Shown: piece by piece, positions 1 to 45,119 of the stretch | How the letters are laid out: each line of letters opens with the position of its first letter | How positions within the stretch are numbered: the first letter of the stretch is position 1 | NCBI GenBank assembly: GCA_001798595.1 | Contig: MGSS01000154.1 | Span: 23,169-68,287 of the forward strand | Direction of reading: 5' to 3' | Source of the DNA: Deltaproteobacteria bacterium RIFCSPLOWO2_12_FULL_60_19 | GTDB lineage: Bacteria > Desulfobacterota > Binatia > UBA9968 | Length of the DNA: 45,119 nucleotides | Position numbers and translations under genes: made by a program | Notes under the pieces: model-generated | The model's database searches: none | What the model saw: the letters and a program-made list of their open reading frames with translations, nothing else | Told to the model about the DNA's origin: nothing

Positions 1-1932
1 GTAAACCGCCGTCTCCTCGTAGCCTTTGGACAGATTCCACAGAGCCTTTCGCCGGCGCTTGATCGCCTTGTCCGGGCCGCTCGTGGCGGCGGGAATCTCG
101 GCCAATTTGAGCGGCTCGTGGCGCAGCGTGGCCTTGAGCAGGAGATTTAAAATTTCCACCTCGCGCTTGGGCATGTCGAAAGTGAAGATTTCCTTGTGAC
201 GGCGATGAAACGCCTGAATGACCTCCTCAAGCTGCTCAGGCCCGATCTTTCCGGCCGGCACTTCCGTCACTTCGACCTCGTGAAACTGGCCCAAATAGCG
301 CATCTCGACCGAGCGCCGGAAAACCGTGTCTTCGGGAGCGATGCCGATCTCGCCCAGGACCCGGCCCGCTTCCGCCGCCATGTCGTCGAACAGTCGATTG
401 ACCCTTTCGAAGTCCAAAAAATTCCGCCGCGCGATCAGCGACCGGGCGAAGTTTTTTCCCACCTCCATGTTAAGCATGCCGAAGGCGCTGTAGGTGGCGG
501 CGTAGCGCGGGATGACGACGGTCGGGATCCCCAGCAGGTGGGCGACGTAGGCGCCATGAACCGGCCCGGCGCCGCCGCCGACCACGAGGGCGAAGTCGCG
601 CACGTCGTAGCCGCGCTTGGTGGAGATCTCGCTCATCTTGTCGGCCATGAGCGCGTTGACCGCCGTGAAGATCGTCATCGCGGCGGTCGGGACATCGATC
701 CCCAACGGCTGCGCCACGGTGCGGATCGCCTTTTCGGCGAGGTCCACGTTAAGCGAAATCTCGCCGCCGAGGAAATAGTCCGCCGGCACATAGCCCAACA
801 TCAGATCGGCATCCGTCACGGCGGGCTTCGTGCCTCCCTTGCCGTAACAGGCCGGGCCGGGGTCGGCCCCCGCGCTCTGCGGTCCCACGCGCAAGAGTCC
901 GAGGCTATCGATCCAGGCGATGCTTCCGCCGCCGGCGCCGACGCTCGGGACATCGACCATCTTCATCGCCACCCGCTCGTCGCCGACCCAGTTGTAATCG
1001 GTGGTCGGGATTTCCCCATTGCGGATCAAGCAGACATCGTAGCTCGTTCCTCCCATGTCCACGGAGAAAAGATTTTTGGAGCCGACCGACTGGCCCAGCC
1101 GAATAGCGCCCGGCGGCGCCCCCGCCGGGCCGGAGTTGACCAGCGAAACGGCGCGCCGCGCCGATTCCTCGACGGACTGCACGAGACCGCCGCCCTGGAC
1201 CATGTAGAGCGTTCCTTTGAAGCCGATATCCCGCAGTCGCTGCTGGAGCGAACTCAAATAGCGCGCGGTGATCGGCCCGACCGCGGCGCTGACCACGGTA
1301 GTGCTGAAGCGCTCGTATTCGCGGTAGACCGGCAGGACTTCGTGCGACGCGGTGACGTAGACGCCGTTCAGCTCCTGCCGGCAGATCTCCGCGGCTCGCC
1401 GCTCGTGCGCGGGATTGGCGTAGCTGTGGAGAAAGCAGACGGCCACGGCCTCCACCTTCTCGTCTTTGAACTTGCGAATCGCGGCGTGGACGTCCGCTTC
1501 TTTCATGGGTATGAGAATTTCACCGGTGTAGAGGGTCCGCTCCGTCACCGGGAGCCGCAAGGTGCGCGGGACCAGCGGCGTGTAGGGCGGGACGAAGACG
1601 TTGAAGCGCGAGGTGCGGATGTTTTTGAAGCCGCGACGCATCTCGATCGTGTCGCGAAAGCCCTCCGTCGCGAGCAGGCCGACCTTCGCGGTCCGGCCGG
1701 TGAGCAAAGCGTTAGTCGAGAGCGTCGTGCCGTGGGCGATCAGCAGGCGCACGTTGGACATGAACTGAGGCAAGTCCATGTTGAAGAAACCCGCCGCCTT
1801 TTTGAGCACGTTGGTTAGCCCTTCGGTCGGGTCCACAGGCGTAGTCGGAGATTTAAAGGCGTGGACCTGCCCGTCATCGTCGAGCACCAGACAGTCCGTG
1901 AAAGTCCCGCCAACGTCAGTGCAACATTTCAT
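1..1932 (-). CDS. Hydantoinase A / oxoprolinase-type subunit (HyuA family), 3' end outside window
   Basis: Minus-strand reading frame from ATG at 1932 with no stop before the left edge; 644 residues are visible, so a few dozen C-terminal residues are probably missing. The start MKCCTDVGGTFTDCLVL, the internal VDMGGTSYDVCLI and the glycine-rich GGGAGPVHG are ATP-binding signatures of the hydantoinase A / 5-oxoprolinase / acetone carboxylase group, cytoplasmic ATP-dependent enzymes that activate a lactam or carbonyl. The frame is open throughout with family-like composition. It is the last visible gene of the left operon, 89 bp after the UbiD gene. HyuA normally works with a HyuB subunit, which would lie beyond the edge. 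Substrate cannot be told: hydantoin, oxoproline and ketone or acetophenone carboxylation are all known for the family. The UbiD and molybdopterin neighbours favour a (de)carboxylation role by inference only. Confidence 0.9.
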   Translation of the reverse strand, partial: MKCCTDVGGTFTDCLVLDDDGQVHAFKSPTTPVDPTEGLTNVLKKAAGFFNMDLPQFMSNVRLLIAHGTTLSTNALLTGRTAKVGLLATEGFRDTIEMRRGFKNIRTSRFNVFVPPYTPLVPRTLRLPVTERTLYTGEILIPMKEADVHAAIRKFKDEKVEAVAVCFLHSYANPAHERRAAEICRQELNGVYVTASHEVLPVYREYERFSTTVVSAAVGPITARYLSSLQQRLRDIGFKGTLYMVQGGGLVQSVEESARRAVSLVNSGPAGAPPGAIRLGQSVGSKNLFSVDMGGTSYDVCLIRNGEIPTTDYNWVGDERVAMKMVDVPSVGAGGGSIAWIDSLGLLRVGPQSAGADPGPACYGKGGTKPAVTDADLMLGYVPADYFLGGEISLNVDLAEKAIRTVAQPLGIDVPTAAMTIFTAVNALMADKMSEISTKRGYDVRDFALVVGGGAGPVHGAYVAHLLGIPTVVIPRYAATYSAFGMLNMEVGKNFARSLIARRNFLDFERVNRLFDDMAAEAGRVLGEIGIAPEDTVFRRSVEMRYLGQFHEVEVTEVPAGKIGPEQLEEVIQAFHRRHKEIFTFDMPKREVEILNLLLKATLRHEPLKLAEIPAATSGPDKAIKRRRKALWNLSKGYEETAVY

Positions 1933-1980
1933 CTCTCAACCAGCGCCTTTCTCATCGAACGTCGTTAGCGTCCCTCTCTT

Positions 1981-2015
1981 GCATTTTGCATTTTGCATTT
2001 TGCATTTTGCATTTT
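1981..2015. repeat. Five tandem copies of GCATTTT
   Basis: Five uninterrupted 7-bp units fill the centre of the 89-bp gap between the UbiD and HyuA genes. The same words, in both orientations, build the large inverted repeat at 29931-30020, so this is a repeat family of this genome and not one chance run. No coding or terminator role is visible. Confidence 0.9.
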
Positions 2016-2021
2016 TACTTT

Positions 2022-3440
2022 CTACTTGAACCCATAGCTTTCCCACTCTTTGCGCACCCGGTCAAGATGCTCTTTCGGCGGCAGCGCGATATCCGGGAAG
2101 CGATGCTTCCGCGTGGCGTCGATGCCAAGCTTGGAGGAAGTCCGGCGCGACGGATCTTCCTGCGTGACATCGTCAGGCGCCTGAGACGGATCGAGCGACA
2201 CCGCCGCCGTGCCGGGCATCACGAACGTGTCTTTCTCGGGCTGCACGCGGAACGAGAGCGCCCAGTTGACCGCGTCGGGATCGCGGATGTCAATGTCGTC
2301 GTCGTCCACCACGACGGTAAACTTGCCGAACTGCGGCGCGTAGCTCCACGCCGCGCACATTGCCACGCGCGGCAGCGACGGATGGTTTTTTTTGACCGAG
2401 ATGACGAGATAGGCGGCCGCGCCGCTCGTTTCCATCAGATGCACGTCGCGGACCGGCAGCCCCAGCGTCTTCGTCAGGTGGCCGTAGAGCGACGACTCCC
2501 GCCCCAGCGAGCGGATGAGGCTCGATTCGCTCGGCGGCATCTGGCTGATGAAGGCCTGAAAGATCGGCCGCTGGCGGTGCGTCATGCACTGAACATCGAC
2601 GAGGTAGGAATTCGCCTTGGGCCCCATGTAGCCGGTGTATTCGCCGAACGGCCCCTCGCTTTCGAGAAAGTTGGCCCTCACCGTTCCTTCCAAAACGATC
2701 TCCGACGTCGCAGGTACTTCCAGGTCGTTGCTCACGCAGCGGACGACTTCGACCGGCGCGCCGCGCAGGCGGCCGGCGACGGCCAGCTCGTCCATCTCTT
2801 CGGGAACGCGCGTGGCCGAGACCAGGCCGATGACCGGGTCGGCGCCGACGACGATCGCCACCGGCGTGGGGCGTCCGAGCTTGTTGTTTTTTTCGACGTG
2901 GGTCCTGCCGCCCTGAAGATAGTTGATGAACAGGCCGAGCTGGTTTTTTCCCTTGAGCTGTATCCGATAAGTCCCGACGTTTCTCACGCCGGAGTCGGGA
3001 TCGTTGGTTACGACATACCCGGACGTGATGTAGGGCGCGGGATCTTTGCCGACGGTCCAGATGGGGATGGGCAGGCGCGAAAGGTCAATATCTTGGTCGC
3101 GAAAAATATTTTCCTGCGCCGGGCCGCGAGCGACACGCACCGGCGGGAGCGGGTGCTGCTCGGCGTCGCTCCACCTGGCCTGGATGTCCCCCAGTTCGCA
3201 CTCGAGCGCCGCGCAATAGACCGCGCGCGACGCGCCGAGCGCTCCGGCGACGACCGGAATGTCGAATCCCTTGACCTGATCGAACAGCAGCGCCGGCCGT
3301 TGCGGCTCGGGGATTCGCTCGAACGCCACGCGGCAGACGGCGGCGATCTCCCAATCCTTGTCCACCGGCTTGGTGATCCGGTGGAGCCGGCCGGCCGCTT
3401 CGAGCTTGCTCAAATATTCACGCAGATCCTTGTATGCCAT
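2022..3440 (-). CDS. UbiD-family (de)carboxylase, canonical active site
   Basis: 472 residues from an ATG at 3440, close to the usual 450-500 of the family. It starts MAYKDLREYL, the common UbiD opening. UbiD enzymes use prenylated FMN to decarboxylate, or in reverse carboxylate, aromatic and alpha,beta-unsaturated acids in the cytoplasm. The catalytic set is visible: Arg159 in NVGTYRIQ and Glu262/Glu267 in EGPFGEYTGY, matching the Arg/Glu/Glu triad of fungal Fdc1. A C-terminal ATRKHRFPDIALP motif is also typical. The start overlaps the end of the molybdopterin gene by 23 bp, which suggests translational coupling. No UbiX-type prenyltransferase gene is in the window, so the cofactor must be supplied from elsewhere. 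The substrate is unknown; the binding-protein genes upstream suggest an imported acid. Confidence 0.93.
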   Translation of the reverse strand: MAYKDLREYLSKLEAAGRLHRITKPVDKDWEIAAVCRVAFERIPEPQRPALLFDQVKGFDIPVVAGALGASRAVYCAALECELGDIQARWSDAEQHPLPPVRVARGPAQENIFRDQDIDLSRLPIPIWTVGKDPAPYITSGYVVTNDPDSGVRNVGTYRIQLKGKNQLGLFINYLQGGRTHVEKNNKLGRPTPVAIVVGADPVIGLVSATRVPEEMDELAVAGRLRGAPVEVVRCVSNDLEVPATSEIVLEGTVRANFLESEGPFGEYTGYMGPKANSYLVDVQCMTHRQRPIFQAFISQMPPSESSLIRSLGRESSLYGHLTKTLGLPVRDVHLMETSGAAAYLVISVKKNHPSLPRVAMCAAWSYAPQFGKFTVVVDDDDIDIRDPDAVNWALSFRVQPEKDTFVMPGTAAVSLDPSQAPDDVTQEDPSRRTSSKLGIDATRKHRFPDIALPPKEHLDRVRKEWESYGFK

Positions 3441-5997
3441 AAAAACAAAGCTCCGGCCATCTCCTCCGTTTTGGAAGTTTTCGAATCGTCACCAGCGCGC
3501 AATGATCGTAGTCGCCCGATAGCATCTCCATGCCGCGTATGTCCAGAGGGATGAATGAATTGAAGTGGATGCCTTTCATGGCCTGGCCCCGCGACCAGTG
3601 GCCGAAGCATGAAGCGATGGCGACGACGTCGGGATGGACGCATTCCGACAGCCGCGCCCGCCCTCGCGCAGTGTAGCCGTTGACGCCGGCCAGCTCAATC
3701 TCGTCGCCGTCGCCGACCCCGTGCGCCCTGGCGGTTTCACTGTTGAGAGTCACGTAAAGCGCGGTCCGGTGATGCTCCGACAGCTCGGCGAGCCAGGGAT
3801 TGTACTGCGTCGTCGTGGAGGTCTGAAACGGCAGCTTGTAGTTGACGGCGAAGAGTTGATCGGGCTGACGCGTCTCATGGCTCCAGCAGCCATGCCAGAA
3901 CGGCAGCGCCTGATAGCTCGACAGGTCCCACTTCAACTTGAGCCGCTCCAGCACCTCTTTGAGTTCTTGAGCGCGATCCAACAGGTGGGGAAAATAAACC
4001 GGCACGCGCGGCATCTTGAGCGCGCCCCTGGGGTAACGCTCCGGCAAGGCGCGCTCCCAGGCGACCAGGCCGTGCTTCTCGAACCAGCTCAAGCCGTGAT
4101 CTTCGCCGAACATCGAGCGCATGCGCCGTTCGACGATCTCCCGGTTGGAGTAGCGCCGGTCGGTTTCCAGCTTCTGGCCGTTCTTGAGTTTGAGCTCCGC
4201 GTTGAGACGCTTGGTGACCTCCGGCAGGAGTCCGAGCCGCTCCGCCCATTCGATGAAGAGGTCCACGGTGTGGCGCGCGTCCGGCGGCGGCGCTGCGGCA
4301 GGTTGGCGCGCGGTAAAATACCAGTGGCGGCCGGTGACCCAGCCCTCCAGACGGTTGGCCGGAAAGTCGAGCCGCTCCAAACCTTGGGCGATGGGGAGGA
4401 TAAGATCGGCGCATTCCAGCGTCTCGTCGAGCCGGTCGCCGAGCGCGACCACGAATGGAATTTTTTGAAACGCCTCGGCCATGCGCCGGGGGTCGGCGCC
4501 GCTCATCACCACGTTGCTGCCGAGGAGCACCATCATCTCCACCCGGTACGGAATCAGCTCGGGAAAATCGAGCAGCGCCAGTCCGAGCATCGGGCGCGGC
4601 TGCTTGCCGACGGGAAAAAGCTCGTGGAGCTCTACGGTGGCCGGCGCGGCCGGTTTTCTTTCCGGATGCTGATCGGTTCCGGGGAGGGCGCCGCCGAAAG
4701 CGATCATGCCGTCCTCTCCCGCTCTGACCCGCGCCTGCCCTTTCGGTCCGACGATGTTAGTGCTGATGCAGCCGCCGGGAACATCCAATGCGCCCACCAT
4801 GACGTTCAACAGCTGGATGGCGGTGCCGGTCCAGACGCCTTGCGTGTGGCAAGTCGAGCCGCGGCTGTCGGCAAAGGAGCATACCGGCCGGAACGGCATC
4901 CGCGCGCCGTCGATCTCAATCGTAGCGCCGATTTGAGCCGTCTCGCCGAACTCCCGCGCCACACGGCGCAGAGTTTCCGCCGGCACGGTTGATATTTTCT
5001 CGACCGCCTCCGGCGTATATTGAGCGATATGGCGGCGGAAAATTTCCAGCGCCGGACGGCAGGTCTCGCTGCCGATCAGGTATTCTCCGGCAATCGCCGG
5101 TCTTTTCAGATCCGGGTCGTCGTAACTTTTCGCCGAGCCGGTCTCCAGGTCCCACACCAACGGCTTGCCCGCCTCTCCCTGGCGCGCGTATCGCCCCGAA
5201 GCGGCTATCAGGTAAGGGGCGTTGGTCTGCTCCTGGAGAAACCGCTCGTCGCGGATTCCAATCTCATTGACCAGCACGTGCAATAGCGCCAGCGCCACCG
5301 CGCCGTCGGTGCCCGGTATAAGAGGGATCCATTCGGTGGCGTGCGAAGCGGTGGGAGAAGAGACCGGATCGAACACGACCACTCTCATGCCGCGCTCGCG
5401 GGCGTTCGCCATCGCCATCGCGCTCTTCATCGTGTCGTGGCCGCTGATCGAGCCTTTCTGCGAGCCGAAGAGGATCAGCAAGCGACAGTGGTCGAAATCG
5501 GGCTCGCTGTGCATCGAGCCGATGTTCATGTAAGAGGAGCGCGTGTGCGTGCCGAAGAAAACTCCGGTCGTGTAGTTGGGCGTGCGGAAGGCCTCGGCGA
5601 AGACGGCGCCGACCAGGCGCGACATCTCCACCTCGGCGATGCCGTTAACGAACAGGAGCTTTCGCGGATCCTCCCCGGCGATCTTGCGCATGCGGGATAC
5701 GACCTCTTCCACCGCTTCCTGCCAACTGACTTCCTTCCAGCCCGGATCCTGGCCCGGACCTTTGCGCGGATTGGTTCGTTTGAGGCAGCGGCTGAGCCGA
5801 TCGGGATCGTACAGCGCCATGACGGCGGCGTGGCCTTTGGCGCAGAGTTTGCCGAAATTGTGCGGGTTGTCCGGGTTGCCTTCGATCTTGACGACGACGC
5901 CGTTGACCCGATGAGCGAGAATGCCACAGCCGTTGCCGCACATCTTGCAGACGCTGGGAACCCAGACGTCGTCATCGGCATGGGCGCGAGCGGCCAC
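3418..5997 (-). CDS. Molybdopterin (bis-MGD) oxidoreductase, DMSO-reductase family, cytoplasmic
   Basis: About 859 residues if read from GTG at 5997. This start is preferred because AGGGGAGGAG lies just upstream and it follows the stop of the previous gene (6012) by 14 bp; an ATG at 6036 in the same frame has no ribosome site and overlaps that gene. The N-terminus carries Cys17-x2-Cys20-x3-Cys24-x27-Cys52, the [4Fe-4S] site of the family, followed by molybdopterin domains and a C-terminal dinucleotide-binding domain (FGHWSRGQAMKG region). There is no twin-arginine signal, so the protein should stay in the cytoplasm, and no electron-transfer subunit is encoded nearby. Lying between a binding protein and a UbiD gene, it may hydroxylate, dehydroxylate or reduce the same aromatic or heterocyclic substrate; transhydroxylase-like and dehydrogenase-like activities are both possible. 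The reaction is not determined. Confidence 0.9.
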   Translation of the reverse strand: MAARAHADDDVWVPSVCKMCGNGCGILAHRVNGVVVKIEGNPDNPHNFGKLCAKGHAAVMALYDPDRLSRCLKRTNPRKGPGQDPGWKEVSWQEAVEEVVSRMRKIAGEDPRKLLFVNGIAEVEMSRLVGAVFAEAFRTPNYTTGVFFGTHTRSSYMNIGSMHSEPDFDHCRLLILFGSQKGSISGHDTMKSAMAMANARERGMRVVVFDPVSSPTASHATEWIPLIPGTDGAVALALLHVLVNEIGIRDERFLQEQTNAPYLIAASGRYARQGEAGKPLVWDLETGSAKSYDDPDLKRPAIAGEYLIGSETCRPALEIFRRHIAQYTPEAVEKISTVPAETLRRVAREFGETAQIGATIEIDGARMPFRPVCSFADSRGSTCHTQGVWTGTAIQLLNVMVGALDVPGGCISTNIVGPKGQARVRAGEDGMIAFGGALPGTDQHPERKPAAPATVELHELFPVGKQPRPMLGLALLDFPELIPYRVEMMVLLGSNVVMSGADPRRMAEAFQKIPFVVALGDRLDETLECADLILPIAQGLERLDFPANRLEGWVTGRHWYFTARQPAAAPPPDARHTVDLFIEWAERLGLLPEVTKRLNAELKLKNGQKLETDRRYSNREIVERRMRSMFGEDHGLSWFEKHGLVAWERALPERYPRGALKMPRVPVYFPHLLDRAQELKEVLERLKLKWDLSSYQALPFWHGCWSHETRQPDQLFAVNYKLPFQTSTTTQYNPWLAELSEHHRTALYVTLNSETARAHGVGDGDEIELAGVNGYTARGRARLSECVHPDVVAIASCFGHWSRGQAMKGIHFNSFIPLDIRGMEMLSGDYDHCALVTIRKLPKRRRWPELCFYGIQGSA

Positions 5998-6011
5998 CGC
6001 CTCTCCTCCCC

Positions 6012-7052
6012 TCACTTCCCGCCCCCAACCGCCCATTGCGCTTGCGGCGCGCGACTCGCCGGCGGTAGAACCAGCTCGCGCCAGATTTTTTCATACTCGC
6101 TCTCCCGTTTTAAATAACTCTTGGCATCGAACAGGATCGCGTCGAAGCCGCTGCTCATATACGGGGGGTCGGCTTCCACCGCCGGGTGGCAGGGAACGCG
6201 CTTCCAGCGGCGATAAATTTTTTGCCCTTCGAGAGAGAGAATGTAATCGATCAACAGAAGCGCAGCGTGGGGATGCGGCGCGGCGGCCGGCAAGGCCGCG
6301 CCGACGAACTCGACCTCCACCGGCTCCAACGGGCGCCAGTCGATGGGCAGGTTGCGGCGCTTCAGCCACTCGGAGTTGTTGCTGTGGATATGCGGGGAAA
6401 GGGCGACGCTGCCGGCGGCGATCTGCTCGGCGATGATCTGGTGTCCGACGCGCACGCCGCCGACCTGCCGCCCCAGGGAGCGGAAAAACTCCAGCGCCTT
6501 TTTCTCGCCCCAGTGACCCATCAGCGCCGCCATCCAACTCGCATCGTGAGCTTCGACGGTAATCTTGCCCTTCAGCCTCGGGTCGAGCAGGCCGTCATAG
6601 TTATGCGGGACGGCGGCTTGGTCGATCAGCTGTGGGTTCCACGCCAGGACCAGATAATTTTTCTGCTCGGCGACCCAGAACCCTTCGCTCTCGCGCAGCT
6701 CGCGCGGATAAACTTCCGCCTCCGGCGAATAGTAGGGGCAGAGCAGCCCGCGCTCCTTGAGCTTCCCGAGATTGAGGTCGTTGATCTCGACGACGTCCGC
6801 CGCCGAGCCGCCGTCGCGGGACTCTTGAATAATGCGTTCCCTGACGACGACTCCTTTGTCGCGCACCATCTCGGGCTGGATGAACGGGTAGCGCATGCCG
6901 AAAGCCATGAGCAGCGATTGGATGTCCTCAGGCGCCGTCGAGGTATAGAAGCTCAACGTTCCTTCTTCCATCGCGCCGCGAGTCAATGCCTCCTTGCGCT
7001 CTTCCCCGCGAAGTTGCGCCAGCTCTTTTACGGAGTGCTTCTTTTGGCTCAT
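6012..7052 (-). CDS. Extracellular solute-binding protein fold (iron/thiamine-type), no signal peptide
   Basis: 346 residues from ATG at 7052, chosen because GAGGGG lies upstream and because an in-frame ATG at 7109 falls inside the structured repeat at 7077-7174. The body looks like the family 1/6 binding proteins of Fe(III)/spermidine/thiamine ABC systems: TLSFYTSTAPEDIQSLL at the start, DVVEINDLN, a LLDPRLKGKITVEA hinge region, and HPHAALLLIDYILSLEGQ near the end. These normally capture solute in the periplasm. Here the N-terminus (MSQKKHSVKELAQLRGEERK) is charged and has no hydrophobic stretch in either start choice, so export is not evident. No permease or ATPase gene is present. It sits between the two UbiD genes and ends 14 bp before the molybdopterin gene start. 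It could be an orphan that lost its leader, or a cytoplasmic ligand-binding protein. Confidence 0.85.
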   Translation of the reverse strand: MSQKKHSVKELAQLRGEERKEALTRGAMEEGTLSFYTSTAPEDIQSLLMAFGMRYPFIQPEMVRDKGVVVRERIIQESRDGGSAADVVEINDLNLGKLKERGLLCPYYSPEAEVYPRELRESEGFWVAEQKNYLVLAWNPQLIDQAAVPHNYDGLLDPRLKGKITVEAHDASWMAALMGHWGEKKALEFFRSLGRQVGGVRVGHQIIAEQIAAGSVALSPHIHSNNSEWLKRRNLPIDWRPLEPVEVEFVGAALPAAAPHPHAALLLIDYILSLEGQKIYRRWKRVPCHPAVEADPPYMSSGFDAILFDAKSYLKRESEYEKIWRELVLPPASRAPQAQWAVGGGK

Positions 7053-7076
7053 TCCCGCGCCCCTCGGCCTCGCAGG

Positions 7077-7174
7077 GAAAGACACCGCCCGTTCGAGGAG
7101 CCTGCGCATCCGATACTGCCGGTGGGAATAAGCAGCGACCCATTGCGCAGGCTTGGGTGAGGGCGGCGGCTTTC
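7077..7174. repeat. 98-nt structured palindromic repeat, copy A
   Basis: Outer arms at 7077-7090 and 7161-7174 pair over 13 of 14 positions (GAAAG..CACCGCCC with GGGCGGCGGCTTTC). Inside, GCCTGCGCA at 7100-7108 pairs perfectly with 7144-7152, and TGGG (7123) with CCCA (7139) closes an apical loop. Copy B at 17515-17613 is roughly 80% identical by eye and keeps all three stems, with a T-A to C-G compensatory change in the inner stem. On the minus strand this copy would be the leader of the binding-protein gene at 7052. Either a structured RNA or a MITE/REP-like element with terminal inverted repeats fits. I do not recognise it as a known riboswitch. Confidence 0.75.
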
Positions 7175-7195
7175 ATCGTCAAAGGCGACTTGGCT

Positions 7196-8821
7196 TCATA
7201 CCTTCTTTTTCTGCTGCAAGATCTCTTCCGCTATCTTATCGAACTCGCCGCGGTCGCCCATCTCGGCGTGGCGGCGATAGCTCTCCGGCCATTCCCCCCA
7301 GGAGACGCCGTGCCACGGCTCGCGCGGCTTAAGCGGCGGAAGCCCCTCCTCTTCCCAGATCTCCCTGGCCCGCTCCATGTATTTTTTGGTCGGCAAAGAG
7401 GTCGGCGTGTAGGGCCACTTGCGCGTCGCGTCGATCAAGATCGAAGAATTTCCCTGAAGCCCGGAGCGGTTGGTCGGATATTCCTGCTCGTCGAGCGATA
7501 GGGTGCGCGGGCCGCCCGACTGGTCCGCCGTCGCGCCCCGGCCCTGGACGATGTGAGTGTCGCGGTGGGGTTGATAGCGAAAACAGATCGCCCAGAAGAC
7601 GGAATCCAAATCCCACGGGTCGATATCGTCGTCGACGGCGATGGCGATCTTGGGCCATTCGGTCGAGACGGCGAGCGAGGCGTTGAGCGCCTGCCAGACG
7701 GTTCGATTGGAGGTCCGTGTGCCGCCCAGGTCTTGCAGCCGGATGACGGTCAGCCGGCGCGACCCGCCGCAGTGGTGAAACGCCACGTCTTTCACCTGGG
7801 GAATGCCGCAGGAGCCGCGGAGAAAGTTGATCATGTGGGCTTCGCGATTGATGTTGCCCATCACGCTCGACTCGCTCGGCGGAAATTGGTCGACTAGATC
7901 GTGCCAGATGGGATTTTTGCGGTGCGTGATGCAGCGGATGTGAAAAGCCAGGGCCGAGCGATCGATAAAAGTGTAGCCGGTGTGCTCGCCGCTCGCGGGG
8001 TCCGGCAGAACGTAGTCCGTGGGGATTTCTCCTTCCAGGACGATCTCCGCCGTCGCCGGAACGTCCAGATCGACCGTCTCGCAACGCACCACCTCGATCG
8101 GCTCGCCCGCCAGGCCGCCGGCGACATCCAGCTCGGAGACGCCGTAAGGAATCTCCGTGATGCTGGTCATCACCACGGCCGGCGACGGCCCCACGACCGC
8201 CGCCACCTGGAGCGGCACGCCGCGCCCTTTGCACTTCTGCCAGTGGATTCTCATATGGCCGCGCGGCGAAACCCGGGCGCAACTTTCCAACGGGCCGAGC
8301 AAGACGCCGTTGTAAGTGCCGACGTTGACCTCTCCCGTCTCCGGATCTTTGCTGACCCAGCAGAGGCCGCTCAAGCGGGGCAGCGCCTCCCAACCGTTGG
8401 TGGTGACCGGTATCGGAAACTCTTTGAGCCCGCCGTGGGCGAGCAATCCTTCGCCGGCGTGGATCTCCTCTTTCACCGGCCCGCTCGGGACGCGCTTAGG
8501 AGGCAGAGGGCGGCGAAAGGCCTCGGCCCACCTGTCGTACATCGCCTGGCGGGTCGCGGCGCAGTTGAGCGCTATGGCATAGGCTTCTAAAGACGGCGCG
8601 ATGACCGCGGAGGCGACCGCGCCGTTGTAACTCTCGCCGTGGGTTCCCACGAGCCGGTCGAAGAGAAAGCCGAAACGTTCGCCCTCGTCGAGGCCGCGGA
8701 ACTGCCAACGGACGAGAGGATGCAGCTCCGTGTCCTTGTTGATTGCGCGGCGGATGCGTTTGAGCTTGCCCGCTTTTTCCAGCGCTTCGAGATAACCTCT
8801 TAAATCTTTGTATGCGGCCAT
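7196..8821 (-). CDS. UbiD-family protein with altered catalytic positions
   Basis: 541 residues from ATG at 8821, longer than the other UbiD here because of a C-terminal tail of about 40 residues. The opening MAAYKDLRGYLEALEKAG, the QFPPSESSVMGNINRE region and ILIDATRKWPYTPTSLP are family hallmarks. The active-site positions differ from the canonical set: the GTYR arginine is Asn171 (NVGTYNGV) and the EGPFGE motif reads DPASGE, giving Asp274 for the first glutamate while Glu279 is kept. It follows the SsuA/THI5-type gene by 4 bp, so the two are surely co-transcribed. It may be a decarboxylase with shifted chemistry, or a partner subunit of the canonical UbiD, since multi-subunit UbiD-like carboxylases with inactive paralogues are known. 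Function is inferred from family only. Confidence 0.92.
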   Translation of the reverse strand: MAAYKDLRGYLEALEKAGKLKRIRRAINKDTELHPLVRWQFRGLDEGERFGFLFDRLVGTHGESYNGAVASAVIAPSLEAYAIALNCAATRQAMYDRWAEAFRRPLPPKRVPSGPVKEEIHAGEGLLAHGGLKEFPIPVTTNGWEALPRLSGLCWVSKDPETGEVNVGTYNGVLLGPLESCARVSPRGHMRIHWQKCKGRGVPLQVAAVVGPSPAVVMTSITEIPYGVSELDVAGGLAGEPIEVVRCETVDLDVPATAEIVLEGEIPTDYVLPDPASGEHTGYTFIDRSALAFHIRCITHRKNPIWHDLVDQFPPSESSVMGNINREAHMINFLRGSCGIPQVKDVAFHHCGGSRRLTVIRLQDLGGTRTSNRTVWQALNASLAVSTEWPKIAIAVDDDIDPWDLDSVFWAICFRYQPHRDTHIVQGRGATADQSGGPRTLSLDEQEYPTNRSGLQGNSSILIDATRKWPYTPTSLPTKKYMERAREIWEEEGLPPLKPREPWHGVSWGEWPESYRRHAEMGDRGEFDKIAEEILQQKKKV

Positions 8822-8825
8822 CGCT

Positions 8826-9794
8826 TCACTCTTTGATGCCCAGCTCCTTGTGGGCCTCGGTCAAAAACGTCAGCTGGACCACCTGAGAAAGCGGAACCTC
8901 TTTTTGCTGCTTGGTCGTGGCGAGCGTCTGCTCGATGACCTTGCGAACGGCTTCCATCGTCGCCGAGCCGCTCGGGCTCAACGTCCTTACCATGCTCTGG
9001 TAACTTCGCTCCGCGATGTCGGGCTCGATGTTCCATTCCTTGGAGATCAAGCTCACGACTCTGCCCTTTTCCCTGCGCAGGTAGATAAGGCTCTTGACGA
9101 AGCCGCGCACCATTCGCCTGACTTGATCCGGATTGGCGCGGATCTTGTCGTCCGAAGTCACAAGCCCGGCCTGAAGCTGGTCTTTCACGACGTCGGCGGC
9201 CCACGCGATAACCTTGAATCCCTCTCGCTCGGCGATCGCGTCGTAGGGCGGAGTGAACAGCGCCGCTTGGACCGCGTTGGCGCGCAGCGCGGCCAGCTGG
9301 TTGGTCTGGGTTCCGAGCGGCATCGTGATGATGTCTTTATCCGGGTTCAGCCCGGAATGGCGGACGATCTCGCGCGCGACGATGTCCGTGGTGCTGCCCT
9401 TGGAGGAGACCGAGATGAGTTTGCCTTTAAGGTCCGCCACGCTCTTTATCTCGGGACGCACATTCAAGGACAGGGCGGCTTGAATGCCGCCGAAGGCTAT
9501 GACTTTTACCGGGAGTCCGGTTGTGGCCGCCCGGAGCATGGTATCCGCAGCCGTCCCGAAATCCAGCTCGCGCGAGATCAGCGCCGGCCCTACCAGGGCG
9601 GTGCGCATCTGCACGATCTGGACATCGAGCCGCTCTTCTCGAAAGAGCCCGAAGCGGGCGCCGACATAAGAAGGGAGCTGACTTAAGGCATGGACCGGCA
9701 CCGCGAGGGTGACGCGCTCGAGCTTCTCTTGGGCGAACACCGGTAAGGAAAAGAAAAGGAAGAGAAACACGCATAGAAGCTCCGTCTTTCTCAC
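8826..9794 (-). CDS. ABC transporter substrate-binding protein, SsuA/THI5 (NMT1) type
   Basis: 322 residues. A classical signal peptide is visible (LLCVFLFLFFSLPVFA before QEKLERV), so the mature protein is periplasmic. Features of the NitT/TauT/THI5-like group follow: VTLAVPVHALSQLPSYVGARFGLF, DFGTAADTMLRAA, SVADLKGKLISVS and an RKVIEQTLATTK C-terminal helix. Such proteins deliver sulfonates, nitrate, thiamine precursors or aromatic acids to an ABC permease, but no permease or ATPase gene lies in the window. It is the first gene of the left minus-strand operon, 4 bp before the second UbiD gene, which suggests it binds the substrate of the UbiD/molybdopterin enzymes (inference). The 370 bp upstream hold no further gene. 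Confidence 0.9.
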   Translation of the reverse strand: MRKTELLCVFLFLFFSLPVFAQEKLERVTLAVPVHALSQLPSYVGARFGLFREERLDVQIVQMRTALVGPALISRELDFGTAADTMLRAATTGLPVKVIAFGGIQAALSLNVRPEIKSVADLKGKLISVSSKGSTTDIVAREIVRHSGLNPDKDIITMPLGTQTNQLAALRANAVQAALFTPPYDAIAEREGFKVIAWAADVVKDQLQAGLVTSDDKIRANPDQVRRMVRGFVKSLIYLRREKGRVVSLISKEWNIEPDIAERSYQSMVRTLSPSGSATMEAVRKVIEQTLATTKQQKEVPLSQVVQLTFLTEAHKELGIKE

Positions 9795-10166
9795 GTCACA
9801 CCTGCCAGCCCAGATTATTCATTGCTGACCGTCGGCCTCGGCTGCCTTTACCCTTGGCGGCCTTTGCGTCTTTGCGCGAGAATGTTCTTACCCGCTCCTT
9901 GTTTTTGATCGCGCCAAGACGCCAAGAGCGCAAAGAAGACCAGCTTGGTGGTAAGCTTCGCAATTACGATGCCACGCTTCGACGTTGCTGTGCTGGCCGC
10001 GTCGGAACTCGATTCGCGGAAGAAGGGATTCTTATCGGTGAGAAAATGGCGGCGGCGTTTTCTTATACTAGATAAAACATGGGCGGTGCGATCGCGCTAC
10101 AGCAACGGTTTGAAATGCAGCGAGCAACAGACTATAAACAGAGCATTAAGCCCTTTCGGGGCGCTC
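9795..10166. other. Intergenic region between divergent operons, with inverted repeat
   Basis: No convincing gene in these 372 bp. Two related, oppositely oriented blocks made of CTTGGCG / TTTGCGTCTTTGCGCGA words lie at 9851-9882 and 9908-9936 and could form a long imperfect hairpin. The reading frame of the downstream activator can be extended upstream to a TTG at 9945, but that part has no ribosome site and no recognisable domain. Promoters for both flanking genes must lie here; I see no -24/-12 element and no convincing -35/-10 pair. Confidence 0.6.
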
Positions 10167-11111
10167 ATGGAAAACGACTTCGGACAAATTATCGGCAAGA
10201 GCAAGCCGCTCAGGGACGTGCTGGAGGTGGCGAAGAAAGTCGCGCCCACCCAGGCTACCGTTCTGATTACGGGCGAGAGCGGCAGCGGCAAGGAGCTGAT
10301 CGCCCACGGCATCCACGCCCACAGCGACCGGCACGACAAGCTCTTCCTGCCGGTCAACTGCGGCGCGCTGCCGGAGACGTTGTTGGAGAGCCTCCTGTTC
10401 GGCCACATGAAGGGCTCCTTCACCGGCGCCTTTGCCAATCAGGAAGGGCTCTTTGAGAAAGCGCGCGGCGGGACGATCTTCCTGGACGAGATCGGCGAGA
10501 TTCCGCAGCACTTGCAGGTGAAACTCCTGCGCGCGCTTGAGGCCAAAGAGATTCTCCCGATCGGCTGCACGACGCCGCGGCGGATCGACGTCCGGGTGCT
10601 CGCGGCGACCAATCGGGATTTGAAGAAAGAGGTCGAGCTCGGCCGCTTTCGCGACGATCTCTACTATCGGCTCAACGTCATGGAGATCCACATCCCGCCC
10701 CTGAGGGAGCGGCCGGAAGACATTCCCATGCTGATCGAGTATCTGATTCAGAAGCACAATCCGGAGCTGAAAAGAAATTTCAAAGGGGCGCAGCCCCCGG
10801 TGGTGCGCGCGCTCATGTCGCTACCCTGGAAGGGCAACGTGCGCGAGCTGGACAACGTGATCGAACACATCATGATCCTGGCGGACGGCGAATGGATCAC
10901 GCTCAACGACATGCCGCCCGCGTTGCTCAACAGCGACGAGACGGTGCCGCCGTTTACGCCCGATCTCAAGGAGGCGGTAATGCAGTTCGAGAAGCAGCAC
11001 ATCGTGAGGGTGTTGGATCAGGTCGGGCAGGACAGGAAAGAGGCCGCCAAGCTGCTCGACATCAGTCTCTCTTCGCTCTATCGGAAGTTGGAAGAACTCG
11101 GTATCTCGTAG
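10167..11111 (+). CDS. Sigma-54-dependent transcriptional activator without sensor domain (PspF-like layout)
   Basis: 314 residues from ATG at 10167. The AAA+ sigma-54 interaction domain fills residues 1-240: Walker A GESGSGKE (36-43), the sigma-54 contact loop as GSFTGA (83-88, usually GAFTGA), Walker B GGTIFLDEIG (101-110) and the arginine-finger region FRDDLYYRLNV. A Fis-type helix-turn-helix follows at the C-terminus (QVGQDRKEAAKLLDISLSSLYRKLEEL). There is no receiver, GAF or PAS domain, as in PspF, so control would have to come from a partner protein or expression level. A consensus -24/-12 promoter starts 109 bp downstream, and four more lie within 10 kb, so it is the natural candidate regulator of these. 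The start has no strong ribosome site; an upstream TTG at 9945 is less likely. Confidence 0.9.
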   Translation: MENDFGQIIGKSKPLRDVLEVAKKVAPTQATVLITGESGSGKELIAHGIHAHSDRHDKLFLPVNCGALPETLLESLLFGHMKGSFTGAFANQEGLFEKARGGTIFLDEIGEIPQHLQVKLLRALEAKEILPIGCTTPRRIDVRVLAATNRDLKKEVELGRFRDDLYYRLNVMEIHIPPLRERPEDIPMLIEYLIQKHNPELKRNFKGAQPPVVRALMSLPWKGNVRELDNVIEHIMILADGEWITLNDMPPALLNSDETVPPFTPDLKEAVMQFEKQHIVRVLDQVGQDRKEAAKLLDISLSSLYRKLEELGIS

Positions 11112-11219
11112 CCTCTATTCTTTGGGAAGCTGCGGCTGCTTTTTTCCGGAATCCAGGAAAAAAACGGTCGGTTTCCACCCGCCACGCTCCGATCGGGGGC
11201 CGTCCGATTGACGTTTCAA

Positions 11220-11235
11220 TGGCACTCTAATTGCT
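11220..11235 (+). promoter_or_regulatory. Sigma-54 (-24/-12) promoter of the kinase gene
   Basis: TGGCAC-TCTAA-TTGCT is an exact match to the core -24/-12 consensus with the required GG-N10-GC spacing. Transcription would begin near 11247, leaving a leader of about 48 nt before the ATG at 11295. The activator gene ends 109 bp upstream. Confidence 0.85.
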
Positions 11236-11294
11236 TTCGGATTTATCCAGACAGGAACGACCGCCACAATGCTTGCTGAAAGAAGGGCGCGGAG

Positions 11295-12860
11295 ATGAGT
11301 TTAGCCAAGGCCGACGATTCGTCCCTATTGGAGGCCATGCTCGATCCTTGCTTTTACCCGCGTCGGCCTCCTCGGGTCACTCATCTGGAGACCCACATTT
11401 CCCATCTCTTTTTCGCCGGCGATCTGGTTTACAAGATAAAAAAGGCGGTTCAGTATTCATTCGTAGACTATTCCACGCCGGCAAAGAGGAAGTATTTTCT
11501 GCAAGAGGAGCTGCTGTTGAACAGAAGGCTCGCGCCGTCTGTCTATCTCGGCATCCTCCCCATCTCCCACGACGACTATGGGTGGCAATTAGGCAGCGAC
11601 GCGCACCCGGCGGAAAACGTCCTCGTCATGCGCCGTTTGCCGGCGAGAAGAATGCTGGACTATCTGCTGGAGCAGGGACAGGTGACCGTGCCTATGATGC
11701 AATCTCTGGCCGAACTCCTGGCGCAGTTTCACGCCGAGGCGCGGACCAGCGAAAAAATCCGCATGCGCGGCCGGCCCGAGGTTGTCCAAGAGGTCTTGGA
11801 GCGAAACCTCTCCGATATCCGGCCCTTCATCGGGCGATTGCTGAGCGAGGAGACCTATGCGGCGATCGCGAGCTTTTTCAGCCGATCTTTGTCCCTCCAC
11901 CGTGGCTTGATGGAACGCCGGGTGGACGAGGGGCGCATCCGTGAGCTGCACGGCGATCTGCACTGCGAGCACGTCTGTTTCGCGCCGGAGGGGATTCAAA
12001 TCTTCGACTGTGTGGAATTCAATCCCGACCTGCGCCGCTTCGACGTCGCCGCGGAGATCGCGTTTCTATTGATGGATATGGAATGTCGCGGGGCGGGAGA
12101 GCTTGGCCGGGCGTTCCTGGGCCGCTACGTCGAGCTGTCCGGAGATCGCGAGCTGCCGGAGCTGCTAAGCCTTTACAAATGCTATCGCGCGTTGGTGCGC
12201 GGCAAAGTTTATGCGCTCCAGGCGGCCAAAATGTCGGATGTCGCGGGACGCTACTTCGATCTCGCCTATAGCTACACCTGGGATGAGTTCAAGCCCTTTC
12301 TGATTCTCGTCTGCGGCCTGACCGGCAGCGGAAAATCGACTCTGGCCCGGGCGCTTGGACGGCGGCTGGGCTTGCCGGTCATCGGCTCGGACGTTACGCG
12401 TAAGCGGCTGGCCGGGGCGCCGGCCGCGCCGCAGCTCGCGTCTTACGGAGAGGGGATTTACAACCCGGCCATGACCGAGCGCACTTACGGCTCATTAACT
12501 GAGCAAGCCGAGCGCTGCATCGTTGATGGCCGAGGGGCAATTTTGGATGCGACATTTCGACGGCAGGCGCAGCGCGCCGCTATTGTGGATTTGGCCGCAA
12601 GAACGCACGTTCCTCTGGTCGTCATTCGTTGTCGTCTGTCGGAGGGTCTCGTTCAGGAGAGGTTGATCAAGCGCTCTGAGGCAGGCAACAACATTTCCGA
12701 TGGGCGGTGGGAAATCTACGCGGTGCAAAAGGAATCCTTCGAGCCGATCGCCGATCTCCCGGCGGAATCTTATTTGATTTTCGATACCGAACTTCCTCCA
12801 GCGGAGGTCGTCTCCGGAGCCGAAACGTTTTTGCGCGCGGCTTTGAAGCGCCGCTCGTAA
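11295..12860 (+). CDS. Bifunctional aminoglycoside phosphotransferase-like / P-loop kinase protein
   Basis: 521 residues with two kinase-like halves. Residues 1-310 are an APH-fold (COG2187 type) domain with the Brenner motif HGDLH (219-223) and metal-binding Asp238 in FDCVEFN. Residues 330-521 form a small P-loop kinase with Walker A GLTGSGKST (341-349) of the COG0645/chloramphenicol-phosphotransferase-like type. This fused architecture is widespread in environmental bacteria, but its substrate is not established; a small molecule or sugar is more likely than an antibiotic. Start ATG at 11295 has GGAG just upstream. The gene lies behind a consensus sigma-54 promoter next to a sigma-54 activator, and its 3' end overlaps the convergent glnE by 91 bp, so the two transcripts are antisense there. 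Control by sigma-54 fits a nitrogen or stress response (inference). Confidence 0.9.
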   Translation: MSLAKADDSSLLEAMLDPCFYPRRPPRVTHLETHISHLFFAGDLVYKIKKAVQYSFVDYSTPAKRKYFLQEELLLNRRLAPSVYLGILPISHDDYGWQLGSDAHPAENVLVMRRLPARRMLDYLLEQGQVTVPMMQSLAELLAQFHAEARTSEKIRMRGRPEVVQEVLERNLSDIRPFIGRLLSEETYAAIASFFSRSLSLHRGLMERRVDEGRIRELHGDLHCEHVCFAPEGIQIFDCVEFNPDLRRFDVAAEIAFLLMDMECRGAGELGRAFLGRYVELSGDRELPELLSLYKCYRALVRGKVYALQAAKMSDVAGRYFDLAYSYTWDEFKPFLILVCGLTGSGKSTLARALGRRLGLPVIGSDVTRKRLAGAPAAPQLASYGEGIYNPAMTERTYGSLTEQAERCIVDGRGAILDATFRRQAQRAAIVDLAARTHVPLVVIRCRLSEGLVQERLIKRSEAGNNISDGRWEIYAVQKESFEPIADLPAESYLIFDTELPPAEVVSGAETFLRAALKRRS

Positions 12861-15800
12861 CAGGCGCGGATACTCTTACGCAGCTTCTCGTAATCCCGGA
12901 GCAGCAACTTTCCCGCCTTGGTTTTCTTTTTGTCTTTATAGCCGAGCGCCAGGGCGATCCCCTGGAGCTTCCCGGCGTCTCTCTCCAGGAGATCGATCGA
13001 TTGCTGGCGTTCGAGCCGTAGTCGATGGTCGAGACGGCGGAGGGAGAGGTAGCTATCCGAGAGCAGCCGGTATTCTTCGCGCCCGATGATCTTGCAGTCG
13101 CTGAGCGCCTTGAGGGCCGCCAGGGTCCCTTGCTGCCGCAGCCCAGTCTCCCGCCACCCGTGCGACAGCTGGAACATCTGCGCCAGGAACTCGACGTCCA
13201 CCATCCCGCCCATGCCTTTTTTTAAATTAAACTGCGAGTCGCTCTCCTGCGCCAGCTCATTTTCCATCCGCATGCGCAGGTGGTCGATCTCCGCGACGCC
13301 CGCTTGGGTCAAGCCTTTCCCATAGGCAAAGGCGCGCGCCACGGCTTCGGCATCGCGGCCGAGCGACGCGTCGCCGCCGGCCGCGCGCATCTTGATGAGC
13401 GCTTGTCTCTCCCACAGTTCCGAGCTGGTTTCATGGTAGTGCCGAAACGCCGCCAGGGAGGTGACGATGGGGCCGGCCCGGCCCGACGGGCGCAGCCGCA
13501 TGTCGATTTTATAGAGCACGCCCTCCACCATGGACGCGGAGAGAAACGTTATAAGCTTCTGGCCGAGTCTTACGTAATAATCGTGCGCGTCCAGAGAGCC
13601 CGAGGCGCCCCCGTCGCTTCGGCTGTCCTCGGAGGCGTCATATATAAAAATTAGGTCAAGGTCCGAGTTATAGTCGAGTTCTCTTCCTCCCAGCTTCCCC
13701 ATGCCGAGCACGGCGAAGCGCCCGCCGGCGATCCTGCCGTAATTTTTTTCTATCTCCCGGAGAGAGAGGTCGAGGGCCGCTTTCACGGAAGCGTCGGCCA
13801 GGTCCGTAAGCTGGCCGAAAATCTCGAGCAGGTCGAGGCCGCCGCCGAGATCGCCGAGGCCGATGCGCAGAAACTCTTCGGCCCTCACGCGCCGCATCGC
13901 GTTGAGCTTCTCCTCGATTTCCGCTCGCCCCGCGGTCGCACCCGTCAGGTCGGCCAGCATTTCGGCGCCGGATTTTTTCAATCTCGTCAGGTCGGTGCGG
14001 ATCAGGCTGTCGAGCAACTCCGGGCGCTGGAGGAACAAGTCGGTCAGAAACTGGCTGCCTGCAAACAGATTGACCAACAGCCGCATGGTTTTGGGATTCT
14101 CCGAGAGGAGCGAGAGAAATCCCGTGCGCGCGCCGATCCGGTGGCTGAACTCCGCCAGATTGAACAGCGCCCGGTCCGGAGCGGAGGAATCGAGGACTGC
14201 TTGCACCAGCGCGGGGCCGAGAGTGCGCATGACCTTGAGCCGCTGGGGACTGGGCGGAGAATAGCGTTCTCCGTCCCGCACGGCGAGCAGGTTACGATAG
14301 GCCTGCTCCGGCTCCGTGAAGCCGAGGCGCCGGATCTCGTCCAGAAAAAGCTCCTCATCGTCCAGGTCGTGCCAAACCGTGCCCGAGCCGGCATCGGTCC
14401 GAGTCTCGTTCTCCTTTTGAGCGCTGTAGAAGAGGCGGTCGAATGCCGCGCGCACCGCTCGGGTGTGCGTCCGATAGTCTTGCCGGAACTGCGCCGCTGC
14501 GCTCTTTCGTTTCGATTTTTCATAACCCAGGCGGCGGGCCAGAGCTTGCTGCTGATCTTCCCCCTCCGGGATCGAATGGGTATGGCCCTCCTGGACTATC
14601 TGAATCTTGTGCTCTACGTTGCGGAGAAACAGATAGGCGCGGCTCAACATGTTTGCTCCGGCAGGCGGAACAAAGTCGTGGCTCGCCAGCAGCGCCAGGG
14701 CTTTGATCGTGTTGGGCTCGCGGATACGCGGCTCGTATCCTCCGTTCACGAGCTGGAGCGCCTGAGCGAAAAACTCTATCTCGCGAATTCCGCCCGGCCC
14801 GAGTTTTACGTTGCTCGCTTGATTCGACGGGTTGAGCAGCTCGCGCTCGATCCGCGCTTTCATCTCCCTTAACTCTTCGACCGTCGTGAAGTCGAGGTAG
14901 CGGCGGTAAATAAACGGCTCGACGTGGCGTAAAAATGACGCGCCCAATTCCTTGTCCCCGGCGACCGGCCGGGCCTTGATCAGCGCCGATCTTTCCCAGC
15001 ACTGGCCCCACGACTCGTAGTAGAGCAGGGCGGAGTCGAGCGATTGGACCATCGGACCGTGGCGGCCGAGCGGGCGCAGGCGAAGATCGGTCCTGAAAAC
15101 AAAGCCGTCCTCGGTGACCTCCCCCATGGTGCGGGTGATTTTTTCGGCGAGAGCGGCGAAGAATTCGCGCGGCGACAGCCGCCCTTTGACGCCGCCCGCG
15201 CTTTCCCCGTCGTCCTCCTCGGAGAGATAGACGATGTCGATGTCGGAGCTGAAGTTGAGCTCCGCGCCGCCGAGCTTCCCCATGCCGAGAATGACGAAGC
15301 GGTTAGGCGTCTCCCTGCCCGGCAGGTTGAGCGCGCCGAAATCCCGCTCCACCGCGGCGCGCGCCGAACGATAGGCGATATCGAGCGATGCCTCCGCGAG
15401 GGCCGTCACTTCTTTTACCGTGTCATCGACGGGGTGTTCGGAGATGAGATCCCTCAGGCCGATACGGAGGTACTCCCGCTGTTTGTGTCGCCGGAGAGTA
15501 CGGGAGACTTCGTCGGGCTGGGCGCTCTTGCCGAGTTTTGCCGACAATTCCGTCAGGTGCTGCGCCACGCTTTTGGCCGTGGTATGAATAGCGCCGCGCA
15601 GGAGTTGGGGCCAGCCCTTGCCTTCCCGGATCAGAATCTCGCTCAGATAGGCGCTGCCGCCCAACAGCCGGATGAGGGGAGGAAGCAATCCCTGCGGCGA
15701 TCGCTTGAGGTTGCCGGCGCCGCCGCTTTCGATCAGCCGCTGAAGGTTCGCGCCGGCGAGGGCGGGCGAGGGACTCTTCTCGGTCAGACGCTGCAACTCT

Positions 15801-15880
15801 CTGCAGCGCGCGGGCGGCAGGCCGTGACCGTGGAGCGCGTTCACAGCGTTAAGGCTAATAGGCTTGGTTCCAAGCTGCAA
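12770..15880 (-). CDS. glnE: Bifunctional glutamine synthetase adenylyltransferase / adenylyl-removing enzyme
   Basis: 1036 residues, slightly above the usual 940-1000. Two nucleotidyltransferase domains are obvious: GMGKLGGAELNFSSDIDIVY (199-218) in the N-terminal deadenylylating half and GMGKLGGRELDYNSDLDLIF (726-745) in the C-terminal adenylylating half, each with the DxD metal site. RLRPLGRHGPMV and RLRPSGRAGPIV repeat the family pattern in both halves. GlnE attaches or removes AMP on glutamine synthetase in the cytoplasm under PII control, tuning ammonia assimilation. The frame begins at TTG 15880 with only a poorly spaced GGTGGAG; a GTG about 40 bp inside is an alternative. It stands alone on the minus strand and converges with the kinase gene. 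The nearby sigma-54 regulator suggests a nitrogen-linked neighbourhood. Confidence 0.96.
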   Translation of the reverse strand: MQLGTKPISLNAVNALHGHGLPPARCRELQRLTEKSPSPALAGANLQRLIESGGAGNLKRSPQGLLPPLIRLLGGSAYLSEILIREGKGWPQLLRGAIHTTAKSVAQHLTELSAKLGKSAQPDEVSRTLRRHKQREYLRIGLRDLISEHPVDDTVKEVTALAEASLDIAYRSARAAVERDFGALNLPGRETPNRFVILGMGKLGGAELNFSSDIDIVYLSEEDDGESAGGVKGRLSPREFFAALAEKITRTMGEVTEDGFVFRTDLRLRPLGRHGPMVQSLDSALLYYESWGQCWERSALIKARPVAGDKELGASFLRHVEPFIYRRYLDFTTVEELREMKARIERELLNPSNQASNVKLGPGGIREIEFFAQALQLVNGGYEPRIREPNTIKALALLASHDFVPPAGANMLSRAYLFLRNVEHKIQIVQEGHTHSIPEGEDQQQALARRLGYEKSKRKSAAAQFRQDYRTHTRAVRAAFDRLFYSAQKENETRTDAGSGTVWHDLDDEELFLDEIRRLGFTEPEQAYRNLLAVRDGERYSPPSPQRLKVMRTLGPALVQAVLDSSAPDRALFNLAEFSHRIGARTGFLSLLSENPKTMRLLVNLFAGSQFLTDLFLQRPELLDSLIRTDLTRLKKSGAEMLADLTGATAGRAEIEEKLNAMRRVRAEEFLRIGLGDLGGGLDLLEIFGQLTDLADASVKAALDLSLREIEKNYGRIAGGRFAVLGMGKLGGRELDYNSDLDLIFIYDASEDSRSDGGASGSLDAHDYYVRLGQKLITFLSASMVEGVLYKIDMRLRPSGRAGPIVTSLAAFRHYHETSSELWERQALIKMRAAGGDASLGRDAEAVARAFAYGKGLTQAGVAEIDHLRMRMENELAQESDSQFNLKKGMGGMVDVEFLAQMFQLSHGWRETGLRQQGTLAALKALSDCKIIGREEYRLLSDSYLSLRRLDHRLRLERQQSIDLLERDAGKLQGIALALGYKDKKKTKAGKLLLRDYEKLRKSIRACYERRFKAARKNVSAPETTSAGGSSVSKIK

Positions 15881-15893
15881 GTCTCCACCCGCT

Positions 15894-15967
15894 CCCTAAC
15901 CCTCTCCCTGAGGCGTAAAGCCTCGTGGAGGCCACGCCTCTTTACGAGGGAGAGGGAAGGCTGAGGG
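15894..15967. repeat. Imperfect inverted repeat upstream of glnE
   Basis: CCCTCTCCCT (15900-15909) pairs with AGGGAGAGGG (15947-15956); inside, GAGGCGT and ACGCCTC form a second stem. The CCCTCTCCC word and its complement recur as a tight hairpin at 37828-37848, so this belongs to a dispersed palindromic family. It lies in the leader or promoter region of glnE; no T-tract is present. Confidence 0.7.
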
Positions 15968-16023
15968 TACACAACGGATTCCGGCAAGGTAACACAACGT
16001 GACACATGGAAGACGTTCGCGCT

Positions 16024-16039
16024 AGGCACGCAACTTGCT
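16024..16039 (+). promoter_or_regulatory. Sigma-54 (-24/-12) promoter before truncated thiolase
   Basis: AGGCACGCAACTTGCT has the GG-N10-GC spacing and matches GGCACG-N4-TTGCT; only the first consensus T is changed. Predicted start near 16050, 20 bp before the thiolase ATG at 16071, which has an AAGGAG ribosome site. Confidence 0.7.
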
Positions 16040-16070
16040 AAATGGTAGTAAAGAAAGACAAGGAGCCGCT

Positions 16071-16229
16071 ATGAAAGATGCCGTTATTGTAAGCGCCGTG
16101 CGCACGCCGATCGGGAGCTTCAATGGCTCTCTCAGTCCGCTTTCCGCGACGGCGCTCGGCAGCGCGGCGATTGCAGAAGCGCTGCGCCGAGCCGGTTTGA
16201 GCGCCGAGCAGGTGCAGCTTTGCGACTGA
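16071..16229 (+). pseudogene. Truncated acetyl-CoA acetyltransferase (thiolase), N-terminal 52 residues only
   Basis: The reading frame begins with the near-universal thiolase opening ([19 protein letters not shown]) and follows it to about residue 48 ([10 protein letters not shown]), then leaves the family and stops after QLCD. Intact thiolases have about 390 residues, with the catalytic cysteine near 90, so no activity is possible. No remaining thiolase sequence is found downstream; the next 370 bp hold only palindromic repeats. It keeps a good ribosome site and a -24/-12 promoter, showing it was an expressed sigma-54-dependent gene before a deletion or rearrangement. Whether a short peptide is still made is unknown. 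Confidence 0.85.
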
Positions 16230-16564
16230 TCTCAATTTCCTTCCCAGTTTTTGGAAATTCCGTAGAGGCGAGCTATTGTGGTGTCTCATGAATTCGTCAT
16301 CGAAATCCGATCGTCATTCCGACCGAGTCAGCCTGAGGCTGACGAGAACCGGAATCCATACCCCCTCTTTGTCTCCGCCTTAGGGTCCCCTTGGGGATAG
16401 CGAAAACCCCTCGCCTTCAGGCGAAGCAAAAGTTCGTCATGCCCGCGGAAGCGGGCATCCACGGCGGTGGCGGAGCGGGCCATGAGGCAAAGACTGGATT
16501 CCCGCGTTCGCGGCTCGACTGGCTCGCCACCCTGAGCGCGTCGAATGGGCGGGAATGACGCTGG
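16230..16564. repeat. Intergenic region with dispersed palindromic repeats
   Basis: No gene seen. The stretch is built of palindromes: CGTCATTCCG..CCGGAATCC around 16312-16357, GTCATGCCCGC-GGAA-GCGGGCAT at 16437-16456, and TTCCCGCG..GGCGGGAATGACG at 16498-16561. These are typical dispersed intergenic palindromes (REP-like) and may mark the junction where the thiolase gene was lost. Confidence 0.75.
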
Positions 16565-16580
16565 TGGCATATCGTTTGCT
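16565..16580 (+). promoter_or_regulatory. Possible sigma-54 promoter before the VIT-family gene
   Basis: TGGCAT-ATCGT-TTGCT keeps the GG-N10-GC spacing with one change (T for C) from consensus. The predicted start, near 16591, is only a few bases before the ATG at 16597, so either the message is almost leaderless or translation begins further in (ATG at 16702). Confidence 0.55.
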
Positions 16581-16596
16581 GATTTAATTTGACCGG

Positions 16597-17442
16597 ATGG
16601 CTATGCCGGACACAACTCAAGTCGAGCCGCCACAGAGCGGCGGAGTTCGAGCGGATCGGTTTTCCCTGGCCCGCGCGGCGTATCGCCTGCGCGACGTGGG
16701 GATGTCGGAGGCGGCTCACGCGCTCGAGCACCTCGATCACTCGCTGCGCGAACACGGCTCGCGCGGCCAACATCTGGCCGACGCGGTGCTCGGCGCCACG
16801 GACGGCATCGTCACCACATTCGCCGTCGTGGCGGGCGCCGCCGGGGCTTCTCTCTCCCCGGGGGTCGTGCTTATCATGGGCTTTGCGAATCTCGTCGCCG
16901 ACGGCTTCTCGATGGCGGTGAGCAATTATCTGGGCGCTCGCTCGCAACAAGACGCCTGGAGCGAGGAGCGCAAGCGCGAGATCTGGGAGGTCGAGCATCT
17001 GCCGGAGGCGGAGCGGGAAGAGATCCGCCGCATCTATCGGCGCAAGGGCTTCACCGGCGAGATTTTAGAGCGTATTGTCGCCACGATCACGGAAGACGAG
17101 CAGCGCTGGGTGGAGGAGATGATGCGCGAAGAGTTGGGAATTCACGAGGAGCGGATCACCCCGCTGGCGAGCGGCGCAGTCACGTTCGTGGCGTTTATCC
17201 TGGCGGGCTTCCTGCCGCTCTTGTTCTATGTTCTGAACTTTTTCGGAATCTCCCTCCCGTTCGGCGCCTTCACCATGTCGCTCGGCGTCACGATGGCGGC
17301 GCTCTTCGGCGTCGGCGCCGCGCGCTCGTTTATGACTCTTCGCCCATGGTGGCGCAGCGGATTGGAAATCCTGATAGTCGGCGGCCTGGCCGCCGCTTGC
17401 GCGTTTGTGGTAGGTGTCTTGCTGCGGCAACTTGCAGGGTGA
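16597..17442 (+). CDS. VIT1/CCC1-family iron/manganese transporter
   Basis: 281 residues. The core HLADAVLGATDGIVTTFAVV and GFANLVADGFSMAVSNYLG are the first two membrane helices of the VIT/CCC1 family, which moves Fe(II) or Mn(II) out of the cytoplasm. A charged helical insert with ExxE pairs follows (residues 125-185, including DEQRWVEEMMREELGI), like the cytosolic metal-binding domain of plant VIT1, then three more hydrophobic helices to the end. The N-terminal 45 residues hold several histidines. The ATG at 16597 has no ribosome site; ATG 16702 (after GTGGGG) would give a shorter protein starting MSEAAHALEH. A -24/-12-like element precedes it. Iron handling fits a window rich in Fe-S and di-iron enzymes. 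Confidence 0.9.
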   Translation: MAMPDTTQVEPPQSGGVRADRFSLARAAYRLRDVGMSEAAHALEHLDHSLREHGSRGQHLADAVLGATDGIVTTFAVVAGAAGASLSPGVVLIMGFANLVADGFSMAVSNYLGARSQQDAWSEERKREIWEVEHLPEAEREEIRRIYRRKGFTGEILERIVATITEDEQRWVEEMMREELGIHEERITPLASGAVTFVAFILAGFLPLLFYVLNFFGISLPFGAFTMSLGVTMAALFGVGAARSFMTLRPWWRSGLEILIVGGLAAACAFVVGVLLRQLAG

Positions 17443-17514
17443 CCTCTGAGCGTTGCCTCAGGGCGCAAGTCTTTAGGCGGCAACCCTCTCCCACGCGCCC
17501 TTCCGTTTCGCAAC

Positions 17515-17613
17515 GAAAGCCGCCGCCCGGTCGGAGAGCCCGCGCATCCGATACCGGCGGTGGGATTAAGCAGCTACCCATTGCGCGGGATCGGAGACTG
17601 GGTGGTGGCTTTC
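17515..17613. repeat. 99-nt structured palindromic repeat, copy B
   Basis: Same orientation and fold as copy A (7077-7174). Outer arms GAAAGCCGCCGCCC (17515-17528) and GGGTGGTGGCTTTC (17600-17613) pair with two mismatches; the inner stem is CCCGCGCA (17539-17546) with TGCGCGGG (17582-17589), and TGGG (17561) with CCCA (17577) closes the apical loop. The loop words ATCCGATAC, GGTGGGA and TAAGCAGC are conserved between copies. Similarity extends about 15 bp to the right (ATCAAAGGTGA). It lies between the VIT gene and the metallo-hydrolase gene, ending 46 bp before the latter's ATG. Confidence 0.75.
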
Positions 17614-17659
17614 GTGATCAAAGGTGATACTGAGATAGTGACCATTCTTTCCGTCTGAC

Positions 17660-19075
17660 ATGTCTCAAGCCGGACAACGTTCAACGGAGCTTTCCGTCAG
17701 ATTCCTCGGCGGGGCCGGCACGGTCACCGGCTCTAAGTTTCTCCTCGCTTCCGGGTCGGAGCGGATACTGATCGACTGCGGTCTGTTCCAGGGGTTGAAG
17801 GACTACCGCCTTCGCAACTGGGCGCCGCTTCAGGTTCCGATCCGCGATCTAAGCTCGATCGTTCTCACCCACGCGCATATCGATCACTCAGGTTATCTTC
17901 CCCGGCTCGTGCGGGAGGGATTCCACGGCGAGGTCTACGCCACGCCGCCCACCTGCGATCTTCTCCGGGTGCTGCTCCCCGACGCCGCCCACCTGCAGGA
18001 GGAGGAAGCCCGCTACGCCAACCTCCGCGGCTATTCCAAACACAAGCCCGCGCTGCCTCTCTACACGGCGGAAGACGCCGAGCGCGCCCTGCGCCTGCTT
18101 CGCCCGGTTGCTTTCGGCCGGGAGCTGGGCCTGGCGGGCGAGCTTTCGCTCAGGTTTTTTCGCGCGGGGCATATCCTGGGCGCCGCGGCGGCGCGGATCA
18201 CGGTCGGGACCGGCGCAACTCAAAAGCGGCTTGTGGATTCGGGCGACCTGGGGCGCTATGGAAAACCGATACTCAAAGATCCCGAGGCTGTCGCCGAGGC
18301 CGATTGGCTGCTGATCGAGTCCACTTACGGCGATCGTCTGCACCCGGAAAAGCCTGAGGAAGAGATGGCGCGCGTCATCAACGAAGCGGCGGATGAGCGG
18401 GGCTGCTTGGTCGTGCCCGCCTTTGCCGTCGGCCGGACGCAAGAGTTGATTTACACGATACGGAAGCTGGAGGACGACGGGAAAATTCCTTCTCTGCCGG
18501 TGCATGTCGACAGCCCGATGGCGATCGACGCGACGGATATCTACGGCGCCCATCCGGAGGAGCACGACCTCGACATGAAGTTGTTGATGGATCGCAAGCT
18601 CTGCCCGCTCTGTTGCCGGCAGTTTCATATCCACCGGACGGCGGAGGAATCGAAAGCCATCAACCAGCTGCGCGGCCCGAGAATCATCATCTCGGCGAGC
18701 GGCATGGCGACGGGCGGGCGCGTGCTCCACCATTTGAAGCTGCGGCTGCCCGATCCCAAAACGACCGTCCTCTTCGTCGGCTTTCAAGGGGAGGGGACGC
18801 GGGGCAGGGCGCTGCAGGACGGCAAAAAAGAGATCAAGATGTTGGGCGAGATCGTTCCGGTGCGCGCCAAGATCAAAACGATCGACGGCTTCTCCGCCCA
18901 CGCCGACCGGCAGGAGATCCTCCGCTGGCTCAAAAATTTCACCCGCCCGCCGCGAAAGACGTTCGTCGTCCACGGCGAACCGCCCGCGAGCCAGGCTCTG
19001 GCGGAGGAGATCAGGAAAACCTTGAGATGGAGCGTGGAAGTGCCCAGTTACGGCCAGACGGCTGTCTTGAAATGA
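17660..19075 (+). CDS. MBL-fold beta-CASP metallo-hydrolase (CPSF/YSH1-like RNA-processing type)
   Basis: 471 residues, typical for bacterial stand-alone beta-CASP proteins. The zinc site HAHIDHSG (71-78) opens the metallo-beta-lactamase domain, with further ligands at GHILGAAAAR and the SGDLGR aspartate; the beta-CASP insert includes PAFAVGRTQELIY and the GMATGGRVLHH segment, and the closing SAHADRQE and VVHGEP motifs carry the last histidines. Related proteins are endo/exonucleases acting on RNA in the cytoplasm. It stands alone downstream of the structured repeat, which on the plus strand would be in its leader. Its last 65 bp overlap the antisense vapBC relic. The exact substrate is unknown. 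Confidence 0.92.
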   Translation: MSQAGQRSTELSVRFLGGAGTVTGSKFLLASGSERILIDCGLFQGLKDYRLRNWAPLQVPIRDLSSIVLTHAHIDHSGYLPRLVREGFHGEVYATPPTCDLLRVLLPDAAHLQEEEARYANLRGYSKHKPALPLYTAEDAERALRLLRPVAFGRELGLAGELSLRFFRAGHILGAAAARITVGTGATQKRLVDSGDLGRYGKPILKDPEAVAEADWLLIESTYGDRLHPEKPEEEMARVINEAADERGCLVVPAFAVGRTQELIYTIRKLEDDGKIPSLPVHVDSPMAIDATDIYGAHPEEHDLDMKLLMDRKLCPLCCRQFHIHRTAEESKAINQLRGPRIIISASGMATGGRVLHHLKLRLPDPKTTVLFVGFQGEGTRGRALQDGKKEIKMLGEIVPVRAKIKTIDGFSAHADRQEILRWLKNFTRPPRKTFVVHGEPPASQALAEEIRKTLRWSVEVPSYGQTAVLK

Positions 19076-19478
19076 CCGCGGGTTCGACCGCCCTCAATGT
19101 CGTGCGCCCGCCGGGCTTCGCGGTTCCGAACGAGAGAGACAAAACAGTCGAGATGTAGAAGACCCCGCTTTCCTCGACCTCGGGATGGCCTCGCATGAAG
19201 GCTGAGTATCCGGAAGTATCTAGAACGAGGCGCGTCATCTCCAGAGGTCTGGGGTCAATCGTGCGCTGTGAGGCTAGGGCTTTGTCAAACTCTGTCGCCT
19301 CTTCGTCTGTCCATGACCCTGCCAAAGTATCCAGGCCGTCATGAAGTCGTTTCTTGCTCTTTTTCTTATCGGTGACTCGTGTCCCCTCCTCCAAAAGTTT
19401 AATGGCGGCTTTATTGACGCTTGTTCCCTGCTCTTCTGCTTTCTGGAGGATGGCCCTCTCTGGTTCTCGCGTGGTCAT
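19011..19478 (-). CDS. vapB: VapB-type antitoxin fused by frameshift to a truncated VapC
   Basis: The first 76 or so residues (from EPERAILQKAEEQGTSVNKA through SWTDEEATEFDKALASQ) match a VapB antitoxin family that normally ends IDPxLWK/R with its stop overlapping the vapC ATG. Here a run of four G on the plus strand (19251-19254) has one base too many: dropping one gives IDPDLWR-stop overlapping ATGA, exactly the normal junction. With the extra base the frame runs on into vapC (MTRLVLDTSGYSAFMRGHP) and then, after the toxin breaks off, into sequence antisense to the metallo-hydrolase end. The 155-residue product is therefore an accidental fusion. VapB normally binds DNA and neutralises the VapC ribonuclease; with no intact toxin the locus is probably dead. 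Confidence 0.75.
   Translation of the reverse strand: MTTREPERAILQKAEEQGTSVNKAAIKLLEEGTRVTDKKKSKKRLHDGLDTLAGSWTDEEATEFDKALASQRTIDPRPLEMTRLVLDTSGYSAFMRGHPEVEESGVFYISTVLSLSFGTAKPGGRTTLRAVEPAVISRQPSGRNWALPRSISRFS
19140..19238 (-). pseudogene. vapC: vapC (PIN-domain toxin) relic
   Basis: From ATG 19238 the frame reads MTRLVLDTSGYSAFMRGHPEV, the standard PIN-domain opening with the first catalytic aspartate, then jumps to VFYISTVLSL, resembling the following beta-strand after a short internal deletion, and loses similarity. Intact VapC proteins have about 130 residues and three more acidic residues, all missing. The downstream part was probably replaced when the metallo-hydrolase end came to lie here. 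Confidence 0.75.
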
Positions 19479-19835
19479 TACCGACTTTGATCTCGGCTTG
19501 GACAGGGCCTTGGAGCACCTCGCCGCTCTTACAAATCACACAATTCATAAGCCGCAGATTAAATCATCTTCCTCTTTTTACCACCCTTGAAATTTAATCA
19601 CTGCGGGTATAATTCCCCGCAGCTTGCTGCGGGGTATTTCATCGGGCTGGGGTAAAGGGCAGGAGAGAAAAGAGGATAAGTCCAAATAATTGGGAACGGA
19701 ACAGGGCGAACGAAGAAGGAACTACAGATGAACATATTTCGTTCGTGCCGAGCATGCCTGTCCTGAGCCCTTCGACTTCGCTCAGGATAGACTCCGTCAA
19801 AGGGTCAAAGCACGAAGCCGATTTTTCACGGCCTG
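19479..19835. other. Gene-free region with hairpin
   Basis: No gene seen in 357 bp, which are AT-richer than the neighbours. A perfect palindrome CCCCGCAGC-TT-GCTGCGGGG lies at 19615-19634; it could stop transcription from either side but lacks a clear T-tract. Near 19760-19790 is the dispersed word CCTGAGC..TTCGACTTCGCTCAGG, also palindromic and related to 21838-21876. Confidence 0.65.
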
Positions 19836-20357
19836 CTACGCTTCTTTCAGTCTCTTCCGCAAGAACTCCAAAATCGCCACGTGCTTTTGCGAGTCTTCGA
19901 CCGCGCACGTGAGCAGCAGCTGGAATAAGCCGCGGTAGTAGTTGCGGCTTTCTTTCGTCAGCTTCTTACATTCTTGAATGCCTTTCTTCTCCGAGTCGAT
20001 GAACTCCTCGGTCACCTTGAGGAGCGCGTCCTTCTCTGCGCCCAGAGCGTAGAGGCCGCGCAGCGCGTCCTTAGGCTTGGTCCAGTTCAGATCGCCCTTG
20101 AGAGTCGCCGCCATCGCATGGGTAATCGCGTGGTGCTTCTCTTCGTCGGCGACGATGAGCTGGAGCAGAAACCTGATGAGGGGGTTCTCCACCCTGTCGG
20201 CGATGTCCTTGTATTGTTGCAGGAATTCCCTTTCCTGGGCCTCGTGATTTTCAAACTCCTTGAGGAGTCGCTCGACCTCCGCGAGATCCTGGGGATTTTG
20301 CTCCGACGGCATTTCCGGTTGGGTCATGTAAAACTCGACAACAGGGACCTCTGCCAT
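19836..20357 (-). CDS. Ferritin-like / rubrerythrin-type four-helix protein
   Basis: 173 residues from ATG at 20357, chosen for the AAGGAGA site 7 bp upstream; the longer frame to 20549 has no ribosome site and its extra part looks noncoding. Helices contain glutamate and ExxH metal motifs: EFENHEAQEREFL, VADEEKHHAITH, DSEKKGIQECKKL and VEDSQKHVAILEFL, as in the ferritin-like superfamily that holds a di-iron site. Roles in this group include peroxide reduction, iron storage and oxygen defence; which applies is unclear. A consensus sigma-54 promoter lies 70 bp upstream, back-to-back with the bcr operon promoter, so the two may be induced together and the protein may protect oxygen-sensitive benzoyl-CoA reductase (inference). 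Confidence 0.8.
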   Translation of the reverse strand: MAEVPVVEFYMTQPEMPSEQNPQDLAEVERLLKEFENHEAQEREFLQQYKDIADRVENPLIRFLLQLIVADEEKHHAITHAMAATLKGDLNWTKPKDALRGLYALGAEKDALLKVTEEFIDSEKKGIQECKKLTKESRNYYRGLFQLLLTCAVEDSQKHVAILEFLRKRLKEA

Positions 20358-20427
20358 AACGTTTCTCCTTTCCCGGAATCTCTTTCCAAGTCGCGCGAGA
20401 GATGTCGTGACTTCCTCAGAAAAGCGG

Positions 20428-20443
20428 AGCAAGGCATGTGCCA
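20428..20443 (-). promoter_or_regulatory. Sigma-54 promoter of the ferritin-like gene
   Basis: Read on the minus strand from 20443: TGGCAC-ATGCC-TTGCT, an exact core -24/-12 match with GG-N10-GC spacing. Predicted start near 20416 leaves about 60 nt of leader before ATG 20357. Confidence 0.8.
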
Positions 20444-20589
20444 GAAAGCGGCTGAGAAATAGGGGCTGTGGATCAGGTTTGAGTCTCGGTAATCCGAGAA
20501 TTGGGAATTCGAAGCGAGGTTCTTCCTGGTTTTGAGAAGAGCGTCGCAATTAAATCCTCCTTTTGCCTGGGCAATAGCTGGCATTCTAT

Positions 20590-20605
20590 TGGCATGTAAG
20601 TTGCT
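20590..20605 (+). promoter_or_regulatory. Sigma-54 promoter of the bcr operon
   Basis: TGGCAT-GTAAG-TTGCT, one base from the core consensus, with GG-N10-GC spacing. Predicted start near 20617, 49 bp before the bcrC ATG. It is divergent from the ferritin-gene promoter 147 bp away, so activator sites could serve both. Confidence 0.75.
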
Positions 20606-20665
20606 CCCTCCCCTGATCAACCGCACTAGAACGAATGACCGTTCAGTTGAATAAAGGATGGACGT

Positions 20666-21820
20666 ATGGGGATCGATAGCTTGATCGCGCGCTACAGGGA
20701 GATTTTGGATGAGTCTCCTCTGGATCAAGTCGCCGAATGGAAGGCGAAACATCCGGGCACCAAGGTTGTCGGCTGCTATCCGGTTTACAGCCCGGTCGAG
20801 TTGATCCACGCGGCGGGCATGTTGCCCGTCGGGATCGTCGGCGGCGGCAACCGGCTTGAAATCGCTCATGCCGATTCCCGCTTCCAGTCTTTCGTCTGCT
20901 CCATCGTCAAGAGCACCCTGGAGCTGGCGATGGTCGACAAGCTCGCTTTCCTGGACGGCATTGTCTTTCACTCGATCTGCGATCCCGCAAGAAACCTGGG
21001 GAGCGTCTACAAACGCAATTTCCCCCGCCTCATGGTCGAGTACATTCACTTCGCGCAGAACCTGACTTCGCCTCATACCATAGACTACCTGACTGCCGAA
21101 TACCGCAGGCTGATGACGAGCTATGAGCAGTTGGCGGGAAAGCCGATCACCGACGATGCTTTGCGCCAAAGCATTCGGATCTACAACGAGCAGAGGCAAC
21201 TTTTGCGCGAGCTCTACGCGATTCGCGCGGAGAAACCGCAAAATCTATCCACGCTCGAAAGCTACATCCTGACCCGCATCGGCACGCTGATGCCGCCGGA
21301 CGAGCATATCGCGATTCTGAAAGAGGCGCTGGCCGGGATCCGGCAAAGAGACGAAAGGCCGAAGGATCGCATCAAGGTCGTGCTGGAGGGATCGTTCTGC
21401 GAGCAGCCGCCGCTGGAGTTGATCGAGGGATTGGAGGCCGCCGGCTGTTATATCCTGGACGACGACTTCCTCTTGGGCTGGCGCTGGTTTCCGGCGGACG
21501 TCCCCGCGGAAGGAGATCCGGTCCGCAATCTTGCCGAGAGTTATCTCCATCAGAGCGTTTACTCCGGCGTCAAACACGATACCCGCGAGCGGAAATCGAA
21601 GCATCTGATCGACAAAGTGAAGGAGACCGGAGCGGCGGCCGTGCTGATCCTGGCCGCGAAGTTCTGCGAGCCGGCGTTGTTCGATTACGCGCTGTACCGC
21701 CAGGCGCTCGAGAAAGCGGGCATTCCCCATCTTTACCTCGAATTCGAGGAGAAGATGTGGATCTTCGACAAGGCAAGGACCGAGGTGGAGACCTTCGTGG
21801 AGTCGATGCTGTTCGACTAG
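20666..21820 (+). CDS. bcrC: Benzoyl-CoA reductase subunit C (BcrC/BadD, 2-hydroxyacyl-CoA dehydratase D-component family)
   Basis: 384 residues, right for BcrC/BadD. With BcrB it forms the catalytic half of ATP-dependent class I benzoyl-CoA reductase, which reduces the aromatic ring of benzoyl-CoA to a cyclic dienoyl-CoA using low-potential electrons. Family features are GCYPVYSPVELIHAAGMLP near the N-terminus, conserved cysteines in RFQSFVCSIVKS, HSICDPARNLG and GSFCEQPP (candidate Fe-S ligands), and a C-terminal KFCEPALFDYALYRQALE. ATG 20666 follows an AAAGGATGG site. First gene of a 23.5-kb same-strand run; the order C-B-A-D equals bcrCBAD of Thauera and badDEFG of Rhodopseudomonas. Related dehydratase families share the fold, but the four-gene set makes an aryl-CoA reductase by far the best reading. 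Confidence 0.93.
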   Translation: MGIDSLIARYREILDESPLDQVAEWKAKHPGTKVVGCYPVYSPVELIHAAGMLPVGIVGGGNRLEIAHADSRFQSFVCSIVKSTLELAMVDKLAFLDGIVFHSICDPARNLGSVYKRNFPRLMVEYIHFAQNLTSPHTIDYLTAEYRRLMTSYEQLAGKPITDDALRQSIRIYNEQRQLLRELYAIRAEKPQNLSTLESYILTRIGTLMPPDEHIAILKEALAGIRQRDERPKDRIKVVLEGSFCEQPPLELIEGLEAAGCYILDDDFLLGWRWFPADVPAEGDPVRNLAESYLHQSVYSGVKHDTRERKSKHLIDKVKETGAAAVLILAAKFCEPALFDYALYRQALEKAGIPHLYLEFEEKMWIFDKARTEVETFVESMLFD

Positions 21821-21915
21821 TTCGTGATCGTGTTCGCCCTTCGACCTTGCTCAGGGCCATGAGCTTGTCGAATGGTGGCCCGTGATCGTTGAAGACTGGA
21901 AAGTAGAGGAAGCAA
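21821..21915. repeat. Short dispersed repeats between bcrC and bcrB
   Basis: TTCGTGATCGTGTTCG (21821-21836) recurs in the badH-amidohydrolase gap at 25763-25815, and CCCTTCGACCTTGCTCAGGG with GAGCTTGTCGAA is the same dispersed palindromic word as near 19765. The 95-bp gap has no gene. Confidence 0.6.
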
Positions 21916-23217
21916 ATGGCAAAGCCGGCCGAAGCGGTAAAGACGAGCTACCAGGGGCAGATGCATCTGCTCCAGAAGGACATGATGGGGCGCTACTTCG
22001 AGCGCGTCACGCGCTGCGCAGAACAGGGCGAAGGCAAAGCGGTCTACATGCTTATCAGCGGCAATCCGGTGGAGCTGGTGCAGGCCTTCGACTTGGTTCC
22101 CGTCTATCCGGAGATCGACGCCTTGCAGCTGGCGGTCAAAAAGGCCGCGCTCCCGTTCATCCAGAAAGCCGAGGAGATCGGTTACTCGATGGACAACTGC
22201 GCCTATGTGAAAGCGGATGTCGGTATGTTTCTCGGCGACCGCAAGACACCGTTCGCGACGATTCCGTTGCCGTCGCTGATCCTCTGCAACTACGTGGGCT
22301 GCAACGTCTATCTCCAGTGGTTCGAGCACCTGGCCGAATACTGCGACGGAGAGCTCTATAACCTCGACATTCCTTTTTTGCGCGATCCTTCCGGGAAGCC
22401 GACGAAGGCTGACGTGGACTACGTCGTGCGCCAGCTCGAAGAGGTCATCGAAGTCTTGGAGCGGCTCTCAGGCAAGAAGCTCGACTGGGCCAAACTCAAG
22501 AGGATCGTCGCGCTTTCCAGCGAGACCGGCGAGCTGTGGTCGAAGATCAAGGCCCTGACGAAGAATGTCCCCACTCCCTACGACGCCTACTTCGACTCGG
22601 TCACCATGATGGCGCCGCTTTACTGCCTGCGGGGAACGGAGGACGGACTTAAGTTCTTCCAGACGGCGCTTAAAGAGATGGAAGAAAAGGTCCAGATGGG
22701 CGCCGGCCCGCTTCCCGAAGAGCGATTCCGCTTCGTCATCGAAGGGCCGCCGCCGTGGCCCTATCTCCGCACCTTCAGGGACCTGTTCTCAAAATGGGGC
22801 GCGGTTGCCGTCGCTTCGACCTATTCCACCGTGGGCGGGTTGTGGGAGTTCGGCTTCAAACACGATCCCAACCGGCCGCTGGAATCGATCGCGGAGCACA
22901 TGCTGGAGTGGAACGTCACCAACCGCAACTTTCTCCAGCGCTACCAGCAGATTCGCCGTTACCTCGAGGAGTGGTCCGCCGATGCCCTGGTCATCCATTC
23001 CGTGAAAAGCTGCCGGCTCTTTTCCGCCGGGCAGGGCGACATGCGGGAATACTTCACCAAGGAGCTCAACGTCCCGACGCTGCTCATCGAGTCCGATATT
23101 GAAGATCCGCGGTACTTTTCCGAGGCTCAGCTCAAGAACCGCATCGACGCGTTTTTCGAATCCCTGGAGCACCAGAAGCTCGTTCGTCAAACGAAAGCGG
23201 CCGGAGGCAAAGCATGA
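21916..23217 (+). CDS. bcrB: Benzoyl-CoA reductase subunit B (BcrB/BadE)
   Basis: 433 residues, standard for BcrB/BadE, the larger partner of BcrC in the ring-reducing module that binds benzoyl-CoA and one of the Fe-S clusters. Conserved cysteine-bearing segments are visible: [28 protein letters not shown] and [18 protein letters not shown], together with the family's EGPPPWPYL and FLQRYQQI regions. ATG 21916 has a GAGGAA site. Its stop overlaps the bcrA start as ATGA (23214-23217), so the two are translationally coupled. It acts in the cytoplasm and is expected to be oxygen-sensitive, as are all characterised class I reductases. Confidence 0.94.
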
Positions 23218-24047
23218 TTTACGCTGCGGGCATCGACGTCGGCTCCACCCAGACCAAAGGCATCATCCTCAACCAGGACCGGGAGATCGTCGCGCGGGCG
23301 CTGATCATGACCGGCGCCAATGTAACCCGGGCCGGGGTGAACTGCTTCAACGAGGCGTTGAAGCTGGCCGGCCTCGAGCGGGAACAGGTCGCCTACATCG
23401 TCGGCACCGGCTACGGGCGCTACAAAGTTACCTTCGGTGACGCGCAGATCACCGAGATCAGCTGCCACGCGCGCGGCGCGAGCTTCCTCTTTCCCAACAC
23501 CCGCACCGTCATCGACATGGGCGGGCAGGACGCCAAGGGAATCCACATAGGAGCGGACGGAGACGTGAAGGACTTCGTCATGAACGACAAATGCGCGGCC
23601 GGCACGGGACGATTCCTGGGCAGCGCCGCCGAGGCGCTCCTGCTCGATCTCGACGATCTCGGCCCGCTCGCGCTGAAGGCCAAGAATCCGGTCCGGCTCA
23701 CCACGGTCTGCACCGTCTTCGTCGAGTCGGACATCATGTCCTACCTCGCGCAAAACAAAAAAGTCGAGGACATTCTCGGCGGAGTGCATAGCGCCATCGC
23801 CGCCCGGACCATCTCGCTGGTGCGGCGGGTGGGCATCGAGCCGGAGGTGACTTTCACCGGCGGCGTATCGCGCAACATCGGCATGGTGCAGGCGTTGGAG
23901 GCAAAGCTTGGAATGAAGGTCAATGTCAGCCCGGATTCTCACTATGTAGGCGCGCTGGGAGCGGCGATCTTCGCGCTTGAACGCGCGGTCACGGCGATAG
24001 GCGAGAGAGAGAAGACGGCCGGGGTTGAGGCGGGGCCTCACGCCTAG
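23214..24047 (+). CDS. bcrA: Benzoyl-CoA reductase ATPase subunit A (BcrA/BadF)
   Basis: 277 residues of the BadF/BcrA/HgdC ATPase family (actin/HSP70-like fold). The phosphate motif [11 protein letters not shown] (6-16), the adenosine region TFTGGVSRN, and DMGGQDAKG are present. Cys127 in [11 protein letters not shown] and Cys166 in [11 protein letters not shown] occupy the two ligand positions of the [4Fe-4S] cluster that bridges the ATPase dimer, the same numbers as in HgdC of Acidaminococcus. Together with BcrD it uses ATP to push ferredoxin electrons to the BcrBC module, two ATP per two electrons in characterised enzymes. The start overlaps the bcrB stop by 4 bp. Confidence 0.95.
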
Positions 24048-24082
24048 CGCCTTCTGCCTATTGCCTATTTGAAGGAGGATTC

Positions 24083-24922
24083 ATGATTTTCGCAGCCGGC
24101 ATCGATATGGGCGCCAAATTGACCAAGGCCGTTATCCTGGACGGCGAGCGCCGGGTTGTCGCGAAGAGCTCCGTGCGGACCCGCCCCGACTTTGCGGCGA
24201 TCGCCCAGGAGGTCTTGGATCTGGCGCTGCAGCAGGCGGGGCTGAAACAGACCGATGTGAACTATATTGCCACGACGGGTTTCGGCCGCTACAATGTCCC
24301 GTTTCGCGACATTCAGATCACCGATATCACCTGCGTCGCGCGGGGAGCGGTGTTTCTGTTTCCCAAGACCCGTTGCGTCCTCGATATCGGCGCGCAGAGC
24401 ACGCGGGCGCTCAGGATTTCGGAGACCGGCAAGGTGCTGGAGTTCCGCACCAACGACAAATGCGCCGCCGGCGCCGGCGGCTTTATCGAGCGGGCCGCCA
24501 AATATTTGGAAGTTACGATCGAGCAGGTGGGCGACCTGTCGATGCAAGCCGACAAGCCTCAGACCATCAGCAGCGTCTGCGCGGTTTTGGCCGAGTCGGA
24601 GATCATCAATCACGTTTCCGCCGGGGAAAGCGTAGAAAATATTCTGCGCGGCGTCCACATCTCGCTCGCCTCCCGCGCCCTGGCGCTGCTCAAGCGCGCC
24701 GGGCTCGAAGAGGAAGTGACCTTCGTCGGCGGCGTGGCGCATCAGAAAGGAATGGTCAAGGCGCTGGAGGAGACGCTGAAAAAGAAAGTGAACGTCAGCG
24801 ACCAACCGGAGATGGTCGGCGCGCTGGGGGCGGCGCTGCTGGCGCTAAAGCGGTTGGAGAAGGTGCGACTGGAGAGACCAGGGACGACGCAAGCAGGCGA
24901 ACTCAGCGCGGCGGCGAGTTAA
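24083..24922 (+). CDS. bcrD: Benzoyl-CoA reductase ATPase subunit D (BcrD/BadG)
   Basis: 279 residues, paralogous to BcrA over its whole length. GIDMGAKLTKA replaces the GSTxTKG form of BcrA, as expected for the second, more divergent ATPase subunit. Cys127 (NDKCAAGAGGF) and Cys166 (SSVCAVLAESE) give the other half of the bridging [4Fe-4S] cluster; the BcrA GGQDAKG loop reads GAQSTRA here. ATG 24083 is preceded by GAAGGAGG. Having two different ATPase subunits is the Bcr/Bad hallmark and argues against a simple 2-hydroxyglutaryl-CoA dehydratase activator, which is a homodimer. A 59-bp gap with phased 10-bp repeats follows. Confidence 0.94.
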   Translation: MIFAAGIDMGAKLTKAVILDGERRVVAKSSVRTRPDFAAIAQEVLDLALQQAGLKQTDVNYIATTGFGRYNVPFRDIQITDITCVARGAVFLFPKTRCVLDIGAQSTRALRISETGKVLEFRTNDKCAAGAGGFIERAAKYLEVTIEQVGDLSMQADKPQTISSVCAVLAESEIINHVSAGESVENILRGVHISLASRALALLKRAGLEEEVTFVGGVAHQKGMVKALEETLKKKVNVSDQPEMVGALGAALLALKRLEKVRLERPGTTQAGELSAAAS

Positions 24923-24936
24923 CAGGGGATCGAAGG

Positions 24937-24970
24937 GTTCAATATAGTTCAATGTAGTTCAAAGTTGTTT
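24937..24970. repeat. 10-bp phased GTTCAA repeats
   Basis: GTTC recurs at 24937, 24947 and 24957, with GTTT at 24967, exactly 10 bp apart, in the gap between bcrD and the dehydrogenase. The same unit and period occur at 32033-32075. One helical turn per unit would put all copies on one DNA face. Confidence 0.75.
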
Positions 24971-24981
24971 GGGAGGTGAAG

Positions 24982-25752
24982 ATGAGTCAAGGGAAACTCA
25001 ATGGAAAGACGGCATTCGTGGCGGGCGGCGGGCGAGGAATCGGACGCTGCGTCGCGCTGGCGCTCGGGCGCGAGGGCGCCCAGGTCGCCGTGGCGGATAT
25101 TCTCAAGGACAACGCCGAAAGCGTCGCCAAAAAGATCAAGGCGCTCGGCCCCGACGCGATCGGCTGCCAGGTCGATCTCACCAAGGGGGCGGACGTGGAG
25201 AGAGCCGTGCAGGAGACGATCAAACAGTTCGGCCAGATCGACATCCTCGCCAACTGCGCGGGTTGGGACCGGCTCGAGCCGTTTCTCGAAAGCAACGAAG
25301 AGACCTGGGACAAGATCATCGCGATCAATTTCAAATCGGTGCTCCACGCCGACAAGGCCGTGCTGCCGCACATGATCAAGCGCGGCTCGGGAAAGATCGT
25401 CAGCATCGCCTCCGACGCCGGACGCGTCGGCTCCTCCTGGGAGTCGGTCTATTCCGGCGCGAAGGGCGCGGTGATCGCGTTTTCGAAAACGCTGGCGCGC
25501 GAGGTGGCGCGCTACAAGATCAACGTCAACGTCGTCTGTCCGGGCCTGACCGATACGCCGCTGCTCGAAGCGATCCGCACCCAATCGGAGCAGACGGCAA
25601 AGATCGTCGACGCGGTTACCAAGGCGACGCCGTTCAGGCGCGTGGCCAAGCCGGAGGAGATCGCCGAGGCGGTGCTCTTCTTCGCCTCTCCCAGCGCCGA
25701 CTTCATCACCGGCCAGACGCTGAGCGTGAGCGGCGGGCTGACGATGGTGTAG
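24982..25752 (+). CDS. SDR dehydrogenase, BadH-like (2-hydroxycyclohexanecarboxyl-CoA dehydrogenase)
   Basis: 256 residues from ATG 24982, which sits 5 bp after GGGAGG; a GTG 6 bp earlier is part of that site. Classical short-chain dehydrogenase: NAD-binding GGGRGIGR near residue 17, NCAGWDR, catalytic Ser in VSIASDAGRVG, and YSGAK with the Tyr-x3-Lys pair. The NAGW variant, the SIASDAGRVGSSWE stretch, SKTLAREVAR and the ending FITGQTLSVSGGLTM agree with BadH of Rhodopseudomonas, which oxidises 2-hydroxycyclohexane-1-carboxyl-CoA with NAD+ after benzoyl-CoA ring reduction. Placement directly after bcrD supports this. A generic 3-oxoacyl reductase is the alternative. No BadI ring-opening hydrolase is seen in the window. 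Confidence 0.85.
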   Translation: MSQGKLNGKTAFVAGGGRGIGRCVALALGREGAQVAVADILKDNAESVAKKIKALGPDAIGCQVDLTKGADVERAVQETIKQFGQIDILANCAGWDRLEPFLESNEETWDKIIAINFKSVLHADKAVLPHMIKRGSGKIVSIASDAGRVGSSWESVYSGAKGAVIAFSKTLAREVARYKINVNVVCPGLTDTPLLEAIRTQSEQTAKIVDAVTKATPFRRVAKPEEIAEAVLFFASPSADFITGQTLSVSGGLTMV

Positions 25753-25762
25753 AAAGTAAAAA

Positions 25763-25815
25763 CCGTGTTCGTGATCGTGGGGGCGTGTTCGTCACGAGCA
25801 CGAACACGATCACGG
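25763..25815. repeat. Inverted/tandem GTGTTCGTGATC repeat
   Basis: CGTGATCGTG (25770-25779) can pair with CACGATCACG (25805-25814), and CGTGTTCGT with ACGAACACG forms a competing inner stem. The words are the same as at 21821-21836. It fills the gap before the amidohydrolase gene and could act as an mRNA processing or pausing hairpin. Confidence 0.65.
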
Positions 25816-25834
25816 GAACGGAGAGGAGGAAAGG

Positions 25835-26686
25835 ATGGGAAACGACAGGAACGCGATCGACATCATGTTCTACGTGGCGACGCCGGAGTTTATCGCCAGG
25901 TGGAACGACGGCAAGAAGGGCGAGTTGATCTGCCGCATGGAGCGGGCGATCGGCGGCCTGCCGCAGTTCGAGAGCCTGGAGACGATGCTCGGCAAGATGG
26001 ACGAAGCCGGAGTCGACAAGGTCTTCATCACGCAGTGCAAGATGTGGTCGTATCGCAACCACTGGATGTACATGGACACCACCGTCGAGGAGGTGGCCCA
26101 GTACGTGACGCGTTATCCCAAGCGCTTCGTCGGTCTCGCCGGCTACAACCCCTTTCGCGTCAAAGAGTCGCTCCAGGAGATCGAGCGCGGCGTAAAAGAA
26201 TACGGCTTCAAAGGCGTTTACGTTCACATCTACGGCTTCGACATCCCGCTCTCCGACGCCAAGATGTATCCGCTCTACGCCAAGTGCGTCGAGCTTGACA
26301 TTCCGGTTTCGATGCAGGTGGGCCACGTGCTCGAAGCGATGCCGAGCGAGCACGGCCGGCCGATCTATCTCGACAAGATCGCGAGCGATTTTCCGGACCT
26401 CAAGATGATCGGCGCGCACACCGGCTGGCCGTGGGTCCAGGAGCTGATGTCGGCCTGCTACAAGTGGGAGAATATTTACTTCGGCATCGACGGCTGGCTC
26501 CCCAAGTATCTCGGGCCGGAGGTCGTTCATTTCATGAACAGCCGGATGGGGATGGACCGCTGCGTATGGGGCACCAACGGGCTGCCGTGGAAGGAGAGCC
26601 TCGATCAGCTCGATCAGATCGGACTCAAAGAGGAGCCCAGGCGGAAGGTGCTGAGAGAAAACGCCGCACGGCTCTTTAATCTCTAA
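25835..26686 (+). CDS. Amidohydrolase-2-fold protein lacking the usual metal ligands
   Basis: 283 residues, ATG after a strong GAGAGGAGG site. The fold is that of the ACMSD/amidohydrolase_2 family: a strand with GLAGYNPFR, GVYVHIYGFD, MQVGHVLEA, MIGAHTGWPW, YFGIDGWLP and a terminal ENAARLF. These TIM-barrel enzymes decarboxylate or hydrolyse ring-derived acids using a metal held by an N-terminal HxH, two later histidines and an aspartate. Here the N-terminal strand reads IDIMFYVATPEF with no HxH, and the usual S/T-D-x-P aspartate is WGTNGLPW with Asn; the His of QVGH and GAHTG remain. So it may be metal-free or use other chemistry. Position between BadH-like and isocitrate lyase genes suggests a step in handling ring or dicarboxyl-CoA intermediates; a replacement for the missing ring hydrolase is conceivable but unproven. 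Confidence 0.85.
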   Translation: MGNDRNAIDIMFYVATPEFIARWNDGKKGELICRMERAIGGLPQFESLETMLGKMDEAGVDKVFITQCKMWSYRNHWMYMDTTVEEVAQYVTRYPKRFVGLAGYNPFRVKESLQEIERGVKEYGFKGVYVHIYGFDIPLSDAKMYPLYAKCVELDIPVSMQVGHVLEAMPSEHGRPIYLDKIASDFPDLKMIGAHTGWPWVQELMSACYKWENIYFGIDGWLPKYLGPEVVHFMNSRMGMDRCVWGTNGLPWKESLDQLDQIGLKEEPRRKVLRENAARLFNL

Positions 26687-26729
26687 GTTGTCCCGCGCTG
26701 GAAGGCATCGAAACAAACTCACAGGCGCT

Positions 26730-29192
26730 ATGAATACAAAGGTCCTACGATTTGACTCGCGGCGGGATACCGAAGCGATCGGCTGGGCGAAAGAGCTGCG
26801 TGAAACCGAAGCGTGGTTTCAAAGCGCAAGGTTTCGCCAGATCACGCGGCTGCACACGCCGTATGAAGTCGTCGCGCTGCGCGGCAACGGGCGGGAGGAT
26901 TACACCGTCGCCAAGCAGGCTGCGGTCAAGATGTGCGACTATCTGCAACGCCTCTTCAGAGAAAAGAAGCAGGAAACCACTTACGGTCCCTTCTCGCCGA
27001 CCGGGGCGGTGCGGGCCGTGATGGAAGGAATCAAAGTCCTTTACCTCGGCGGCTGGGCGACGTCGGCGCGAGGCTCCGATTCGGAAGATCCGGGCGCCGA
27101 TCTCGCCAACTATGCGCTGGATCGAGTGCCCAAGGAGGGCGCGTCGTGGGTGCGCGCCTTGCTCCATCAGGACGAGGCGCAACGCTCCAACCGCATGCGC
27201 ATGACCTCGGCGCAGCGGAAAAAAACGCCGCCGATCGAATTCTCCCCGCCGCTGATCATTCCGGACGGCGACACGGGCCACGGCGGAGAGCACCACATTA
27301 GAAACCTCGTGAAGAAATTCGTCGAGAGCAAGATCGGCGCGGTCCACATCGAAGATCAACGGCCCGGCTGCAAGGTCTGCGGCCATCAAGGGCAGAAGGT
27401 GCTGGTCTCGACGACCGAGATGATCGCGCGGCTCAACGCGGCGCGGTTGCAGTACGATATCCTGGGCGTGCCGGGAGTCATCGTCGCGCGGACCGATTCC
27501 GACGACGCCACCGCCATCGACAGCATGGACGACGAGCGGGACCACCCGTTTGTCTACGGCGCGACCAACCCCCGCATCGTCCCGTTCAAGAACGTGAACC
27601 TGGCGGTGATCAGAAAATTTTACAAAGAGGGATTCAAGGAGATCAACGGCCACCTGCTGCACCGGATATCGGAGACGGCTTACCGGGAAGCCAGAGATTG
27701 GCTGAAGCAGGAGCGGCTGGGCCTTCGCATCAAAGAAGGCATCGCGCGGATACGCAACGAGACGGCGCTGCTCAGAAAATCCCGCCGGCAGGCCCGCAGC
27801 CAGGGAAAAAGCCCGAAGACCGCCCGCGAAGAGCTGGCGGCGCGCGAGATCTGGATCAAAACGATCACGGAGGAAACTTTAGACAAGGTTTTGAGCGACA
27901 TCCGCCAGGTCTGGGCGGAAAAGGCCGGCCTTAAAACTTATGGCGAGGCGGTGGCGGAGGCGATGCGGGCGCGAGTTCGGGAGCGCGCAAAGTTTCCCCT
28001 CTCCGTGGAGCAATGGAAAAAATTCGCCGCGACCGTTTCCCACGAGGAGGCGCGCGAGCGGGCGGCGTCGATGGGCATCGATATCTTCTGGAGCTGGGAT
28101 CCGCCGCGCACGCCGGACGGTTTTTATCAGATCACCGGGGGGCGCGACATGGCGGTGGCGCGAGGCTTGGCCGTGGCGCCCTTCTCCGATCTGGTCTGGC
28201 GGGAGACCGCGCGGCCCGATCTCGTCGACGACAAGCTATGGGCCGACGCCATCCACGCCGTCTTTCCGGACAAGATGTTGGCTTACAACCTCTCGCCCTC
28301 GTGGAACTGGGATGCCTGGGGCTTCACCGACGATCAGATCCGCAGCTTCGCCAACGAGCTGGGAAAGATGGGCTATGTGTTCAACTTCATCACCTACGCG
28401 GGCCACCAGGGCGAAGCGTTGATGAATGGACGCCTCGCGCGCGCCCTGCGCGAGGAAGGCGTGCTCGGCTTCGTGAGGTTGATTCAACGGTCGCTCCGGC
28501 TGGCGAACGACCCGGCGCAGTATCCCCAGACCTTCGTCGGCGGCCCCTGGGCGGATCGTTTTCGCCGGGCGGCTCGCGGCCCGTCTCTCACCACTTCGTC
28601 GATGGGCGGCAAGTCCACCGAAGCGCAGCATCGCAAGACTACCGAAGTGCCGGCGAGCGTGCTGGAGCGATGGCTTCGCATGTGGGGGCAATACTGGCGC
28701 GAGCAGGGGCTCTACGATGAGGGCGAGCTGAGCGTGGAGCTGAAGGAGCGATGGGCCGGCTCCGAAGAGATGATGTTAAACGTCTTCGACGAAGCGGCCG
28801 ACAAGATCGCGGAGATCACATTCCGGGTCGATCGAGACCGGGCCGGGAGAAAATTTCTCGCCGTCAAAGACCAGAATACGGTCAAGAAGTATCGCGCGCG
28901 GCGCTTGATGACGCTCATGCACTTCTTCCTGCTCCATCGCTATAAGGCCGATCTCGTGCACTACGTGGCTCCGACCGGCGATAACCGCCTGTCGGTCGAT
29001 CGCATGATCCAGAACGGCGTGTTCCGGGAGACCCGCACGGATGATCCCAACATCATCGCGCTCGAGGTCAACACCGCCCGCGCGCAAAAGAGTTTCGCCA
29101 GCGACGAGTCGCTCAAGCGCTTTATCGCCAGATCGTCCGCGGCGTTGAACGTCCACGCCGGCAACGGTCAGAGGAGGGCGGCGGCGGGGTAG
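26730..29192 (+). CDS. Long-form isocitrate lyase family protein
   Basis: About 820 residues from ATG 26730 (a TTG at 26688 is an unlikely alternative). Isocitrate lyase signatures are present: LGGWATSARG near 107, PDGDTGHGG (178-186, metal site), the cysteine loop as CKVCGH (214-219, usually KKCGH), LNAARLQYDILGVPGVIVARTD region, and YNLSPSWNW for the SPSFNW motif. Standard bacterial enzymes have about 430 residues; this resembles the long class such as mycobacterial Icl2 (about 770), with a large insert around residues 330-440 and a C-terminal domain. The reaction splits isocitrate to succinate and glyoxylate, letting acetyl-CoA from benzoyl-CoA breakdown serve as carbon source. No malate synthase is in the window. 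The Lys-to-Val change beside the catalytic Cys is unusual; methylisocitrate or a related substrate cannot be excluded. Confidence 0.85.
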   Translation: MNTKVLRFDSRRDTEAIGWAKELRETEAWFQSARFRQITRLHTPYEVVALRGNGREDYTVAKQAAVKMCDYLQRLFREKKQETTYGPFSPTGAVRAVMEGIKVLYLGGWATSARGSDSEDPGADLANYALDRVPKEGASWVRALLHQDEAQRSNRMRMTSAQRKKTPPIEFSPPLIIPDGDTGHGGEHHIRNLVKKFVESKIGAVHIEDQRPGCKVCGHQGQKVLVSTTEMIARLNAARLQYDILGVPGVIVARTDSDDATAIDSMDDERDHPFVYGATNPRIVPFKNVNLAVIRKFYKEGFKEINGHLLHRISETAYREARDWLKQERLGLRIKEGIARIRNETALLRKSRRQARSQGKSPKTAREELAAREIWIKTITEETLDKVLSDIRQVWAEKAGLKTYGEAVAEAMRARVRERAKFPLSVEQWKKFAATVSHEEARERAASMGIDIFWSWDPPRTPDGFYQITGGRDMAVARGLAVAPFSDLVWRETARPDLVDDKLWADAIHAVFPDKMLAYNLSPSWNWDAWGFTDDQIRSFANELGKMGYVFNFITYAGHQGEALMNGRLARALREEGVLGFVRLIQRSLRLANDPAQYPQTFVGGPWADRFRRAARGPSLTTSSMGGKSTEAQHRKTTEVPASVLERWLRMWGQYWREQGLYDEGELSVELKERWAGSEEMMLNVFDEAADKIAEITFRVDRDRAGRKFLAVKDQNTVKKYRARRLMTLMHFFLLHRYKADLVHYVAPTGDNRLSVDRMIQNGVFRETRTDDPNIIALEVNTARAQKSFASDESLKRFIARSSAALNVHAGNGQRRAAAG

Positions 29193-29208
29193 GCACAGAA
29201 GGCAGTAG

Positions 29209-29228
29209 GGGCGTGATTCATCACGCCC
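29209..29228. repeat. Perfect hairpin GGGCGTGA-TTCA-TCACGCCC
   Basis: Eight-base-pair stem with a TTCA loop after the isocitrate lyase gene. A second copy at 35802-35821 has a C in place of T in the left arm and the matching G for A in the right arm, a compensatory change, and both are preceded by GTAG. It is a dispersed palindromic element, possibly a transcript 3'-end or processing signal. Confidence 0.75.
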
Positions 29229-29266
29229 AGGGAGGCAGAAGGCAGGAGCGTGGAGAAGGAGGACGA

Positions 29267-29920
29267 GTGGCTACGGCAGAAGAGCGAGTCTTAGATTCGA
29301 AGAATCGGCACATGGAATTTACCGTCACCGGCCGGCTCGTGACGGCGCGCCCGCGGGAAGCGACGGACAAAAACGAAGTTAGAGGATCGAGGATAGAAGA
29401 TCGCGTGGCTCCGTCCGCCTCGGAGCTATGCGCGCCGGAAATTCTGGCTATCGAGGAGGTCGCGGGACAGGTTATCGACGGGATCGACAGTAAGGCGATC
29501 CTCAACCGCATGGCGGACATCGGGCCGGAGGCGCGCCTGTTTCTATACCGCCCTCAAGGGAATGTGGCCCGCGCGGAGGTCTTCGAGGACCCGCGCATCT
29601 GCCCGGAGATCAACCGCGGCGCGGTGATCGAGAATCTGAAAGAAAAGCCGAAAGACGTTAGCGGCTGGCGCACGCATGATTTTATCATCGACACCAAGGG
29701 GTGTCTCGGCGACGAGTGCGGCCGCTGCGCCGTGATGTGCCCGGAGAACGCGATTCATCTGATGGGCAAGGGAAAGGGAAGCTTTCACGAGATCGATCCG
29801 CTCGCCTGCAAGGGCTGCTACATCTGCTGGGTGGAGTGCTACCGCACGGCGGCCGACTGCATCCTGGTGGACGGCAAGACTTTCGACGCGGCGATGCGGG
29901 CGAAACATTTTGGGGAATGA
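29267..29920 (+). CDS. 2-oxoacid:ferredoxin oxidoreductase delta (2x[4Fe-4S]) subunit with N-terminal extension
   Basis: 217 residues from GTG 29267, chosen for the GGAGAAGGAGG site 4-10 bp upstream; the longer frame to 29213 begins inside the hairpin repeat. The C-terminal third is a two-cluster ferredoxin domain: Cys-x4-Cys-x2-Cys-x3-Cys-Pro (CLGDECGRCAVMCP) and Cys-x2-Cys-x2-Cys-x3-Cys (CKGCYICWVEC). Delta subunits of pyruvate-type oxidoreductases pass electrons from the thiamine site to soluble ferredoxin. The first motif has two extra residues between the first cysteines. The N-terminal 130 residues are unlike the short PorD proteins and I do not recognise them. The next two genes encode the alpha-gamma and beta subunits, so the role is secure by context. 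Confidence 0.85.
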   Translation: MATAEERVLDSKNRHMEFTVTGRLVTARPREATDKNEVRGSRIEDRVAPSASELCAPEILAIEEVAGQVIDGIDSKAILNRMADIGPEARLFLYRPQGNVARAEVFEDPRICPEINRGAVIENLKEKPKDVSGWRTHDFIIDTKGCLGDECGRCAVMCPENAIHLMGKGKGSFHEIDPLACKGCYICWVECYRTAADCILVDGKTFDAAMRAKHFGE

Positions 29921-29930
29921 CGATAACATC

Positions 29931-30020
29931 GCAAAATGAAAACTGCAAAATGCAAATTGCAAAATTGTCCGGACTCTCTTCCGCTTTGCATTTTTCAATT
30001 TGCACTTTGCATTTTGCATT
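29931..30020. repeat. Long imperfect inverted repeat of TGCAAAA words
   Basis: The left arm (29944-29967, TGCAAAATGCAAATTGCAAA plus ATTG) and the right arm (29997-30019, CAATTTGCACTTTGCATTTTGCA) pair over about 23 positions around a 29-nt loop. The words match the GCATTTT array at 1981. It lies between the delta and alpha-gamma subunit genes and would form a stable mRNA stem just before the next ribosome site at 30027. Confidence 0.8.
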
Positions 30021-30038
30021 GACCTTGGAGGTGTAAGC

Positions 30039-32027
30039 GTGGCAACGGTCTTATCCGGCAATAGCGCGGCGGCATGGGGATTCAGGCTTTCTCGCGTCCA
30101 ATGTTATCCCTACTATCCGATCACGCCGTCCACCGCCTGCTCCGAGCAGATCGCGCGCTGGGTTTCCGACGGCGCGCTGGAGACGGTGACGATCAACGCC
30201 GAATCGGAGCACAGCGCCGCGAGCCAGATTATCGCCGCGGGGAAAAGCGTGCGCGCCGGCACGGCCACGTCCTCCAAGGGCCTGCTCTACATGATCGAGG
30301 TGATGGAGAACGCCTCGGGCGGCAGCATCCCCTGCGGCTTTTTCATCGGCAACCGCGCGACCGGCGCTCCGATCAACATCTGGGCCGACAACTCCGACGC
30401 CTACGCGATGCGCGACAGCGGCGCGATCCAGATTTTTACCGCGGACGCCCAGGAGGCGCTGGACGGCGTCATCCAGGGTTATCGGATCGCGGAAGACTTG
30501 AGAGTAAGACTCCCGTTCGCCGTGAATCTCAGAGGCTTCACCGGGACGCACGCCTATGAGGGCGTAGAGATCCCCAAGCCGGAGGAGGTCGATCGCTTCC
30601 TGCCCGGCTACGTTTCCACCATGCCCCTCTTCGCGCCGGCCAAGCCGGTGACCTATGGGGCGATGCTCTCGGCTCTTCCATACAGGCGGCACAAGAGAAA
30701 CCAGATGGCCGCGCTGAAGAACGCGGTCGAGATAACGCAAGAGATTGGGCGGGAATTCGGCGAGCGCTTCGGCAGGAGTTACGGCCTCTTTGACTGGATC
30801 GGCGATCAGAAAGCCAAGCTCGTCGTCGCTCTGCTGGGTGAATCGGCGGGCGCCGGCGAAGTCGTCGTGCGCCATCTCCAGGGGAAACAGGGCATCCCCG
30901 GCGTCGCGCTGTTAAAGATCCGCCTCTTCTCTCCTTTCCCGGCGAGGGAGATCAGCCGGGCGCTCGCAGCCGCCGGAACCAAGGCCGTGGTCGTGCTCGA
31001 CGAAGGGCTGAATCACGGCGGCGTCTTTCCGCCGCTCGCGCAGCGTATCGCAACCGCCGTTCAACTCCACCTCGGGAGCCACGCGCCAAAAGTGGCGAGC
31101 GTCATCGGCGGCCTCGGCGGCAGCGAGGTGAGACAAGAGCACTTTCAGCTCATGTTCAACCTGGCCGACAACATCGCCGAGGGCAAAGCCTCTCGCGCCG
31201 AGCCCTACTGGCTCGACATCGACGAGGATCCGATCTTTGTGGAGAACGAGAATCAGGTAAATCCGAAGCTCTGGAAAAAATGGGGCGAGGTGTGGAAGCA
31301 GCAAAAGCGCAAGGAAAAATATTTCTCCCCGCTACCGCAGGAGACCGACGAGGTCCGCATCTACAGCCGGGCTGGGCAGGGCGCGATTACCTCCGCCGTC
31401 GGGTTTACCGGAGCGGGCATCCTGGCGGGCCGGCAGCTTCTGACCGTGCCGGCGTTCGGCTCCGAGAGGCGCGGCGCGATCATCACGACCGACACGCTGG
31501 TCCACGGCGGCGGCGGGCAGAAGATCCGCTCGTTCAACCGGACCTGGGACGTGATGGTTCTCTACGACGACACGATCCTCTATTCGCCCGAGCATCAGGC
31601 GCTCGACGGGCTCAAGGAGAGCGGGGCGCTTTTGATCAACAGCTCACGCCTCACGGTGAAGAAGCTCCGCGAGCAATTAGGCGCGGGCAAAGCGAACGTC
31701 CGCGTCTTTACGGTCCCGGCGGCGGAGATCGCGGAGCGGCTGGGGCTCAAGCACATCAACATGGCGATGCTCGGCGCGCTCCACCGGGTCTACGAGAAGA
31801 TCCCGCTGGAAAAGGCGCTGCCCTATTACGAAAGGCACGTTCCCAAGCCGAGGGATCTGAGCCTGGAGGCGATCCGTCTCGGCTACGCGGAGTGCACGGA
31901 TCAAGGCGCGAAAAAGCGCTTGAAAGAAGTCCGGCTGCCGGTGACGGAAGAATTTCTCGCCTGGCGGCCCGAAGATCACTCGCAGATCGCCTGGCCGTCG
32001 GAGATCGAAGAGATTAGAGCCGGATGA
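30039..32027 (+). CDS. 2-oxoacid:ferredoxin oxidoreductase, fused alpha-gamma subunit
   Basis: 662 residues from GTG 30039 after GGAGGTG. Residues 1-190 are the pyrimidine-binding alpha domain I (YPYYPITPSTACSEQIARW, ESEHSAASQIIAAG, TATSSKGLLYMIEVMENA); 260-390 is alpha domain II (LGESAGAGEVVV, VLDEGLNHGG, IGGLGGSEV); 430-600 is the gamma domain (YSRAGQGAITSAVGFTGAGI, PAFGSERRG, TDTLVHGGGGQKIRSF). The enzyme oxidatively decarboxylates a 2-oxoacid with CoA and thiamine diphosphate, giving acyl-CoA, CO2 and reduced ferredoxin in the cytoplasm. The pyruvate-type beta subunit that follows favours pyruvate or a close relative, but the substrate is not fixed by sequence. Reduced ferredoxin is the electron donor that benzoyl-CoA reductase needs. 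Confidence 0.9.
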   Translation: MATVLSGNSAAAWGFRLSRVQCYPYYPITPSTACSEQIARWVSDGALETVTINAESEHSAASQIIAAGKSVRAGTATSSKGLLYMIEVMENASGGSIPCGFFIGNRATGAPINIWADNSDAYAMRDSGAIQIFTADAQEALDGVIQGYRIAEDLRVRLPFAVNLRGFTGTHAYEGVEIPKPEEVDRFLPGYVSTMPLFAPAKPVTYGAMLSALPYRRHKRNQMAALKNAVEITQEIGREFGERFGRSYGLFDWIGDQKAKLVVALLGESAGAGEVVVRHLQGKQGIPGVALLKIRLFSPFPAREISRALAAAGTKAVVVLDEGLNHGGVFPPLAQRIATAVQLHLGSHAPKVASVIGGLGGSEVRQEHFQLMFNLADNIAEGKASRAEPYWLDIDEDPIFVENENQVNPKLWKKWGEVWKQQKRKEKYFSPLPQETDEVRIYSRAGQGAITSAVGFTGAGILAGRQLLTVPAFGSERRGAIITTDTLVHGGGGQKIRSFNRTWDVMVLYDDTILYSPEHQALDGLKESGALLINSSRLTVKKLREQLGAGKANVRVFTVPAAEIAERLGLKHINMAMLGALHRVYEKIPLEKALPYYERHVPKPRDLSLEAIRLGYAECTDQGAKKRLKEVRLPVTEEFLAWRPEDHSQIAWPSEIEEIRAG

Positions 32028-32032
32028 AGACC

Positions 32033-32075
32033 GTTCAACATGGTTCAAAATGGTTCAAGGTTGTTCAAATTGTTC
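32033..32075. repeat. 10-bp tandem GTTCAA repeats
   Basis: GTTCAA starts at 32033, 32043, 32053 and 32063, with GTTCGA at 32072; units such as TGGTTCAAAA and TGGTTCAAGG are 10 bp long. Same family as 24937-24970. It occupies the gap before the beta-subunit gene. Confidence 0.8.
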
Positions 32076-32120
32076 GACGCAATTTAGGGCGTGCATGAGT
32101 TGAAGATATGAGAGGCCTGC

Positions 32121-33170
32121 ATGTTTAACATTCTTTACAACCGCGACATCGGCATCAATCTGCACAGTTTTCTCCTGCCCGAGCCGGTCAAAGACGTCGG
32201 AGAGTACGGGGCGATCCCGACGACCGGCCTCACTTCCGGCCACCAGGGCTGCACGGGCTGCGGCATGGTCACCGGAACGAACCAGGCGCTGCGCGCGCTG
32301 AAACTCATGGGAAAGCACGTCGTCGCGAGCATCGGAACGGGCTGCAACGAGGTCATCACGACGCAGAATACCTCCTGCTGGGGCGAAACTTCCGTCGACC
32401 ACAACAATTTTCCCAACACGGGCGCGACACTGAGCGGAAACATTGCGGCGCTTAAAGCGCTGAGCCGCGCCGGCGCGGTCTCGCCGGAGCGCTTCGTCAA
32501 CCTGGGCATCGCAGGCGACGGCGGGACCTACGACATCGGCCTCCAGGCGTTGCTCGCCTGGATCGCTCGCGGCGAAGACGGCATCTATATCTGTCTCAAC
32601 AACCAGGCCTACATGAACACCGGCATTCAGGGCTCCGGCGCGACGCCCTACGGAGCGAATACGTCAACGACGCCGTTCGGCAAGGTGGTCCACGGCAACC
32701 AGAGAAGCCCGCAGTATCTGCCGGACCTGGCGCTGGCCGCGGGCGCTTCCTACGTCGCCACCGCCTGCCCGCTGCATCACCGCGACTTGATGATCAAAGT
32801 GCAAAAGGCGGCGGCGATCGAAGGGCCGTGCGTGATCGAGCTCTATTCGGTCTGTCCCGAGGGCTGGAAGAGCGAGACCGACGTTTTTCACGAGATCACC
32901 GAGTTGGCGCTCGACAGCCGCTTCTGGGTTCTGTACGAGGGCGAGCGCGACCGCGCGGGCAACAACGTCCTCTTCACCTTGAACTACCTGCCGAAGCGGC
33001 CGGTCTCGGCGCTAGAGTACCTCAATCTGCAAGAGCGTTTCTCCGGCATGAGGCAGCTGGGCGACATGGTCGAACATGCTCAGGCGCTGGTCGACGCGCG
33101 CTGGTCGTTCTGGAAGCCGGTGCTCGAAGCGAACGGGTTGGAGCGGAAAGAGGTGGGCTATGAGGCATGA
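32121..33170 (+). CDS. 2-oxoacid:ferredoxin oxidoreductase beta subunit (PorB-like)
   Basis: 349 residues. Thiamine diphosphate-binding half of the enzyme: GHQGCTGCGM with the cluster-ligand cysteines, SIGTGCNEV, GIAGDGGTYDIGLQALL (metal/ThDP motif) and NNQAYMNTGIQGSGATPYGA, the last being typical of pyruvate-type beta subunits. ATG 32121 follows GAGAGGCC. It is separated from the alpha-gamma gene by 93 bp holding 10-bp repeats, and its end overlaps the next gene (33160) by 11 bp, which couples it to a second oxidoreductase of a different type. Confidence 0.92.
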   Translation: MFNILYNRDIGINLHSFLLPEPVKDVGEYGAIPTTGLTSGHQGCTGCGMVTGTNQALRALKLMGKHVVASIGTGCNEVITTQNTSCWGETSVDHNNFPNTGATLSGNIAALKALSRAGAVSPERFVNLGIAGDGGTYDIGLQALLAWIARGEDGIYICLNNQAYMNTGIQGSGATPYGANTSTTPFGKVVHGNQRSPQYLPDLALAAGASYVATACPLHHRDLMIKVQKAAAIEGPCVIELYSVCPEGWKSETDVFHEITELALDSRFWVLYEGERDRAGNNVLFTLNYLPKRPVSALEYLNLQERFSGMRQLGDMVEHAQALVDARWSFWKPVLEANGLERKEVGYEA

Positions 33171-34926
33171 TCTGGTCATCCGCGTCGCCGGAGAATCGGG
33201 CGAAGGAATTATCACCATCGGCGAGACCATCGCCCGCATCGCCGCGCGCGAGGGTCTCTCCATCGTCACCTTCCGCACCTTTCCCGCCGAGATCAAAGGC
33301 GGGGCCTGCATGATCCAGGTCCGCGTGAGCGACGGAAAGATCTCGTATCACGGAGAAAAGATCGATTTCCTGGTCTGCCTCAATCAGGACGCGCTGAATG
33401 AAAATTACGGGGATCTCCACGAGCTCGGCGCGCTGCTGTGCGAGGCGGAGTGCGACCTGCCGGAAGAAAAATCGCCCCGGACGGTCTATCGAGTGCCTTT
33501 CGAGCGGATCGCCGTGCGCGAGATCGGCAGCCGCATCAGCAAGAACATCGTCGTCCTCGGGACGCTCTCCCAGCTCCTGGATATTCCGGTGAAGAGCATC
33601 GAGGCCTTTCTGGCGGAGAAATTCGCCAAGAAGAGCAAGGCGATTCTCGATCACAACATCGACGCGCTCCAGCGAGGCATCCGCTTCGCGCGGGAGAAGC
33701 TCGGCGGAACGTCCGGCTTCAAGTACCCGAGCGGCAAAGGCGATCGCCGGCTGCTCATGACGGGCAACGAAGCGATCGCCCTTGGCGCGGCGGGGGCGGG
33801 ACTTAAAACTTTTTTCGGCTATCCGATCACGCCGGCCTCCGAGATTATGGAATGGCTGGCGGTCCATCTGCCCAAAATGGGCGGCAAAGTGTTGCAAACC
33901 GAAGATGAGATCTCGGCGATCTGCGCGGTGGCCGGCGCCTCGTGGGCCGGCGCCAAGGCGATGACTTCGACTTCCGGGCCGGGCCTCTCGCTCATGTCCG
34001 AGACGCTGGGGCTGCTCTCGATGGCGGAGATTCCGGCGGTGATCGTGGACTCACAGCGCGGCGGGCCGAGCACGGGCATGCCGACCAAGACCGAGCAGTC
34101 GGATCTATTGCTTGCGCTCTACGGTTCTCACGGCGACTCCCCGCGCGCCGTGCTCGCGCCGACTTCCGTCGGCGATTGTTTTCAACTAACCGGGCTCGCT
34201 TTCGACCTGGCGGAGAAGTACCAGTTGCCGGTGATCATGCTCGTGGACCAGGCGCTATCGGCGCGGCTTGAGACGGTCGATCCGGAACTGGTCAAGCAAC
34301 CGCCGGCCGTCACTCGCTTGAGCGTCCAGCCCGGCGCGGACGGCGGCTACGTGCGTTACCGTCTTAACGAATCCGGCATCTCTCCGGTCGCGCTTCCCGG
34401 CACCGCAGGCGGTGAGCACATGGTGACCGGCATGGAGCACGACGAACTCGGAAACTTCGCCTGCGACGAAGAGACGCATACGGCGATGACGGTGAAACGA
34501 TACCGCAAGCTCCAGATGATCGGGAACGATCCGTTGACGCGGGGGCTCTCGCTCCACTTCGGCGACGAGAAGGCCGAGATCGGCATCGTCACCTGGGGCT
34601 CGACGGCCGGCCCGGCCGAAGACGCCGTGCGCCTGGCGGCGAGCATGGGCATTGCCGTTCAGGCCATCGTGCCGAAGATCCTCAATCCGCTGCCGCACGA
34701 GGAGCTGAAACGTTTCTTCGCGCGGGTGAAACACATCATCGTCCCGGAGCTAAATTTCACGGGCCAGCTCGCTTCGCTGTTGCGGTCCACCTACCGCGTT
34801 CCGACGATCAGCCTCACCAAAATCAAGGGCGTTCCGCTGGAGCCGTCGGAGATCGTCGACAAGATCATCGAAGCCCAAGAGAGTCTAAGCGTAAGGAGTG
34901 AAAAGCGCTATGGAAGAGCAGGATAA
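33160..34926 (+). CDS. korA: 2-oxoacid:acceptor oxidoreductase, fused gamma-alpha subunit (KorA-like)
   Basis: 588 residues from ATG 33160. The gamma domain comes first (residues 1-180: IRVAGESGEGIITIGETIAR, FRTFPAEIKGGACMIQVR) and the alpha domains follow (about 190-580: LMTGNEAIALGAAGAG, FFGYPITPASEIMEWL, SGPGLSLMSETLGL, DSQRGGPSTGMPTKTEQSD). This gamma-alpha order is the KorA form; the neighbouring alpha-gamma protein has the reverse order. In Thauera, 2-oxoglutarate:ferredoxin oxidoreductase (KorAB) reduces the ferredoxin used by benzoyl-CoA reductase and its genes lie beside bcr; the same role fits here. Start overlaps PorB by 11 bp and the end overlaps korB by 17 bp, so translation is coupled. 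The 2-oxoglutarate preference is inferred from family and context. Confidence 0.92.
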   Translation: MRHDLVIRVAGESGEGIITIGETIARIAAREGLSIVTFRTFPAEIKGGACMIQVRVSDGKISYHGEKIDFLVCLNQDALNENYGDLHELGALLCEAECDLPEEKSPRTVYRVPFERIAVREIGSRISKNIVVLGTLSQLLDIPVKSIEAFLAEKFAKKSKAILDHNIDALQRGIRFAREKLGGTSGFKYPSGKGDRRLLMTGNEAIALGAAGAGLKTFFGYPITPASEIMEWLAVHLPKMGGKVLQTEDEISAICAVAGASWAGAKAMTSTSGPGLSLMSETLGLLSMAEIPAVIVDSQRGGPSTGMPTKTEQSDLLLALYGSHGDSPRAVLAPTSVGDCFQLTGLAFDLAEKYQLPVIMLVDQALSARLETVDPELVKQPPAVTRLSVQPGADGGYVRYRLNESGISPVALPGTAGGEHMVTGMEHDELGNFACDEETHTAMTVKRYRKLQMIGNDPLTRGLSLHFGDEKAEIGIVTWGSTAGPAEDAVRLAASMGIAVQAIVPKILNPLPHEELKRFFARVKHIIVPELNFTGQLASLLRSTYRVPTISLTKIKGVPLEPSEIVDKIIEAQESLSVRSEKRYGRAG

Positions 34927-35764
34927 ATTTTGCGAATACCTGAGCGGCGTCTCCCCGGTGTGGTGCCCCGGCTGCGGCAATTACGGCATCCTCTCCTCGC
35001 TGGTCGAAGCCCTGGGAGAGATCGATCTCGCGACCAAGGACATCGCGCTCATCTCGGGCATCGGCTGCGCCAGCCGCCTCCCTTACTTCGTCAAGGCCTA
35101 CGGCTTTCATGGGATCCACGGCCGGACGCTGCCCATCGCGCAGGGCGTCAAGGTGGCGAACCCGGAGCTGACCGTGGTCGCGGTCGCAGGCGACGGAGAC
35201 GGCCTGGCGATCGGCGGCGGCCATCTGCCGCACCTCGCGCGCAACAACACGGACCTGACCTATTTGATGTTCAATAACGCGATCTATGGAATGACCAAAG
35301 GGCAATTCTCGCCGACCACCGCGCTTTCATCGATCACGAAGACAACGCCGTTCGGGCTGTTCGGCGAACCCACGCATCCCACCGCGCTGGCCATCGTCTA
35401 TGGCGCAACGTTCGTCGCGCGGGGCTTTTCGGTGAAGAAGGAGCAGCTTAAGGACCTCATCATCCAGGGAATTCACCATCGCGGCTTCTCTTTCATCGAG
35501 ATCCTGACGAGCTGCTCGTCGTTCAACACGACGGACATGAACGTCGCGCGCATCATCAAGCGTTTGGAGCCGGTGCCTGCAAGTCACAACGTGGAGGATA
35601 AGGTCGAGGCGCTACGCCTGGCGACCGATGAGGAGAAGATCTATCATGGGATTTTCCAGCGCGTCGAGCGCCCAACGTTGGAGGATAGACTTCAAGAAGT
35701 CGAAAAGGCGGCGAAGAAGAATGGCGCGCGGCAATTTGAGGCGCTGCTGGGGCAGTTTCAATAG
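34910..35764 (+). CDS. korB: 2-oxoacid:acceptor oxidoreductase beta subunit (KorB-like)
   Basis: 284 residues from ATG 34910, downstream of AAGGAG; an in-frame GTG at 34898 overlaps that site. KorB features: WCPGCGNYGILSSL, SGIGCASRLPYF, the ThDP motif AGDGDGLAIGGGH, NNAIYGMTKGQFSPTT and the SCSSFNT segment near 210. It binds thiamine diphosphate and one [4Fe-4S] cluster and pairs with the preceding KorA. No separate ferredoxin gene of the 2-cluster soluble type is seen next to it, so the carrier may be encoded elsewhere or be the delta-type protein upstream. Confidence 0.93.
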   Translation: MEEQDKFCEYLSGVSPVWCPGCGNYGILSSLVEALGEIDLATKDIALISGIGCASRLPYFVKAYGFHGIHGRTLPIAQGVKVANPELTVVAVAGDGDGLAIGGGHLPHLARNNTDLTYLMFNNAIYGMTKGQFSPTTALSSITKTTPFGLFGEPTHPTALAIVYGATFVARGFSVKKEQLKDLIIQGIHHRGFSFIEILTSCSSFNTTDMNVARIIKRLEPVPASHNVEDKVEALRLATDEEKIYHGIFQRVERPTLEDRLQEVEKAAKKNGARQFEALLGQFQ

Positions 35765-35801
35765 AGAAGGCAAAAGAAAAAAGGCAAAAGGCAAAAAGTA
35801 G

Positions 35802-35821
35802 GGGCGCGATTCATCGCGCCC
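35802..35821. repeat. Perfect hairpin GGGCGCGA-TTCA-TCGCGCCC
   Basis: Second copy of the element at 29209-29228, with both arms changed in step. It follows korB after an A-rich stretch of AGGCAAAA words and precedes the enoyl-CoA hydratase gene by 40 bp. Confidence 0.75.
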
Positions 35822-35861
35822 GTATGGGCTTCGAATGCACGACTGAGGTGAGGAGGGTCAC

Positions 35862-36641
35862 ATGTTTAAGAATCTGATTGTGAGCAAAGAGGGCGGCATT
35901 GCGACGGTTCAGCTCAACCGGCCGCAGAAAAAGAACTCGCTGAATACCGAGGTGCGTCGGGAGCTGGAAGCGGCGTTCCGCGAGATCGGCGAAGACAGCG
36001 GCGTCAGGGCCGTGATCGTCACGGGCGGCGACGAGATATTTTGCGCCGGCGCCGACATCGGCGAGATCCAGGAGGCCAAGTCGGCGAAAGCCTCGTACCA
36101 GCACGCGCGGGAATTTCAGACCCTCTTCGACCAGGTGGAGGCGCTGCCGCAGCCGGTGGTCGGCGCGGTTTCCGGCTATGCGCTGGGCGGCGGTTGCGAG
36201 CTGGCGCTGGCGTGCGATTTTCGCATCGCCTCGGAGACGGCGAAGTTCGGCCTGCCGGAGATCAAGATCGGCGCGTTTCCGGCCGGCGGCGGAACGCAGC
36301 GGCTGCCGCGACTCATCGGCGCGGCGCGGGCCAAAGAGATGATCTTTTTCGGCGATCCGATCGGCGCGAACGAAGCGCTGGCTTGCGGCTTGGTGAGCAA
36401 AGTGGTGGCGAAAGAAAAATTGCTGGCGGAGGCCAAGGCCTTTGCAACCAAGCTGGCCGCGCAGCCGCGCCTTGCGCTGGAAACGGCGAAGAAGCTCATC
36501 AACCGCGGGCCGGAGATGGATATCGGCGCGGCGCTGGAGCTTGAGGCGTGCGGCCTTGGAACTCTGGCCGGCACGCACGACTTGCACGAAGGGACGCTCG
36601 CCTTTTTGGAAAAGCGCAAGCCGAACTTTACCGGCACGTGA
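35862..36641 (+). CDS. Enoyl-CoA hydratase (crotonase family), BadK-like candidate
   Basis: 259 residues, standard crotonase length. Oxyanion-hole region CAGADIGEI near 63-71, both catalytic glutamates in GGGCELALACDF and FGLPEIKIGAFPAGGGTQRLPR. ATG 35862 follows GAGGTGAGGAGG. It hydrates an enoyl-CoA in the cytoplasm. With BcrCBAD and a BadH-like dehydrogenase in the same run, cyclohex-1-ene-1-carboxyl-CoA hydratase (BadK) or the dienoyl-CoA hydratase of the Thauera-type route is the likely role; an ordinary beta-oxidation hydratase for the later dicarboxyl-CoA chain is equally open from sequence alone. It is too short for the ring-opening 6-oxocyclohex-1-ene-1-carbonyl-CoA hydrolase (about 370 residues). 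Confidence 0.88.
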   Translation: MFKNLIVSKEGGIATVQLNRPQKKNSLNTEVRRELEAAFREIGEDSGVRAVIVTGGDEIFCAGADIGEIQEAKSAKASYQHAREFQTLFDQVEALPQPVVGAVSGYALGGGCELALACDFRIASETAKFGLPEIKIGAFPAGGGTQRLPRLIGAARAKEMIFFGDPIGANEALACGLVSKVVAKEKLLAEAKAFATKLAAQPRLALETAKKLINRGPEMDIGAALELEACGLGTLAGTHDLHEGTLAFLEKRKPNFTGT

Positions 36642-36688
36642 GTTCGTTATTCGTTACGAGAGAGTAAATTCACTGGAAGGAGCTTTTG

Positions 36689-37783
36689 ATGGCGAAGATT
36701 TCTACGTTCGACGACTGGACCGATCTTTTTAAGAAATGGCAGCAGGATATCGGCGTCGACACCACTCTATTCAAGGACTATCCGTTCGAGGCGTTCTACG
36801 ACGAGCCTGCGGCGGCGGAAGTTGAGTTCGGGGAATTCGCGGGGCGGAGAAAATGGGAGTCGCTGTTGGAGATTCCCAACCAGGAGATGCGCGACTCGCT
36901 GATGCACCTGATCGTTTATCAGGGCGACACGGAGTTCGCCTCCTCGGAGCAACAGCGCCGCCTGATCGACACGCCGCCCTCGCCGCACGATCTCAAGTGC
37001 CTGCTCCGCGTCATGCGCGAGGAGATGCGCCACGGCTGGCAGATGTGCCACATCCTGGTCAACCACTTCGGCTCTTCCGGCAAGCTTGAAGCGGCCAAGC
37101 TGCTCGAACGGAGGGCGTATAAGGGCCAGCGGCTGCTCGGGGCCTTCAACCAGCCGGTCAATCACTGGCTCGACTTCTTCGCCTATACCGCGTTCATCGA
37201 CCGCGACGGCAAGTTTCAGCTGACCATGCTGCACCACTCCGGCTTCAAGCCGCTCGCGGCGAGCATGGGGCCGATGCTGAAAGAGGAGTCGTTTCATCTG
37301 TTCACCGGCCAGAGCGGCTTGCAGCGGGTCATCAGGGCGGGGAAAGTTCCGACCGCGACGATCCAGAGATATCTCAATAAATGGATTCCCACGGCTTACG
37401 ACCTCTTCGGCAAGGACCACTCCAGCTCCGCGCTGAGATTCTACCGCTGGGGATTCAAGGGGAGGTTCGACGAGAATCCTTCCACCCAGCCGAAGGATCC
37501 CGAGCGGCTGAACGAGGAGGCGCGGACTCACTACGCCAATGAAGCCGGCGAGATTATCAACGGCCTCAACCAGATGATTCCCGAAGGGCAGCCCAAGCTC
37601 TATCTACCCGATGTCAAGTTCAACCGTCAGATCGGCGACTACGCCGGCAAGAACTACAGCGCGCAGGGCCAGCCGCTCGGCGTCGACGACTATCTCCTCC
37701 ATCTCAACGACGTGCTGCCCGGAGCGGCGGATGTCCAGACGCTTGAGGCCGTGTTTAAGGAAGGTAATTGGGTGGCGCAGTAG
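36689..37783 (+). CDS. BoxB-like di-iron epoxygenase (benzoyl-CoA 2,3-epoxidase family)
   Basis: 364 residues from ATG 36689 after GGAAGGAG. The central part matches BoxB closely: YQGDTEFASSEQQRR, EEMRHGWQMCHILVNHFG, LLGAFNQP, FIDRDGKFQLTML and KEESFHLFTGQSGLQRVI. All di-iron ligand positions are kept: Glu82, Glu112-x2-His115, an Asp at 171/173, and Glu200-x2-His203. BoxB adds oxygen to benzoyl-CoA in the aerobic box pathway with BoxA as reductase, then BoxC opens the ring. This protein is about 100 residues shorter than BoxB (about 475), mainly at the N-terminus, and neither boxA nor boxC is present. An oxygen-using enzyme four genes after a benzoyl-CoA reductase system is unusual. Its substrate could be benzoyl-CoA, another aryl-CoA or a reduced ring intermediate. 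Confidence 0.88.
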   Translation: MAKISTFDDWTDLFKKWQQDIGVDTTLFKDYPFEAFYDEPAAAEVEFGEFAGRRKWESLLEIPNQEMRDSLMHLIVYQGDTEFASSEQQRRLIDTPPSPHDLKCLLRVMREEMRHGWQMCHILVNHFGSSGKLEAAKLLERRAYKGQRLLGAFNQPVNHWLDFFAYTAFIDRDGKFQLTMLHHSGFKPLAASMGPMLKEESFHLFTGQSGLQRVIRAGKVPTATIQRYLNKWIPTAYDLFGKDHSSSALRFYRWGFKGRFDENPSTQPKDPERLNEEARTHYANEAGEIINGLNQMIPEGQPKLYLPDVKFNRQIGDYAGKNYSAQGQPLGVDDYLLHLNDVLPGAADVQTLEAVFKEGNWVAQ

Positions 37784-37827
37784 AGCCAGAAGGCAGCAGG
37801 CAGTAGACAAGAAATAAAACCAAGAAA

Positions 37828-37848
37828 CCCTCTCCCGCTGGGAGAGGG
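37828..37848. repeat. Perfect hairpin CCCTCTCCC-GCT-GGGAGAGGG
   Basis: Nine-base-pair stem with a 3-nt loop in the 86-bp gap between the BoxB-like and PaaA-like genes, followed by CAAGGGTGAGGG, which also supplies a ribosome site (GAGGGAGG) for the next gene. The same words occur upstream of glnE at 15894-15967. Confidence 0.8.
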
Positions 37849-37869
37849 CAAGGGTGAGGGAGGGATTTT

Positions 37870-38586
37870 ATGTTTACGGATAAAGTCGAGGCGAAAGATT
37901 TCGCGAAGATGGACCCGGAGTATCAGGATCTGTTGCGCAGGATTATCACCATTCAATCGGACTGTGAGATCGGCGGACCGCATCTCTACGTCGAAAAGAT
38001 GCTGCCCAACGCGCCGACCAAGCTCGATCAATTGTTGGTCGCGCGCACGGCGGCGGAGGAGGTCGATCACTACCGGAAGTTCGCCCGGCTCGCCGGCGAC
38101 ATCGGCGTGGATGTCTCATTTGTCCTCAGCCAGCCGAACCAGAAGCGCTACGTGGAAGCCTTCCGGGGGACGATCACGACCTGGGAGGACTTCGCGGTAT
38201 TCGGCTTCCTGATCGACCGGATCGGCCGCTACCAGCTGGAAGAATTTATCGGCTGCACCTACGCGCCGATCGAGCCGCTGCTCCCGGATATCATCAACGA
38301 AGAGCTGGGACACATCGACTACGGCGCGACCCAGACCACGGAACTATTGACCAAGGGGGATGAGTCGAGAGAGAAGGTCCAGAAGGCGATCGACACCTGG
38401 TACATCAAAGGCCTCGACATGTTCGGCCGCTCCGAATCCAGGCGCTCCGAGCGCTATTGTCACTGGGGAATCAAACGGCGCACCAACGCCCAGGCGAGAG
38501 ACGCTTACATGAAGGAGGTCGAGCCGCTCATCAAAGGGATGGGGCTGAAGGTGCCGGACCCGCTGAAGGGGAGGAAGTACCTGTAA
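37870..38586 (+). CDS. PaaA/PaaC-like ferritin-fold di-iron protein
   Basis: 238 residues, shorter than PaaA (about 310-330) and close to PaaC (about 250). Two complete ExxH motifs, AAEEVDHYRKFARL near 61-75 and INEELGHIDYG near 141-151, plus IQSDCEIGG and YQLEEFIGC, give the usual glutamate and histidine set for a di-iron centre in the phenylacetyl-CoA epoxidase / ribonucleotide-reductase-like superfamily. PaaC proteins have usually lost these ligands, so this one may be catalytic itself. It follows the BoxB-like gene by 86 bp and precedes a 63-residue protein, suggesting a multi-component oxygenase. No reductase (PaaE/BoxA type) lies nearby. It acts in the cytoplasm; the substrate is unknown. 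Confidence 0.85.
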   Translation: MFTDKVEAKDFAKMDPEYQDLLRRIITIQSDCEIGGPHLYVEKMLPNAPTKLDQLLVARTAAEEVDHYRKFARLAGDIGVDVSFVLSQPNQKRYVEAFRGTITTWEDFAVFGFLIDRIGRYQLEEFIGCTYAPIEPLLPDIINEELGHIDYGATQTTELLTKGDESREKVQKAIDTWYIKGLDMFGRSESRRSERYCHWGIKRRTNAQARDAYMKEVEPLIKGMGLKVPDPLKGRKYL

Positions 38587-38627
38587 GCAAAATGCAAGAA
38601 CACCTTAGTTGCTGATGGAGAAATAGA

Positions 38628-38819
38628 ATGGCGCAGACCGTAAATACCAAAGAAGTCGATGAATACTTGGAGCAAGTCGTGCAGGCGCTTCACCGGACCG
38701 TGCGGTATGCGATCCCGCACGTGAAGAAGGACGCGGAGATCGCCGACAAGGCGGTGAAGGACTGCGAAGAGATCCTGTCCGTCGTGATGGAAGGCAACGT
38801 CTCCGAATGGCTGAAATAA
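38628..38819 (+). CDS. Small conserved-looking protein, 63 residues
   Basis: ATG 38628 follows GGAGAAATAGA. The product is a charged helical protein (VDEYLEQVVQALHRTVRYA, then KKDAEIADKAVKDCEEILSVV) with one cysteine and no membrane segment. I do not recognise it. Its last 13 bp overlap the start of the cytochrome oxidase subunit II gene, giving translational coupling, and it sits 41 bp after the PaaA-like gene. By position it may be a small structural subunit or regulator of the di-iron proteins, as PaaB is for the phenylacetyl-CoA epoxidase, but no sequence similarity to PaaB is apparent. Confidence 0.7.
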   Translation: MAQTVNTKEVDEYLEQVVQALHRTVRYAIPHVKKDAEIADKAVKDCEEILSVVMEGNVSEWLK

Positions 38820-39484
38820 TATCCGGTTGGTTTCCGGAAAACGTTTCGTCGTTCGGGGGAGAGATCGATGCCCTCTTTCGTCTGATCCTTTATGTCACCG
38901 GGGCGTGGTTCATTCTGACCGAGGGGCTGATCCTGTTTTTCCTCCTGCGTTATCGGCGCCGGGAGGGCCGTCGCGCGGCCTATGTGGCGGGGGACAATCT
39001 CAGGCAACTCGCCTGGATTCTCGTGCCATGTCTGATTGTTCTGTTGCTCGATCTCTGGCTTGACTTTCGCGGGGCGGAGGTGTGGGCGAAGATCAAAGGC
39101 CAGGTTCCTCCCAGCGACTTCCACATCCAGGTGACCGGCAAACAGTTCAACTGGGAGATTCTCTACCCCGGTCCGGATAAAGAGTTTGGAACGGCGGATG
39201 ACGTTCTAATGGAGAACGAGTTGCACGTGCCCGCGAGCCGGGTCGTGCGGGTGATCCTCAAATCGAAGGATGTGATCCACAGTTTTTTCCTGCCCAACCT
39301 GCGCCTCAAGCAGGACGCAGTGCCGGGGCGCGCGATCACGGCCTGGTTCGAGGCGACCAAGCCGGGAAAATATCCGCTGCCCTGCGCCGAGCTTTGCGGC
39401 TTCGGCCACACGGGAATGAACGGCTGGCTTTTCGCGCACAGCCCGGAGGATTACGCAAAATGGGCGAAACAACAGTGGCCGTGA
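38807..39484 (+). CDS. coxB: Cytochrome c oxidase subunit II with CuA site
   Basis: 225 residues. Two transmembrane helices (LFRLILYVTGAWFILTEGLI and LAWILVPCLIVLLLDLWLDF) precede a periplasmic cupredoxin domain. The CuA ligands are complete: His in DVIHSFFLP, then CAELCGFGHTGM with Cys-x3-Cys-x3-His-x2-Met. It accepts electrons from cytochrome c and passes them to subunit I. There is no fused cytochrome c domain, unlike classical caa3. The ATG lies inside the end of the 63-residue gene. Genes for subunits I, III and IV follow directly; haem A synthesis and Cu assembly genes (ctaA, ctaB, ctaG, sco) are absent from the window. Confidence 0.94.
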   Translation: MAEIISGWFPENVSSFGGEIDALFRLILYVTGAWFILTEGLILFFLLRYRRREGRRAAYVAGDNLRQLAWILVPCLIVLLLDLWLDFRGAEVWAKIKGQVPPSDFHIQVTGKQFNWEILYPGPDKEFGTADDVLMENELHVPASRVVRVILKSKDVIHSFFLPNLRLKQDAVPGRAITAWFEATKPGKYPLPCAELCGFGHTGMNGWLFAHSPEDYAKWAKQQWP

Positions 39485-39522
39485 TTTAAAGCGGCGCATA
39501 GAGCAACTTCGCAGGATCGACG

Positions 39523-41235
39523 ATGAATTCCACTTCTCCGAACGCCGAGAGCGTAGCCCATGACGCGGAACCCGGTTTCTGGCGCGCTTACCTCTTTTCC
39601 ACCGACCATAAAAGGATCGCCAAGCAGTACCTTTCCGTAGCGCTCTTCTGGGCCGTGATGGGAGGTCTCACCGCCTACCTGATGCGCTGGCAGCTCGCCT
39701 ATCCCGACACCGAGGTCCCGGGGTGGGGATTTATCGCGCCGGATTTCTACAACATGCTGGTCACCATGCACGGCACGATCATGGTCTTCTTCGTCGCGAT
39801 GCCGATTCTCCTGGCGGCCTTCGGCAACTTTCTCATTCCGCTTATGATCGGCGCGCGAGACATGGCGTTTCCCCGCCTCAACATGCTTTCGTTCTGGGTT
39901 TTCGCCCTGGCGTCGCTCGTTTTGCTGACTTCGCTTTTTGTGCCCGGCGGCGCGGCTTCGGCCGGCTGGACGGGCTACCCGCCGCTTTCCGCCAAGCCCG
40001 AATACACGGGCGTCACCTGGGGCTTGAATCTGTGGCTCTTGGCCCTGGCGCTCGAATTCGCCTCGTTTCTCATGGGCGGGGTCAACTTCCTCACGACGGC
40101 GATCAACATGAGGGCGCCGGGCATGAGCTTCTTCCGCCTGCCGCTGCTCGTCTGGATGGAGCTCACGGCGGCGGTGATCTTCATGCTCTCCGTCGGGCCG
40201 CTCATCGCCGGGGCCGTGATGCTCCTCATGGACCGCGTCGTCGGCACCACTTTCTTTCTCCCGGAAGGCGGAGGGGAGCCGCTCCTGTGGCAACATCTCT
40301 TTTGGTTCTTCGGCCATCCTGAGGTTTACGTGATTCTCCTTCCCGGGTTTGGTTTAATCCTGGAGATCATCCCGGTCTTCAGCCGCAAGCCGATCTTCGG
40401 CTATCGCCCCATCATCTACTCGACGATCGTGGCGGGCGCGCTCAGCTTCGTCGTGTGGGCGCACCATCAGTTCCTGAGCGGGATGGATCCGCGGCTCGCC
40501 ATGCCCTTCAGCATCACCACGATCATCATCTCCGTTCCCTTCGCGCTCATCGTGTTTGCCATGATCGCCACGCTCTGGCGCGGCTCAATCACCTTTTCCA
40601 CGCCGATGCTCTTCGCCATGGGAACCCTTTCCGTTTTTATCTTCGGCGGCCTCACCGGCATCTTCAACGGTTCGGCCCCCGTCGATATCTACATCCACGA
40701 CACCTATTTCATCGTGGCTCATTTCCACTACACGCTCTTCAGCGCCGTTTTCTTCGCGGGATTCGCCGGACTCACCTACTGGTTTCCGAAGATGTTCGGC
40801 CGGATGATGAACGAGCAATTAGGCAAGCTCCATTTCTGGCTGACGTTTGTCTTCTTCAACGCCGTCTTTATTCCGATGCACGTTGTCGGCCTCGGGGGGA
40901 TGATGCGGCGGATCTCCGACCCGACCCAATATGAGTTTCTTAGGCCGCTTCAGCCGCTCAACCAATTCATCACCGTGGCGGCGATTCTGCTGTTGCTGTC
41001 GCAGTTGGTCTTCGTCGTCAATTTTTTTCGGAGCTTGATTTGCGGCAAAGTCGCCGAGAGAAATCCGTGGCAGGCCAACACGCTCGAATGGAGGGTTCCT
41101 TCGCCGCCGCCCCATGAGAACTTTGATGCGATCCCGGTCGTCTATCACGGCCCGTACGAGTACAACTCGTCCGAGGCTGCCGTTGACTGGCTGCCGCAAG
41201 ACCGCCGCGTGACCACGGGCGCGGCGACCAGATAG
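39523..41235 (+). CDS. coxA: Cytochrome c oxidase subunit I, K-channel residues replaced
   Basis: 570 residues with about 12 membrane helices. Metal ligands are complete: haem a histidine His83 in TMHGTIM, CuB ligands His265 (with cross-link Tyr269 in FFGHPEVYV), His314/His315 in VWAHHQF, and His400/His402 in VAHFHYT. The D-channel entry Asp113 (GARDMAFPRLN) and Glu267 are present, marking an A-family haem-copper oxidase. In the K-channel helix the usual VPTGIKIFSWIATMW pattern reads VPFALIVFAMIATLW, so Thr becomes Phe340 and Lys becomes Ile343. That would block the standard K pathway. The protein reduces O2 to water in the inner membrane. Its place behind di-iron genes in a benzoyl-CoA cluster is unusual. 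Confidence 0.95.
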   Translation: MNSTSPNAESVAHDAEPGFWRAYLFSTDHKRIAKQYLSVALFWAVMGGLTAYLMRWQLAYPDTEVPGWGFIAPDFYNMLVTMHGTIMVFFVAMPILLAAFGNFLIPLMIGARDMAFPRLNMLSFWVFALASLVLLTSLFVPGGAASAGWTGYPPLSAKPEYTGVTWGLNLWLLALALEFASFLMGGVNFLTTAINMRAPGMSFFRLPLLVWMELTAAVIFMLSVGPLIAGAVMLLMDRVVGTTFFLPEGGGEPLLWQHLFWFFGHPEVYVILLPGFGLILEIIPVFSRKPIFGYRPIIYSTIVAGALSFVVWAHHQFLSGMDPRLAMPFSITTIIISVPFALIVFAMIATLWRGSITFSTPMLFAMGTLSVFIFGGLTGIFNGSAPVDIYIHDTYFIVAHFHYTLFSAVFFAGFAGLTYWFPKMFGRMMNEQLGKLHFWLTFVFFNAVFIPMHVVGLGGMMRRISDPTQYEFLRPLQPLNQFITVAAILLLLSQLVFVVNFFRSLICGKVAERNPWQANTLEWRVPSPPPHENFDAIPVVYHGPYEYNSSEAAVDWLPQDRRVTTGAATR

Positions 41236-41249
41236 CGGGAGGGAATTCT

Positions 41250-41822
41250 TTGTCGATGGAAGCGCAGACTCTTACGTCGCAGACCCCCAGCGGCAAGATC
41301 GGGGTCTGGTGGTTTCTCGCCTCGGAGATTCCCGTATTCGGCGGGCTGATCGTCTCCTACATCGTCCTTCGCCTGGGCGGCGCCGGCTGGTCCGAGGCGT
41401 CGTCCCATTTGAACTTTAACTTCGCGCTCGCCAACACCTTCGTCCTCCTTACCAGCAGTCTCACTATGGTCCTCGCCTTTGCCGAAGTGGAGGCGGAACG
41501 GCCGCGGAGAGTTGGCAACTACCTTCTGCTGACAATTCTGCTGGGAGTTCTCTTTTTGGCCGTCAAGGGCTTCGAGTATGCCGGTGAGATCGGGAAAGGA
41601 TTCACGCCGGGGGCCGGCATCTTCTGGTCCTTTTACTACGGCATGACCGGCCTCCACGCCCTGCACGTGCTCGCAGGCATCGTCGTGAATCTGATTCTCT
41701 ACCTGCAGGCGCTGAGCGGCGCGCTCCAGCGTCACGGCCATCGCGTGGAGCTGGCCGGTCTCTACTGGCATTTTGTCGATGTCGTATGGATCTTTCTCTT
41801 TCCGCTGCTCTATCTAACTTAA
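41250..41822 (+). CDS. coxC: Cytochrome c oxidase subunit III (short, five-helix form)
   Basis: 190 residues; five hydrophobic helices, lacking the first two of the seven-helix form. Typical segments are GVWWFLASEIPVFGGLIVSY, ANTFVLLTSSLTMVLA, FYYGMTGLHALHVLAGIVVN and LYWHFVDVVWIFLFPLLYL. The frame begins with TTG at 41250, six bases after GGGAGGG; an ATG at 41256 is the alternative. It follows subunit I by 14 bp. Subunit III stabilises the oxidase and the D pathway in the membrane. Confidence 0.93.
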   Translation: MSMEAQTLTSQTPSGKIGVWWFLASEIPVFGGLIVSYIVLRLGGAGWSEASSHLNFNFALANTFVLLTSSLTMVLAFAEVEAERPRRVGNYLLLTILLGVLFLAVKGFEYAGEIGKGFTPGAGIFWSFYYGMTGLHALHVLAGIVVNLILYLQALSGALQRHGHRVELAGLYWHFVDVVWIFLFPLLYLT

Positions 41823-41831
41823 GGACTTGAA

Positions 41832-42125
41832 ATGACCGCGCGCGCGCGACACCCTAATTATTTTCTCGTTTGGCTGATGCTGGTCGGCCTGGTGATGGTC
41901 TCGGTCGCCGCCGGGACGGTTTTGTCGAAAACCGCCGCGCTGATCCTCATCTTTTCCGTGGCGACGGTCAAGGCGGCGCTGGTCATCCTGAACTACATGC
42001 ACCTCAAATATGAGAAGACGCTGATTTATGCCCTCGTGCTTATCCCTCTGGTCATCGTTATGGTCCTCATGTTCGCCTTATTTCCGGACTTCGTCTTCCA
42101 CGGCCACAACGGGAATGGAAGTTAG
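41832..42125 (+). CDS. Cytochrome c oxidase subunit IV-like membrane protein
   Basis: 97 residues with three predicted membrane helices (FLVWLMLVGLVMVSVAAGTV; ALILIFSVATVKAALVILNY; LIYALVLIPLVIVMVLMFAL) and the conserved KAALVILNYMHLKYE segment of prokaryotic subunit IV proteins. It starts 9 bp after subunit III. It closes the oxidase set II-I-III-IV. Function is structural; no cofactor residues. Confidence 0.88.
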   Translation: MTARARHPNYFLVWLMLVGLVMVSVAAGTVLSKTAALILIFSVATVKAALVILNYMHLKYEKTLIYALVLIPLVIVMVLMFALFPDFVFHGHNGNGS

Positions 42126-42162
42126 AAATTAGAGAGTAGAAATTAGCAGGAGAGGAGGCGCT

Positions 42163-43332
42163 ATGTTGACCCAAGAGGAAAACGATTTGCTCACCCGCGT
42201 CGGGCCGGGAAAGCCGGCCGGCGAGCTGCTCCGGCGGTATTGGCATCCGGTCGCCGTGGCGAAGGATCTGACCGATGAAAACCCGACGCAGTTCGTGCGC
42301 ATCCTCGGCGAAGATCTCGTCCTGTTCCGCGACAAAAAGGGCCGAGTGGGGTTGATGGGAGACCGCTGCCCGCACCGCGGAGCTTCGTTGCTCTACGGCA
42401 GGGCCGAGGAGCGGGGCATCGCCTGCGCCTATCACGGCTGGCTGTTCGACACCGAGGGCGACTGCCTGGAAACTCCCGCCGAGCCTCAGGAGAGCAAGTT
42501 CTGCCTCACGGTGAAGCACAAAGCTTACCCGCTGCAAAAGTTCCTCGGCCTTTACTGGGCCTACATGGGGCCGAAGCCGCTCCCGGTCACCCCCAAATAC
42601 GATCTCTGGGTGCGTAAAGACGGCAGGCGGCGGATCGTCGTTCAGCCCCAGCTCGACTGCAACTGGTTTCAGGCGATGGAGAACTCCGTGGACCCTTCCC
42701 ACCTCCAGATCCTGCACCAGACGTTGATCGCTCGCGGCCGGACGATCGCCAATACCACGCGCGGGCTGACCGACGACGTGGGAAAATTCGAGTTCTACGA
42801 GTTTCACAGCGGCATCATGAAAAAGCGGACCTACAAAAGCGGCGCGGTCGACGAGCACCCGTTGATCTTTCCGAATATTTTGAGACAGGCCAACGCAACG
42901 CAGATCAGAGTGCCGATGGACAATACCCACACCCGGATCTTTTTTATCCGCTTCGATCCCGCCGAAGACGGCAAGCCGGTCGAGCAAAAGGACGACCTCC
43001 CGGTGGAATACACCAGATCGTACAAGACTCCGTCCGACGGCCTCTATCCCTTCGCGCGCTTCCGGATGGATGAGGTACAGGCGCAGGACCACATGGCCTG
43101 GGAGACCCAGGGGCCGATATCGGATCGCACTTGCGAACGTCTCGCCACGGCCGACCGCGGCATCGTCATGCTGAGGGAGATGATGAAAAGGGAAATCGAG
43201 AAAGTCCAGAAGGGGCTGGACCCTCTCGGCGTCGTCCGCAATCCGGATCATCCGATGATCGATACGAAACTCAGCGAGTCGCTCAATGGGCCGGAGTATC
43301 GGAGGGATTTGAGGGCCATGACGGCTGCGTAA
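42163..43332 (+). CDS. Rieske non-haem iron ring-hydroxylating oxygenase, alpha subunit
   Basis: 389 residues. The Rieske [2Fe-2S] domain has CPHRGAS (Cys-x-His) and CAYHGWLFD (Cys-x2-His) with family spacing, starting near residue 68. The catalytic domain shows NWFQAMENSVDPSHLQILH, which holds the Asp and the two histidines for mononuclear iron, and a late ISDRT region. The layout is that of phthalate 4,5-dioxygenase / vanillate demethylase-type single-subunit oxygenases, which need a reductase; none is in the window. ATG 42163 follows GGAGAGGAGG. It sits 37 bp after the oxidase genes. The reaction (hydroxylation or O-demethylation of an aromatic acid) is inferred; an O-demethylase or hydroxylase feeding the benzoyl-CoA route would make sense. 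Confidence 0.93.
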   Translation: MLTQEENDLLTRVGPGKPAGELLRRYWHPVAVAKDLTDENPTQFVRILGEDLVLFRDKKGRVGLMGDRCPHRGASLLYGRAEERGIACAYHGWLFDTEGDCLETPAEPQESKFCLTVKHKAYPLQKFLGLYWAYMGPKPLPVTPKYDLWVRKDGRRRIVVQPQLDCNWFQAMENSVDPSHLQILHQTLIARGRTIANTTRGLTDDVGKFEFYEFHSGIMKKRTYKSGAVDEHPLIFPNILRQANATQIRVPMDNTHTRIFFIRFDPAEDGKPVEQKDDLPVEYTRSYKTPSDGLYPFARFRMDEVQAQDHMAWETQGPISDRTCERLATADRGIVMLREMMKREIEKVQKGLDPLGVVRNPDHPMIDTKLSESLNGPEYRRDLRAMTAA

Positions 43333-43359
43333 GGATCTTTTCTAAAACAGGCGAGGTCC

Positions 43360-43513
43360 ATGCTCACGCAACAAAAAAACAATCGCCTGACGCGGACCGG
43401 TCCCGGGACGCCGTGCGGCGAGTCTCCTTCGCCCCGAGGTGCTGGATTACGTGTCCTGTTATCGCACGCTGGCGGGGACGGGATTTGCGATGGACCTCAT
43501 GCAGTGGAGGTAA
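43360..43513 (+). pseudogene. Chimeric relic: Rieske oxygenase N-terminus joined out of frame to another C-terminus
   Basis: ATG 43360 opens a frame whose first 21 residues (MLTQQKNNRLTRTGPGTPCG) mirror the start of the intact Rieske gene upstream (MLTQEENDLLTRVGPGKPAG). The similarity ends at 43422. In a shifted frame the sequence then reads protein-like again (LLRPEVLDYVSCYRTLAG, TGFAMDLMQW) up to a TAA at 43511-43513. A deletion that removed the rest of a second Rieske gene and most of a following gene explains this. I cannot identify the second protein. The in-frame reading past the junction (to 43545) has no family likeness. Confidence 0.75.
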
Positions 43514-43534
43514 GGATGAAACAGGAGGCAACGT

Positions 43535-44158
43535 ATGGACATTGAGGCTTTGCTTCAGGTGATGAAAAGCCGGAGGCATAACGGACGAGTCAAGGCAGAC
43601 CCGATTCCAGACGCCCATATAAGGAAGATGGTAGAGGCTGCCTCGTGGGCGCCGTCGGGAAACAACGCGCAGCCGTGGGAGTTCATCGTGGTCAAGAGCG
43701 CGGAGACAAAGACCAAGCTCCGCGAGATCCTGGAAGGGCCCGCGCGGCCCGGCGCTTCTCACGTGCCTGCGGTCGACCCGCCGGCGATTATCGTGGTCTG
43801 CGGGGACACGCGGTTCAAGGAGACCTATCCCGAAAGCGTGAACCGCCAGGAGGTTTTCTACTCCAGTTTGGCGGCGGCGATCCAGAACATGCACCTCGCC
43901 GCGACGGCTCTCGGCTTGGCCACCGGCTGGGGAACGATTCGGGAAGCTGGGATGGAACCGCTGCGGAAACTTTTAGATATTCCCGACGCGGTGGAGATCG
44001 TCGCGCTGGTGCGCGCCGGTTATCCTCAGGAAGTTCCCGCGCCGAAGCCGCGAAGAGCGGTCGAGGACGCGATGCATTTCGATCGCTACGATCGAGCCAG
44101 GCTTAGAGACGTGAAACAAGCCATCGAGAGCTATGGCAAAGGTTGGGGCAGGCTGTGA
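43535..44158 (+). CDS. Nitroreductase-family flavoprotein
   Basis: 207 residues from ATG 43535 after an ACAGGAGG site. Family features: KSRRHNGRVKADPIP with the FMN-phosphate arginines, EAASWAPSGNNAQPWEFIVV, AAAIQNMHLAATALGLATGW, and a VRAGYPQE C-terminal strand. Proteins of this fold bind FMN and reduce nitroaromatics, quinones or enoates with NAD(P)H, or act in dehalogenation and cofactor chemistry. It is the last gene of the right block, 21 bp after the gene relic. It may reduce an aromatic substrate or help recycle a flavin. The real substrate is unknown. Confidence 0.88.
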   Translation: MDIEALLQVMKSRRHNGRVKADPIPDAHIRKMVEAASWAPSGNNAQPWEFIVVKSAETKTKLREILEGPARPGASHVPAVDPPAIIVVCGDTRFKETYPESVNRQEVFYSSLAAAIQNMHLAATALGLATGWGTIREAGMEPLRKLLDIPDAVEIVALVRAGYPQEVPAPKPRRAVEDAMHFDRYDRARLRDVKQAIESYGKGWGRL

Positions 44159-44191
44159 TTTCCTGACGGGAAGCGCACCGGCTCCAGGGAT

Positions 44192-44221
44192 CGGCCGGCA
44201 AAATAAAAATTTAGCCGGTCG
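44192..44221. terminator. Possible bidirectional terminator hairpin
   Basis: CGGCCGGC (44192-44199) pairs with GCCGGTCG (44214-44221) including one G-T pair, with an A/T-rich 14-nt loop, in the gap between convergent genes. A proper U-tract is missing, so the call rests mainly on position. Confidence 0.45.
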
Positions 44222-44265
44222 AGCCTATTTGTCTCTACGCCGGGGGATTTAGTTAAACGCGAAGC

Positions 44266-44985
44266 TCAGTTGTCGCCGCGGTCTCGATCCGCATTATCTT
44301 CCAGATAGCCGCTTACCAGCTCCACCTGGATGATTTCGATAACTCCTTTACGCACCCTCAAGATACCCTCATCTTGAAGCCGCCGAAACGCCCTCGACAG
44401 GCTTTCGGGCGTCGTCTGAATAAGTTCAGCAAGATCTCTATGCGAGAGATGGAGATCGATGATATGCCTCGCGCCTCTCGCCTTTCCCAAGGAAATTCTG
44501 CCCGCCAGGTAGGAGAGAAGTTTATCCCAGACGGGAAGTCTCATGGAGACGAGAAGCCTGCCGGCAGCGCTTAGCCTCTCCGAGAAATAGCGAGCCATGG
44601 CAAATCCAAGTTCCGGATGCAGCCTCAAGAGTGAATTCAGCCGCGCTTCGCCGATGCTGGCGATCTCTGAGGTTTCCGTAAGCGCCACTGCCGTGCATCT
44701 ATGCCTTGACTGTTTCTGTTCCGGAATCAAGGATAGAAAGGAGAAAGGCTCTAAGACATCGATGATAGCCTGCTCTCCGCCTCTCAGTACTTTCACAAGC
44801 TTTACGGACCCCTCACAGAGCAGTTGGTAGTCGCGAAACAAATCTCCCTGGTGAAAAACGGCCCTTCCTTTCCCGTGAATCGAACGGCGCTTCAGTGACG
44901 CCGAAAAGTCCCGAACGACTTTTCGACTCTGTCCTCCAAGGATACAGGAGCCGCGATGCGGACACAGTAGACAGGATTCGACCAT
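44266..44985 (-). CDS. Crp/FNR-family redox regulator
   Basis: 239 residues. The N-terminus has Cys5-x2-Cys8-x5-Cys14, the exact spacing of three cluster ligands in E. coli FNR; the fourth ligand position (Cys122 there) seems to be Ser here, while Cys57 and Cys97 are available. A cyclic-nucleotide-type beta-roll follows (GRAVFHQGD, YQLLCEGSVKLVKV), then a long dimer helix (LLVSMRLPVWDKLLSYLAGR) and a helix-turn-helix (HRDLAELIQTTPESLSRAFRRL) whose recognition helix carries Glu-x2-Ser-Arg as in FNR. FNR proteins bind TTGAT-N4-ATCAA when their [4Fe-4S] cluster is intact, i.e. without oxygen. A near-perfect FNR box lies 34 bp upstream, suggesting self-control. It converges with the nitroreductase gene and is well placed to switch the neighbouring anaerobic and oxygen-using modules (inference). 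Confidence 0.9.
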   Translation of the reverse strand: MVESCLLCPHRGSCILGGQSRKVVRDFSASLKRRSIHGKGRAVFHQGDLFRDYQLLCEGSVKLVKVLRGGEQAIIDVLEPFSFLSLIPEQKQSRHRCTAVALTETSEIASIGEARLNSLLRLHPELGFAMARYFSERLSAAGRLLVSMRLPVWDKLLSYLAGRISLGKARGARHIIDLHLSHRDLAELIQTTPESLSRAFRRLQDEGILRVRKGVIEIIQVELVSGYLEDNADRDRGDN

Positions 44986-45018
44986 AATCTTTCATACCTC
45001 AGCAATGGTGATGGGGCC

Positions 45019-45032
45019 TTGACTTATATCAA
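45019..45032. promoter_or_regulatory. FNR box upstream of the FNR-type gene
   Basis: TTGAC-TTAT-ATCAA differs from the FNR consensus TTGAT-N4-ATCAA at one base. It is centred about 40 bp before the regulator start codon on the minus strand, consistent with autoregulation. The remaining 87 bp to the window edge show no gene. Confidence 0.65.
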
Positions 45033-45119
45033 TGCGCCCGTCGAAACAAAGATCGAGAATAAATATAGAAGCTTCGGCAGGTCCGCCGGCGGCGCCCGGG
45101 ACTTACTGCTCTGCTTTTG

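Follow-up and report, generated by a model that had tools for sequence, protein, structure and literature searches.

REPs are palindromes of 20-40 bp (PMC3733652), and together with BIMEs and REPINs they are among the described systems that come closest to the repeat reported here: like it, they occur as many dispersed, mosaic, intergenic palindromes near the 3' ends of upstream genes (PMC3116915; PMC3733652). Compensatory changes in the hairpin have been reported for REPINs (PMC3116915; PMC3733652). CGTC REPs are described as having a CGTC tag, a stem of 8-9 bp that starts with AT, a loop of 4-5 nt and a CCA tail (PMC3733652), and TnpA-REP (RAYT) enzymes are described as binding single-strand REP hairpins in a strand-specific manner (PMC8266576). 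We use the terms RAYT, BIME and MITE as in PMC3733652, PMC2229807, PMC3116915 and PMC8266576.

The repeat analyzed here was noticed in a window of 45,119 nt (the whole stretch of DNA under study) from the draft genome of Deltaproteobacteria bacterium RIFCSPLOWO2_12_FULL_60_19. The original prediction, made from the letters alone, described two copies of a structured element of 98 nt, which could be a new structured RNA, a mobile palindrome or an independent small RNA. Our analysis indicates that this hairpin, which we call module II, is probably part of a new non-autonomous, mosaic family of interspersed palindromes (REP/BIME/ERIC-like and, broadly, MITE-like) that is spread by a mobiliser encoded elsewhere. 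We have seen this repeat family in only one family of uncultured bacteria.

Results

Both predicted copies, at 7077-7174 (copy A) and 17515-17613 (copy B) and thought to be about 80% alike, were located where they had been placed (Table 1). A repeat search paired positions 7056-7156 with 17494-17594 at 81% identity, and a MAFFT alignment over a longer stretch gave 84%. In line with the proposed stems, a hairpin is predicted in copy A (z of -2.65 and -5.79 on the two strands) and in copy B (z of -7.25 and -5.32). The 98-nt hairpin thus exists as described (for copy A, module II measures 102 nt by the covariance model), but the repeat is wider than was first drawn: a tail follows the hairpin on the right, and on the left it has a partner hairpin, most of which has been lost from each of the window copies. 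Copy A had also been placed in the leader of a binding-protein gene; that gene does adjoin it, but this is only half of the context, the other half being that module II starts 19 nt after the stop codon of the UbiD gene. A place just 3' of a stop codon is the commoner one among the copies of this genome (30/45).

Table 1. Features at the two copies of the repeat in the window (positions counted from the first letter of the window).
Feature	Position	Strand	Evidence
Extracellular solute-binding protein (SBP_bac_6), flanks copy A	6012..7052	-	Pfam PF13343, E 7.9e-15; start set at 7052, the alternative at 7109 falling within the element
Copy A, module I remnant, right-hand end only, 21 nt	7054..7074	+	matches right end of module I in 11 full-length copies of the genome
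Copy A, module II	7075..7176	+	covariance model R1, 90.9 bits, E 7.2e-19; same as G000:C154:30243-30344
Copy A, shortened right tail CGTCAAAGGCGA..., up to UbiD stop codon	7177..7195	+	CGTCAA-GGTGATC tail common to many copies
UbiD-type decarboxylase, flanks copy A	7196..8821	-	Pfam PF01977, E 6.3e-44
VIT1 family protein, flanks copy B	16603..17442	+	Pfam PF01988, E 8e-66
Copy B, module I without its apical hairpin	17456..17512	+	outer arms CCTCAGGGCGCAAGTCTT ... CCCTCTCCCACGCGCCC both present, middle absent
Copy B, module II hairpin	17513..17615	+	covariance model R1, 114.8 bits, E 2e-24; same as G000:C154:40681-40783
Copy B, right tail ATCAAAGGTGAT...GTGACCATTC, end approximate	17616..17648	+	tail conserved among copies
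Beta-CASP/RMMBL metallo-hydrolase (RNA-specificity domain), flanks copy B	17660..19075	+	PF10996, E 4.2e-38; PF07521, E 3.1e-22

Other repeats were seen in the window as well. Positions 2685-2790 and 8030-8135 form a 106-nt direct repeat (77% identity), which is possibly paralogous coding sequence and the second copy of which lies within the UbiD gene. Short tandem arrays of the TTGCATTTT/TTGCAAAAT type occur at 1974-2029 and 29924-30029, 28 kb apart, one direct and one partly inverted.

A covariance-model search of the genome, which the original prediction had proposed, showed that its "two copies" were an under-count. The model (R1, trained on 21 copies) placed module II at 46 distinct sites in the draft genome (4.19 Mb, 162 contigs), 45 of them at E <= 6.4e-15 and the remaining one, on contig 102, weakly at 2.2e-5; the 84 raw matches reduce to these 46 places as both strands of the same palindromes were matched. 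Recent movement is not demonstrated by these copies, since the highest likeness between any two of them is 96%.

Among the 25 genomes of the family, the covariance model detected module II in eight (the present genome, G000, and G007, G002, G012, G018, G022, G009 and G016), the other 17 being without it. At least 39 copies are present in G007; the figures given below for that genome refer to 39 examined copies, with one weaker match (44.4 bits) and further partial copies lying outside them. These copies may stem from more than one organism, because the G007 assembly measures 8.3 Mb and carries 9% contamination. A DNA search gave matches in 9 of 39 genomes, all in the same family, counting the present genome and a partial match in G006; zero matches were obtained in the 16 genomes from other families of the order and class. 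A pattern scan of a named genome collection, which may exclude the present genome, retrieved three loci in the MAGs Deltaproteobacteria bacterium RIFCSPLOWO2_02_56_12 and RIFCSPLOWO2_12_FULL_60_16, which from identical match coordinates we infer to be G012 and G018. The viral contigs, phages and plasmids searched gave no match, and carriage by a phage or plasmid was rejected on this basis.

Alignment of the copies revealed a composite structure. The full unit, about 230 nt long, consists of a left hairpin, module I (~125 nt), followed by module II (98 nt) and a short tail; units range from ~100 to 230 nt, and no protein is coded inside. Eleven copies in the present genome are full length. The unit starts near an ATTCC-CCGAAAGCGAG word, the stems of module I (by eye, in the full-length alignment) are TTCCC/GGGAA, GCGAG/CTCGC, GGCGCGAG/CTCGCGCC and GGGCCGCGG/CCGCGGCCC, and the tail, CGTCAA-GGTGATC..., extends in intact copies to a CATTCCTCC-like word. 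In module II the inverted arms are long, but the outer ends of the unit do not form an inverted-repeat pair. A possible tRNA-like arm was also noted by eye in module I.

In the remaining copies module I is partly lost or other hairpins are substituted for it, with inner parts of the unit deleted, swapped, or nested with other palindromes, and the sequence 5' of module II differs among copies. Several copies (the left flanks of L128, L131 and L251, and L254) have an AT-rich hairpin of the GATTTGAGATCTGAGATTTGAGATT type in place of inner module I. At locus L145 of G007 module II is inverted within the unit, and contigs C98 and C138 of the present genome resemble this arrangement, as judged from the left flank only. 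A 20-nt palindrome, CCTGCCTGCCGGCAGGCAGG, is nested at one and the same loop position in 27 of the 39 G007 copies, for which one insertion followed by spread is the simplest explanation. A longer-centred version of module II is found at a G006 locus (C261, L254 at ~4390-4640); a search with this longer center matched 5 of 58 genomes (G000, G002, G006, G007 and G019), mostly through the arms and tail only, and arms and tail alone recur widely in G006 and G019.

To examine the hairpin we used the 41 gap-free copies of the present genome, leaving out five of the 46, copy A among them, with a length other than 103. In this set 96.8% of cells pair, as compared to 35-48% with slid structures, and two-sided changes occur at 14 of the 29 pairs. 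Chance is excluded as the source of this pattern, because all five covariation measures beat 500/500 shuffles (0/500 shuffles reached any of them) and slid structures pair far fewer cells. The compensatory change in the inner stem that was first seen between the window copies lies at columns 29/75, with T-A in copy A and C-G in copy B, and T-A recurs in 12 of the 41 copies. Further copies with stem-breaking changes, which the original prediction had named as evidence against the structure, gave the opposite outcome: the stems are preserved across copies. The loop words ATCCGATAC and TAAGCAGC, said there to be invariant, are indeed the same in A and B; in the genome-wide set ATCCGATAC is unchanged in 40/41 copies (one change, at column 39), but the TAAGCAGC word is variable.

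One-sided changes read on the + strand produce G-U in 29 cells and A-C in 4, a count made without pairs 2-102 and 13-91, the latter being G-U in the consensus. The G-U excess is not due to a C>T bias, since in unpaired columns G>A changes (32) outnumber C>T changes (12). With G-U tolerated on the + strand and A-C not, the base changes make this strand most likely the one under constraint. The + strand is also the more stable in 39/41 copies by RNA energies and in 41/41 by DNA energies, and in 36/39 G007 copies by RNA energies; copy A, outside the 41-copy set, is an exception among the copies in that its - strand folds better. Among variants shared by several copies the ratio of G-U to A-C is 10:1, as compared to 17:13 among those private to one copy (Fisher p 0.064), a contrast suggestive of constraint on spreading lineages and decay in resident copies. 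Plain decay is disfavored by 15 private two-sided compensations, nine in the present genome and six in G007.

With genes called by a simple hexamer-based caller, 45/46 copies in the present genome and 39/39 in G007 are intergenic, the one exception lying inside a weakly scored short ORF. The right end of the unit faces a stop codon in 30/45 and 28/38 copies, respectively, mostly within tens of bases. At same-strand junctions the + strand is antisense to both genes in 27 cases and sense in 9 in the present genome, and in 22 and 5 in G007; pooled over the two genomes, antisense prevails by 49 to 14 (p 1e-5). The available text of PMC3733652 reports no preferred strand polarity for REPs. By reasoning alone, the antisense polarity is opposite to the expectation for insertion into a lagging-strand template.

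Comparison with relatives revealed junctions at which the element is absent. The UbiD-SBP gene pair that flanks copy A is kept in five relatives (UbiD 81-88% identical), none of which has the element there; copy A is therefore an insertion. The gap between the two genes measures 143 nt in the present genome and ~2-20 nt in G007, G018, G022 and G012, and in G013 it measures 175 nt and contains another palindromic sequence. This empty site in 5/5 relatives, together with the 46 places and the patchy spread among relatives, supports the mobile palindrome that had been one of the three options offered. Another copy in the present genome lies between atpG and atpD, in a gap of 265 nt. In 20 relatives this gap is 17-22 nt in ten (among them G009, with 89% identity in AtpG), 49-281 nt in nine, and unmeasurable in one; module II was absent from the atpG loci of the 18 of these relatives that were scanned, in a scan that also took in the relatives' loci for copy B (nine) and copy A (five). 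For copy B, nine relatives were examined, and in none of them was the metallo-hydrolase gene seen to adjoin the VIT1 gene.

Relatives without the element carry other repeat-like or palindromic sequences in the same junctions (L210, L212, L217-L219 and L221 for atpG-atpD; L307 for UbiD-SBP), as if such operon junctions were shared landing places. Three copies in the present genome share both neighbors with copies in other genera (G018 and G012, or G016), with differing left flanks. These sites represent either old copies held in common or repeated hits on one junction, which means that some copies may have been retained since an early date. No consistent target-site duplication was found beside the copies, and there was no close strain to give exact empty sites; a candidate word, ATTCCTCCGAAAGCG, lies near the left end in 12/46 copies, with left and right words unpaired copy by copy as judged by eye.

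Our search found neither a mobiliser nor an autonomous parent of the element, and four partial-copy loci inspected by eye show rearranged modules with no recognizable transposase gene. Y1_Tnp, the RAYT domain, is found in 25/25 genomes of the family, as compared to 8/25 for the element, with G004 having 18 Y1 matches and no element; since Y1 presence does not track the element across the 25 genomes, a RAYT mobiliser was rejected. There are three Y1_Tnp genes in the present genome; the covariance model detected module II at none of these loci, and by eye their flanks are without module-like sequence. One RAYT-like Y1 gene (contig C144, L133) has GGGGTCAGAC...GTCTGACCCC ends unrelated to the module I/II repeat. 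At L134 (contig C64, ~69.4-69.6 kb), ~1.5 kb from a Y1 gene, lies a repeat of ~90-190 nt that matches more than 10 other loci of the genome and is a separate interspersed family.

Comparison with Rfam gave no match at gathering score in the window and none up to E 1 at two full-length-copy loci, in agreement with the earlier view that the element belongs to no recognized riboswitch class; a riboswitch or other known RNA was rejected accordingly. An intrinsic terminator was likewise rejected, neither window copy having a terminator-like site.

Discussion

The repeat described here is dispersed over the genome, is missing from orthologous junctions in relatives, has a hairpin held by covariation and sits at gene ends in a preferred polarity. 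In the broad sense, dispersed copies, presence and absence at orthologous junctions and the lack of a protein coded inside are what characterizes mobile palindromes. In the palindrome family that we propose, a mobilizing enzyme encoded elsewhere would spread the unit, and selection on the hairpin would act mainly on lineages that are still spreading. With less assurance, we suggest that the form recognized may be the folded single + strand, as DNA or RNA, because it is on this strand that G-U pairs are tolerated and A-C pairs are not. Any effect on host mRNA would be secondary. By analogy, such a strand-specific fold would suit an enzyme of the TnpA-REP type, since these bind single-strand REP hairpins strand-specifically, a link that we do not make here. 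A more elaborate version, in which the elements travel as a folded single + strand, are set next to gene ends in their preferred polarity by a machinery other than a RAYT or any known insertion sequence, and grow by swapping or nesting other palindromes inside their hairpins, is offered tentatively and is unlikely to hold in full.

An RNA role of the element is possible. The + strand might produce a multicopy structured small RNA that acts in trans, or antisense at the 3' end of a neighbor, dispersal having multiplied its genes. Its better folding and retained G-U pairs would fit such an RNA, as would the loop core ATCCGATAC, unchanged in all but one of the 41 copies, and the antisense orientation to both neighbors in 49/63 same-strand junctions. 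We nevertheless consider this improbable: among sigma-70 patterns, neither window copy has a promoter-like site, and neither has a terminator-like one; the sequence upstream of module II varies among copies; private mutations have no G-U preference over A-C; and two-thirds of the family (17/25 genomes) lack the element. Alternatively, the - strand might act in cis as an mRNA hairpin after the stop codon, stabilizing or ending the transcript that comes from upstream, a role that has been proposed for REPs and ERIC. The location just 3' of stop codons, in 30/45 and 28/38 copies, is what would be expected of such a hairpin, but the - strand folds less well in 39/41 copies and the wobble evidence favors the + strand; moreover, no terminator-like T run is present at the window copies, and the same junctions function in relatives without the element, all of which makes a cis-acting role quite improbable.

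It is also conceivable that the repeat is a GTAG-type REP or REPIN moved by a RAYT (Y1 transposase, TnpA-REP) of its own genome. The - strand of many copies in this genome has a GTAG word and, after it, what may be a CTGC...GCAG hairpin (by eye), three Y1_Tnp genes are at hand, and RAYTs are described as binding single-strand hairpins in a strand-specific manner (PMC8266576). However, no conserved GTAG tag marks the base of the hairpin, the word being lost in the G007 copies, and neither the distribution of Y1_Tnp nor the three Y1 loci point to a connection with module II, so that we regard this origin as very improbable.

With this family, which is well documented and specific to one lineage, the small mobile palindromes of bacteria gain a member from a clade known here mainly from assembled genomes. 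The copies permit a test that is usually hard, namely whether the hairpin is constrained in the spreading lineage or in each resident copy, and the preferred orientation of copies next to stop codons, in which the strand that folds better is antisense to the gene upstream, provides a clue to target choice. Identification of the mobiliser may also make CGTC-type REPs testable, which PMC3733652 describes as having no dedicated transposase. A literature search by place, kind and sequence words, with subscription papers mostly outside its coverage, found no description of this repeat.

As compared to REPs, module II is 98 nt long with a conserved center, has no conserved GTAG tag and showed no link to a RAYT; some units have a CGTC word close to each end, though it does not tag a stem of 8-9 bp. 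Its stems and loop are far longer than those of CGTC REPs, and the CGTC word stands outside the stem, in the tail, which places the repeat outside that class. The first half of the CGTC-1 REP (dRS3-like, ATTCCC...GGGAAT) resembles the left terminus of full copies (CGTCATTCCC-CGAAAGCG); a single instance of the exact ATTCCC...GGGAAT palindrome is present in 426 kb of loci from the present genome, and the resemblance may be due to chance. ERIC, or IRU (RU-1), is likewise an imperfect palindrome found between genes; it is non-coding, comparable in size at 127 bp, and classed as a MITE (PMC2229807). Going by its description, it differs in belonging to another host group, and the hairpin described here is half of a two-hairpin composite with one preferred polarity. 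The Caulobacter CIR is described as an intergenic repeat of ~110 bp with two inverted-repeat arms and a linker, copied by an unknown mechanism (PMC2229807); on the same descriptive basis, conserved GANTC sites are a feature of CIR, and its host clade differs from the one in which the present family is found.

Follow-up and report, generated by a model that had tools for sequence, protein, structure and literature searches.

The 45,119-nucleotide stretch of DNA analysed here (the window), from Deltaproteobacteria bacterium RIFCSPLOWO2_12_FULL_60_19, encodes a compact BoxB-type di-iron protein, BL, which, judged by its sequence, is a member of a large family without the usual partners of BoxB. 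BL may be an O2-dependent aryl-CoA epoxidase of the BoxB type that draws its electrons from a donor other than BoxA, a reading to which we give about an even chance. In the window its gene stands beside those of a PaaA-like di-iron protein (AL) and a 63-residue protein (s63), a trio located between a benzoyl-CoA-reductase/KorAB cluster and the cytochrome c oxidase genes coxBACD (Table 1).

Gene content of the window

Table 1. Genes of the trio and its surroundings, numbered from the first letter of the window.
Feature	Position	Strand	Match or context
BL, compact BoxB-type di-iron protein, 364 aa	36689..37783	+	TIGR03225, 216.5 bits
AL, PaaA-like di-iron protein, 238 aa	37870..38586	+	TIGR02156, 82.9 bits
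s63, 63-residue partner protein of AL	38628..38819	+	directly 3' of AL in relatives
Enoyl-CoA hydratase family protein	35862..36641	+	PF00378, 250 bits
KorAB-like 2-oxoacid:ferredoxin oxidoreductase	33151..35764	+	TIGR03710 and TIGR02177, both above cut-off
4Fe-4S protein and PorAB-like 2-oxoacid oxidoreductase	29213..33170	+
Class I benzoyl-CoA-reductase-like BcrC, B, A, D	20666..24922	+	TIGR02263, TIGR02260, TIGR02259, TIGR02261 (best or near-best, below cut-off)
Cytochrome c oxidase coxB-A-C-D	38807..42125	+	PF00116 and PF00115 for coxB and coxA

The enoyl-CoA hydratase gene, orthologues of which occupy the equivalent place in the reductase/Kor operons of relatives, ends 47 nt upstream of BL, and gaps of 86 and 41 nt separate BL from AL and AL from s63. 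The 3' end of s63 overlaps the start of coxB (ATG at 38807), so that translational coupling, if there is any, would be to coxB and not to the PaaA-like gene with which an earlier note on this DNA had paired it. No family matched s63 above cut-off. The three genes are not chance open reading frames, as every ligand of the di-iron site is invariant in 92 BL homologues. The trio is directly followed by a complete coxBACD operon (coxC and coxD assigned from their position and from matches in relatives); a Rieske oxygenase and a protein of the nitroreductase family are also encoded downstream.

The upstream genes were best matched by the BcrC, B, A, D and KorAB models of a class I benzoyl-CoA reductase cluster (bcrCBAD plus KorAB), and a BadH-like dehydrogenase accompanies the benzoyl-CoA-reductase-like set. 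The window differs from such a cluster in that the Bcr matches, though best or near-best, remained below cut-off (e.g. BcrC, 357 against 421 bits), in its two PorAB/KorAB sets and in the presence of coxBACD downstream. Both sets of 2-oxoacid:ferredoxin oxidoreductase genes, the PorAB-like and the KorAB-like (within 20666-35764), recur in relatives, e.g. at loci L224 and L230. The window also holds an isocitrate lyase homologue (26730-29192) and, upstream of the reductase cluster, two UbiD-family decarboxylase genes (2022-3440 and 7196-8821, - strand), one above and the other below the TIGR00148 cut-off, with a molybdopterin oxidoreductase gene (3418-6036) beside them. Genes for small ferritin/rubrerythrin-like proteins lie divergent to the reductase genes in the window (19836-20549, - strand) and in relatives (L224:13179-14227, L232:5545-6585 and L223:6636-7223); the L224 copy matches Pfam Rubrerythrin and the window copy matches no Pfam family.

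Orthologous reductase clusters occurred without BL in at least 14 relatives, several of them on contigs that end early, and in three relatives AL was divergent beside the reductase genes. A window-type BL directly precedes coxBACD at locus L240, the AL-s63 pair directly follows coxD at L144, and at L235 ctaB-like and cox genes come after a reductase/Kor cluster. Within the lineage of the window, the reductase cluster and the BL, AL and cox genes thus recombine with one another. Such recombination is in keeping with a function where oxic and anoxic conditions meet and is compatible with either an assimilatory oxygenase or protection from O2.

The BL family and true BoxB

Although its match to the BoxB model spans most of the protein, the score of BL falls far below the cut-off of 499.1 bits; both BL and AL exceed the threshold for Pfam PF05138. 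The alignment with 3PER follows the residue numbering of the BoxB mechanism paper (PMC5489048), from which the roles of the pocket residues were taken, so that positions could be mapped directly. The six BoxB ligands (Glu120, Glu150, His153, Asp211, Glu240 and His243) correspond to E82, E112, H115, D171, E200 and H203 of the window BL and were present in 92/92 BL proteins. Equivalents of Gln116, Thr119, Ser123 and Phe193 (BoxB numbering) were likewise invariant (92/92), and that of Phe203 was kept in 89 of the 92, the window copy included. Phe206 is replaced by Tyr in 86 of the 92 (Tyr in the window), and Thr210, which adjoins the selectivity-determining peptide, by Val, Ile or Met in 91 (Ile in the window), leaving the window BL with five of the seven residues of the benzoyl-CoA pocket.

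An AlphaFold2 model of BL (mean pLDDT 94.3) superposed on BoxB over 357 of its 364 residues (Z 44, 1.9 Å) and scored lower against SSO1313 (Z 25) and PaaA (Z 22). Taken together with the pocket residues, the superposition indicates a compact BoxB-like fold in which most of the pocket is kept, as opposed to a reduced fragment. Compared with the benzoyl-CoA 2,3-epoxidase BoxB of Azoarcus evansii (PDB 3PM5/3Q1G; ~473 residues), with which it shares the fold, the six ligands and five pocket residues, BL is ~110 residues shorter, close to the ~100 of the earlier note, and takes a separate position in the tree.

In the IQ-TREE phylogeny, true BoxB (nine proteins, some from the host's own class) formed one clade with a long stem (100/100) that excludes BL. 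BL and BoxB were joined at 100/99, and the window BL clustered with L034 and L035 outside BoxB (100/100). Monophyly of BL beside BoxB gave an AU p of 0.161, and BL may therefore form either a clade beside BoxB or a grade around it; the tree rules out an offshoot nested within BoxB. Scanning a single genome for each species recovered 334 relatives, the best 80 of which came from Acidobacteria, Deltaproteobacteria/Binatia, Methylomirabilota/NC10, Eremiobacterota, Planctomycetota, Gemmatimonadaceae and others; most BL-bearing organisms are represented by draft metagenome assemblies only. No description of the BL family was found in the literature covered, which takes in few subscription papers, so that an earlier description is possible.

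The host genome (a draft, 97% complete) contains no BoxA or BoxC above cut-off, no match to PaaB in a family-model search and a best PaaE match of 19 bits against a cut-off of 420.8. BoxA and BoxC above cut-off were likewise not found in 11 BL genomes from the genome scan or in the relatives of the host, the sole exception being a distant genome (G369) with both BoxC and true BoxB (L196), a recovery showing that the search works. With BL outside BoxB, and BoxA, BoxC, PaaB and PaaE not found, the genes match neither the box operon nor the paa operon, in line with the earlier note; a true BoxB with its partners elsewhere is ruled out by the tree and by the lack of BoxA and BoxC above cut-off in the host.

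Gene neighbourhoods of BL and AL

Neighbours within a 9 kb radius were surveyed at 93 non-redundant BL loci, many of them interrupted by contig ends, so that all counts are lower bounds. Enoyl-CoA hydratases were the most frequent (at least 50/93), with NuoE-like (at least 25) and NuoF-like proteins (at least 24), aldehyde dehydrogenases (at least 24), 3-hydroxyacyl-CoA dehydrogenases (at least 19) and homologues of the 4-hydroxybenzoyl-CoA reductase alpha subunit (at least 18); all five of the latter that were tested exceeded the curated cut-off (1016.8 to 1037.1 against 994.55 bits). Loci of the Acidobacteriota combine enoyl-CoA hydratases, aldehyde dehydrogenase and 4-hydroxybenzoyl-CoA reductase, a setting that supports a substrate of the benzoyl-CoA type. 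Some acidobacterial clusters (L077:6234-20126; L082) also have a CoA-transferase-family pair (PF01144) around BL, which we take to resemble ring-opening hydrolases of the IpdAB kind.

Within the Binatia the order amrS, ptsI, BL, NuoE-like, NuoF-like recurs, including on host contig C103, where a second BL gene, 58% identical to that of the window, is followed by the NuoE/NuoF-like genes. In the NuoF-like protein FMN, SLBB and 4Fe-4S domains were identified, and in the NuoE-like protein a 2Fe-2S thioredoxin-like domain, the anatomy that would be expected of an NADH-linked electron donor; because the genes are adjacent, the pair may be what reduces BL. The window BL has no adjacent NuoEF. The NuoEF-linked copies of the Binatia adjoin ptsI/amrS and heme-synthesis-like genes rather than aromatic genes; at three such loci (L022, L024 and L242) hemE/hemY-like genes were recognised by eye, with no aromatic genes nearby.

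AL carries a complete di-iron ligand set with both ExxH motifs, so that, as first noted, two different di-iron proteins with full ligand sets do lie side by side in the window. Its score against the PaaA model was 82.9 bits (cut-off, 280), and its AlphaFold2 model (pLDDT 91.5) matched PaaA and SSO1313 equally (Z 27). AL shares the fold and all di-iron ligands of PaaA from the phenylacetyl-CoA epoxidase PaaABCE (PDB 3PVR, 4IIT), and differs in the lysine bridge (Glu49 replaced by Tyr in 35/35 AL proteins and Lys68 by Thr in 32/35, both in the window), in a Gln at the position of BoxB Gln116, and in having s63 and no PaaB or PaaE partner above cut-off in the genome. It is not a degenerate PaaC-type subunit. 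SSO1313, a short PaaA-like protein of the PF05138 type from Sulfolobus solfataricus (PDB 4MUD; 23-25% identity), has to our knowledge no established function.

Almost every genome in the host's family has AL. Among 30 AL loci (≥63% identity), s63 was directly downstream in 25 and EtfB/EtfA came next in 15; every s63 homologue found adjoins an AL gene. A unit of AL, s63, EtfB and EtfA with a divergent nicotinate phosphoribosyltransferase gene occurs in the host and many relatives (e.g. L023:3543-6477; L029:8482-11314), and at L147:814-4157 the AL-s63 pair is followed by a gene that is qNOR-like by eye from its N-terminal sequence. Identity of s63 with PaaB is ruled out, as the host has no PaaB match and the s63 profile matched no haloarchaeal small protein at the loci examined. 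The best reading is that AL and s63 form a PaaA-type module separate from BL and often adjoining EtfBA.

The three genes had been proposed as a possible new two-component di-iron oxygenase; in such an enzyme BL would pair with AL in the manner of PaaA and PaaC, and s63 would be the effector. In the window the three lie next to one another, L046 has an uninterrupted series of enoyl-CoA hydratase, BL, NuoE, NuoF and AL, and both the BL and AL families are near-universal in the host's family. Against this, BL adjoins AL at 2/93 BL loci (the window and L046), with s63 in the window only; among the 30 AL loci BL was adjacent in the window only, the AL-s63 pair stood without BL in 24/24 other pair loci examined, and a clear AL homologue was present in 2/23 BL genomes from the genome scan (outside the host's family). 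BoxB, moreover, is active without a structural subunit (PMC4498308), and AL lacks the degeneracy of a PaaC-type subunit, leaving a joint complex very improbable. The surveys rule out the trio as a conserved unit, and its adjacency in the window is mostly a local arrangement.

Possible function of BL

The analysis shows the homology of BL, its di-iron ligands and pocket residues, its predicted fold, the contexts of the genes and the absence of BoxA and BoxC above cut-off; the substrate, product, electron donor, O2 dependence, co-transcription and regulation of BL are inferred. The substrate, benzoyl-CoA or a closely similar aryl-CoA thioester, would be bound via the conserved Gln116 equivalent, O2 activated at the Fe2 site and the ring epoxidised, with electrons from a donor other than BoxA, which in many relatives and at the host's paralogue locus would be a NuoE/NuoF-like NADH module; crotonase-family hydratases would process the epoxide without BoxC. 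In the window, BL would constitute an O2-dependent branch of the benzoyl-CoA-reductase cluster at the oxic-anoxic boundary, co-transcribed with coxBACD, and AL and s63 would have been recruited into the same gene run. The distance from the BoxB equivalog cut-off, the ~110 missing residues, the changes at Phe206 and Thr210, and the window BL without NuoEF alongside Binatia NuoEF-linked copies without aromatic genes all count against an epoxidase.

Two other readings start from the reductase cluster. BL, AL or both might use reductant to remove O2, perhaps sacrificing an aryl-CoA or dienoyl-CoA substrate in doing so, and thereby, with coxBACD, keep the oxygen-sensitive benzoyl-CoA reductase and ferredoxin enzymes working. 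The position of the trio between KorAB and coxBACD, the arrangements at L240 and L144, the qNOR-like neighbour of AL at L147, the divergent AL beside reductase genes in three relatives and the ferritin/rubrerythrin-like genes flanking the cluster in several relatives agree with such protection. It is nevertheless unlikely: neither BL nor AL occurs in most orthologous reductase clusters, most BL genes lie in CoA-thioester pathway clusters or beside NuoEF without benzoyl-CoA reductase, and a plain oxidase would not need the largely invariant aryl-CoA pocket. Less likely again is oxygenation of a partly reduced ring, such as the benzoyl-CoA-reductase product cyclohexa-1,5-diene-1-carbonyl-CoA, for which the window BL and L034 lie in the appropriate cluster, a hydratase beside acidobacterial BL genes has TIGR03189 (cyclohexa-1,5-dienecarbonyl-CoA hydratase) as its best, sub-cut-off match, and the pocket is altered (Thr210 to Val/Ile, Phe206 to Tyr). 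Against it, benzoyl-CoA reductase is missing from the vicinity of most BL genes, benzoyl-CoA is itself the product of 4-hydroxybenzoyl-CoA reductase, and the other residues that hold the benzoyl ring are nearly invariant. An aryl-CoA substrate is favoured over either a reduced ring or O2 consumption by the benzoyl-CoA pocket that BL keeps and by the neighbourhoods with 4-hydroxybenzoyl-CoA reductase.

More broadly, and with somewhat less than an even chance, BL may mark a third, undescribed route by which aromatic acids are processed aerobically as CoA thioesters, alongside the box and paa routes and with representatives in Acidobacteriota, Binatia, Methylomirabilota, Eremiobacterota and others. 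In such a route a NuoEF-type NADH module would replace BoxA, the roles of BoxC and BoxD would fall to single-domain crotonases, an aldehyde dehydrogenase and, in certain lineages, a pair from the CoA-transferase family, and benzoyl-CoA would come partly from 4-hydroxybenzoyl-CoA reductase; in the lineage of the window it would have been placed in an anaerobic benzoyl-CoA-reductase cluster. BL-type proteins are numerous in mostly uncultured soil and subsurface lineages, where annotation by similarity could call them BoxB despite the missing BoxA and BoxC. If BL is an aryl-CoA epoxidase with another reductase, metagenomic counts of benzoyl-CoA 2,3-epoxidase would pool two different systems and a major soil phylum would gain a candidate aerobic aromatic pathway. 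With BL in a benzoyl-CoA-reductase cluster that also carries a cytochrome oxidase, the combination of oxygen-sensitive aromatic reduction with O2 becomes directly testable.
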